From the NCBI GenBank assembly GCA_001314715.1, contig LJSV01000021.1, forward strand, positions 1 through 40,275: 40,275 nt of DNA, written 5' to 3'. A program made the translations under genes and the position numbers. The DNA is from Rhodobacteraceae bacterium HLUCCA12. GTDB taxonomy: Bacteria; Pseudomonadota; Alphaproteobacteria; Rhodobacterales; Rhodobacteraceae. Numbering within the stretch: the stretch's first letter is position 1; every line of letters begins with the position of its first letter. Below, piece after piece: positions 1-40,275 of the stretch. Under the pieces are notes generated by a model. The model saw only the letters and a program-made list of their open reading frames with translations. It did no database searches and was not told the origin of the DNA.

Positions 1-111
1 GACGTCGAATGCCTGCGCCAGCTCGATCAACGTCTTCTCGTCCTTGATAGCAGCCACCGCCACTTTCGCCTTGAATGCCGGGCTGTGGTTCCGCCGTGGG
101 CGTCTCGCCAT
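1..111 (-). CDS. IS3-family transposase OrfA, N-terminal fragment (runs off the window)
   Basis: Translation from the ATG at 111 gives 37 residues beginning MARRPRRNHSPAFKAKVAVA and continuing through KTLIELAQAFDV. This is the usual opening of the helix-turn-helix OrfA of IS3-family elements, which binds the IS ends and is normally fused to the DDE catalytic OrfB by programmed frameshifting. Only this first part is visible, so nothing can be said about whether the element is intact. Confidence 0.85.
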   Translation of the reverse strand, partial: MARRPRRNHSPAFKAKVAVAAIKDEKTLIELAQAFDV

Positions 112-241
112 GCTCTTCTCCTCGCTCGCAGCATCATGCCGCCGTTGCGCGGAAAATCCACTTATCCCGGCTGTTCAGTTTTCTGGAGCCAGCTCTCAGA
201 TCGTAGCTTCCGTCAATGTCCGATTTTCGGGGGCTAACTCA
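1..241 (-). mobile_element. End of an IS3-family insertion sequence, cut by the window edge
   Basis: The element carries the start of an IS3-type orfA on the minus strand, and its terminal region lies between that gene and position 241. Two related end-like sequences sit there: 172-203 and 217-246, both read on the plus strand. They share the frame TGT..C..TTTTC.GG.GC and finish in CTCAGATCG. On the minus strand the outer one begins TGAGTTAGCCCCCGAAAATC, a typical IS3-type terminus, so I place the tip near 241. The inner copy may be a subterminal repeat or a remnant end. No target duplication can be checked because the other end is outside the window. Confidence 0.7.
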
Positions 242-291
242 GATCGCGCGGCACAGTATTCAGGAAAGGCTGAAATGGTGCGCGCGACTTC

Positions 292-1098
292 TTACCTCGC
301 GCTGAGATGATCCGCGATTTCCTCGGCGGCGGCATGCGTGACATCGATGTAGTTTTGTAGCGCCCTGTCCGACAAGGTTTGCAACGGCATGATCGTGGTC
401 AAGCTACCTACCAGTTCATCGCCGTTCAACAGGATCGGAACGCCGACGCCCATCAAGTCAACGTCAATTTCGCCCCGCCCGTGATAATAGCCGTCGCTGC
501 GAACGGAACGCGCCCATTGGCGCAATTCCTGCCAAGTGCCACCTAGCCCCGCCTCCTTGATCGTGGGGGCATGGGCCAGCATCAGGCTGCGCAATTCGGT
601 TTCGGGAAGCCAGGCAAGAATGGCGCGCGAGGGCGAGCCGCGAAACAGCGGGAATGGGCGCCCGCGCTCCATGCTGGAGCGGATCTTCGCATCCATGCTT
701 TCCTGATGGATCGAAATGACCTGGTTGCCGAAATAGGTGCACAGTAGTTGCGCCTGCCCCAGAACTCGGCAGGCGCGTGCCATTGCCGGTGGCCCATGGC
801 GCAACAGCGGATCGGACAGGCGGATCTGACGATCGATGACGATGAATCGTGGCCCCAGCCGGTAGGTGCCGTTGCCCGACGACGCCAGGAGGCCGGCTTT
901 AATAAGCGCCTTGATATAACGATACTGTGTTGCGCGGGACACGTTCAGAACATGCCCGATCTCGTCAGCCGTCCAGACAGGCCGTTCCGGCGTGAACAGG
1001 TCGATGACATGAAGCAGCCGGTAAAGACTGCTGCTGACGCCCTTGTTCGCGGGCGTCTGATCCTTGGCGATTTGTTTGGCGGTTTCGGACAGACTCAT
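292..1098 (-). CDS. IclR-family transcriptional regulator
   Basis: A protein of 268 residues with the two-domain IclR layout. An N-terminal winged helix-turn-helix (about residues 22-85, including WTADEIGHVLNVSRATQYRY) is followed by the IclR effector domain, with the GRGEIDVDLMGVGVPIL stretch near the ligand pocket. Length is normal for the family. The start at 1098 has AAAGGA just upstream. It is the last gene of a same-strand run that begins with the ene-reductase at 10937, 62 bp after the NIPSNAP gene, so it may be co-transcribed and act as the pathway regulator. IclR proteins often control aromatic or organic-acid catabolism; the effector here is unknown. Confidence 0.9.
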   Translation of the reverse strand: MSLSETAKQIAKDQTPANKGVSSSLYRLLHVIDLFTPERPVWTADEIGHVLNVSRATQYRYIKALIKAGLLASSGNGTYRLGPRFIVIDRQIRLSDPLLRHGPPAMARACRVLGQAQLLCTYFGNQVISIHQESMDAKIRSSMERGRPFPLFRGSPSRAILAWLPETELRSLMLAHAPTIKEAGLGGTWQELRQWARSVRSDGYYHGRGEIDVDLMGVGVPILLNGDELVGSLTTIMPLQTLSDRALQNYIDVTHAAAEEIADHLSAR

Positions 1099-1160
1099 TA
1101 TCCTTTTTGCACAAGATTCCGTTCTTCTGTCGGCTGTCCGCAGGCGGATTGCACACGCTC

Positions 1161-1463
1161 TCAGATCGCCCGCAGCATAAGCCGATTGCTCATTTGTGCA
1201 ATCATCGGGCGAACTTTTTCAAGATAGTCTTGCCAACCCGGTTCGGATGCCAGCCGGGCACGCCGTTCTTGCCGCGATTCGAAGCTTTCATATTCCCACA
1301 AGCTGACAATCGCGTTCAACTGACCGACCTCGGTGGTGAAATATCCCTGCAACCCACCCAGGATCTCGCTTTGCAGGGCATAGCCGTGCGAACGATAGAC
1401 CTTCAGATAATCGGCGGGCGAATAGGTCGGGTGCAGGACATAGCAGCGTTCTTCAACGAGCAT
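1161..1463 (-). CDS. NIPSNAP-family small protein
   Basis: A 100-residue protein with the compact dimeric alpha-beta barrel pattern of NIPSNAP proteins: RCYVLHPTYSPADYLKVY at the start, a central LNAIVSLWEYESFESRQERR and a closing DYLEKVRPMIAQM. Such proteins occur often in bacterial catabolic operons, without an assigned reaction in most cases. The ATG at 1463 is preceded by GGAG. It follows the SDR gene by 20 bp, so it is part of the region A operon. Function in this pathway is unknown. Confidence 0.8.
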   Translation of the reverse strand: MLVEERCYVLHPTYSPADYLKVYRSHGYALQSEILGGLQGYFTTEVGQLNAIVSLWEYESFESRQERRARLASEPGWQDYLEKVRPMIAQMSNRLMLRAI

Positions 1464-1483
1464 TGAGAAATCTCCGTGGGCAA

Positions 1484-2263
1484 TCAGCCGGTTGTATACC
1501 CGCCATCGGCAACCAGCGTGGTTCCGGTGACGTATTCGGACATGGACGAGGCCAGAAAGACAACCGGGCCGACCATGTCCTCGGGCTGGCCGATACGGCC
1601 AAGGGCGACGCGCCGCTCCAGAACCTTCAGTTTTTCCGGATCCTTGAGCGAGTTGGACATGCCGGTCGCCACGACGCCGGGCGACACGGCGTTCACTCGC
1701 ACGCCTTTCGGACCCAGTTCGCGCGCCAGCGCCACGGTCAGCGACGAGATCCCCCCTTTCGAGGCGGTGTAACCCACCGTGTTCCCTGTATAGAGATGCG
1801 CGGCAATAGACGAGAAATTGACGACCGACCCGCGCGTCGCAACCAGTGGCTCAAGCAGGGCATGCACCATGTTAAAGGTGCCGCCCAGATTCACGCCGAT
1901 GGTGCGGTTCCAGGCCGCTTCGACCGCGTCGCTGTCCATGGCTGCGGTTTCGATGACACCGGCGTTGTTGACGAGCACCGAGACCTGCCCGACACGAGCG
2001 ACCCGCGCCGCGAAGGCCCGGCATGAGTCGGCATCGGCAACATCCACGACCTCGGCGCTGGCCCGGCCGCCCGACGCAGCAATGTCGTCGGCAACGGCCT
2101 GCAGCGCGGACAGCTTGCGGCCCGCGGCGATCACATGGGCACCATGCGCCGCCAACCCGGTGGTAAGGGCGCGGCCGATTCCGCCGGACGCGCCGGTGAC
2201 AACGGCAAGGCGGCCATTAAGAAGCGGTGTTATCGTCTTTGACATGGCGTGTTTTCCGCTCAT
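1484..2263 (-). CDS. Short-chain dehydrogenase/reductase (FabG-like)
   Basis: A classical SDR of 259 residues that should interconvert a hydroxyl and a keto group with NAD(P). It has the cofactor motif TGASGGIG (about residues 23-30), NNAG (99-102), and the catalytic Tyr165 and Lys169 in YTASK. The ATG at 2263 overlaps the upstream stop in an ATGA arrangement, which suggests translational coupling. A second Met seven codons in (2245) is an equally plausible start with a slightly better ribosome site. It is one of three SDRs in this operon; likely substrates are hydroxyacyl-CoA or cyclic alcohol intermediates. Confidence 0.9.
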   Translation of the reverse strand: MSGKHAMSKTITPLLNGRLAVVTGASGGIGRALTTGLAAHGAHVIAAGRKLSALQAVADDIAASGGRASAEVVDVADADSCRAFAARVARVGQVSVLVNNAGVIETAAMDSDAVEAAWNRTIGVNLGGTFNMVHALLEPLVATRGSVVNFSSIAAHLYTGNTVGYTASKGGISSLTVALARELGPKGVRVNAVSPGVVATGMSNSLKDPEKLKVLERRVALGRIGQPEDMVGPVVFLASSMSEYVTGTTLVADGGYTTG

Positions 2264-3168
2264 GTTCTGGCAAGGGTCTTGATCGCCTCGAGGATGGCCT
2301 CGGTCTCGGCGCCGGCGTTGGGAAAGGTGCGTTCGCCCGCTGTATCCGTGATCTCGTTCCAGCGGTCCAGCAGGGCATCCGGGCTGGCGGTCGCCGACGG
2401 GTCAAGCTGGATGCCGCGGCTGCAAGCAATCCGCGCCGTGGCGTAGTGACCGGCCGCGGCCGACAGAATCACACCGCTCTCGGTGAAATCGGCGCTGCAC
2501 AGCAAGGCCACGGCGGCCGAGACATGCGCCGGGTCGAAATGGCGCGCGATCTCGGTCGGCAGCACGTTTTCGGTCATAGGTGTCAGGGCAACCGGGGCGA
2601 TGCAGTTGACGCCGATTCCGTATTTCGCGCCTTCGAGAACCAGCGTGTTCATCAGGCCAAGCATGCCGGTCTTTGCCGCGGCATAGTTCGACTGCCCAAA
2701 ATTCCCGTAAAGGCCCGCATTCGAGGTAATCATGACGACGCGCCCGAAACCCGCCGCGCGCATATGCGGCCATGCGGCATGCGTGCAATAGGCACTTCCC
2801 AGCAAATGCACCTTCAGCACCTGTTCGAAATCGTCCATGTCGGCCTTAACAAAGCTCTTGTCACGCAAGATCCCAGCGTTGTTGATCAGGATGTCGATAC
2901 GTCCCCAGGCTTCGATCGCCTGAGCAATCAGCGCATGCGCCGACTCAGGGTCGGCGACGCTGGAGTGATTGGCGATTGCCTCGCCCCCGGCGGCGCGTAT
3001 CTCGTCGACAACCTCGTCGGCACTGGGGCGGTCCGCGCTCCGTGAACGACCCGGATCGTTCACCACGACCTTCGCCCCCAAACGGGCCAACAACAGCGCG
3101 TGGCTGCGCCCCAAGCCGGCACCGGCGCCGGTAATCACCGCGACCCTGTCTTCGAAGCGTATCGTCAT
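2260..3168 (-). CDS. SDR resembling the (3R)-hydroxyacyl-CoA dehydrogenase domain of MFE-2
   Basis: An SDR of 302 residues, longer than the usual 250. It has TGAGAGLG (13-20), then the NNAGILRDKSF segment (97-107) that is characteristic of peroxisomal multifunctional enzyme type 2 (HSD17B4) and its bacterial relatives, and the catalytic Tyr162/Lys166 in YAAAK. The C-terminal extension (about 230-302) also fits that subfamily. With the HSD17B4-type MaoC hydratase encoded downstream of the acyl-CoA dehydrogenase, it could provide the hydratase/dehydrogenase pair of an (R)-specific beta-oxidation turn. The gene overlaps the acyl-CoA ligase gene by four bases. Assignment to this subfamily is from motif recognition. 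Confidence 0.87.
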   Translation of the reverse strand: MTIRFEDRVAVITGAGAGLGRSHALLLARLGAKVVVNDPGRSRSADRPSADEVVDEIRAAGGEAIANHSSVADPESAHALIAQAIEAWGRIDILINNAGILRDKSFVKADMDDFEQVLKVHLLGSAYCTHAAWPHMRAAGFGRVVMITSNAGLYGNFGQSNYAAAKTGMLGLMNTLVLEGAKYGIGVNCIAPVALTPMTENVLPTEIARHFDPAHVSAAVALLCSADFTESGVILSAAAGHYATARIACSRGIQLDPSATASPDALLDRWNEITDTAGERTFPNAGAETEAILEAIKTLART

Positions 3169-4769
3169 GAATTCCGTTCCTTTCCGGTTCTTCGCGCAGC
3201 CGCCTGGACACGCAAAAGCTTCTTATCAAGCTTGCCCATGCTGTTGCGCGGCAGGGGTTCGGCCGTGATGTGCCAGCTTTCCGGCACCTTGTAGTCGCTC
3301 AGCCGGTCGGCACAGAAGGCCGAAAGCGCCTCTTCGTGCGGCGGTGCGGGGGTGCTGATCACGGCATGGACCCGTTCGCCAAGAACGGAATCGGGCACGC
3401 CGACCACCGCCACCTCGACGATATTCGGAAACCGCCTCAGAACGGTCTCGACCTCGGCGCTGTAAATCTTATAGCCGCCGCGGTTGATGACATCCTTGAG
3501 CCGGTCGTGGATAACGATGTTGCCCTGGTCGTCGCGCCGTCCGATGTCACCCGATCGCCAGTATCCGGCCACGAAACCAGCCGCCGTCGCATTGGCGTCA
3601 CCCCAGTATCCCGGCGAGACATTCGGCCCGCGAATCCACAACTCGCCGCTGTCGCCGGCTGCGACCTCGACCCCGGTTTCAGGATCGGCGATCATGACCT
3701 CAACGCAGGGCAGCGCGGGCGCGCCGGCGTCCAGCGCCGTGCGGGTGCCGCCGACCGGGGTCATCAGCGCAGGCGAGCAGGTTTCGGTTGCCCCGTAACC
3801 ATTGACCAGAACCAGGTCCGGCAGCTTGGCCGCAAGTATGCGCAGGGTCTCTTCGGGCATGGGCGAAGCACCGAAATGCCCCAGCCGCCATGCCGACAGA
3901 TCGAACCGGTCGAAGTCCGGATCCCGCAGGCACAGCGCATACATGGCTGGCACCATGATTGTATAGGTCATGCGCCAATGGCTTGCGGCTTCGAGAAACT
4001 CGCGAGCCTTGAACCTCGGCAGCAGGATCAGCGTGCCGCCGGTCCAGAATGGTGCCATGATCGCGCAGATCACGCCGGTGACATGGCTTAACGGAACCGC
4101 GACCAGTGAGCGATCGTCAGCCGCAAGGCCAAGGTTCATGGCATGGTTCATTGTCGAATGAACGATATTCAGATGCGTCAGGATCGCGCCCTTGGGCCGG
4201 CCGGTCGTGCCCGAGGTGAACAACACCAGCGCGGGGTCATCCTCGTGCGGCGGCGTCGGCGGCGGGCAGTCGCTGCTGTCTCGCGGCGCAAGACCGATCG
4301 CCCCGTCAGCGATCTCGACAGCCGACAGGTCGCTGGCAAGCTGCGGCAGCCGATCTTTCAGCGCACCGTCGTGCACAAGAACCTGCGCGCCGCATAACGC
4401 CAGCGCATGCGCGATCTCGTCGGTCTGCAACCGCACGTCGAGAGGCACGGCGATGGCGGCCAGACGCTGGGTCGCAAGGAACAGTACCACAAAGGCGGGC
4501 TGGTTCGACAACAGCATCGCCACGCGCGCCCCCTGCCCGAAACCCAGTTCACGCAGTCTGGCTCCGGTGCGCGCGACCTCGGCGTCAAGTGCGCCATAGC
4601 TCCAAGATCTGTCGCCAAAGACGAGCGCTGTCCTGTCGGGACTGCGCGCCACGCTTTGGGCGAACATGGCAAAGCTGTTTGCCTGCCGGTCCTGAAAGCA
4701 CCAGACAACGCGGTCGCCGAAATGGCGCTCGCGCCGTTTGGGAATCTTGTTTAACGCCTCGGTCGACAT
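3165..4769 (-). CDS. AMP-forming acyl-CoA ligase (class I adenylate-forming enzyme)
   Basis: A 534-residue enzyme that activates a carboxylic acid to its CoA thioester with ATP. Visible motifs are the phosphate loop TSGTTGRPKG, the GYGATET motif, the hinge segment around YWRSGDIGRRDDQGNIVIHD followed by RLKDVINRGGYKI, and the catalytic lysine in NSMGKLDKK (about residue 513). Length is normal. Its operon position beside beta-oxidation genes makes it the probable entry step of the pathway. The acid cannot be named; related enzymes take medium-chain, aromatic, cyclic or steroid side-chain acids. Confidence 0.92.
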   Translation of the reverse strand: MSTEALNKIPKRRERHFGDRVVWCFQDRQANSFAMFAQSVARSPDRTALVFGDRSWSYGALDAEVARTGARLRELGFGQGARVAMLLSNQPAFVVLFLATQRLAAIAVPLDVRLQTDEIAHALALCGAQVLVHDGALKDRLPQLASDLSAVEIADGAIGLAPRDSSDCPPPTPPHEDDPALVLFTSGTTGRPKGAILTHLNIVHSTMNHAMNLGLAADDRSLVAVPLSHVTGVICAIMAPFWTGGTLILLPRFKAREFLEAASHWRMTYTIMVPAMYALCLRDPDFDRFDLSAWRLGHFGASPMPEETLRILAAKLPDLVLVNGYGATETCSPALMTPVGGTRTALDAGAPALPCVEVMIADPETGVEVAAGDSGELWIRGPNVSPGYWGDANATAAGFVAGYWRSGDIGRRDDQGNIVIHDRLKDVINRGGYKIYSAEVETVLRRFPNIVEVAVVGVPDSVLGERVHAVISTPAPPHEEALSAFCADRLSDYKVPESWHITAEPLPRNSMGKLDKKLLRVQAAARRTGKERNS

Positions 4770-4787
4770 GCTGCGCCCGGCCCTTTT

Positions 4788-5177
4788 TCAGACGGGTTGA
4801 AAGACAGGAACCTTCGTTCCGTCTTCGCTGGCCTGAAATGTCACTTCGACCGCCTGCCCGATCGCCAGGGCATCGAAATCGCAGTTCACGATATTGGTCA
4901 TCATCACCGGCCCCTCGGCCAGTGTGACATAGGCCAGCGCATAGGGCACAGGAGCGCGGCGCATCACCGACACCGCATAGATATGCCCCTCTCCCGAGGC
5001 CTGGCGCAGTTCCGTCTCATCGCTGAAACAGAACGGGCACAGGGCGCGCGGATAGAAATGCGGCTCGTTGCAGGCGCGGCAATGGCCGATCATGAACTGC
5101 TGTTCGTCTGCCGCTTCCCAGAAGGCGCGGTTCTCGTGGTTGGTGGTTGGTGTTGTCGGAACACGCTGTTGTGCCAT
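4788..5177 (-). CDS. Zn-ribbon/OB-fold (DUF35) partner protein
   Basis: A 129-residue protein of the DUF35 family: an N-terminal helix, a zinc ribbon with Cys33, Cys36, Cys47 and Cys50 (CRAC...CPFC), then an OB-fold. DUF35 proteins form complexes with thiolase-fold enzymes and are needed for their activity, for example ChsH2 with the aldolase Ltp2. The thiolase-fold partner gene ends one base upstream, so the two are almost certainly a complex. No catalytic role of its own is expected; it probably positions acyl-CoA. Confidence 0.9.
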   Translation of the reverse strand: MAQQRVPTTPTTNHENRAFWEAADEQQFMIGHCRACNEPHFYPRALCPFCFSDETELRQASGEGHIYAVSVMRRAPVPYALAYVTLAEGPVMMTNIVNCDFDALAIGQAVEVTFQASEDGTKVPVFQPV

Positions 5178-5178
5178 G

Positions 5179-6339
5179 TCAGTCTGCCCTTTCCAGAATT
5201 ACCACACCGCTGCCGTGGCGGCTGCCCATCCAGCCCCCCATGCCGCTGGCCAGGGCAAGGTCGCAATTGGGCACCTGCACCGCCGAGTGCGCCTCGCCGC
5301 GCAACTGGCGCACTGCCTCGATGATCTTGGTGATTCCGCCCCGATTGTTGGGGTGGTTGTTGCACAAGCCCCCGCCATCGGTGTTCACGGCAAGTCGCCC
5401 CTGCCCCGAGATCAGGCCACCATCGGCGACAAAGGCGCCCCCCTTGCCCTTTTGGCACAGACCCAGGTCTTCAATCTGCATCAGCAGCGTAATGGTGAAA
5501 CTGTCATAGATGGACGCATACTTGATGTCGGCGGGCGTGATCCTGGCCTCGCCAAAGGCGATCTTTCCTGCCTCGGTCGCCGCCGAATGGCTCAAGTCAA
5601 TGCGCCCGCCGTTCTGGTGCTTGACCGCCTCGCCGCTGCCGATCAGCCTGACCTTCGGGCGCTTGAGTTCGCGCGCGATCTCTTCGGACACGACGAGAAG
5701 CGCCCCACCGCCATCGCTGACGACGCAACAGTCAAGCCGGTGCAGCGGGTCGGAAATCATGGGCGATTCCAGCACATCCTCGACGGTTACGATCTTGCGC
5801 AACATCGCGTTGGGATTGTGACTGGCATGATGCGAGGCCGCGACCTTGATCCAGGCAAGCTGTTCCGATGTCGTGCCGTATTCATACATGTGGCGGCTGG
5901 CGCAAAGACCGTAGGTATTGACCACCAGCGGGCCATAGGGCAGCTCGAACGTCATGTCGGGCACGTTCCAGTCCACCGGGGGTTCGGCATTCTGCCCCGA
6001 GGTGCGCGGCCGTCCCGCCAGTACGATCAGCGCGACCGAGCATTTCCCCGCCGCGATGGCCTGCGCGGCATGGGCGACATGCAGCAGATAGGCCGAACCG
6101 CCCGTGTCGGTGTTGTCCACATGGCGGACATTCAGGCCCAGGTAATCCACCAGCGAAAGCGGCCCGAGGCCCGGCGCCTCAGTGTCGCAGAAAAAACCGT
6201 CCACGTCGTGGTGCGTCAGCCCGGCGTCTTCAAGCGCGCCCTTTGCAACCTCGCCATATAGCTGGGCCAGGGATTTCCCCTCGGCCTTGCGCGTCGGATG
6301 CTCGAACGCGCCGGCGATATAGGCTTTGCTTGCAGTCAT
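5179..6339 (-). CDS. SCP-x/Ltp2-like thiolase-fold protein, probable retro-aldolase
   Basis: A 386-residue thiolase-superfamily protein. The usual nucleophilic cysteine position is occupied by NTDTGGSAYL (76-85), without a cysteine, and the C-terminal thiolase cysteine motif is also absent. The GGGLxxxHP region is kept (332-340), as is a conserved IYDSF around Tyr278. Loss of both cysteines together with a DUF35 partner is the pattern of Ltp2-type aldolases, which cleave a beta-hydroxyacyl-CoA to a ketone or aldehyde plus acyl-CoA in steroid side-chain breakdown. I therefore infer C-C cleavage by retro-aldol rather than thiolysis. It lies between the MaoC hydratase and DUF35 genes. Confidence 0.85.
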   Translation of the reverse strand: MTASKAYIAGAFEHPTRKAEGKSLAQLYGEVAKGALEDAGLTHHDVDGFFCDTEAPGLGPLSLVDYLGLNVRHVDNTDTGGSAYLLHVAHAAQAIAAGKCSVALIVLAGRPRTSGQNAEPPVDWNVPDMTFELPYGPLVVNTYGLCASRHMYEYGTTSEQLAWIKVAASHHASHNPNAMLRKIVTVEDVLESPMISDPLHRLDCCVVSDGGGALLVVSEEIARELKRPKVRLIGSGEAVKHQNGGRIDLSHSAATEAGKIAFGEARITPADIKYASIYDSFTITLLMQIEDLGLCQKGKGGAFVADGGLISGQGRLAVNTDGGGLCNNHPNNRGGITKIIEAVRQLRGEAHSAVQVPNCDLALASGMGGWMGSRHGSGVVILERAD

Positions 6340-6345
6340 TTGCGA

Positions 6346-7197
6346 CTATCCCTTCAAGTTTGAGATTTCGACATAGCCGTTGTCAAGCACGACGCCATCG
6401 TCACTGGCCACGCGGCTGCGAAAGTGGGCCCCGCCCGGCGCGCGCCAGATGTCGGTGACAAGCGTGTCACCGGGCACGACCGGTGCGGTGAAACGGGCCT
6501 CGACATGGGTGATGCGCCCCGCATCGTCAGGGCAGAGTTCGCGCACGATGCCGGCCGTCGCCACGCCATAGCTGCACAATCCATGCAGGATCGGGCGGTC
6601 GAAACCGGCGGCGCTGGCCACGGCCGGGTCGACATGCAAAGGGTTCCTGTCGCCGCTGAGCCGGTAGATCAGCGCCTGTTCTGGCCGGATCCCGGAACGA
6701 GCCGTCAGATCGGGCGCGCGTTCGGGCACCAGTCGTGGCGCCGGCCCCTTGCCGGCGGGACCGCCGAAGCCGCCATCGCCGCGCGCCATGACTGTCGACA
6801 GCAATGTTGCGACCGGCCGGTCCCGCGGATCGCGCAGCCGGGTCTCGGCCAGCAACACCGCCCCTCGCGTGGGCCCCTTGTCAAACACATCCACGATGCG
6901 GTGCGACGAGATCACGGTTCCGCGTGGTTCCAGTGGGCGATGTAGGGTCACGCGCATCTCGCCGTGGACGATCTTTTCGATCGTCATGCCGGTGTCTTCC
7001 TGCCAGGTGTCATCCCAGGCGATCACCGTTGCGAGGGTCGGCAGCGCCGCAAGCCCGCGCTCATAGACATAGCGCAAATCGCCGGGCTCGCGCCCCATTC
7101 CCACGCCAACCGCATAGAGGATGGTGTCGTCCTCGGTATAGGTGAACGTGCGCTCGGGCCAGCGCAGATTTATCAGGTGCTGGTAATTCAGGGCCAC
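6346..7197 (-). CDS. MaoC-type enoyl-CoA hydratase (HSD17B4 hydratase-2 family)
   Basis: A double hot-dog enzyme of 283 residues that hydrates 2-enoyl-CoA to (3R)-hydroxyacyl-CoA. The second half carries the hydratase-2 signature YRLSGDRNPLHVDPAVA with its Asp and His pair. I start it at the GTG at 7197, giving (V)MALNYQHL as in relatives, with GAGGT upstream; a longer frame from a GTG at 7227 would overlap the acyl-CoA dehydrogenase gene by 23 bases and adds no family sequence. It follows the acyl-CoA dehydrogenase, the natural order of a beta-oxidation cycle. Confidence 0.88.
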   Translation of the reverse strand: MALNYQHLINLRWPERTFTYTEDDTILYAVGVGMGREPGDLRYVYERGLAALPTLATVIAWDDTWQEDTGMTIEKIVHGEMRVTLHRPLEPRGTVISSHRIVDVFDKGPTRGAVLLAETRLRDPRDRPVATLLSTVMARGDGGFGGPAGKGPAPRLVPERAPDLTARSGIRPEQALIYRLSGDRNPLHVDPAVASAAGFDRPILHGLCSYGVATAGIVRELCPDDAGRITHVEARFTAPVVPGDTLVTDIWRAPGGAHFRSRVASDDGVVLDNGYVEISNLKG

Positions 7198-7204
7198 GTT
7201 TACC

Positions 7205-9025
7205 TCAACACCAGTCCGAGTGGACACGCAGGAACAGATCGTTTTGCGAGGTCAGTATACGGCCCCAGTGTTCGGTTCTGCCCAGTTCATATTCAAAGAA
7301 ATACCGGCACGCCGCGAGCTTTCCCTCATAAAAGCTTTCCTCGGCCTCGGACACCCCGGCCGTCAGCGCGGCGGCGGCGACACGCGCCTGGCGAAGCCAC
7401 ATCCATGCGACAATCACATGCCCCAACATATCCAGGTAATACGGCGCATTCGCGGTCTGAAGGCGCATGTCGTCGTCCAGTTGGCGCAAGGCGTTGCTAC
7501 AGGCGCGGACATCGCCAATTGCACGTTCAAGCTGCCGGGCATGCCCCGCGGTTCGGGTGCCATGCCCCGCCCCGATCTCGGCCTCGATTTCGGAAAGAAC
7601 GGCCTCAAGGGCGGCGCCATCCTTGAGCCGGATCTTGCGTCCGACCAGATCGACAGCCTGGATGCCGTTGGTTCCCTCATGAATCATGTTAAGTCGATTG
7701 TCCCGGTAGAACTGTTCGACCGGGTAATCGCGGGTATAGCCATATCCGCCCAGAACCTGGATCGCCAACTTGTTGGCCTCGAGGCAGAACTCGCTGGGCC
7801 AGCTTTTCACGATCGGGGTCAGGAATTCCAGCAGCAGCGACGCATGCTCGCGCGCCGCGCCGGTCTCTGCGGTGCGCATGTCGTCGACCAGCGTCGCGGC
7901 GTACAGACACAGCGCAAGAGCCCCCTCGGCATAGCTTTTCTGCGTCAGAAGCATGCGCCGGACATCGGCATGTTCGATGATCGGCACCGGCGGCAACGCC
8001 GGGTCCTTTGCGCCCGGATGGCGGCCCTGATGCCGGGTCAGCGCGTATTCGCGCGAATAGAGATGCCCCGCCACGCCCAGCATGGCGGCGCCCACGCCCA
8101 CCGAGATGCGCGCCTCATTCATCATGAAGAACATATGGGAAAGGCCCTTGTTGGGCTCTCCCAGCAGCTCGGCGCGGCAGGCGTCGTTCTCGCCGAAATT
8201 CAGCAGCGCGTTCACCGTCGCGCGATAGCCCATCTTGTGATTGAGGCCGACCACGGAAATATCGTTGTCCTGCCCCGTGACGCCCCCGGCGCCGCCGTCG
8301 TCCTCGACCCTGCGGCGCGGCACGATGAACAGCGAAATCCCGCGCGTTCCCGGCGGTGCGCCGTCGATGCGTGCAAGCACGAGATGCACGATATTCTCGG
8401 AAAGTTCGTGATGACCGGCCGAGATCCACATCTTGCTGCCCTTGAGAAGATAGCTTCCGTCGGCCTGCGGGACCGCGCGTGTCCTGATATCGGCCAGCCC
8501 CGACCCGGCCTGTGGTTCGCTCAGGCACATCGTGCCCAGAAAACGCCCCTCCAGCATTGGGTTCATGTAAAGCCGCTTCTGATCCTCGGTGCCGAACGAG
8601 CGGATGACATTCGCCCCGGAAAAGGTCAGGAAGTTGTAGCTCGACGTTCCCACGTTAGCAGCCTGGAAACACGCCAGACACGCCTGATAGACGCTGAAGG
8701 GCAGCGACATGCCGCCTTCGTCCAGCGGGCGGTCGGCATTCATGAAACCGGCCTCGCAAAATGCGTCCAGCGCCTCTTTTACCTGCGGCAACAGCCTGAC
8801 CTTGCCGTTTTCAAGGACGGGTTCGCTCAGATCGGCCTCGCGGTAATGGGTCTGAAACTTGTCGGCGGCGATCTGACGCGCGACATCCAACGTTGCGCGC
8901 AGACTGATGGCGTCATGCTCGGCATAATCCGGGCGGTCGGTCAGCCCCTCGACACCGAGCACCTCGAATAGCTGAAACTCCATGTCGCGTGCGTTCATCG
9001 TCGGCACAGTGCTGGAAATCGACAT
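7205..9025 (-). CDS. Acyl-CoA dehydrogenase of the long (DmdC-like) type
   Basis: A flavoenzyme of 606 residues, the long type with extra N- and C-terminal regions that includes 3-methylmercaptopropionyl-CoA dehydrogenase DmdC and other dehydrogenases for short or branched acyl-CoA. Motifs seen are LSEPQAGSGLADI (FAD and substrate region, about 168-180), KMWISAG (198-204), and the catalytic base Glu450 in IHEGTNGIQA. It should introduce a 2,3 double bond ahead of the MaoC hydratase. Subfamily membership does not prove a sulfur substrate, since many members act on unrelated acyl-CoAs. Confidence 0.9.
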   Translation of the reverse strand: MSISSTVPTMNARDMEFQLFEVLGVEGLTDRPDYAEHDAISLRATLDVARQIAADKFQTHYREADLSEPVLENGKVRLLPQVKEALDAFCEAGFMNADRPLDEGGMSLPFSVYQACLACFQAANVGTSSYNFLTFSGANVIRSFGTEDQKRLYMNPMLEGRFLGTMCLSEPQAGSGLADIRTRAVPQADGSYLLKGSKMWISAGHHELSENIVHLVLARIDGAPPGTRGISLFIVPRRRVEDDGGAGGVTGQDNDISVVGLNHKMGYRATVNALLNFGENDACRAELLGEPNKGLSHMFFMMNEARISVGVGAAMLGVAGHLYSREYALTRHQGRHPGAKDPALPPVPIIEHADVRRMLLTQKSYAEGALALCLYAATLVDDMRTAETGAAREHASLLLEFLTPIVKSWPSEFCLEANKLAIQVLGGYGYTRDYPVEQFYRDNRLNMIHEGTNGIQAVDLVGRKIRLKDGAALEAVLSEIEAEIGAGHGTRTAGHARQLERAIGDVRACSNALRQLDDDMRLQTANAPYYLDMLGHVIVAWMWLRQARVAAAALTAGVSEAEESFYEGKLAACRYFFEYELGRTEHWGRILTSQNDLFLRVHSDWC

Positions 9026-9042
9026 CTGAACGGCTCCTGTGA

Positions 9043-9816
9043 TCAGCTTTTCTTTTGCACTGCCATCAAGGTCGTCAGGCCAAACCCGCCATCCACGATG
9101 ATTTCCTGCCCGTTAACATAGGCTGATGCATCGCTGGCCAGAAAGGCCACGACCGAAGCAATGTCCGAAGGCTCGCCGATGCGGCGTTGCGCCACCACCG
9201 ACTCGCGTGCCACCCTGATCTGCGGGTCAGCATAAAAGCCGTCGGACATCGGCGTTCGGATCAGCCCCGGACTGATCGCATTGGCGCGCACGCCGCGCGG
9301 CCCCCATTCAACGGCAATCTGGCGTGTCAGTGCCAGCAATCCGGCCTTTGTAGGCCCGTATGCCGTTGTGGCGTTGGGAAGATGCGCGGCAATCGAGGCG
9401 ATATTGACGATCGCGCCGGAACCCGTTTCCAGCATATGCGCTCCGAAATGCTTTGCGCATAACATCGAGCCGCGCAGGTTGACCGACACGATCTTGTCCC
9501 ACTGATCGGGCTCCAAGCAGTCCAGCGGGCCGCTGTCGCCCAGAACGGCGGCATTATTGACCAGAATATCACAGGGCCCGATCTCGGACTGGACCCATCG
9601 CGCGACCTTCTCGACCGCATCCGCGTCGGATATATCGCAAGCCTTGAAATGGAACGGCGCGTTTGCATCGGGCTGGGCATCGTTAAGGTCGAGTTCGACG
9701 ACGATGGCGCCCAGCGCGCCAAGGTGATCGGCGATCGCGCGGCCTAGTCCGCCACGTGCGCCAGTGACAACCGCGACTCGATCGGCAAACAGGTTGGGGG
9801 TATAGACGCTCACCAC
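9043..9816 (-). CDS. Short-chain dehydrogenase/reductase
   Basis: A classical SDR of 257 residues with TGARGGLG (18-25), NNAA (87-90), Ser141, Tyr153 and Lys157 (YGPTK). Start codons are GTG: either 9816 or the next codon at 9813. Both overlap the stop of the ene-reductase gene (TGGTGA), so translation is probably coupled. It may oxidise an alcohol on a ring, since it directly follows an ene-reductase rather than the acyl-CoA genes. The substrate is not known. Confidence 0.9.
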   Translation of the reverse strand: MVSVYTPNLFADRVAVVTGARGGLGRAIADHLGALGAIVVELDLNDAQPDANAPFHFKACDISDADAVEKVARWVQSEIGPCDILVNNAAVLGDSGPLDCLEPDQWDKIVSVNLRGSMLCAKHFGAHMLETGSGAIVNIASIAAHLPNATTAYGPTKAGLLALTRQIAVEWGPRGVRANAISPGLIRTPMSDGFYADPQIRVARESVVAQRRIGEPSDIASVVAFLASDASAYVNGQEIIVDGGFGLTTLMAVQKKS

Positions 9817-10937
9817 ATGCGTTCCCCGTATGGCGGAAAGTCGATGTAACCCGCCGCCCCATCGCCATACCAGCTGTCTGGGTCGCGCGCGGCGAGCGAC
9901 AACCCCTTGGCCATCCGCTCGACCAAGTCGGGATTGGCAATGAAATCCCGGCCGAACGCAACCAGGTCGGCGCCGGGATCGTCCAGAACGGCCTCTGCCC
10001 GGCCGGCGTCATAATCGCCGCCGACGATCAACGTGTGCGGCCACAGCGGCCGGATAAGCGCGGCGACATCGGGAATATTGGCGGCGTCGGCGCCCTGCTT
10101 GGTCTTGTTGCCGGCGATATTGGCTCCGACGATATGCACATAGGCCAGCGCAAAGCGCGACAGATCGCCCAGCAGCGCGCGGTAAAGCGCGCCCTCGTCG
10201 GCGCTGGAACAGCCATTGAAACCGCCGAACGGCGTGAACCGTATACCGACCCGTTCGGCACCGATCGCGGCAACGCAGGCCTCGACCACCTCGATGACGA
10301 AACGCATGCGATTGTGCAGGCTACCACCATAGGCATCGGCGCGGAAATTGCTGGTTTCATGCAGGAACTGAGCGGGCAGATACCCATTCGCCGCATGGAT
10401 CTCGACCCCATCGCAACCGGCCTCGAGCGCGCGGCGCGCGGCATTCGCATAGTCCTCGATCGTCTGTGCTATGTCGTCGACCGTCATCGCGCGCGGGGTC
10501 GGCGCGGGCTGCAGGCCGCTGGGGGTCATCACGTCCCGCTCGAACGCGACCGCCGAAGGCGCAAGCGGGTGGCACCCCGGCTGCATACTGTCGGGATGGG
10601 CGATGCGCCCCACGTGCCATAACTGCAGGAAGAACCGGCTGTCCGCCGCATGAACGCCCTCGACCACGTTCCGCCATGCCGCGACATGGGTGTCGGCAAA
10701 GATGCCCGGCGTATTCGGAAACCCCTGCCCTTGGGGCGAGATGTTGGTTCCCTCGGCGATGATCAGGCCGGCACCCGCGCGCTGCCCGTAATAAGTGGCC
10801 ACGATCGGCTTGGGCACGCCATCCGGTGTGGCGCGGGAGCGTGTCATTGGCGCCATGACCACGCGGTTTTTCAGCGTCATGCCCTGCATGTCATAGGGCG
10901 AGAACAGGCGAGTTGGCACGCTATCCCTCTTGCTCAT
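9810..10937 (-). CDS. Old-yellow-enzyme ene-reductase (NemA-like alkene reductase)
   Basis: An FMN-dependent TIM-barrel protein of 375 residues that would reduce an activated C=C bond with NAD(P)H. It shows the typical opening FSPYDMQGMTLKNRVVMAPM, the His181/Asn184 pair in HAANGYL that binds the substrate carbonyl oxygen, SNFRADAYGGS, and VGIRFTPFG. It lacks the 4Fe-4S cysteine cluster of the DCR-type enzymes. It is the first gene of the region A operon. Together with the ketosteroid-dehydrogenase-like flavoprotein across the divergent promoter, it suggests adjustment of unsaturation next to a ring ketone. The real substrate is unknown. Confidence 0.93.
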   Translation of the reverse strand: MSKRDSVPTRLFSPYDMQGMTLKNRVVMAPMTRSRATPDGVPKPIVATYYGQRAGAGLIIAEGTNISPQGQGFPNTPGIFADTHVAAWRNVVEGVHAADSRFFLQLWHVGRIAHPDSMQPGCHPLAPSAVAFERDVMTPSGLQPAPTPRAMTVDDIAQTIEDYANAARRALEAGCDGVEIHAANGYLPAQFLHETSNFRADAYGGSLHNRMRFVIEVVEACVAAIGAERVGIRFTPFGGFNGCSSADEGALYRALLGDLSRFALAYVHIVGANIAGNKTKQGADAANIPDVAALIRPLWPHTLIVGGDYDAGRAEAVLDDPGADLVAFGRDFIANPDLVERMAKGLSLAARDPDSWYGDGAAGYIDFPPYGERMW

Positions 10938-11259
10938 CTTGTCGATCTCCCCAAGTCACGCGGCCATAGCGCGCAGCACAAACAGCCCGCCACCACGCCC
11001 GCCAATCTCAGCGAGGTCCATTTGTGTCTCATATTATGCGATTATTTTTCTACTATGGTCGCCTTCGGCTTGTCAACGGCCACAAACTCTATTCCGGCGA
11101 ATCGATCGATCAGTTGACTTTATAGACACATTTTTCTTTGTTTATACGCCCAGTGCCCAGATAGAACCCCCCCCTTCATGCTGGAAAAATCTGTTGAATG
11201 TTTCACATTTAGGGAATAAAAGCTATGTAGCGAATTATGAGACATAAGGAGGAAGGGCG
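10938..11259. promoter_or_regulatory. Divergent promoter region between regions A and B, with paired operator-like sites
   Basis: This 322-bp AT-richer gap separates the divergent operons starting at 10937 and 11260. It contains a 9-bp sequence TGTCTCATA at 11025-11033 that recurs inverted at 11236-11244. Each copy sits in a small palindrome: CATA-T-TATG at 11030-11038 and TTATG-AGA-CATAA at 11235-11247, the latter beside the ribosome site of the plus-strand gene. TTGACA occurs on the minus strand at 11071-11076 and TTGACT on the plus strand at 11114-11119, but I cannot pair either with a convincing -10. The layout fits one regulator, possibly the IclR protein, controlling both operons. Confidence 0.5.
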
Positions 11260-12102
11260 ATGGCGACCCTGCATGAGCCCGACATACACGCCACCCAGGC
11301 AGGGCGGGCGCTCGTCTTTGATTCCGCCACCCATGTCGAAGCCTATGTCGATGCGCGCGGCGCCGAGGGTGATGTCGTGGTAGCGGCGTCCTACGCCGGT
11401 GTTCTGTGCGCGCGCATGGTGATGTCGGCCAAGCCGGCCGCCGCGATTGGCCTTGATTGCGGCATCGGCAAGGACGGCGCCGGTATCGCCGGGCTGTGGT
11501 ACTATGAGGCCCTTGGCGTGCCCGCCGCCGCAGCTGACTCGATGACCGCGGAAATGGGCAACGGGCGCGACATGTATGAAAACGGCGTCATCAGTCGCGT
11601 CAACGATGCCGCGCAGCGTCGGGGTATCGAGCCGGGCCTGTCGGTGAAGGAAGCGGTCGAGGCGCTGATGACCGGATCGCGCCGCCCCGAAACCTTCGAC
11701 CCCGCGCGGCGGCTGGTCGTCGAATCGGGGCCGCAGGGGCGCAGTGTAGTCTGCACGGATTCGATCGCCTTTGCCGTGCCCGAGGACAAGGACCGCAACG
11801 TACTGTGCACCGCTGGTCACACCGGGCGCAGCGTCGTCGAGTATTTCCGCACTTTCCGCCCCTGGGGTTTCATTTGCTCGGACGGCTCTATCGGCAAGAA
11901 CGACAGCGGCATCACCGCGCTTGAAGATGTCGATGCCGACGGCATCGCCGGCGCATCGGTCGATGCAATGACTGCGCGGATGGGTGACGGGCAGAGCACC
12001 TATTTTGATGGCGTCATCAGCGCCGTGAACAAAACCGCAGCAGCGAAAGGCGTGAAGATTGGCCAGACCGCGCGCGAAGCCGCGCGCCTGATGCTGGACT
12101 GA
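11260..12102 (+). CDS. Unrecognised protein made of two tandem homologous repeats
   Basis: I do not recognise the family of this 280-residue protein. It clearly consists of two copies of one unit. Residues 44-137 and 186-279 align without gaps over their first 59 positions, sharing IGK, a GI pair, D.MTA.MG.G, Y..GVIS.VN and a closing EA...LM; the preceding stretch (GRALV/GRSVV) also matches, so each unit is about 130 residues. There is no signal peptide or membrane segment. The start has AAGGAGGAAGG upstream. It precedes the flavoprotein gene by 5 bp, so it is probably a partner or enzyme of that step. The repeat points to a pseudo-symmetric fold. Confidence 0.85.
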   Translation: MATLHEPDIHATQAGRALVFDSATHVEAYVDARGAEGDVVVAASYAGVLCARMVMSAKPAAAIGLDCGIGKDGAGIAGLWYYEALGVPAAAADSMTAEMGNGRDMYENGVISRVNDAAQRRGIEPGLSVKEAVEALMTGSRRPETFDPARRLVVESGPQGRSVVCTDSIAFAVPEDKDRNVLCTAGHTGRSVVEYFRTFRPWGFICSDGSIGKNDSGITALEDVDADGIAGASVDAMTARMGDGQSTYFDGVISAVNKTAAAKGVKIGQTAREAARLMLD

Positions 12103-12107
12103 CGCCG

Positions 12108-13850
12108 ATGTCTGGCGCCCGGACAGCGCAAGCGGAGGAATACGCCGCTTCGGGCCAGGCCGAGTGCGATGTGCTCGTCATCGGCTCGGGCGCAGGCGGG
12201 CTGTCGGCGGCGGTCGTCGCAGCCAAGGCGGGCCTCAAGGTCATTGTATTGGAAAAGGAAGATGTTTTCGGCGGAACTACGGCGCGTTCGGGTGGCGTCT
12301 TGTGGATACCCGGCAACCCGAAATTCCAGCAGGCCGACACCGACACCGATATCGAAGATGCGCGGCGCTATCTTCAGCACGAGGCCGGCAATCACTTTGA
12401 CGCCGGGCGGGTTGACGCCTTCCTCAGGACCGGGCCCGAGATGATCAGGTTTTTCGAGGCCGAAACGGCAGTCGAATTCGTTTCGGTTCCAGAGTTCTCG
12501 GATTATCATCCCTCAGCACCCGGCGCCCGGTCCGGTGGCCGCTCGATTGTCGCTGCACCCTTTGATGCCGCCAACCTCGGCCCCGAGATAAAGCGGCTGC
12601 GCCCGCCCCTACGCGAGATCACGTTCGTCGGGATGATGTTCAACGCCAGTCAAGAGGTGGCGCATTTCTTCAATGTCACGCGTTCTCTGACATCCGCTTG
12701 GTATGTGACGAAACGCCTTGCCGGTCACGCCAAGGAGATGGTGCTTCACGGCCGTGCGCAACGGTTGACGAACGGAAATGCCTTGGCTGCCCGCCTTGCG
12801 AAGAGCGCGCTGGACTTGGGTGTCGAGATCAGAACAGGTGTTGGCGCCAGCGCGATCGTTCTTGAAGGGTCGGCAGCGGTCGGCGCAACGGCCCGATCCG
12901 CCCAAGGGGACACCACCATTCGCGCGCGTCGTGGTGTCGTTCTGGCGACCGGCGGGTTTCCGCAGGACCCTGCGTTGCGCAAGCGGCTTTTCCCTCATGC
13001 CGCAACCGGCACCGAGCACTGGTCGCCCGCGCCGCCGGGCAATACCGGCGATGGCTGGCGCCTGGCCGAGGCTGCGGGCGGCAGTACCGACGGCAGCCTG
13101 CCGAACACTGCCGCCTGGATACCGGTTTCGCGGGTTCCGCACCGCAAGGGACCCGAGGGCGTGTTTCCCCATCTTGTCGATCGCTACAAGCCGGGCATCA
13201 TCGCCGTCACCCGCGACGGAAAACGCTTCGTCAACGAGGCCGATTCCTACCATGATTTCGGACAGGCCATGCAGCGCGCCTGCGCCGACCACGGGGAAAC
13301 CTGCGCCTGGCTGATATGCGATCATCGAGCGCTTCGCCGCTATGGCCTGGGGTTTGCCAAGCCCTTTCCCGTGCCGATCCGGCCGCATCTGCGTTCCGGC
13401 TACCTGTTGCGCGCCAAGACCCTGGCCGAGCTGGCCCGGCGCGCCGGCATCGACCCCGCGGGCCTGGAGGCCACCATCGAGGCCCTGAACGGCCCGGCCC
13501 GGAAGGGTAGGGACCCCCAGTTCGGCAAGGGCGAAAGCCCCTACAACCGCTATCTGGGTGACAAGTCGCACACGCCTAATCCCTGCGTCGCGCCGGTCGA
13601 AACCGCGCCGTTCTATGCGCTGAAGGTCGTTCTGGGCGATCTTGGTACCTTTGCGGGCATCCGCACCGACGCGCATGCGCGCGTTCTGGATGCTTCGAAT
13701 GCCCCGGTCCCAGGTCTTTATGCCGTTGGCAACGACGCACTCAGCGTGATGGGCGGCAGCTATCCCGGCGGCGGCATCACACTGGGGCCTGCCATGACAT
13801 TCGGATACCTGGCGGCGCGCGATCTGATCGCGCGCCCTGACCAGGCGTGA
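12108..13850 (+). CDS. FAD-dependent dehydrogenase like 3-ketosteroid delta-1-dehydrogenase / fumarate-reductase flavoprotein
   Basis: A flavoprotein of 580 residues with the dinucleotide-binding motif VIGSGAGG (24-31), GGTTARSGG, the central VVLATGGFPQ and the C-terminal GSYPGGGITLGPAMTFGY. The tyrosine and glycines of that last segment correspond to the active-site region of KstD enzymes, which remove hydrogens next to a ring ketone. No signal peptide or heme motif is present, so it is cytoplasmic rather than a periplasmic fumarate reductase. It is tightly linked to the tandem-repeat gene before it and the cupin after it. Steroid specificity is not established; a cyclic ketone is the safer inference. 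Confidence 0.88.
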   Translation: MSGARTAQAEEYAASGQAECDVLVIGSGAGGLSAAVVAAKAGLKVIVLEKEDVFGGTTARSGGVLWIPGNPKFQQADTDTDIEDARRYLQHEAGNHFDAGRVDAFLRTGPEMIRFFEAETAVEFVSVPEFSDYHPSAPGARSGGRSIVAAPFDAANLGPEIKRLRPPLREITFVGMMFNASQEVAHFFNVTRSLTSAWYVTKRLAGHAKEMVLHGRAQRLTNGNALAARLAKSALDLGVEIRTGVGASAIVLEGSAAVGATARSAQGDTTIRARRGVVLATGGFPQDPALRKRLFPHAATGTEHWSPAPPGNTGDGWRLAEAAGGSTDGSLPNTAAWIPVSRVPHRKGPEGVFPHLVDRYKPGIIAVTRDGKRFVNEADSYHDFGQAMQRACADHGETCAWLICDHRALRRYGLGFAKPFPVPIRPHLRSGYLLRAKTLAELARRAGIDPAGLEATIEALNGPARKGRDPQFGKGESPYNRYLGDKSHTPNPCVAPVETAPFYALKVVLGDLGTFAGIRTDAHARVLDASNAPVPGLYAVGNDALSVMGGSYPGGGITLGPAMTFGYLAARDLIARPDQA

Positions 13851-13877
13851 AATCCATTCAAAGGAGGAGGACAAAAC

Positions 13878-14303
13878 ATGTCGGAAAAGGTCGTTCCGGT
13901 CGTTACCCGCAAAGGCAACGAGGACGCGCGCACCGGGCAGTCGGGCGGCGCGGTGCGAGTGTCGGGCGTCAGCCCTCAGCATACACCTGCAACCAAGATA
14001 TGGTTCGGACGCGTCAGCAATGAGCCGGGCTTTCGCTCGCCGCCGCATCACCACGGTGAGGCCGAAACCGGCGGCTATGTCCTCAAGGGCCACGGGCGCA
14101 TATATTTCGGCGAGGACTATTCGGAATACGTGGATATGACCGAGGGCGATTTCGTCTTTGTGCCGCCCCACATGCCACATGTCGAAGTGAACATGAGCAC
14201 CACCGAAGAGCTTGTTTGGCTGACCACGCGCACCCCCGACAACATCGTCGTAAACCTGCCCGACGTGCCCGACGAGGCGCTGGAAGGGTATCGCCGCGCC
14301 TGA
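13878..14303 (+). CDS. Single-domain cupin protein
   Basis: A 141-residue cupin. The first metal-binding motif is PPHHHGEAETGGYVLKG and the second is GDFVFVPPHMPHVEVN, giving the usual three-His-one-Glu metal site. It has a strong ribosome site (AAAGGAGGAGG) 27 bp after the flavoprotein gene. Small cupins in catabolic operons act as dioxygenases, isomerases or decarboxylases; nothing in the sequence fixes which. Confidence 0.88.
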   Translation: MSEKVVPVVTRKGNEDARTGQSGGAVRVSGVSPQHTPATKIWFGRVSNEPGFRSPPHHHGEAETGGYVLKGHGRIYFGEDYSEYVDMTEGDFVFVPPHMPHVEVNMSTTEELVWLTTRTPDNIVVNLPDVPDEALEGYRRA

Positions 14304-14315
14304 GCGGCGCGGGCC

Positions 14316-14344
14316 GCTGCGCGGGGCCGATTGGCCCGCGCAGC
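14316..14344. terminator. Strong GC-rich hairpin between convergent operons
   Basis: Arms GCTGCGCGGGGCC (14316-14328) and GGCCCGCGCAGC (14333-14344) pair with one bulged G around a GATT loop. It lies in the 49-bp gap between the convergent cupin and hydrolase genes. There is no U-run on either side, so it may act as a bidirectional barrier or an mRNA end rather than a textbook intrinsic terminator. Confidence 0.6.
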
Positions 14345-14352
14345 GCCAGGTG

Positions 14353-15204
14353 TCATTCGGCGGTGACGCGATTGCGCAGGGTGCCGATTGCATCCACCTC
14401 GACCTCGACCTCGTCGCCGTCCTTCATGAACAGAGGCGGTGACCGCTTGAACCCGACCCCGGCGGGCGTACCGGTTACGATAACATCGCCGGGGTACAGC
14501 GTCGTGAAGACCGAGATATGCGCGATCAGGCGCGCAAAACCGTGGATCAGCAGATCGGTCGTGGTTTCCTGAACCATCGTACCGTTCAACCGGGTGATAA
14601 GGCGCATTGGCCGGTCCGTGGGAATCGCGTCTGCGGTCACCATCCACGGCCCGAACGCGCCCGTCGCGGCAAAGTTCTTGCCGGCGGTCCACTGCGTGGC
14701 AGCGGCTTGCCAGTCGCGGATGCTGCCATCGTTATAGCAAGAATACCCCGCGACATGATTCATTGCCTCGGCTTCAGCGACCCGACGGCCACCCTTGCCG
14801 ATGATCAGCGCGATCTCGCCCTCGAAATCCAGCGCGTCCGATTCCGGGGGCAGCAGCATCGGCTGGCCATGCCCGGTCTGCGATTCCGGCACCCGCAGGA
14901 AAAGCGTTGGATGCGCGGTGACCTGGCGCCCGGTTTCCTGCACGTGATCGGCATAGTTCAAGCCCACGCAGATGATCTTTCCGGGGTCGGGGATGACCGG
15001 CTCGAAAGTCACCGCGTCCAGTTCCCGTTCGGGCAGCCCGCCGGCGTCGATCTGTGCACGCACCGCGTGCAGAAGATCACGTTCCAGCACCTGCCGAAGC
15101 CCCGGCGCTTGGGCGCCAAAGGCTTGTGTCAGGTCCAGCAGCCGATCACCGACGACAGCACCGAAACCCTGTTCGCCGTTGCGGGAAAAGCTTGCAAGCT
15201 TCAT
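14353..15204 (-). CDS. Fumarylacetoacetate-hydrolase-family protein
   Basis: A 283-residue enzyme of the FAH superfamily, which hydrolyses C-C bonds of dioxo acids, hydrates dienoates, or decarboxylates oxaloacetate. It has ICVGLNYADHVQETG, the metal-ligand segment DALDFEGEIALIIGKGGR, GYSCYNDGSIRDWQ, and the closing GDVIVTGTPAGVGF. The N-terminal 70 residues are the usual small cap domain. It is the last gene of the TRAP transporter operon, so it probably acts on the imported acid after the SDR step. The exact reaction is not predictable. Confidence 0.9.
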   Translation of the reverse strand: MKLASFSRNGEQGFGAVVGDRLLDLTQAFGAQAPGLRQVLERDLLHAVRAQIDAGGLPERELDAVTFEPVIPDPGKIICVGLNYADHVQETGRQVTAHPTLFLRVPESQTGHGQPMLLPPESDALDFEGEIALIIGKGGRRVAEAEAMNHVAGYSCYNDGSIRDWQAAATQWTAGKNFAATGAFGPWMVTADAIPTDRPMRLITRLNGTMVQETTTDLLIHGFARLIAHISVFTTLYPGDVIVTGTPAGVGFKRSPPLFMKDGDEVEVEVDAIGTLRNRVTAE

Positions 15205-15231
15205 GGTCGTCTCTCTCTTGTCTGGAAGATC

Positions 15232-15831
15232 TCAGGCCGTTTCCGGCCCATAGACATGCACTTCGCGCACCGGGGCGGCGATGGATGCACCCTCGACCTG
15301 TGCGACAAAGCGTTCGCGGCTTTGGGCCGAATCGAACCACAGTTCCCACAGTGTGCCATGGTCAAAGCTGGCCCCGCCGAACCCCAGCGCGCTGGCGCTG
15401 CCCAGATCCAGCGCGTTGCGCACAAGGCGCGTCAGCCCCCGCGCCCCGGATGGCACAGCATCGGCCAGCATCAGCACCTTCCAGCGGGTGCGCGGCCCGT
15501 CGATCTCGGGCTCTTCAGTGCCCAGAACCGACACGGTCTTGCCCACGTCGAACAGATACTGTTCGTCGGGCTGAACCTTGGCGTAATCGGAATGGTTGAA
15601 GAACCCCTTGGAATAGTCCTCGCGATGCGACTGCGTTGTAATCGTCAAACCGTCAAAGCCGTGATCGCCATCGCCCTCGACATGGTTCTGACGATACGCG
15701 GTTGCGAACTTGCGAAACCCCTCCAACCCGGCAGCCAGCGGGCCGTGGACCTGTTCGTAGTGCGTGCTGAAGGCATCGCGGCTCAGGGCGGCGTTTCGTT
15801 TCAGGAACGAGTATCTGCGCCAGATCGGCAT
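15232..15831 (-). CDS. EthD-like dimeric alpha-beta barrel protein
   Basis: A 199-residue protein with an opening like EthD-domain proteins: WRRYSFLKRN, HYEQVHGPLA and a later FFNHSDYAKVQPDEQYLFD. A second half (about 108-195) has a similar barrel-like pattern, WKVLMLADAVPSGARGL followed by LWELWFDSAQSRERFVAQ, so two such folds may be fused. EthD-like proteins accompany many oxidative catabolic genes, usually with unknown roles. The ATG at 15831 has AAGGAGAA upstream. Family assignment is moderate. Confidence 0.65.
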   Translation of the reverse strand: MPIWRRYSFLKRNAALSRDAFSTHYEQVHGPLAAGLEGFRKFATAYRQNHVEGDGDHGFDGLTITTQSHREDYSKGFFNHSDYAKVQPDEQYLFDVGKTVSVLGTEEPEIDGPRTRWKVLMLADAVPSGARGLTRLVRNALDLGSASALGFGGASFDHGTLWELWFDSAQSRERFVAQVEGASIAAPVREVHVYGPETA

Positions 15832-15853
15832 GGCATTCTCCTTTGTGGTTGGC

Positions 15854-16666
15854 TCAGCGCGACAGGTAGCCGCCGTTCACGCTCAGCACTTGCCCGGTGA
15901 CGAACGACGCATGGTCGCCCGCTAGGTACAGAACGGCATCTGCGATCTCGTCGGGATGGCCCAAGCGACCCATCGGGGTTCCCTTGACCTGCCGCTCGGC
16001 GATTTTCGGCGGCAGCAGGTCGCGCATCCCGGTGTCGATGAACCCCGGCGCCACGGCGTTGACGCGGATACCTAGCGGCGCAACCTCGCGCGCGATCGAT
16101 CGGGTCAACCCCAGAATGCCGGCCTTGGCCGCCGCGTAATGCGGTATTCCCTCGCCGCCATCCAACCCGATCACCGAACCGATGTTGACGATCGCGCCGT
16201 TGCCCTGCCCGCGCATCAGCCGCAGGGCGGCGCGCGTGCAAAAGAACGCGCCGTCCAGATGCACCGCGATCATGCGCCGCCAGCGCGCGGTGCTCATGGT
16301 GATTGTGCTGTCCAGCGGCGCGGGATCGGGCGCGCCCAGTGAGGCCTCGCGCCTCTCCAGCATCGCGCGATACTCGGCATCGGCGATATGGCCGGCGTTG
16401 TTGACCAGAACATCGACCCCGCCCGCCCGCACACGGATCTCGTCAAATGCCGCATCGACCTGCGCATCGTCGCTGACATCGCAGGCCAGCGCGGCCCCCC
16501 CCTTGATCGTGCGGGCCAGTGCCTGCGCGCGCTCGGGGTTCAGATCCAGAATGACGACACGCGCGCCTTTCGCCGCAAACGCCCGGCATATCGCCGCGCC
16601 GATGCCCGAGGCACCGCCGGTGACAACGCAGGTTCGTTCCGCGAAAAGATCATCCAGGACAGCCAT
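15854..16666 (-). CDS. Short-chain dehydrogenase/reductase
   Basis: A classical SDR of 270 residues with TGGASGIG, NNAG and the catalytic YAAAK, and a standard closing GQVLSVNGGY. It has a longer insertion than usual after NNAG (around the ERREASLGAPDPAPLDS segment). It lies between the DctM and EthD-like genes in the TRAP operon and likely oxidises or reduces the imported hydroxy or keto acid. Confidence 0.9.
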   Translation of the reverse strand: MAVLDDLFAERTCVVTGGASGIGAAICRAFAAKGARVVILDLNPERAQALARTIKGGAALACDVSDDAQVDAAFDEIRVRAGGVDVLVNNAGHIADAEYRAMLERREASLGAPDPAPLDSTITMSTARWRRMIAVHLDGAFFCTRAALRLMRGQGNGAIVNIGSVIGLDGGEGIPHYAAAKAGILGLTRSIAREVAPLGIRVNAVAPGFIDTGMRDLLPPKIAERQVKGTPMGRLGHPDEIADAVLYLAGDHASFVTGQVLSVNGGYLSR

Positions 16667-16687
16667 CCTTTCCTCCGGGCCGATGGG

Positions 16688-18034
16688 TCAGCTGGCAAAG
16701 AACAGCGCGATCCCGGGAACGAAGCTCAGCAGCATCAGCCAGACCAACATCAGGAATACGAACGGCATCACCGCCTTCACGACGCCTGTGAACTGTTCTC
16801 GAAACGCCACCATCGCCACCATGATGTTCAGCCCGACAGGCGGCGTCAGATACCCGATCTCAAGGTTCGCGGTCATCACGATGCCGAAATGGACCGGGTC
16901 AAAACCGGCACGGGTCATGATCGGCTCAAGCAATGGTGACAGGACCACCATGGCCGAGCTGACCTCCATCATGCAGCCAACCAGCAACAACAGGATGTTG
17001 ACGCTGATCATCAACAACACCGGGTTCTCGACCGCCTCGCCGATGGCGATGACCCAGGCCTCGGTGATGCCTTCGTAGTCCATGATCGTGTTCAGACTCG
17101 ACGCGATGGCAACCAGCGGCAAAAGCCGGCCCAGCAGAACGACCGATTCCTTGATCACCGAGACATAATCGGCAACCTTCATGTCGCGGTAGATCAGCAA
17201 TTCCACGAGGACCGCATAGACCAGTGCGACGGCGGCAGCCTCGGTCGGGCTGAACCAGCCGGAATAGATACCGCCCAGCAGGATTACCGGCATCAGCAGG
17301 GCAGGTATGCCCTTTCGGATCGCGATCAGGGTTTCTCCCAGTCTGAACTTCCGCCGCGGAACGCGCCAGTTCATGATGACCGAATAGGCGGCCAGCATCA
17401 CCACCAGCAGTAAACCGGGCATCACGCCGGCGGTGAAGAGCGCCGTGATCGACGTTTCTGTCATGATGCCATAAAGGATCATGGCGATGGACGGCGGGAT
17501 CATGATGCCCAGCGTTCCCGCTGCGCAGATCAGGCCGATCGCAAATCGGCGCGAATATCCGTTGTTGGTCAGCGCCGGAAAGGCGATGGTGCCGATTGCC
17601 AGCAAGGTAACGATGGACGATCCCGAAATCGCCGCGAAAATCGCGCAGGCCATGATACAGGCCACAGCCAGCCCGCCCGGCAGCGGGCCGGCGATGTTAG
17701 TCATGACGTCCACAAGATAGCGGGCAACCGAGCCGCGCGCCATGACCGACCCGGCAAGAATGAACATCGGGATCGCCAGCAAGACCTCGCGGTCAAGCGT
17801 GAACCAGATGTCCTGAACCAGATATTCGACCGAGCTGTTGCGCGCAAAGAAGACGTGGATGAATGCGGTGCCGGCTACTAGGATCAGCAGCAGCGATTGC
17901 CGCATGATCAACAGCAGAACGATCAGGCCAACGAAGGCGATCAGATGGCCACCAAGGAAGAAGGCCGAGAGCGCCACGAGACTGCCAAGAAGCGTGATCC
18001 CGAAAGGCGAAGCCAGGCGCAGCGTGACAGGCAT
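16688..18034 (-). CDS. dctM: TRAP transporter large permease DctM
   Basis: A 448-residue, strongly hydrophobic membrane protein with about 12 segments and the conserved DctM features GSSIVTLLAIGTIAFP, IPPSIAMILYG and TPPVGLNI. It forms the transport channel of a sodium-driven TRAP importer together with DctQ and the binding protein. Its start codon shares one base with the dctQ stop (TGATG), so the two are translationally coupled. Confidence 0.95.
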   Translation of the reverse strand: MPVTLRLASPFGITLLGSLVALSAFFLGGHLIAFVGLIVLLLIMRQSLLLILVAGTAFIHVFFARNSSVEYLVQDIWFTLDREVLLAIPMFILAGSVMARGSVARYLVDVMTNIAGPLPGGLAVACIMACAIFAAISGSSIVTLLAIGTIAFPALTNNGYSRRFAIGLICAAGTLGIMIPPSIAMILYGIMTETSITALFTAGVMPGLLLVVMLAAYSVIMNWRVPRRKFRLGETLIAIRKGIPALLMPVILLGGIYSGWFSPTEAAAVALVYAVLVELLIYRDMKVADYVSVIKESVVLLGRLLPLVAIASSLNTIMDYEGITEAWVIAIGEAVENPVLLMISVNILLLLVGCMMEVSSAMVVLSPLLEPIMTRAGFDPVHFGIVMTANLEIGYLTPPVGLNIMVAMVAFREQFTGVVKAVMPFVFLMLVWLMLLSFVPGIALFFAS

Positions 18035-18609
18035 CAGACGTTGGTTTCCTCTTGACTGATGCCGGGATCGATCGCTTGCATCAGGAATTTCAGCGCCGAG
18101 AAAAGAAAGGCGATCGGAAGGATGATCTGGACGGTCCAGATGGGGATCCCCAGGATCGTGTCGGTCTCGCCAAAGCTGTAGGTGTTATAGACGAAGTCAC
18201 GGGCGAACCACGCAAGAAACAAGAAAAGCGCGGCCGAGATCAGATCGCCGATGCGCGAAACCAGGGGCTCCAGCCCGACGGGAATGAGGCTGTCGATCGC
18301 GGTGATCCGCAGGTGCCCGCCGTTCTGGATGACGATCGAAATGCCAAGCGCCCCAGAAACGGCACAGCAATAGACAGCGAATTTCTGAACACCATAGATG
18401 CCGTCATTTAGAACGTGGCGAGTAAAGACATCCGCGCAAAGTGCCGTGGCGGCGGCACACAGGGCAAGCCCGGCAACAAGCAGCTCGCCTCGATTCAACC
18501 ATTTCGCAACCGTAGCCAGCACGCCAGCGACCTTTCGAACAAATCTGAATGAGAACGGAGGGCGGCGCCATGATACATCGCCCCGAACTGGCCGGGCCAA
18601 GAAAACCAA
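18034..18609 (-). CDS. dctQ: TRAP transporter small permease DctQ
   Basis: A 191-residue membrane protein with four predicted hydrophobic segments and the typical central GLALCAAATALCADVFTRHV and VYCCAVSGALGISIV. The first 30 residues are basic and not conserved-looking; a GTG about 30 codons in (ahead of LATVAKWLNRGE) could be the true start. It lies between dctP and dctM in the standard order. Confidence 0.9.
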   Translation of the reverse strand: MVFLARPVRGDVSWRRPPFSFRFVRKVAGVLATVAKWLNRGELLVAGLALCAAATALCADVFTRHVLNDGIYGVQKFAVYCCAVSGALGISIVIQNGGHLRITAIDSLIPVGLEPLVSRIGDLISAALFLFLAWFARDFVYNTYSFGETDTILGIPIWTVQIILPIAFLFSALKFLMQAIDPGISQEETNV

Positions 18610-18630
18610 TGGCCCGGCCGAGAATACAGG

Positions 18631-19632
18631 TCAGTCCTGCTGGGCCGCGAATTCCGCCTTGCCATCCTGGATCGCCTGGTACAGACGCGCGGCGCCCGAT
18701 CCCATGTCTTCCAGAAGCTCGGGCAGACGCTCTTCGACACCGTCGCGCCATGCGGCATCCATTTCGGCATCAACCTCATAGAAATGCCCGCCCATATCGG
18801 CGAAGCGGTCCCGCGCCGCCGAAAGCTCGCGCTGAATCTCGACAAACAGCTCACCTTGCGAGGGCAAGCCGTCAATGATCGCTTGCTGCTGCTCTTCGCT
18901 CAGACCGCTCCAGGTGCGCTGGCTGGTGAAGAAGATCCAGGGCGCGTGGAAATGGTTGGTATTGATGAAGTGCGGCGCAGACTCGGCGGCGGGCGTGGTC
19001 AGGTAGAAGGGAAACGGAATGTCGGCCGCGCTGACCAAGTTCTGTTCAAGCCCCGGCCACAGCTCGGAAATTGGCATCTGCACCCGGTTTGCGCCCCGCA
19101 CTTCCCAGAACAGGTTTGCCGGAGGCGTCGGCGAAACGCGCACGCGCTCACCTTCCAGCGAGGCCGGATCATGACAGTCGAACCGGCAGAACACGCCATA
19201 GAAACCGGCGTCACCCACTGCAAGTAGTTGCAGACCCTGTGCCGCCATCAGCTCAGCCAGAACCGGCTTTGCGTGATTGGCGATCACGTATTCCATTTCT
19301 TCCTGCGATCCCCACAGGAACGGAAACGCCAGGACCGACTGTTCGGGCACGACGACGCCAAGCCCCTGCGATGAGGTCGCCCCCACCTGTACGCGCCCGC
19401 GCAGCACCTGCTGCACCATTTCCTGCTCATTTCCGATAAACTGGCGCTCGATGGTGAATTCACCGTCCGAAGCCTCGGTCATGGCCTCGGCAACCATGTC
19501 GCCCATCGCCGCCAGCGCAGAGCCAGGCGCACCGACGCTGCCAAGCATCCACTCTTCCTGTGCCGCAAGGCTTCCGGGCAGCATACCCGCGACCACTGTC
19601 GCGGCAAGTACGGTCTTATGTTTTAGAAACAT
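18631..19632 (-). CDS. dctP: TRAP transporter substrate-binding protein DctP
   Basis: A 333-residue periplasmic binding protein. It starts with a clear Sec signal peptide, hydrophobic from residue 7, ending LAA before Gln25. The conserved LEGERVRVSPTPPANLFWE segment carries the arginine that normally binds the ligand carboxylate. It therefore captures an organic acid for DctQM. The ATG at 19632 has GGGAGGAG upstream. It is the first gene of the region C operon, which goes on to an SDR, an EthD-like protein and an FAH-family enzyme. Confidence 0.93.
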   Translation of the reverse strand: MFLKHKTVLAATVVAGMLPGSLAAQEEWMLGSVGAPGSALAAMGDMVAEAMTEASDGEFTIERQFIGNEQEMVQQVLRGRVQVGATSSQGLGVVVPEQSVLAFPFLWGSQEEMEYVIANHAKPVLAELMAAQGLQLLAVGDAGFYGVFCRFDCHDPASLEGERVRVSPTPPANLFWEVRGANRVQMPISELWPGLEQNLVSAADIPFPFYLTTPAAESAPHFINTNHFHAPWIFFTSQRTWSGLSEEQQQAIIDGLPSQGELFVEIQRELSAARDRFADMGGHFYEVDAEMDAAWRDGVEERLPELLEDMGSGAARLYQAIQDGKAEFAAQQD

Positions 19633-20135
19633 CTACTCTCCTCCCTTTTTCAGTTCAGCGTCACACCATCACTGGCCACGCTTGAATGACTCTATCTGCC
19701 GGTTACGCATGAATAGCCCCCGAACCTGACCACACGAGGCAGGCCGTTCATCGCAGGAACGACTGTCGCACGGCCCCAAGCACACTGAAGCATGAGTATC
19801 ACATCATGCGACTTTGACTGTATTCCCATGAAGTGATCTTTGTCAACCTTCCTCGCGCCCCATTGCCCAAGCAGGAATCCGAGATTCATAGAGGGTTTTT
19901 GCGTGTTCGCCTCCCACTTGCATCAATTCCCTTGAATGCGTCGATCAAGAACCCGTCACTCTTCTTTGGGCCGGGTCTTAAGTTTTGATACTCGCAATCT
20001 GCGTTCGTCTATCGGCTTTTGCAGCATTCGGGCCAGAACTCTCTCAACTGTGCCCTTCGCAAAAGCGCTGCCGGGATGATACCCTGCGCGCCGTCCTCCA
20101 ACAGACCCATCGCGCAAAACGGTGGTCCACCCCAG
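19633..20135. other. Noncoding gap with the TRAP operon promoter
   Basis: This 503-bp gap lies between dctP and the LysR gene, both on the minus strand. I find no convincing gene in it. It is AT-richer than its surroundings. The promoter and operator candidates at 19790-19846 are listed separately; no terminator with a T-run is obvious after the LysR gene, though GGTGG-T-CCACC at 20121-20131 could form a small hairpin. Confidence 0.6.
19790..19846 (-). promoter_or_regulatory. Candidate promoter and palindromic operator of the TRAP operon
   Basis: On the minus strand, TTGACA (19841-19846) is followed after 18 bp by TACAGT (19817-19822), a reasonable -35/-10 pair about 185 bp before dctP. Just downstream, where transcription would begin, is a perfect inverted repeat GCATGA-N8-TCATGC (19790-19809). 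Its place suggests a repressor site. The cognate regulator is unknown. Confidence 0.5.
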
Positions 20136-21026
20136 TCAAGAATTCATGTCATTCGAAACAAGCGCCGAAAACGCCTGAGCGGCACGGCTTTGATGGCGCT
20201 CGCGGTGCCGGATGACCGAGAAGTCCCTCGCCGGCAAAGTAAATCCGGCCTCGGACACAACCGCCTGAGCGATATGGTGCCTGGCGGCGCGCTGCGACAG
20301 CGCCGTCGCACCGATACCCGCCTGAACCGCGGCGATGCAGGCTTCATTCGAGGGCAATTCCAAAAGCACGGAAAGATCTGCCGCACAAACGCCGAGCGCC
20401 GTCATCGCCTCGTCGAAGGCCGCGCGCGTCCCGGAACCGCGCTCGCGCATTACCCAGTTTGCCTGCGCCAGATCGGTTGCCGACAAGGCGCAGCGATCGG
20501 CCCAGGGATGCGCCCTTCCGACCAGAAGGCACATCCGGTCGTCAGCGACAGGCCTAACCTCTATGGCCGGGTTGGACACATATCCCTCGACCACGCCGAT
20601 ATCCGCCGCGCCGGAAATGACGGCTTCAAGCACCGAAGCGGTGTTGCCTTGCGCGAATTTCACAACGACCTTTGGATAGTTGGCCTGAAATCGCATCAGG
20701 TATCCGGGCAGAAAATAGCTGGCAACGGTTTGACTTGCCTGTATGCGCAGCGTCCCGGCAATATCGCGTTCAAGGTCGATCAGGAATGCCTCGGCTTCGG
20801 TCGCCCGTTGCACAACGCGCCGCGCATGCGGAACGAAGCGACGGCCCGATTCGGTCAGCACGATCCCCCGCCCGACCCGGTCAAACAGGGCAACCCCGTG
20901 CCGTTGCTCAAGGCCCGAAACCGCTGCACTGACGGCCGATTGCGTCATGTTCAGCGCCTCGGCGGCGCGGGTAACATGCTGCAACTCGGCCACTTTGAGA
21001 AAGATGCGCAATTGTTCGAGGGTCAC
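20136..21026 (-). CDS. LysR-family transcriptional regulator
   Basis: A 296-residue LysR protein: winged helix-turn-helix at the N-terminus (FLKVAELQHVTRAAEALNMT then QSAVSAAVSGLEQRHG), followed by the periplasmic-binding-like effector domain. It is divergent from a YeiH-type exporter, a pairing seen often in bacteria (YeiE/YeiH), so it most likely controls that neighbour. The 97-bp gap between them includes an AT-rich core around 21050-21066 suited to LysR binding. Confidence 0.93.
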   Translation of the reverse strand: MTLEQLRIFLKVAELQHVTRAAEALNMTQSAVSAAVSGLEQRHGVALFDRVGRGIVLTESGRRFVPHARRVVQRATEAEAFLIDLERDIAGTLRIQASQTVASYFLPGYLMRFQANYPKVVVKFAQGNTASVLEAVISGAADIGVVEGYVSNPAIEVRPVADDRMCLLVGRAHPWADRCALSATDLAQANWVMRERGSGTRAAFDEAMTALGVCAADLSVLLELPSNEACIAAVQAGIGATALSQRAARHHIAQAVVSEAGFTLPARDFSVIRHRERHQSRAAQAFSALVSNDMNS

Positions 21027-21123
21027 GGCTCCATTCGACTTACTCGATTGTTTTAATCTAAATTATCCGTTGGACCGATTGCTTGTCCAGATGGAATAGA
21101 GACGGCCCCAGAAGGGAGCCATC
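21027..21123. promoter_or_regulatory. Divergent LysR/YeiH promoter region
   Basis: A 97-bp gap between divergent starts, with an AT-rich centre (TTTTAATCTAAATTATC, about 21051-21067). The hexamer CGATTG occurs twice in the same direction (21045-21050 and 21076-21081), 31 bp or about three helical turns apart. This spacing is compatible with binding of a multimeric regulator, but the repeat is too short to be conclusive. Confidence 0.4.
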
Positions 21124-22134
21124 ATGCCGACCGCCCGAACCCCTACCTTCCAAAGCGCATCCGGCATGGCCCTTGGCCTGCTGCCCGCCTGCGCCATTGC
21201 CGCCGGTGCGATGGGTTTGCGCCACACTAGCGGGACAGCGATCCTAAGTCCGATGTTGGTCGCGGTGCTGGTCGGGGCGGGCGTGCGGGCGCTGATGGGG
21301 CCGTATTCGCTGCCGCCCACGGGGCTGGCCTTCGCCTCACGGCCGGTCCTGAGGGCCGGAATCGTCCTACTGGGGCTCCAGGTCACGTTGACCGAGATCG
21401 CTGAACTGGGCCTGGGGGCTTTCGGGGTTGCCGCGCTGACCCTGGCGGCAAGCTATCTTGCCATCATCTGGGCAGGGCGCTTGCTGGGCTTGCCGGTGCC
21501 CCTTACGCAACTCATCGCGGCGGGCACGGCAGTTTGCGGCGCCTCGGCCGTGGTCGCGGCGAACGCAGTTGCGCGTGGCAGCGAGTCCGACGTGGGTTAC
21601 GCCGTGGCCAGCGTCACCGTCTTCGGCACCATCTCCATGCTGGCCCTGCCCTTGATGGCCGGGCTGCTGGGCATGGATCCCGTGGCCTATGGCATCTGGG
21701 CCGGTGCCAGTATCCACGAGGTCGCGCAGGTGACTGCGGCATCGTTCCAGCTTGGCCCCGAGGCAGGACAGGTCGGCACGATCACCAAGTTGGCCAGGGT
21801 CATGCTTCTGGCACCGCTGGTTCTGACAATGGCGTTAATCGCGCGTGGCATCGCGACCTCTGGCGCAGCCCTGGGCGGGGTGCGCTTTCCCTGGTTCGTC
21901 CTAGGTTTCGTTCTCTTGGCAGCCGTTAATGGCGTCGTGACCATGCCGGAAAACGTCTATTCCGCAGCGGCGGAGGGCGCGACCTTCCTGATGGCGACAG
22001 GGCTTGCCGCGATGGGGCTCTCGACCGATTTGCGCGATCTGCGCAAACGCGGGCTGGTGCCGGTCATACTGGGGGCATTGGGCGGTTGCTTCGTCGTGTT
22101 CTTCGCCCTAGGGGCTGTGACGATCCTGCTTTGA
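21124..22134 (+). CDS. yeiH: YeiH-family putative sulfate/sulfite exporter
   Basis: A 336-residue membrane protein with about ten hydrophobic segments and conserved parts of the YeiH (Cons_hypoth698) family: GIVLLGLQVTLTEIAELGLG, GTAVCGASAVVAANAV, and the GASIHEVAQVTAAS motif. Members are annotated as sulfate or sulfoacetate exporters on the basis of gene context, with limited direct evidence. The ATG at 21124 has AGAAGGGAG upstream. It fits beside possible sulfonate-degrading genes, where sulfite must be removed. Confidence 0.88.
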   Translation: MPTARTPTFQSASGMALGLLPACAIAAGAMGLRHTSGTAILSPMLVAVLVGAGVRALMGPYSLPPTGLAFASRPVLRAGIVLLGLQVTLTEIAELGLGAFGVAALTLAASYLAIIWAGRLLGLPVPLTQLIAAGTAVCGASAVVAANAVARGSESDVGYAVASVTVFGTISMLALPLMAGLLGMDPVAYGIWAGASIHEVAQVTAASFQLGPEAGQVGTITKLARVMLLAPLVLTMALIARGIATSGAALGGVRFPWFVLGFVLLAAVNGVVTMPENVYSAAAEGATFLMATGLAAMGLSTDLRDLRKRGLVPVILGALGGCFVVFFALGAVTILL

Positions 22135-22136
22135 CG

Positions 22137-22155
22137 CCGGTTCCAAGCGCCGCGG
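22137..22155 (+). repeat. 19-bp element also present at 35300-35318
   Basis: CCGGTTCCAAGCGCCGCGG here and CCGATTCCAAGCGCCGTGG at 35300-35318 are identical at 17 of 19 positions. Both lie about 30 bp upstream of a predicted -35, that of region E here and that of region F there, but in opposite orientation relative to the promoter. CCAAGCGCC is a common string in this GC-rich DNA, so the match may be chance. Confidence 0.35.
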
Positions 22156-22188
22156 ACACCCGCGAACGCGTTCGATCGCGCAGCAGAG

Positions 22189-22225
22189 TTGACATCTCTC
22201 CTACTGGTAGTATCTTTTACTAATA
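22189..22225 (+). promoter_or_regulatory. Promoter and TAGTA/TACTA operator of region E
   Basis: TTGACA (22189-22194) followed after 16 bp by TATCTT (22211-22216) forms the likely promoter of the TcuA-like operon. Over the -10 lies GTAGTATCTTTTACTAATA (22207-22225), an inverted repeat TAGTA-N5-TACTA. The same 19-bp sequence, 16 positions identical, covers the promoter of region G. Overlap with the -10 suggests repression, relieved by a pathway metabolite. Confidence 0.6.
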
Positions 22226-22280
22226 ACATTTGTACTCAGCACCGGCCGGGCCGCGAAAGACTTTGCAAGGATACCCATCG

Positions 22281-23873
22281 ATGACTGAAATCGTCACCCG
22301 CTCAGAGGATGAGGCACACTGTCCAGCCGATCACCACGCCGATGTCGTGATCGTGGGAGCCGGAAACGCGGCGCTTTGTGCGGCGCTGGCCGCGCGTGAC
22401 CGAGGGGCCAGCGTGTTGGTTTTGGAGGCTGCGCCCAAACCCGAGGCCGGTGGCAATTCGACCTATACCGCCGGGGCGATGCGGGTGGTCTATAACGGGG
22501 TCGACGACGTCAAGTCGCTGGTCCCCGATCTGGGCGAGGCCGAGATCAAGAACACCGATTTCGGCCAATATAGCGAGGACGACTTTTTCGACGACATGTT
22601 CCGCGTCACCGCGTTCCGCACCGACCCCGACCTGTGCGAAGCCCTGGTGCGCAAGAGCCTGCCAACCCTGCAATGGATGCGCCGGCAGGGTGTGCGGTTC
22701 CAGACTAGCCACGGCCGCCAGGCGCACAAGGTCAACGGGCGCTTTCGCTTCTGGGGCGGGCTGGTGTGCGAGGTCTGGGGCGGCGGGCCCGGCCTAGTGG
22801 ACATGCTGAGCGATGCCGCGCGCGGGAAGGGTATCGAGATCCTTTATCAGACGCTGGCCACCGATCTGATCGTCACTGACGGCAGGGTCCGCGGCGTCCG
22901 GGCTACCCGCGACGGGAAAGACCTAGTCATCGGCGCCCAGGCGGTCATTCTGGCCTGTGGCGGGTTCGAATCCAACGCCGAGATGCGCGCGCGCTACCTT
23001 GGTCAGAACTGGGATCTGGCCAAGGTCCGGGGTACGCGGTTCAACATGGGGCTGGGCCATGCCATGGCTCTTTCCGCCGGTGCCCGACCGGCGGGCCACT
23101 GGTCGGGGGCGCATGCCGTCGCCTGGGATCAGAACGCACCCGAATACGGTGATCTGGCGGTTGGCGACGCGTTCCAGAAACACAGCTATCCCTTCGGGAT
23201 CGTGGTCAACGCGCATGGCAAGCGTTTCATCGACGAGGGCGCCGATTTCCGCAACTATACCTATGCGAAATACGGTCGCGAGATTCTGGAACAACCGGGC
23301 CAGTTCGCATGGCAGGTCTTCGATGGCAAGGTCGCGCATATGCTGCGCGACGAATATCGCATCCGCGAGGTCACGCGTGTCGAGGCGGGATCGCTGCAAG
23401 AACTTGCGCAAAAGCTGGAAGGCGTCGATCCCAAGGGCTTTCTTCACACGGTCGAGACCTTCAACCAGGCCATCCTCCAGGATCGCCCCTTCGACCCCAC
23501 TGTCAAGGATGGCCGCGCCGCCATGGGGCTTGAGGTGCAAAAATCCAACTGGGCGAATCCGATCGACACACCCCCGTTCGAGGCCTATGCCGTGACCTGC
23601 GGCGTGACTTTCACCTTTGGCGGGCTCAAGATCACCCCCGACGCCGAGGTCGAGCACCTGACCGGCACACCGATTCCGGGGCTGTTCGCGGCGGGTGAAA
23701 TCGTCGGCGGTCTGTTCTACAACAATTATCCTGGTGGAACGGGGCTGACATCGGGCGCGGTCTTCGGAAAGATCGCCGGCGAATCGGCGGCGGCGCATGT
23801 GCAGACGGCACAATCTGCCGGCGAATCCGGCACCACCGCGCGCCCAGCCCGGCCCGCAACGATACGGGGATAA
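22281..23873 (+). CDS. tcuA: FAD-dependent tricarballylate-dehydrogenase-like protein
   Basis: A 530-residue flavoprotein of the TcuA type: VVIVGAGNAALCAALAARD at the start, EAGGNSTYTAGAMR, and a C-terminal LFAAGEIVGGLFYNNYPGGT. TcuA oxidises tricarballylate to cis-aconitate. The start at 22281 has GCAAGGA upstream; an upstream TTG frame covers the promoter region and is rejected. TcuB, the iron-sulfur/heme protein that reoxidises TcuA, is not in the window, so another acceptor or substrate is possible. Downstream genes (aldolase-like pair and CoA-transferase) show it acts in a CoA pathway. An MmgE/PrpD and a PrpF protein of tricarboxylate type are encoded in region G, which fits a polycarboxylate. 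Confidence 0.75.
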   Translation: MTEIVTRSEDEAHCPADHHADVVIVGAGNAALCAALAARDRGASVLVLEAAPKPEAGGNSTYTAGAMRVVYNGVDDVKSLVPDLGEAEIKNTDFGQYSEDDFFDDMFRVTAFRTDPDLCEALVRKSLPTLQWMRRQGVRFQTSHGRQAHKVNGRFRFWGGLVCEVWGGGPGLVDMLSDAARGKGIEILYQTLATDLIVTDGRVRGVRATRDGKDLVIGAQAVILACGGFESNAEMRARYLGQNWDLAKVRGTRFNMGLGHAMALSAGARPAGHWSGAHAVAWDQNAPEYGDLAVGDAFQKHSYPFGIVVNAHGKRFIDEGADFRNYTYAKYGREILEQPGQFAWQVFDGKVAHMLRDEYRIREVTRVEAGSLQELAQKLEGVDPKGFLHTVETFNQAILQDRPFDPTVKDGRAAMGLEVQKSNWANPIDTPPFEAYAVTCGVTFTFGGLKITPDAEVEHLTGTPIPGLFAAGEIVGGLFYNNYPGGTGLTSGAVFGKIAGESAAAHVQTAQSAGESGTTARPARPATIRG

Positions 23874-23930
23874 GAGAATGACACACCACCGCGGCCGGCC
23901 CGAACCATCGGTAGAGCATGGATTGAGGCG

Positions 23931-25079
23931 ATGACGCTCAGGAACGGTGCTGCGATCGCAGGTGTGGCCGAGTCGCGGCTTGGCGTGGTTCCCGGCGCAA
24001 CCGTGCTGACCCTTCAGGCCGAAGCTGCGCACGCCGCGCTGGCCGATGCGGGTTTGACCAAGAGCGATGTGGACGCGGTTTTCTGCGCCGGCCGCTGGGG
24101 CCGGACCAACCTTCTGGAAGTGTCCGAATACCTTGGGATCCAGCCGCAATTCGCCGATGGAACTAATGTCGGCGGCGCCTCGTTCGTCTATCACTTGGGG
24201 CATGCCGCAGCGGCGATCCAGGCAGGGCTTTGTAAGGTTGCGCTTATCCTTTACGGCAGCACCCAGCGTTCGCGGCAGGAACGCTCGCTGTCGGTCGGCG
24301 ATCACAAGCTGGCATTTCAATACGAGGGGCCGTTCGGATTGCCCTCGCCCGTGGGGGGCTATGCGCTGGCGGCGGCACGGCACATGGCGGTGCATGGCAC
24401 CACTCGCGCTCAACTGGCCGAGGTTGCGGTGGCCGCGCGGCAATGGGCGGCCCTGAACCCTGCGGCCTACAAGCGCGCGCCGCTGTCGCTGGATGATGTC
24501 CTGGCCGCGCCGCCGGTGTCCGAGCCACTGCATCGGCTGGATTGCTGCCTTGTCACCGATGGCGGCGGCGCGGTGGTGGTTGTCGCGCCCGACATTGCCC
24601 GCACGCTGCCCAAACCGCCGATCTGGATTCGCGGCTATGGCGAGGCCCTGACCCATATGGTGATTTCACAGATGCCGGACATCCTGCAAAGCCCGGCCGC
24701 GGCGGCGGGATCGCGCGCTTTTTTGATGGCAGGGATGCAGGCATCCGACATCGACGTCGCCCAGATCTACGATTCGTTCACGATCACCGTGTTGCTGACG
24801 CTGGAGGCCCTGGGGTTCTGCCGGCCCGGCCACGCCGGGGCCTTCGTCGCGGATGGCCGGATCGCACCCGGCGGCGAACTGGCGCTGAACACCAGTGGCG
24901 GCGGGCTGTCGTATTGTCATCCGGGCATGTTCGGCATCTTCCTGATCATCGAGGCGGTGCGCCAGCTGCGTGGCGAATGCGGCCCGCGCCAGGCGCCGCG
25001 CCATGGCAACGCCCTGGTCAGCGCGACCGGCGCGGTCCTGTCGTCGAACGCGACCTGCATTCTGGAAAGGACCAGCTGA
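23931..25079 (+). CDS. Second SCP-x/Ltp2-like thiolase-fold protein, probable retro-aldolase
   Basis: A 382-residue thiolase-superfamily protein related to the one at 5179-6339. The nucleophile position reads DGTNVGGASFVYH (76-88) with no cysteine, and no C-terminal thiolase cysteine motif is seen. IYDSF around Tyr270 and GGGLSYCHP (323-331) are kept. The gene for its DUF35 partner follows after one base. By the same reasoning as for Ltp2 I infer retro-aldol cleavage of a beta-hydroxyacyl-CoA. Its CoA substrate is presumably made by the CoA-transferase encoded just downstream. Confidence 0.85.
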   Translation: MTLRNGAAIAGVAESRLGVVPGATVLTLQAEAAHAALADAGLTKSDVDAVFCAGRWGRTNLLEVSEYLGIQPQFADGTNVGGASFVYHLGHAAAAIQAGLCKVALILYGSTQRSRQERSLSVGDHKLAFQYEGPFGLPSPVGGYALAAARHMAVHGTTRAQLAEVAVAARQWAALNPAAYKRAPLSLDDVLAAPPVSEPLHRLDCCLVTDGGGAVVVVAPDIARTLPKPPIWIRGYGEALTHMVISQMPDILQSPAAAAGSRAFLMAGMQASDIDVAQIYDSFTITVLLTLEALGFCRPGHAGAFVADGRIAPGGELALNTSGGGLSYCHPGMFGIFLIIEAVRQLRGECGPRQAPRHGNALVSATGAVLSSNATCILERTS

Positions 25080-25080
25080 C

Positions 25081-25539
25081 ATGTCCGAGCACCATCCCGA
25101 ACCCGACGAAGACTCGCGGCCCTGGTGGGACGCGCTGGCGCGGCACCTCCTGACCTATCAGACATGCACCGATTGCAACGGCGTCGTGTTCTATCCGCGC
25201 AACCGCTGCTGCCATTGCCTGTCCGATGCCCTGCAATGGCACCAGTCGCTCGGGCTGGGCACGGTCTATTCGCGGACACTGGTCCATCGCGCACCCGATC
25301 CACGGATGCGCGATCAGCTGCCGTATCCGGTGGCCCTGATCGATCTGGACGAGGGCTTTCGCATGATGAGCCGTCTGGTGGGCCCCGATGCCAACCAGAC
25401 TCCGATCGGCGCGCGCGTGCAGGTCGTCTTTGGCCTCGGCCCGGACGGTCGCCCCCTGCCGTTCTTTGAGCCCGTCGATCCGGTCGCCGCGCCGGACAAA
25501 CGCGGCGACGCAAACGGGGGGGGACATGAAACAACGTAA
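25081..25539 (+). CDS. Second Zn-ribbon/OB-fold (DUF35) partner protein
   Basis: A 152-residue DUF35 protein starting at the ATG one base after the thiolase-fold gene. Zinc ligands are Cys29, Cys32, Cys43 and Cys46 (CTDC...CCHC), followed by an OB-fold (VYSRTLVHRAPDP onward). An extra cysteine (44) lies inside the ribbon. The C-terminal 20 residues are polar and probably disordered. It should form a complex with the protein encoded just before it. Its end overlaps the CoA-transferase A start by 14 bases. Confidence 0.88.
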   Translation: MSEHHPEPDEDSRPWWDALARHLLTYQTCTDCNGVVFYPRNRCCHCLSDALQWHQSLGLGTVYSRTLVHRAPDPRMRDQLPYPVALIDLDEGFRMMSRLVGPDANQTPIGARVQVVFGLGPDGRPLPFFEPVDPVAAPDKRGDANGGGHETT

Positions 25540-26194
25540 GGCGAACTCGGTGGCCGAGGCGGTCACGGGTATAAAGAATGGCGATGTCGTGCTGATCGGT
25601 GGCTTCGGCCGCGGCGGGGTGCCCGAGAACCTGATCGAGGCGGTGTGCGAGCGCAAGCTCAGGGATCTGACGATCGTCAGCAACAACGCGGGCACGGGGC
25701 ACACGGGGATCGCGCGCCTGCTCGAAGAGGGTTGCGTGCGCAAGATGATGTGCAGCTTTCCCTTGGCGGCCGAGTCGATCGTGTTCCAGGAACTGTTCGC
25801 CCGTGACGCCGTCGAGCTTGAGGTCGTTCCCCAGGGCACGCTGGCCGAACGCATTCGCGCAGGCGGCGCCGGGCTGGGCGGGTTCCTGACACCGACCGGC
25901 GTGGGCACCGACATCGCTGCGGGCAAGCAGGTTCTGACCGTCGCGGGCCGCGATTACCTGTTGGAAACCGCGTTGCGCGCGGACGCGGCGCTGATCAAGG
26001 CGCATCGCGTCGATGCCGTCGGAAACCTGACATACCGGATGGCAGCGCGAAACTTCAATCCGATCATGGCGATGGCCGCGGATCACGTCGTCGTCGAGGC
26101 ACATGAGGAAGTGCCAATCGGCGGGCTGGACCCGGAATGCATCATCACGCCGGGCATCTATGTGGACCGCTATTGCATCTGTCCGAAACCTTGA
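25526..26194 (+). CDS. CoA-transferase subunit A (3-oxoacid CoA-transferase family)
   Basis: A 222-residue family I CoA-transferase alpha subunit, with GGFGRGGVPENLIEAV near the start, SNNAGTGHTG, and GGAGLGGFLTPTGVGT. With subunit B it moves CoA from succinyl-CoA, acetyl-CoA or a similar donor to an organic acid. I start at 25526, MKQRKANSV, after a G-rich ribosome site; the frame is open further upstream but overlaps the DUF35 gene. It resembles ScoA/PcaI/AtoD-type subunits, whose acceptors differ, so the substrate is open. Confidence 0.92.
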   Translation: MKQRKANSVAEAVTGIKNGDVVLIGGFGRGGVPENLIEAVCERKLRDLTIVSNNAGTGHTGIARLLEEGCVRKMMCSFPLAAESIVFQELFARDAVELEVVPQGTLAERIRAGGAGLGGFLTPTGVGTDIAAGKQVLTVAGRDYLLETALRADAALIKAHRVDAVGNLTYRMAARNFNPIMAMAADHVVVEAHEEVPIGGLDPECIITPGIYVDRYCICPKP

Positions 26195-26209
26195 AAGGAG
26201 CGCTTTGAC

Positions 26210-26911
26210 ATGGCCCATCCCGAATTCGCGGCAAAGGCGCTTGATCGAGACCAGATGGCCCGCAGGGTCGCGGCCGAGTTGCAGAGCGACTGGGTCGTCA
26301 ACATCGGCATCGGTATGCCAACCAAGGTCATCCCGCACGTGCCTGCCGAGCGCGACATCATTTTTCACAGCGAAAACGGCATCATCGGCATGGGGCCGGA
26401 AATTGACGGCGTGAACGAGGTCGACAACGACCTGCTGAGCGCGGGCAAGCGGCCGGTGTCGCTGAACCCCGGCGGATCGTTCGTGCACCACGCGGATTCG
26501 TTCGCGCTGGCACGCAACGGCCGGCTGGACGCCACGATCCTCGGCGCCTATCAGGTCGCATCGAACGGCGATCTGGCCAACTGGAAACTGCCGGGCGCGC
26601 GCGCCGGTAACATCGGTGGCGCGATGGATCTTGCCGCCGGGGCGCGGCGGGTTCTGGTGATGATGACGCATGTCACTGGCAAGGGCGAACCGAAGCTGGT
26701 CGAACGCCTGCGCTATCCACCAACCGCTCTGGGGGTGGTGCGCAAGGTATTCACTGATCTGGCGGTCCTGTCGGTGACAGACAAGGGCTTTCATCTGGAT
26801 GAAATCGTCGAAGGTCTAACGCCCGAGGATGTTCAGCGCGTCACCGACGCACCGCTATACTGGCAGACCGCGCCCGCGGCTATCCGTGTCTTAACTCGCG
26901 AAAAAGGCTGA
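26210..26911 (+). CDS. CoA-transferase subunit B with catalytic glutamate
   Basis: A 233-residue beta subunit carrying the catalytic motif SENGIIGMGP, in which Glu55 forms the glutamyl-CoA intermediate. Other family features are NIGIGMPTKV near the start and GGAMDLAAGARRVLVMM. It follows subunit A by 15 bp with AAAGGAG upstream. The pair is complete and should be active. Confidence 0.93.
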   Translation: MAHPEFAAKALDRDQMARRVAAELQSDWVVNIGIGMPTKVIPHVPAERDIIFHSENGIIGMGPEIDGVNEVDNDLLSAGKRPVSLNPGGSFVHHADSFALARNGRLDATILGAYQVASNGDLANWKLPGARAGNIGGAMDLAAGARRVLVMMTHVTGKGEPKLVERLRYPPTALGVVRKVFTDLAVLSVTDKGFHLDEIVEGLTPEDVQRVTDAPLYWQTAPAAIRVLTREKG

Positions 26912-26926
26912 CAAGGACGCGCCGCG

Positions 26927-27697
26927 ATGAACGGATTGACGGATATTATGGCACCCGTTCTGACCGAATTCGATACCATCCAGTTGGCGTTTCTGGGTGC
27001 GGCCACGATCTTCGGCGCGGTGTTTCGCGCCTATGCCGGGTTCGGCGCGGGCCTGTTTCTCGTGCCGATCTATTCGCTGTTTCTGTCGCCGTCGCAGGCG
27101 ATCGTTCTTGTTACGCTGCTCAATCTGCCGACTACGTTGCAGATCCTTCCACGGGTCTGGCACGATATTCCCTGGCGCAGGGTTGCCGCACTCAATGTCA
27201 TGGCGGCGGCGACCATCCCGATCGGGGTCTGGCTGCTGGTGCGCGTCGACGGCGATGCGCTGACACGGGTTATCGGCGTTCTGGTTATCGCGCTTGCGGT
27301 GCTATTGCTGAGCGGCTGGCGCTATCGGGGGCCGCAGGCGTTGCCGCAGGATCTTGTCATCGGCATGGCGGCCGGCCTCATCTCGGGCGCGACCGGCATG
27401 GGCGGGCCGCCGATCGTGCTCTACTTTCTGTCCGGCACGGCGGCGACGGTGATGGTGCGCGCGGCCTTCATTGTCAGTTTCTTCTTCATCACGGTCGTGA
27501 CCTTTGCCAGCCTCGTCACGGCGGGACTGGTGGCGCTGCCGGACGTCCTGCGCTTTGCGGTCCTGTTGCCGGCCTATGCGATCGGAACCTGGCTTGGCAG
27601 TGCCCTGTTTCAACGCACCAAGGACCATGACCGCCTATTCCGCACGGTCGCGCTGTGCGCGCTTATGGTCGTGGGGGTCGTGGCGGTTGCGCACTGA
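26927..27697 (+). CDS. TauE/SafE-family membrane permease
   Basis: A 256-residue membrane protein with about eight hydrophobic segments and the family features FRAYAGFGAGLFLVPIYSL and GLISGATGMGGPPIVLYFL. TauE/SafE proteins are thought to export sulfite, sulfoacetate or related anions, and TauE is encoded beside taurine-degrading genes. Its location at the end of region E, 15 bp after the CoA-transferase, suggests it removes a waste anion made by this pathway. It converges with the region F operon, leaving only 7 bp. Confidence 0.88.
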   Translation: MNGLTDIMAPVLTEFDTIQLAFLGAATIFGAVFRAYAGFGAGLFLVPIYSLFLSPSQAIVLVTLLNLPTTLQILPRVWHDIPWRRVAALNVMAAATIPIGVWLLVRVDGDALTRVIGVLVIALAVLLLSGWRYRGPQALPQDLVIGMAAGLISGATGMGGPPIVLYFLSGTAATVMVRAAFIVSFFFITVVTFASLVTAGLVALPDVLRFAVLLPAYAIGTWLGSALFQRTKDHDRLFRTVALCALMVVGVVAVAH

Positions 27698-27704
27698 CGC
27701 CATC

Positions 27705-28850
27705 TCAGTAGCAGCTTTCCAGAAACGCGACCACATCGCCCTGCGCCAGCGCCGGGCCAGGGTTGAAGGCCATGCCTGGCTCTTGCAGCACCTGCGCTGC
27801 GATGGCGCCGAGCTGGTCGCGCCCGATGCCGACCGCGCGCAACTGGCCTGGCAAACCCGCGGCCTCGCGCAGGCGATCCACCGCCTGTGCCAGTACGCGG
27901 GGCGAGTCGCCCTCGGTTTTCAACTCCAGTACCGCGGCGGCGCTATCCAGCAGGCCGGCGCTGACGCGCGCGTTGAAGCGCAGCGCGTGCGGCAAGAGAA
28001 TGGCATTGGCGACGCCATGCGAAACGCCGCGCGCGCCGAGAACATGACACGTGGCATGGTGCAGGCCGGTGCGCGCGTTGATGATCGCGCGTCCCGCCAG
28101 GAAGGCCCCGGTCAGCGCCTGAGCCCGCGCCGCCTGGTCATCGGATTTCAGGATCGCGGTCAACCCGCCGTGCAGCCGAGGCAGGGCCGCAAGCGCCAGT
28201 GCCGACGAAACCGGGTCGCGGCGGCGGGAATACAGCGCCTCAAGGCAATGCGCCAAGGCGTTCATGCCCGACGGCAGCATCACCGACGGGGGCGTGCCCA
28301 GGTTGCCGACCGGGTCGAGGATGATCGAGCGCGCCGCGATCTGCGGATGCCGCAGGATCCGCTTGTGCCCCTCGGCATCGATCAACCCGGTGCGCGGGAT
28401 CGCCTCGGCGCCCGACAGGGTGGTGGGAATGGCAATGACCGGCACAAGCGGCGGCGCCGCCGGATTGCCCGGCTGCACCGCGCGTGCCAGCGCGGGCAGC
28501 GAAATCCCCTGCATGGCCATCGCGATCCCCTTGGCCAGGTCGATCGCACTGCCACCGCCGATCACGACGATCCCATCGGCCCCGGCCGCGCGCCCTACGC
28601 GGGCGCCTTCGGCCGCCAGACCCATATCGGGATGTGGGCGCACCTGATGAAATCGCGCGTGTGGCAGCGCCACGACCGCCCGCGCGACCACCCTGCCTTG
28701 CCGCGAGTCCATGGCCCGCGTGCTGGCGACAACCATTGGGCGCCGGCATTCGGCCGCCTGGATGACCGTGGCCAGACACTCGTCCAGCGAGGTGGTCAGT
28801 TCCAGCCTGACGCTTGGCAGATCCAGCCCGAAGGATGCCGGATCGTTCAT
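27705..28850 (-). CDS. Iron-type alcohol dehydrogenase of the maleylacetate-reductase group
   Basis: A 381-residue group III dehydrogenase with the NAD motif GGGSAIDLAKG (98-108), PTTLSGAE and GLHHATCHVLG. The first metal-ligand position, Asp in iron enzymes such as FucO, is Asn197 here (SGMNALAHC), with His201 kept. Maleylacetate reductases share this change and work without metal. It should reduce a C=C or keto acid of that kind, or oxidise a hydroxy acid. It is the last gene of the carboxylase operon, and its start overlaps the carboxyltransferase stop by four bases. Confidence 0.85.
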   Translation of the reverse strand: MNDPASFGLDLPSVRLELTTSLDECLATVIQAAECRRPMVVASTRAMDSRQGRVVARAVVALPHARFHQVRPHPDMGLAAEGARVGRAAGADGIVVIGGGSAIDLAKGIAMAMQGISLPALARAVQPGNPAAPPLVPVIAIPTTLSGAEAIPRTGLIDAEGHKRILRHPQIAARSIILDPVGNLGTPPSVMLPSGMNALAHCLEALYSRRRDPVSSALALAALPRLHGGLTAILKSDDQAARAQALTGAFLAGRAIINARTGLHHATCHVLGARGVSHGVANAILLPHALRFNARVSAGLLDSAAAVLELKTEGDSPRVLAQAVDRLREAAGLPGQLRAVGIGRDQLGAIAAQVLQEPGMAFNPGPALAQGDVVAFLESCY

Positions 28851-30319
28851 GATCCAGCGGCCGGGTCGCGGCTGACAGCCACCTGCGTCCCCGGCCCGCT
28901 GACGTGCACCCGCCGCAAGGATGGCAACTTGCGAACCTCGTTCAGCAATTTCGAAAGGGGTGTGTCCAGCAGCGTGTAATCGGTCACCATCGCGCCCGCC
29001 GACAACATGTCATCGACCTGGCTGCCCTTGAACATGAAACGCATGAGCCGTTCCTCGTCCGACATGTCGGGATACCTGCGCCGCAGATCGGGCACGGCCG
29101 GTTCCAGCGGCTGGGGTTCACCCGGGATCGACTGCGATCCACGCTCGACGATCCGGTCGAGAATATCGGGATCGACTGGCGCGACAAGTTTGCCGAAATG
29201 CCCCAGCGCATAGCGTTTCACCTCATCTGGGACGACCAAGTAACGCTCGCCCTGCATGATGTTATAGACCGCCTGCGTTGCCACGAACTGCGCAAAGGGC
29301 GTGACCATGATCGGCCATCCCAGCTCTTCGCGGATGCGGCCGCATTCGCCGAGAACGTCATCAAAGCGGTCGCTGATCCCGGCCTGTTCGAGCTGAAACT
29401 GGAGGTTCGTCAGCATGCCGCCCGGCAATTGGTGGCGAAAATGGTAATCGTCGTATTCACAGGGAATGCCGACCGGCTTGCCCTCCTGTTCGGCCACCGC
29501 CGCGAAATGGGCCGAGACCGCGTCGATGCAGGCGTCATCCAGCCCTACATCAAAGCCGCGCCCGCGCAGGTTGCGCGCGATGGTCTGGGTCGCGGGTTGC
29601 GCCGGGCCGTTCGCAAGCGGTGCAACCGATGTGTGCACGCCGTCGGCGCCAGCCTTGATCCCCTCAAGATAGACCAGCGGCGCCAGCCCGGTCATGCAAT
29701 GGCTGTGGATTTCCAGCGGAACCTTGCCCAGCACCTTCTTCATGGCCGGCACCAGTGTCCGAATGCGATCGACCGTCAGCAGACCGCCCGAATCCTTCAG
29801 CATCAGGTGGTCGATCTCGACGCGCTGCATCATGTCGCGCACCTTGCCGACAAAATAGTCGTCGGTATGCGCCGGGCTTTCGGTAAAGACCAGCGCGCCC
29901 CCGACCTTTGCACCAGCGCGTTGGCCCACGCGCATGGTTTCGGTGATGTTGTCCAGATCGGCCAGCGCGTCAAAGGCGCTCAATTTTCCGATCCCGGCCC
30001 GCACCAGCAGCTCGACCCACAGATGCACGACATCATCGGGAAGGATGCGAAACGTGACCAGGCTTTTCGATCGCAAACCGGCCTTCAGCGGGGTTTTGGC
30101 CGCCCGCTCGCGCACCAGTCGAATCCGATCCCACGGGTTTTCGCGCAGATAGCGGACGCAGACATCAAACTGGATCGACCCCATGAGGTCGAGCGCGTCG
30201 TAACCCGCATTGTCCAGATGTTCCACGGCGGGCAGCATCATCGCGGTGGTCATCCGCGTGGCCCAAAGACATTGCTGGGCATCGCGCAGCGTGGTGTCGG
30301 TAAACTTGACGCGGGTCAT
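28847..30319 (-). CDS. Biotin-dependent carboxyltransferase of the PycB/OadA family with altered acceptor site
   Basis: A 490-residue TIM-barrel carboxyltransferase. Metal-site residues of pyruvate carboxylase are kept: Asp13 (TLRDA), Lys165 (LMLKD), His195 and His197 (IHSH). Residues for pyruvate are not: FRxFD is LSAFD (Ser114 for Arg), and the TSQP threonine is Pro229 (NGPAQP). KDMAG is KDSGG and HTHD is HSHC. LPGGMLTNLQ is present. I start at 30319 (MTRVKF) because GGAGGG lies just upstream and the ATGA overlaps the biotin carboxylase stop. It probably carboxylates or decarboxylates something other than pyruvate/oxaloacetate. The C-terminal 100 residues contain no biotin domain; the carrier is a separate gene. 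Confidence 0.88.
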   Translation of the reverse strand: MTRVKFTDTTLRDAQQCLWATRMTTAMMLPAVEHLDNAGYDALDLMGSIQFDVCVRYLRENPWDRIRLVRERAAKTPLKAGLRSKSLVTFRILPDDVVHLWVELLVRAGIGKLSAFDALADLDNITETMRVGQRAGAKVGGALVFTESPAHTDDYFVGKVRDMMQRVEIDHLMLKDSGGLLTVDRIRTLVPAMKKVLGKVPLEIHSHCMTGLAPLVYLEGIKAGADGVHTSVAPLANGPAQPATQTIARNLRGRGFDVGLDDACIDAVSAHFAAVAEQEGKPVGIPCEYDDYHFRHQLPGGMLTNLQFQLEQAGISDRFDDVLGECGRIREELGWPIMVTPFAQFVATQAVYNIMQGERYLVVPDEVKRYALGHFGKLVAPVDPDILDRIVERGSQSIPGEPQPLEPAVPDLRRRYPDMSDEERLMRFMFKGSQVDDMLSAGAMVTDYTLLDTPLSKLLNEVRKLPSLRRVHVSGPGTQVAVSRDPAAGS

Positions 30320-31677
30320 TTTGCCCTCCAAGCAGGCAGGAATTCCATTTCGATCCATTTCGTGTGTATCGCGCCGCTGCGATAATCATTGTGTCGCATG
30401 ATGGCGCGGTGCATCGGTGCCGTCGTGGTGACACCTTCGGCGCGCAGCGCGGCAAGCGAAGTCTCCATGCGCGTGATTGCCTTCTCGCGATCATCGGCGT
30501 GCACGATGATCTTGGCAATCAGCGAGTCATAGTGAGGCGCGATCAGGTAGCCCGAAAAGCAATGGCTATCGACGCGCACACCGGCCCCTTTCGGGGCGTC
30601 CCATCGCATCAACCGGCCCGGCGAAGGACGAAATCCGTGCTCGGGGTCCTCGGCGTTGATACGACACTCGATCGCGTGGCCCTGCAGCGCGATGTCCTGC
30701 TGACGCAATCCAAGCGCGTGTCCCGCCGCAACGGACAGTTGCAACGCGACCAGATCGATGCCGCTGACCATTTCGGTGACCGGATGCTCGACTTGGATCC
30801 GGGTGTTCATTTCGAGGAAATAGAACTGCGCCTGGTTCTCGTCATAGATGAATTCGACGGTCCCGGCGCCGACATAGCCGACATGACGCGCCAGATTCAC
30901 GGCCGCGGTGCAGATCTCCGCACGCTCGCGCGGTTGCAGGATCGGCGAGGGCGCTTCTTCGATCAGCTTCTGATAGCGGCGCTGAACCGAACATTCGCGC
31001 TCGCCCATATGGACGACATTGCCCTGCCCATCAGCAAAGACCTGCACCTCGATATGCCGCGCCCGTTCAACTAAGCGTTCGACAAAAACGGCGGCGTCGC
31101 CAAAGGCGGCCTCGGCCTCGGCGGCGGCGGCCTGCACAGCGCCGGCCAGATCCGCCATGGCGTGAACCTGACGCATTCCCCGGCCGCCGCCCCCCGCGCT
31201 GGCCTTGACCAGAACCGGAAAGCCGTGTTCGCGGGCAAATGCCTCGGCCTTTGCCGCGCCCAAGATACGCCCCGTTCCCGGCGGAACCGGCAATCCCGCC
31301 TGTTGCGCGCACTCGCGCGCGGCGACCTTGCTGCCCATCAACTCGATCACGTCGGCTGGCGGGCCGATGTACGCAAGGCCGTTGTCCGCGACCATCCGCG
31401 CGAACGCGGCATTTTCGGAAAGAAAGCCATAGCCCGGATGCACTGCGTCGCAGCCCTTGCCCAGTGCCGCGGCCACCAAGGCGGGCATGTTCAGATAGCT
31501 CTTCTGCGAAGGCGCCGGACCGACACAGACCACGTCATCGGCAATCAACGCGCCCAACGATTCACGGTCGGCGGCGGATACCGCCAGGACCGACTCGATC
31601 CCGGCCTTGCGACACGCACGAATGACGCGCACCGCGATTTCCCCGCGGTTTGCAATGAGGACGCGTTTCATCGCCAA
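30316..31677 (-). CDS. Biotin carboxylase subunit (AccC-like)
   Basis: A 453-residue ATP-grasp enzyme that carboxylates biotin on the carrier protein. It opens with KRVLIANRGEIAVRVIRAC, has the glycine-rich loop KASAGGGGRGMR, the HIEVQVFADG strand, FLEMNTRIQVEHPVTE with the catalytic Glu and Arg, and GHAIECRINAEDP. Length is normal. It sits between the biotin-carrier gene and the carboxyltransferase, so the three make one enzyme. It need not be the housekeeping acetyl-CoA carboxylase subunit, whose genes normally lie elsewhere. Confidence 0.93.
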   Translation of the reverse strand: MAMKRVLIANRGEIAVRVIRACRKAGIESVLAVSAADRESLGALIADDVVCVGPAPSQKSYLNMPALVAAALGKGCDAVHPGYGFLSENAAFARMVADNGLAYIGPPADVIELMGSKVAARECAQQAGLPVPPGTGRILGAAKAEAFAREHGFPVLVKASAGGGGRGMRQVHAMADLAGAVQAAAAEAEAAFGDAAVFVERLVERARHIEVQVFADGQGNVVHMGERECSVQRRYQKLIEEAPSPILQPRERAEICTAAVNLARHVGYVGAGTVEFIYDENQAQFYFLEMNTRIQVEHPVTEMVSGIDLVALQLSVAAGHALGLRQQDIALQGHAIECRINAEDPEHGFRPSPGRLMRWDAPKGAGVRVDSHCFSGYLIAPHYDSLIAKIIVHADDREKAITRMETSLAALRAEGVTTTAPMHRAIMRHNDYRSGAIHTKWIEMEFLPAWRAK

Positions 31678-31683
31678 CTCCGG

Positions 31684-32235
31684 TCAGTTTGCACGGATTC
31701 GAATGAGGGGCTGGTCGAATTCAACCATTGCGCCGTTCTCGACTTCGACGCCGGTGACCACGCCGTCGGTCTCGGCTTCGATCGTGTTGAACAGTTTCAT
31801 GCATTCGATGAGGCACAGGATCTGACCCTTGGTGACGGTATCGCCGACGTTGACATAAGGCGGCTCCTCGGGACTCGGGGCGCGATAGAACGTGCCTAGC
31901 ATGGGCGAGCGCATGACGGTATCGCCATCATCCGGCAGGCTTGGCGCAGCGGCCGGGGCCGGTGCGGGTGCCTCGCCGGTCGGGGCAGGGACCGGCGCCG
32001 CGGCGGCGGGTTCGGGCACCGCGGCGACCGGAGCCGGAGCCTGAGCCGGGGCCATCAGGCCAGACAGGTCGCCGCCATCCTTGGCAACACTTAGGGAAAT
32101 TCCCGCCGTTTCGATACGCAGCGCGGTGAAGTCCGATTGCTCGAACAGCCGCAACAGCACCATCACTTCGCTGGTTTCTTTCGTCATCATTGATTTTTCC
32201 GACATATCGTTTGCGGGCCCGAACAGCCCTGACAC
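31684..32235 (-). CDS. Biotin carboxyl carrier protein
   Basis: Up to 183 residues: a short N-terminal region like AccB, a Pro/Ala-rich linker (about 60-100), and a C-terminal biotinyl domain with the biotin lysine in ECMKLF (Lys147; most homologues have EAMK). It carries the carboxyl group between the carboxylase and carboxyltransferase encoded downstream. The true start may be one of the later Met codons at 32205 or 32190; none has a strong ribosome site. It follows the ABC permease gene by 22 bp on the same strand. Confidence 0.9.
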   Translation of the reverse strand: MSGLFGPANDMSEKSMMTKETSEVMVLLRLFEQSDFTALRIETAGISLSVAKDGGDLSGLMAPAQAPAPVAAVPEPAAAAPVPAPTGEAPAPAPAAAPSLPDDGDTVMRSPMLGTFYRAPSPEEPPYVNVGDTVTKGQILCLIECMKLFNTIEAETDGVVTGVEVENGAMVEFDQPLIRIRAN

Positions 32236-32257
32236 AGAGCGGGTGCGCGACCTGACG

Positions 32258-33166
32258 TCAGCGCACCATGCCCCATTTGCGAACCGTGTGGTCTTCCAGC
32301 ACCCGGAAAATGACGTTCTCGACGATCAGCCCGATCAGGATCACCGTTCCAAGGCCCGCGAAGACGTTGGCGATCAGCAGTTCGTTCTTGCTGACAAAGA
32401 TAAACCACCCCAGACCGCCGGAAGAAGAGCTGACACCGAACACCAACTCGGCCGCGATCAGCGTACGCCACGCGAAGGCCCAAGCGATCTTGAGCCCGGT
32501 CAGGATCGACGGCAGCGCCGCCGGGATCAGGATGCGCATGACATAGAACAATCCGCGCAGGCCATAGTTGCGCCCGCACATCCGCATCGTCTCGCTGACC
32601 GAGGTGAAGCCGGACAGGGTGTTCAGCGCCAGAGGCCAGAGCACCGCATGGACAAGAACGAAGATCAGGCTGGTTTCCCCCAGACCGAACCACAGCAAGG
32701 CCAGCGGCAAAAGCGCGATCGCGGGCAGCGGGTTGAACATTGATGTGAGCGTCGCAAGGAAATCGTTGCCGATGCGCGTCGATACCGCCAGTGATGTCAG
32801 AATTGCCGCGACCGCGACCCCGATCAAATAGCCCTTCAGCAAGACCCCAATAGACGACCACGCCATAGCAAGCAGACGGCCTTCGGTGAACTCGCGCCAG
32901 AACGCTTCGGCAGTCGCGCCGAAGGTCGGCAACATCAGCGAATTGTTTACCCAAAGCGCGTAAAGCTGCCAGACACCGGCCAAGATTACCAGGATTGTCA
33001 GGCGGCGGACTAGCGTGATTTCGCTTACTCGCTCCCACAGGGTCAGCGGGCGCGCAACGTCAACGCGATCATCGAATGGCTTGGGCTCGCGCTCGAACTC
33101 GGGGCGCCGCGGCGGTTCGCGCCGTCCCGGCGTGCCTTGCGCGTCAAAGGTTTCAGCGGTCGTCAT
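32258..33166 (-). CDS. ABC transporter permease of the SsuC/TauC type
   Basis: A 302-residue permease with about six membrane segments and the family's EAA-type loop (ETMRMCGRNYGLRGLFYV then MRILIPAALPSILTGLKIA) that contacts the ATPase. The start at 33166 has GGAGGAGAT upstream and overlaps the ATPase gene by 14 bases. The first 75 residues are charged and cytoplasmic, longer than usual. Related permeases import alkanesulfonates, taurine, nitrate, or pyrimidine precursors. Confidence 0.92.
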   Translation of the reverse strand: MTTAETFDAQGTPGRREPPRRPEFEREPKPFDDRVDVARPLTLWERVSEITLVRRLTILVILAGVWQLYALWVNNSLMLPTFGATAEAFWREFTEGRLLAMAWSSIGVLLKGYLIGVAVAAILTSLAVSTRIGNDFLATLTSMFNPLPAIALLPLALLWFGLGETSLIFVLVHAVLWPLALNTLSGFTSVSETMRMCGRNYGLRGLFYVMRILIPAALPSILTGLKIAWAFAWRTLIAAELVFGVSSSSGGLGWFIFVSKNELLIANVFAGLGTVILIGLIVENVIFRVLEDHTVRKWGMVR

Positions 33167-34001
33167 CTTCGATCTCCTCCACCCGATCGGCAAAGAGCAT
33201 TTCGTGGATGTGATTGTGCAGCGCCTGGAACTGCTCGCCGCCAATGCTGCCAATACCCAAATCGCCCGAATTCAGTTCAGCCTTGACTTGGCCGGGATGT
33301 GGCGAAAGCACTAGAATCCGGTTGCCGATGATCAGGGCTTCCTCGATCGAATGGGTGACGAACAGTACGGTAAAGCGAACATCGTCCCACAGCTGCAGCA
33401 ATTCCTCCTGCATCCGCCGGCGCGTCAGCGCATCGAGGGCGGCAAAGGGCTCGTCCATTAGCAGGATCGCGGGTTCCATCGCCATGGCACGGGCGATGGC
33501 GACGCGCTGCTTCATCCCGCCTGACAGCATGTGCGGATAGGCGTCGGCGAACTTGGTCAGGCCAACCTTGTTGACATAGTCCATCGCCTGGTCGGTCGCC
33601 TCGGCCCGGCTCATGCCACCGCCGGTGATCAGCGGAAACATCACATTCTGCTTGACCGTCTTCCACGGCAACAGCTGGTCGAATTCCTGAAAGACCATCA
33701 TGCGTTCGGGGCCGGGCCCGCGTACCGGCTTTCCGTTCAGCTCGATCTGGCCATTGGCCGGCTTCATGAATCCGGCCACACCCTTGAGCAAGGTCGATTT
33801 GCCGCAACCCGACGGCCCCAGCAATATGAAGCGGTCGGCGGCATAGGTGTCGAAGCTGACGCAATACGTTGCCGTGACCAGATGATCCTTGGTCTTGTAT
33901 TGCAGCGTGACATCCTTGACCTGCAACAGTGGCCGCTCGGGCGGGATCTGCGATCCCGCCTTGGCAGTCGTCTTATCTTGCGACTTGATTTCCATGTTCA
34001 T
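33153..34001 (-). CDS. ABC transporter ATP-binding protein of the SsuB/TauB type
   Basis: A 282-residue ATPase with Walker A GPSGCGKST, Q-loop MVFQEFDQLLPW, signature LSGGMKQRVAIARAMA, Walker B ILLMDEPFAALD and the switch VTHSIEEA. I start at 34001 (MNMEIKSQ); the frame is open another 288 bases but that part has no family sequence and overlaps the binding-protein gene. It lies 13 bp after that gene and powers the SsuC-like permease. Confidence 0.93.
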   Translation of the reverse strand: MNMEIKSQDKTTAKAGSQIPPERPLLQVKDVTLQYKTKDHLVTATYCVSFDTYAADRFILLGPSGCGKSTLLKGVAGFMKPANGQIELNGKPVRGPGPERMMVFQEFDQLLPWKTVKQNVMFPLITGGGMSRAEATDQAMDYVNKVGLTKFADAYPHMLSGGMKQRVAIARAMAMEPAILLMDEPFAALDALTRRRMQEELLQLWDDVRFTVLFVTHSIEEALIIGNRILVLSPHPGQVKAELNSGDLGIGSIGGEQFQALHNHIHEMLFADRVEEIEDDDR

Positions 34002-34014
34002 CGCCGGCAACCGA

Positions 34015-35067
34015 TCAGCTTCCGTCACGATCATGAATCTCGGGGAAATACAGCGCGCGCCAGTCCTCCGGCCGATTGTCGATGCGGCCGATGTCGGCCA
34101 TGAAGTCGGCAAACACCATCGTCCGCGTCGGCGTGGATGAAAAGACTGTGTCTTCGCGCCCGAGCATCTCCAGAACGAAGTCGAGTTCAAGCGTCGATCC
34201 CGATTCCTCCAGATAGATCTCGGCGCTTTGCTCGGGATTCTCGGCGATGAAGTCCATGGACTCGTCCAATGCCGCAAGAAATGCTGCATAGACGGTGGGA
34301 TTCTCCTCGCGGAAGACGTCTGTCGCCGCTATGATCCCGTTTGTCACCGGCCCACCCATCACGTCGAACGAGCTCAGCACCATCCGGATGTTGTCTTCGG
34401 CAAGCGCCTGATACTGGAACGGCGGGTTGGTGAAATGGGCCGTGATCTCGGACGACCCCGACAAAAGCGCGACCATTCCGTCAGGATGCGACATCGAAAC
34501 CGTGATATCATCAAGACGATCATAGTTTTCTGGGCCCCAGACCTGCGCCGCCGCCATCTGGAGTTCGGTCGCCTGAAGCGACACCCCCACAGCCGGAAGC
34601 GCGATCCGATCCTCGGATGTGAAATCCTCGATCGTTTCGACATCCGGGTTGCGGGTCACAAGGTATTGCGGCAGTGCGCTGAAGGCCGCAACACCGCGCA
34701 CATCCAGGTTCTCGCGGGTGCGATCCCAGATCGTGATCAACGGCGGGGTGCCGGTCGCTGCAAAATGCAGGTTGCCGGAAATCAGCGCGTCGTTCATGGC
34801 AGCGCCGCTGGAGTATGTGTTCCAGTCCACCTCAAGCGCATCCATGCCCATCTCTGCCGCATGCTTTTCGATCATTTCCTGATTACGCATGATCAACAAC
34901 GGCAAATAGGTGATGCCATACTGATAGGCGACCGTCGTCGTTTCGACCTCCGCCTGTGCAGCGCCGGGCGCGAGCGCGATTGCCGTCGACATCGTTGCCG
35001 CGGCACCCGCCATCAAGACACAGCGCCGTGTGGCCTTTGATTTGGCCGGCCGGATATTCCGTTCCAT
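34015..35067 (-). CDS. ABC transporter substrate-binding protein (SsuA/TauA/NMT1-like)
   Basis: A 350-residue periplasmic protein. The N-terminus (RPAKSKATRRCVLMAGAAAT) has a twin arginine ahead of a hydrophobic stretch and an AQA cleavage site near residue 39, so export may be by Tat. The body has TVAYQYGITYLPLLIMRN, GNLHFAATGTPPLIT and SSEITAHFTNPPFQYQ, the pattern of binding proteins for sulfonates, nitrate or thiamine precursors. The start at 35067 has GGGAGGAAG upstream. It is the first gene of region F, so the imported compound is probably the substrate for the carboxylase, dehydrogenase or the linked operons. Confidence 0.9.
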   Translation of the reverse strand: MERNIRPAKSKATRRCVLMAGAAATMSTAIALAPGAAQAEVETTTVAYQYGITYLPLLIMRNQEMIEKHAAEMGMDALEVDWNTYSSGAAMNDALISGNLHFAATGTPPLITIWDRTRENLDVRGVAAFSALPQYLVTRNPDVETIEDFTSEDRIALPAVGVSLQATELQMAAAQVWGPENYDRLDDITVSMSHPDGMVALLSGSSEITAHFTNPPFQYQALAEDNIRMVLSSFDVMGGPVTNGIIAATDVFREENPTVYAAFLAALDESMDFIAENPEQSAEIYLEESGSTLELDFVLEMLGREDTVFSSTPTRTMVFADFMADIGRIDNRPEDWRALYFPEIHDRDGS

Positions 35068-35241
35068 GGCTCTTCCTCCCTGATCGAAATTGCGCGCCGC
35101 CATCCCGGCGACGTACATCATTCTGGCGTCCCTTGCATGATGTGGCGCACCGCCCTCCATCGGCGCGCGCCGCGCCGGACCCCCCTGTAGGCCGATCCGA
35201 GCTTCCCAGAAATGGCGAAGCTGGCGGACTTGCCTAGATCA

Positions 35242-35270
35242 ATACTAGTCGTTGATAGTAGCAAAAGCAA
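35242..35270 (-). promoter_or_regulatory. Promoter and TACTA/TAGTA inverted repeat of region F
   Basis: On the minus strand TTGCTT (35265-35270) is followed after 17 bp by TAGTAT (35242-35247), a good -35/-10 pair about 175 bp ahead of the binding-protein gene. The inverted repeat TACTA-N8-TAGTA (35243-35260, plus strand) covers the -10 and spacer. The arms match those of the region E and G operators, but the arrangement is everted and the spacing differs. Confidence 0.5.
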
Positions 35271-35299
35271 CTACGGTTTTTCGGCCCGCTCTTTTCGGC

Positions 35300-35318
35300 C
35301 CGATTCCAAGCGCCGTGG
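35300..35318 (+). repeat. Second copy of the 19-bp element of 22137-22155
   Basis: CCGATTCCAAGCGCCGTGG matches the region E promoter copy at 17 of 19 positions. It lies 29 bp upstream of the region F -35, pointing away from that promoter. An activator site is possible; a chance match in GC-rich DNA is not excluded. Confidence 0.35.
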
Positions 35319-35531
35319 CGCCAAATCCGGCAAAGAATACCTGCTAAACCGACTTGGGAAAGAAATTCCGCATTTGCCTAGCGCGATTCTGGATCCAGGT
35401 TCGAAACGATGCTCCGCGCCAAGCTTCGACACCACGCGCATGCCCCGCTCTCCAGCAGCAGGGCACGCGTGATTCGCCGAGCGGCGCCTCGCGGCGAGTC
35501 CTAGAAAGCGCCGGCAGACGCAAAGTCGTTA

Positions 35532-35565
35532 TTGACAGAATTAACAGTAGTAGCTAATACTAATA
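35532..35565 (+). promoter_or_regulatory. Promoter and TAGTA/TACTA operator of region G
   Basis: TTGACA (35532-35537), a 17-bp spacer and TAATAC (35555-35560) make the best promoter in the window. GTAGTAGCTAATACTAATA (35547-35565) covers the -10 and equals the region E operator at 16 of 19 positions, with the inverted repeat TAGTA-N5-TACTA. This also shows that the gene below begins downstream, not at the frame's first TTG. Confidence 0.65.
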
Positions 35566-35627
35566 CTTATTTGATCGTCCGGCTTCGCCCGGAACGCTCT
35601 CAACTCGCGCGAAGCCCGGAGGGAAGC

Positions 35628-37043
35628 ATGAACATCCAGACCCACACGAAAGCAGATCTTGACGGTCTGACGATGCGCTTTGCCGCCATCGGCGCAGAGC
35701 TTGATCATGACGATCTGCCGGAAGACGTTAGCCATAAGGCCAAGCTGATTATCCGCGATGGCATCGCCAACCAGATCGCGGCCTCGGCAACCAGCGAGGC
35801 CGCAAAGGCGATGGTTGACCTCGTGCGTGAATGGGGCGGTGCGCCGCAAAGCACGGTCTCGGGCTCGGGCCTGAAGCTGCCGGCCCCCATCGCCGCCATG
35901 TGCAACGGCATGATGGGCCATGGTGTTGAACTGGACGATGCGCATGGCTCAGGCCTGATCAAGGCCGGCTCGGTCCTTATTCCGGCGGTCTTTGCTGCGG
36001 CCGAACTCAACCCCAAGGCGACTGGCAAGGATGCCGTTGCCGCGATCGTCGCGGCGTACGAGCTTGCGATCCGGGTCGCCAAGGCGATCAACCCGGGCCA
36101 TCGTCACCGTGGCTATCATACGACCAGCACGGTCGCCTGCATCGGCGCCGCGGTCGCGGCTGGCCGCATGCTGGGCTGCAACACCGAGCAGATCGCCAGC
36201 GCCATCGGTCTGGCCGCGATGCAGTCCAGCGGCATCCAAGCTTATCTCGATGATCCCTGCATGGCGAAACCCTTCGGCCCCGGCAAGGCGGCATTCAATG
36301 GCGTCTTGGCAGCGATCATGGCCTCACGCGGGTTCACCGGCCCACGCAAGGTTCTGGAATCGCGCGAGGGCTTCTTGAATGCGTTCACTGACGAGGTGCG
36401 CCTGTCGGACCTGCTGGAAGGTCTGGGCCATGAATTCGCGATTATGGAAGTCGGGTTCAAGCCCCATGCCGCATGCCGCTATGCGCACGGACCCATCGAC
36501 ATCGCCCAGCATTTCCGCGCCCAGGGAACTACGCTCGAGAACACAGCGAGGGTGCGCGTCGAGATGAGCAAGCTCGCCATTCGGCAGGCGTCGAAATACC
36601 CCTGCCCCAGCATGAATGCGGCGATGGGCAGCACCCAATTCGGTATAGCGCTGGCCCTGGCGAAAGGCAGCAATGGCCTGCGCGATTACTGGGACGGATA
36701 CGGCGATCCAGTGATCCACGACGGCGCCGGAAAGGTAACGCTGGAAGAGAACCCCGAATTCGGCATCGGCGGGCGCCAATCGGTCGTGCATATCGAAACC
36801 ACCGACGGTCGAAAGCTGTCACACCGGCAAGAGGAACCCAAGGGCGAACCTACCCACCCGATGAGCAATGACGAGCTTGAAAAGAAATTCGCCAGCACAG
36901 CGGGACTGGTCATCGATCAGCACCGCACCGTCGAGATCAGCCGCAGGATCATGTCGCTTGAAACCGAACCAAGCGCCGCCGCATTTCCGCAGTTGACCGT
37001 CGCTGTATCAGACGGCGGCACACCGCAGTTGCGCGCGGGCTAA
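35628..37043 (+). CDS. MmgE/PrpD-family protein
   Basis: A 471-residue protein starting at 35628 after GGAGGGAAGC. Family features include SGLKLPAPIAAMCNGMMGHG followed by VELDDAH, HRGYHTTSTVACIGAAVAAG, KPFGPGKAAFNG, and HAACRYAHGPID. Members are 2-methylcitrate dehydratase, cis-aconitate decarboxylase and iminodisuccinate epimerase, all acting on di- or tricarboxylates by proton abstraction next to a carboxylate. It leads the region G operon, 9 bp before the PrpF gene. There is no methylcitrate synthase or lyase here, so ordinary propionate metabolism is not indicated. Confidence 0.92.
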   Translation: MNIQTHTKADLDGLTMRFAAIGAELDHDDLPEDVSHKAKLIIRDGIANQIAASATSEAAKAMVDLVREWGGAPQSTVSGSGLKLPAPIAAMCNGMMGHGVELDDAHGSGLIKAGSVLIPAVFAAAELNPKATGKDAVAAIVAAYELAIRVAKAINPGHRHRGYHTTSTVACIGAAVAAGRMLGCNTEQIASAIGLAAMQSSGIQAYLDDPCMAKPFGPGKAAFNGVLAAIMASRGFTGPRKVLESREGFLNAFTDEVRLSDLLEGLGHEFAIMEVGFKPHAACRYAHGPIDIAQHFRAQGTTLENTARVRVEMSKLAIRQASKYPCPSMNAAMGSTQFGIALALAKGSNGLRDYWDGYGDPVIHDGAGKVTLEENPEFGIGGRQSVVHIETTDGRKLSHRQEEPKGEPTHPMSNDELEKKFASTAGLVIDQHRTVEISRRIMSLETEPSAAAFPQLTVAVSDGGTPQLRAG

Positions 37044-37052
37044 GGGCCTCCG

Positions 37053-38261
37053 ATGGCCTTGGCAGCCAAAACAGCCGACGCAGGCCACGCCCATCCCGAA
37101 CAGATCGGCGTGGACTGCCTGTTCATGCGCGGCGGTTCCAGCCGGGGCGGGTTCTTTCTGGAAAGCGACCTGCCCGCCGACCCGCGCGCGCGTGCCGCGC
37201 TGCTGCTGGCGCTCTATGGCTCGCCCGATCTGCGCCAGATCGATGGGATCGGCGGCGGCGACCCGCTAACCAGCAAGGCCGCGGTCATCGGGCCGGCGTC
37301 GCACCCCGATGCCGATCTGGACTACACGTTCTACCAGGTCGGCATCGACCGCGCGCAGGTCTCGACAGGCGGGAACTGCGGCAACATGCTGTCCGCCGTG
37401 GGTGCATTCGGCGTTCTCAAGGGACTCTTGCGGCCCACCGAACCCGAAACCGCGGTGCGCGTGCATGTCACGAACATCGGTCAGGTCGTGACGCTGCGCC
37501 AGCCCGTGCGCGATGGTTTTCCGCGAGTCGATGGCGACACATCCATTCCCGCCGTCCCTGGTACCGGCGCCGGCATCACGATCGATTTCGGCAATTGCGC
37601 GGGGTCGTTGTCCGGGCGTTTGCTGCCCACCGGCGCGCCGTCCAACATCGTCGAGGTCGCCGGTCGGCCGGTGTCAGTTTCCTTTGTCGATGCCGCAACG
37701 CCATTCGTCTTCGTAGCCGCCTCCGACCTGGGCGCGACAGGCACCGAACTGCCCGTGCAGATCCTTACCGATACCGCGCTCATGGAGGCGCTCGAATCGA
37801 TCCGCAGCTGGGCCGCCGTGGTCCTGGGCCGTGTCACCCGGGCCCAAGATGCCCGAAAGGTCACGCCGAATGTGCCCCGCGTCATCATGGTCGCACCACC
37901 GCAGCAATATACCACCACCAACGGCGCCCAGGCCGGGCCAAGCGACATGGACCTTTGCGTGCGCCAGCTAGCGATGCAGAAACCGCACAACGCGCTGGCC
38001 GTTACCGGCGCGGTGTGCACGGCCGTCGCGGCCCGCGTGCCCGGCTCCATCGTTGCCGCGCTCTCGGCCTCGGACGGGCCATATACGCGACTTGGCCATC
38101 CCGGTGGCGTCTTGCAGGTATCCGCGCAGGTCGAGGACGCAGGCCCCGAACTCCGGGTGACAAGCGCGATGATCGAACGCACCGCTCGGCTGATCATGGC
38201 CGGCAGGCTTTACGCACCACGCTCGCGCATAGCTGCACTGGCCCCACAGGTCGAGATCTGA
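37053..38261 (+). CDS. PrpF-family isomerase
   Basis: A 402-residue protein of the PrpF family, which moves the double bond of aconitate-like acids (methylaconitate isomerase; 4-oxalomesaconate tautomerase). It has CLFMRGGSSRGGFF (usual form GGTSKG), DGIGGGDPLTSKAAVIG with Lys75, and STGGNCGNMLSAVGAF with Cys109. The Lys/Cys pair has the same 34-residue spacing as Lys73/Cys107 of Shewanella PrpF. With the MmgE/PrpD protein it suggests a tri- or dicarboxylic unsaturated intermediate. It may prepare the acceptor or product for the ComA-like enzyme encoded next. Confidence 0.9.
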   Translation: MALAAKTADAGHAHPEQIGVDCLFMRGGSSRGGFFLESDLPADPRARAALLLALYGSPDLRQIDGIGGGDPLTSKAAVIGPASHPDADLDYTFYQVGIDRAQVSTGGNCGNMLSAVGAFGVLKGLLRPTEPETAVRVHVTNIGQVVTLRQPVRDGFPRVDGDTSIPAVPGTGAGITIDFGNCAGSLSGRLLPTGAPSNIVEVAGRPVSVSFVDAATPFVFVAASDLGATGTELPVQILTDTALMEALESIRSWAAVVLGRVTRAQDARKVTPNVPRVIMVAPPQQYTTTNGAQAGPSDMDLCVRQLAMQKPHNALAVTGAVCTAVAARVPGSIVAALSASDGPYTRLGHPGGVLQVSAQVEDAGPELRVTSAMIERTARLIMAGRLYAPRSRIAALAPQVEI

Positions 38262-38284
38262 TCGCAGCAGCAGAAAGGGAGCTC

Positions 38285-39064
38285 ATGCCTTCCCTATCTT
38301 TCACCGGCCCGCCGCGCAGCCCGAAGCCGCGTGCGCGTGGGCTGACTTCGATAATCGATTTCGGACCCGACGGATTCGGCTGGACCGGGCCGCGCGGGGT
38401 GCGCGACCTGCTCGACGTGGCCGCCGAGCATATCGATTATGCAAAGATCTATGCGATGAACGCGCTTCTCATCCCCGAGGAGGTCGTAACCCGCATCGTG
38501 CGCCTGTATCGCGACGCGGGTGTCACTCCCTATGCCGGTGGCATCCTGTTCGAACATGCCGCCCATACCGGTCAGATCGACGGCTATATCAACCACTTGC
38601 ACAGGATCGGGATCAAAACGGCGGAAGTGTCCGAGAACTACCTGCAATTTCCCGACGCCACACGCGAGCGCCACATCGAGACGTTGCAACGCGCCGGCAT
38701 TTCCGTGATCTATGAATTTGGCCTCAAGAACCCATCCGAACCGTTCGATCTTGAACGACTCGAAGCCATTGTTCGATCGAATATCGACCAAGGCGTCCAG
38801 CACGTCATTGTCGAGCAATCCGAAATCGACATGGCGCGCAGCCAATCACCCGGATTGCTTGGGGAACTGGCCTCGCGCCCGTGGTTTCGATATATTCTCA
38901 TCGAGGCCGATCCATACGGGTTTCCGACGCAGCACGCCCAGCTTCTCGGCGAGTTCGGGCCTGATGCGAACCTTGCCAACATCGCCGCCGGTCAGGCGCT
39001 GCGACTGGAGGGAATGCGAAGGGGAGTTGGGCGCTCGGTCAATTACGCCATGTTCAAGGAATAG
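38285..39064 (+). CDS. Phosphosulfolactate-synthase (ComA)-like TIM-barrel protein
   Basis: A 259-residue protein resembling ComA, which adds sulfite to phosphoenolpyruvate in coenzyme M synthesis. Family-like features in order: KPRARGLTSIIDFGPDG, HIDYAKIYAMNALLIPEE, VTPYAGGILFEHA, IKTAEVSENYLQF, VIYEFGLKN, HVIVEQSEID, and EFGPDANLANI near the C-terminus. Several conserved-looking positions differ from typical ComA (KK-D as LKN, EARESG as EQSEID), so substrate may differ. No comB or comC is nearby. The start at 38285 has AAGGGAG upstream. I infer reversible sulfite addition to, or elimination from, an unsaturated acid; direct proof is absent. Plant HSA32 shows that the fold can have other roles. 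Confidence 0.8.
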   Translation: MPSLSFTGPPRSPKPRARGLTSIIDFGPDGFGWTGPRGVRDLLDVAAEHIDYAKIYAMNALLIPEEVVTRIVRLYRDAGVTPYAGGILFEHAAHTGQIDGYINHLHRIGIKTAEVSENYLQFPDATRERHIETLQRAGISVIYEFGLKNPSEPFDLERLEAIVRSNIDQGVQHVIVEQSEIDMARSQSPGLLGELASRPWFRYILIEADPYGFPTQHAQLLGEFGPDANLANIAAGQALRLEGMRRGVGRSVNYAMFKE

Positions 39065-39069
39065 ATTGA

Positions 39070-39954
39070 ATGGATATCTCTGTCGCCAAGGCCAATTTGC
39101 AAGGCCTGATACGGAATCTTCAAAGTCTCGGTTTCAGCGATTACGAGGCCAAGGCGTATATCTCGCTGCTAAAGGTGCAGCCCGCCACCGCCTACGAGGT
39201 CAGCAAGGAAGCGGGCATTCCAAAGGCGAACTGCTACACTGTTCTCGAAAGCCTGAGCAAACGCGACAGCGTCCAGCCGATTTCAGAGAGTCCGTTGCGA
39301 TACGTTGCGGTGCCGCCCGAAGTTCTGTTCGAGCGCATTGCCAAGAGCACCGAGGAGCGCTGCAACCAACTGGTGAATGATCTCAAGGCGGTCGGCACGG
39401 GCCCCGACTATGATTATGTCTGGTCTCTGTCGGGGCGCGACCCGATCAACCAAGCCATCGACCAACTGATCCGAGATGCCAAACACCAACTTTGGGTCAA
39501 GGCGACGGCATCGGCACTTATGGTTCACCGCGAGGCCCTGCGCGAATGCGCCGCACGCGGCGTGATCGTGCGGATCATCCTGTTTGGGGATGACCCCGAG
39601 CCGTTTCAGTTCGGCGACGAGAACCGCTGCTGGCTGCACGAGGGCAACGGGATCGCGGTCGGCATCTCGCATCTGTTGTTCACAATTGCCCGCGACTACG
39701 AAGAGGCCATCGTGGCCGAATTCGGCGAGGCGCCCCATGCCTCGGTCACGCGCAACCGGGCCATGGTCAACGTCGTCGACAGCCTGATCCGCCACGAGAT
39801 CTACTTTGCCGAGATATTCGAGGCGTTCGGCGACGAGATCATGGAATGCTTCGGCCCCGCGCTCTATCATCTGCGCAGCAAATACCTGCCGCGACAACAG
39901 GCCGAGGACCTCGGAAGCCGCCTTGATGACATCCGTATGGCGTCGCGAGGCTGA
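39070..39954 (+). CDS. TrmB-family transcriptional regulator
   Basis: A 294-residue regulator. The N-terminal winged helix (residues 13-80) reads LIRNLQSLGFSDYEAKAYIS then LLKVQPATAYEVSKEAGIPK, the hallmark of TrmB proteins. The C-terminal part (about 115-250) is the PLD-like ligand-sensing region with SGRDPINQAIDQLIRDAK and IILFGDDPE. TrmB proteins are mostly known from archaea as sugar sensors. It is the last gene of region G, 5 bp after the ComA-like gene, and is the best candidate to bind the TAGTA/TACTA sites of regions E, F and G. No ligand can be named. Confidence 0.85.
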   Translation: MDISVAKANLQGLIRNLQSLGFSDYEAKAYISLLKVQPATAYEVSKEAGIPKANCYTVLESLSKRDSVQPISESPLRYVAVPPEVLFERIAKSTEERCNQLVNDLKAVGTGPDYDYVWSLSGRDPINQAIDQLIRDAKHQLWVKATASALMVHREALRECAARGVIVRIILFGDDPEPFQFGDENRCWLHEGNGIAVGISHLLFTIARDYEEAIVAEFGEAPHASVTRNRAMVNVVDSLIRHEIYFAEIFEAFGDEIMECFGPALYHLRSKYLPRQQAEDLGSRLDDIRMASRG

Positions 39955-40246
39955 GCGCAGAGAATCGGCGCAGCTTCCTCATGCGGCCGCCCTTTGCCCC
40001 AACCGGGCGTCAGGAACCTGCGCACAGCGCGATGGTCCCTGCGCCCTGTCCGCATTCCGCGACCACGCTGTTGACAGCTGTCTGAATCGCCCGCTGTTTG
40101 GCAAGCGTAGTCGTCAAGATTCGGCGGGGTATTCGATCGAATATGTGTCAGGTCCCTATCTACGTCCACTACGACGGATAACGTAAAGAATCTTTCGCAC
40201 TTTCAGATTTGACGGCTCCTTCTACAGTGACGGAAGGAGCGAAAGG
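39955..40246. other. Noncoding gap with palindromes, upstream of a partial gene
   Basis: This 292-bp stretch has no convincing gene. It contains two perfect palindromes: GACAGCTGTC (40073-40082), overlapping a TTGACA at 40071, and TATTCGATCGAATA (40130-40143). A third structure, at the ribosome site, is listed separately. No clear terminator follows the TrmB gene. Confidence 0.5.
40215..40240 (+). promoter_or_regulatory. Hairpin that buries a ribosome binding site
   Basis: GCTCCTTC (40215-40222) and GAAGGAGC (40233-40240) are perfectly complementary with a 10-base loop. The right arm contains the Shine-Dalgarno sequence GGAAGGAG of the gene starting at 40247. In mRNA this would hide the site, so translation may be controlled by temperature, a ligand or a competing structure. 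Confidence 0.5.
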
Positions 40247-40275
40247 ATGGCTGACGAGAAGAAGGACGGTGCGAT
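40247..40275 (+). CDS. Start of an unidentified gene (cut by the window edge)
   Basis: The ATG at 40247 follows GGAAGGAGCGAAAGG and gives MADEKKDGA before the window ends. The start is supported by its ribosome site, but nine residues are not enough to name a product. Confidence 0.5.

Follow-up and report, generated by a model that had tools for sequence, protein, structure and literature searches.

The protein encoded at positions 38285 to 39064 on the + strand of the DNA analysed here (the window, one complete contig of 40,275 bases) has the ComA fold, as predicted by its structural model. Sequence comparison places it in a subfamily of its own, which is well supported and distinct from the phosphosulfolactate (PSL) synthases. 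The recurrence of its gene, in changed gene orders, with genes for TcuA-, PrpF- and PrpD-type enzymes points to a shared function of this cassette. As the best explanation, which we put forward only tentatively, we suggest that it is a ComA-fold lyase and not a PSL synthase, and that it helps to break down a sulfonated di- or tricarboxylate by releasing sulfite from it.

The reading frame runs from an ATG at 38285 to a stop ending at 39064 and encodes an intact protein of 259 residues, preceded by a ribosome-binding site (AAAGGGAG, 38274–38281). Pfam PF02679 (ComA) covers residues 10–248 with 183 bits against a cut-off of 25.2; together with the ribosome-binding site and the relatives at 31 other loci this rules out a chance open frame, and a phage origin was ruled out by the lack of any match in a phage collection. 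The gene is the single ComA-family copy in the source genome (3.7 Mb, 52 contigs). It is the third in an operon with the order PrpD, PrpF, ComA-like, TrmB, all on the + strand and separated by gaps of only 9, 23 and 5 bases, which bears out the co-transcribed set named in the original prediction. The first gene (35628..37043) encodes an MmgE/PrpD-family protein (PF03972, MmgE_PrpD_N, 202 bits), its start having been picked by the ribosome-binding site in a frame that is itself open from 35532. The PrpF-family isomerase (37053..38261) matches PF04303 at 365 bits, and the TrmB-type protein behind the ComA-like gene (39070..39954; PF01978, 79.5 bits), which has an ortholog at 12 of 31 other loci, is probably the regulator of the cassette.

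Neither PrpD nor PrpF reaches the scores expected of its best known namesakes. The PrpD-family protein falls below the NCBIfam equivalogs for 2-methylcitrate dehydratase (45 against 950, 32 against 575 and 26 against 458 bits), and its nearest solved relatives, 2hp3 and 7e9d, are IDS-epimerase and IRG1. The PrpF-family protein is likewise below the equivalog cut-offs for prpF and oxalomesaconate tautomerase (251 against 440.6 and 321 against 440 bits), with 3-methylitaconate isomerase as its nearest solved relative (3g7k, 299 bits). These failed equivalogs and nearest relatives suggest that the TcuA, PrpF and PrpD proteins probably act on C4–C6 unsaturated polycarboxylates, and not as the classical methylcitrate set.

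For the ComA-like protein itself, the NCBIfam equivalog for archaeal ComA (TIGR03849) gives 122 bits, below its cut-off of 280, so that its original description as a divergent member of the family was correct. Solved proteins matched by sequence (E <= 0.001) comprise PSL synthases and a designed derivative only, four distinct sequences in all. An AlphaFold2 model built from 34 aligned sequences has a mean pLDDT of 87.3, and the top three Foldseek matches in the PDB, with E-values from 7e-17 to 6e-16, are the Methanocaldococcus jannaschii PSL synthase (1qwg), a designed particle derived from PSL synthase (9cm1) and a Bacillus subtilis homologue (1u83). Compared to 1qwg the model has TM-scores of 0.78 and 0.81 at 27% identity, and the next fold after the PSL-synthase matches appears at an E-value of 9e-7, nine orders of magnitude weaker. 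Sequence and predicted structure thus both confirm ComA as the best match.

We compared residues, numbered as in M. jannaschii ComA, in a table of 32 rows from the subfamily and 35 others; left out of it are L052, which covers the region of L024, then L053, L061 and L019 (partial), as well as the duplicates L001, L003, L004 and L006. Nine core residues (D20, K43, E79, E103, S105, E133, K137, E168 and E205) are kept in all 32 subfamily rows, and K148 of the window protein aligns with K137, the residue proposed as the acid/base of ComA. Other positions are replaced just as uniformly. R170 gives way to serine in 28 rows and cysteine in four; in place of GWGT at 45–48 (within GWGTS in the PSL-synthase branch) there is [YF]A[MLFI]N, in place of D106-G107 there is EN, and in place of P207 aspartate (31 rows) or asparagine (one). 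An insert resembling GPDxxGWTG follows strand 1. The PEP/sulfite pocket of the original prediction is therefore preserved in its nine core residues, but not at R170 and GWGTS. From the kept residues and the uniform replacements we infer that the subfamily may retain the chemistry of the fold, addition or elimination beside a carboxylate, on another and probably non-phosphorylated substrate.

To collect relatives, four close ones were aligned and the alignment was used to scan a collection of genomes, which yielded 38 loci. In thirty-one of these (L025–L055), which by their record titles all belong to Pseudomonadota, the protein shares 49–62% identity with that of the window, and the counts out of 31 given here refer to them, the other seven (six distant, and the partial L061) being excluded. 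Plasmid records add further relatives on seven Bradyrhizobium plasmids (62%) and on Paracoccus versutus pTAV3 (52%). A tree was built from 65 sequences of the ComA family, leaving out the entries missing from the residue table as well as L023, which nearly duplicates L025, and L054, which is truncated. Here the subfamily (30 rows) forms one side of a branch with support of 100/99. The PSL-synthase group was chosen by possession of R170, found in 11 of the 35 sequences outside the subfamily, and that these 11 share a single branch (support 100/94) is a result of the tree. This branch includes the genes of M. jannaschii, B. subtilis, Xanthobacter Py2 and Legionella lytica, of which the Xanthobacter gene adjoins 2-hydroxypropyl-CoM lyase and the Legionella gene adjoins 2-phosphosulfolactate phosphatase. 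Long-branch warnings concern L005, L007, L060, L062, L072, L075 and L077, all outside the subfamily.

Several more distant relatives were seen in passing. A third ComA-like group of 13 rows (L008–L010, L012, L014–L016, L056–L059, L071 and L072) lies on one branch (99/97); its members are without R170 and have asparagine at 107 and E-L at 205–206, and two of them, on plasmids, are also annotated as phosphosulfolactate synthase. Far ComA-like genes are found adjacent to an MmgE/PrpD gene on Salinibacter ruber pSR116 (L074, 3514–5786), near an MmgE/PrpD gene in Halorussus halophilus (L076, 93–1436 and 4965–5786), and near genes for a TauE/SafE sulfite exporter, a CoA-transferase and a TRAP transporter on a Natrinema halophilum plasmid (L075, 3004–5789). 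The partial match at L061 (residues 132–220), on the same contig as the intact gene of L029 and accompanied by a partial TrmB match, looks like a remnant duplication.

Close orthologs of the window genes, identified with tblastn, recur around the 31 related genes: TcuA, the commonest partner, at 18 loci, PrpF at 15, PrpD at 13 and TrmB at 12, counts that were made without a random-locus control. Four further loci have a TcuA of 36–39% identity with TcuB nearby. We did not count as orthologs a 30% FAD gene at L042 or the 27–32% PrpD relatives at L030 and L050, and did count the TcuA of L025, though it lies 9.4 kb off at the edge of the locus. The partner counts rest on tblastn, the gene calls retaining a few antisense frames (F11 opposite the window ComA; F41 opposite TrmB in L027 and L036). 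Overall, 23 of the 31 loci have one or more of TcuA, PrpD and PrpF, and eight have none (L037, L038, L039, L042, L044, L046, L049 and L050), some of these ending at a contig edge.

The cassette occurs in at least four gene arrangements. PrpD-PrpF-ComA-TrmB-TcuA-SsuABC is found at L027, L036 and L048, and up to the contig end at L053; PrpF-ComA-PrpD-TcuA at L041, L045 and L047; ComA-TcuA-SsuABC, with PrpD-PrpF about 6 kb further, in Paracoccus and Cereibacter; and PrpF divergent from ComA-TrmB at L029 and L033. Nine of the 31 loci encode an SsuA-type binding protein close to the ComA-like gene, and several loci have TctC-type receptors in its place. One SsuA-type protein, that of L027, was compared to solved structures, among which E. 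coli SsuA and TauA come closest, followed by a nitrate-transport protein. A trio of ComA-like, TcuA-like and class II aldolase genes occurs without PrpD or PrpF at L028 (9977–13203), L032 and L055, flanked by genes of ilvE and heptosyltransferase type and by a relative of phosphomannomutase.

The original prediction also expected the neighbours to be conserved in related genomes. This holds around related genes in other species, as just described, but fails for the closest relatives of the source genome: 17 congeners have no ComA-family gene, no TcuA at an E-value of 1e-100 and no PrpD at 1e-60, with several of the genomes incomplete. Since the orthologs of all three are absent there, the source genome probably acquired the cassette.

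Though not part of the operon, an ortholog of the most frequent partner is present in the window, 14.4 kb from the ComA-like gene, and had been missed in the original prediction. This TcuA-like FAD dehydrogenase (22230..23873, + strand) scores 603 bits with NF006130 (cut-off 369) and 280 with the older TIGR02485 (cut-off 372.6), and is of the same type, at 59–71% identity to close orthologs, as the protein adjoining ComA-like genes elsewhere. Two genes of sulfite-exporter families had been missed too. Directly upstream of TcuA is the sole copy in the genome of a YeiH-family membrane protein (21124..22134, + strand; PF03601 232.5 bits, above its cut-off; TIGR00698 168 bits, below its cut-off of 232.6), and divergent from it a YeiE-related LysR-type regulator (20136..21026, - strand) for which the NCBIfam YeiE model is second best at 204 bits, below its cut-off of 480. 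The other is a TauE/SafE-family permease (26927..27697, + strand; PF01925 93.5 bits, cut-off 32.6), whose membership of the cassette is uncertain.

A transporter lies on the - strand before the operon, consisting of an NMT1/SsuA-type substrate-binding protein (34015..35160; NMT1_2 26.5 bits, SsuA_fam 68 bits against a cut-off of 163.5), an ABC transporter ATPase (33153..34289 as called, the true start probably being later; PF00005 109 bits) and a permease (32258..33253; PF00528 46 bits). Unlike the SsuA of other ComA-like loci, this binding protein has no tblastn match at any of them, and its place in the cassette, judged from these matches, is uncertain. The genes behind TcuA (23931–26911) code for a thiolase-family protein and for both subunits, A and B, of 3-oxoacid CoA-transferase; the thiolase is matched at L037 only and the CoA-transferase at no other ComA-like locus. 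The stretch that separates the TcuA run from the ABC transporter (27705–32235) encodes an iron alcohol dehydrogenase, a PycB-like carboxyltransferase, a biotin carboxylase and BCCP, of which the biotin carboxylase alone is matched at another ComA-like locus (L049). At 3165–10937 genes for an acyl-CoA ligase and a thiolase, dehydratase-like and acyl-CoA dehydrogenase-like genes and genes of the N-ethylmaleimide-reductase family form what is apparently another catabolic cluster.

The links of ComA-like genes to sulfur genes are suggestive but not statistically firm. YeiE and YeiH are reported to confer sulfite resistance in Salmonella (PMC12880088). In our data YeiH is weakened as proof of sulfite chemistry, as it is found at none of the other ComA-like loci and occurs in congeners without the cassette: it is over the cut-off in eight of 17, and the LysR gene lies beside it without the cassette in five of the seven congener stretches examined. 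TauE was dropped as a genome-level marker, being present in all 26 genomes and all 14 controls, and was therefore counted near the gene only, with a profile that included already known matches. Three of 32 subfamily loci (L034, L046 and L050, among L024–L055) have it, compared to 0.94 expected in the 519 kb searched (from 193 matches in 106.8 Mb; P 0.07), and P falls to 0.02 only with the window added, where one TauE was already known; the excess is thus weak. The TPP enzyme before TauE in L034 was considered as a sulfoacetaldehyde acetyltransferase and rejected (NCBIfam 186 against 620 and 173 against 676 bits).

A further link is found in betaproteobacteria, where a sulfatase with the CVPTR motif lies directly before the ComA-like gene at L044 (8637–10010), L046 (8635–10002) and L049 (3570–5072). 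Bordetella genomosp. 12 and Candidimonas humi (L057, 6389–7717; L059, 7600–8928) also have a sulfatase, together with a TctC receptor, close to a ComA-like gene of another subfamily. The sulfatases are 64–72% identical to that of L044 (the Bordetella/Candidimonas one 64%), the motif having been checked in L044, L046 and L049. Sulfatases release sulfate, not sulfite.

If the preferred explanation of sulfite release holds, the substrate would be imported by an SsuABC-type or TctC-type carrier and desaturated by the TcuA-like flavoprotein, the PrpF-like protein would shift or isomerise the double bond, and the PrpD-like protein would add water. The ComA-like enzyme would then eliminate sulfite from the resulting beta-sulfo acid, the reverse of the ComA addition, and the oxo or unsaturated acid so formed would enter the TCA cycle. 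A candidate route is from sulfosuccinate via sulfofumarate and 2-hydroxy-3-sulfosuccinate to oxaloacetate and sulfite, and a sulfite adduct of itaconate is an alternative candidate substrate. Here we infer the catabolic direction, the order of steps, sulfite as the leaving group and the identity of the substrate. The explanation draws on the ComA sequence and fold, the core residues, the recurrent cassette and the YeiH, TauE/SafE, SsuA-type and sulfatase links. Counted against it are the position of the sulfite markers outside the conserved core, the weak TauE excess, YeiH in congeners without the cassette, the eight loci without TcuA, PrpD or PrpF, the TctC-type receptors, which point to plain tricarboxylates, and the match of the SsuA-type protein to a nitrate-transport protein as well. 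The original suggestion of sulfite addition to, or removal from, an unsaturated di- or tricarboxylate thus stays plausible through YeiH and TauE/SafE in the window and the SsuA-type proteins at nine of 31 loci, while the TauE excess lends it little.

A serious rival, though on the whole we think it unlikely, keeps the same partners and dispenses with sulfur. The ComA-like protein would be a C–C lyase (or hydratase) replacing PrpB or dimethylmalate lyase, such that TcuA desaturates a tricarboxylate, PrpF isomerises it, PrpD hydrates it and the ComA-like enzyme finally splits the resulting hydroxy acid via a carboxylate-stabilised intermediate, as it would in sulfite release. Plain di- or tricarboxylates are indeed what TcuA, PrpD, PrpF and TctC point to, and the nearest relative of PrpF fits as well: in nicotinate fermentation 3-methylitaconate isomerase feeds a hydratase and a lyase, and both PrpB and dimethylmalate lyase perform C–C cleavage as a last step. 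TcuB accompanies TcuA at four of 31 loci, an aspartase lies beside the gene at L046 and an isopropylmalate/isocitrate-dehydrogenase relative at L035, and the loss of R170 fits an altered substrate. However, a sulfur-free pathway would require a novel type of reaction from a family in which all characterised proteins, to our knowledge, use sulfite, and it leaves the YeiH, TauE/SafE and SsuA-type proteins and sulfatases nearby unexplained.

The sulfite-adding direction, in which an unsaturated acid would be sulfonated, either for the sake of the sulfonate itself or as a trap for toxic sulfite, strikes us as distinctly unlikely. It is the known direction of ComA, the TcuA, PrpF and PrpD proteins could provide an unsaturated acceptor, and YeiH, a sulfite-resistance factor of Salmonella (PMC12880088), adjoins TcuA in the window; but the uptake-type carriers and dedicated regulator look catabolic, and we found no recurring downstream biosynthetic gene at the loci. 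Even less probable is that the ComA-like gene travels with polycarboxylate genes while its product is accessory or unrelated to them, being for instance another isomerase or a lactonase. The eight of 31 loci with none of the three core enzymes, and the varied neighbours, such as an LPS heptosyltransferase (with TcuA kept there) or a sulfatase, speak for this reading. Against it, the gene lies immediately next to PrpF, TcuA and PrpD time and again, in differing orders and in distant species. We regard as very improbable a true PSL synthase for sulfolactate or coenzyme M lying in this operon by chance, given the lack of ComB in the genome, the score below the NCBIfam ComA cut-off, the replacement of R170 in 32 of 32 rows, the separate clade and the recurrent non-coenzyme-M partners, despite the kept core residues and a ComC-family dehydrogenase directly behind the gene at one subfamily locus (L050).

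The absence of comB and comC from the window, noted originally, extends in the case of ComB to the whole genome (PF04029, 0 matches; 7 of 14 control genomes were positive). Ldh_2, the ComC family and one of many functions, has two copies in the genome, both on other contigs. The Ldh_2-family dehydrogenase of L050 (9953–11836) has as its best NCBIfam match L-sulfolactate dehydrogenase, at 218 bits and below the cut-off of 500.

Extended beyond the window, the preferred sulfite-release reading would amount to a new desulfonation route, carried as a mobile cassette in alpha- and betaproteobacteria, in which a ComA-fold sulfo-lyase and TcuA-, PrpF- and PrpD-type enzymes mineralise sulfonated di- or tricarboxylates such as sulfosuccinate or the sulfite adducts of itaconate or aconitate; we consider this possible, if doubtful. 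A true sulfo-lyase would give soil and freshwater bacteria a way to strip sulfite from sulfonated polycarboxylic acids, and a true C–C lyase would place the ComA fold in sulfur-free chemistry. In practical terms, the database label phosphosulfolactate synthase on the plasmid relatives suggests coenzyme M or sulfolactate synthesis, and the hosts may make neither compound. The subfamily has sharp limits, a signature that can be tested (YA[MLFI]N, SENY, and serine or cysteine for R170) and recurrent partner enzymes. ComA relatives outside coenzyme M synthesis are already known from B. subtilis and, as HSA32, from plants. Among the open-licence papers listed by literature searches, judged by titles and the openings of abstracts, none describes the linkage of ComA-like and polycarboxylate genes.

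Several known systems resemble parts of this picture. The PSL synthases (M. jannaschii 1qwg, B. subtilis 1u83 and the coenzyme M cluster of Xanthobacter Py2) share the fold, the Pfam family and the nine core residues, and the window protein differs from them in its 27% identity to 1qwg, the replaced R170 and GWGTS, the GPDxFGWTG insert after strand 1, the genome without ComB and the different operon. SuyAB belongs, as far as we know, to a protein family unrelated to ComA. The reaction offers a likeness nonetheless, as SuyAB converts sulfolactate to pyruvate and sulfite, which TauE exports (PMC12421959), and the sulfite loss proposed here would similarly lead from a 2-hydroxy-3-sulfo acid to a 2-oxo acid. 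In the degradation of mercaptosuccinate by Variovorax and Advenella a sulfur-bearing C4 dicarboxylate yields succinate and sulfite, by a dioxygenase and spontaneous sulfite loss, and the passages searched mention no ComA-like enzyme (PMC5373536). The methylcitrate cycle and the nicotinate-fermentation branch share PrpD- and PrpF-family partners that hydrate or isomerise branched unsaturated acids. The window PrpD and PrpF are below the equivalog cut-offs, however, and nearest to IDS-epimerase/IRG1 and 3-methylitaconate isomerase, and PrpB, PrpC and AcnD are absent among the annotated recurrent neighbours of ComA-like genes. Tricarballylate utilisation by TcuABC shares the TcuA-like flavoprotein, over one NCBIfam cut-off, and TcuB at four of 31 loci; to these the cassette adds PrpD-, PrpF- and ComA-like enzymes, none of which, as far as we know, tricarballylate use needs.
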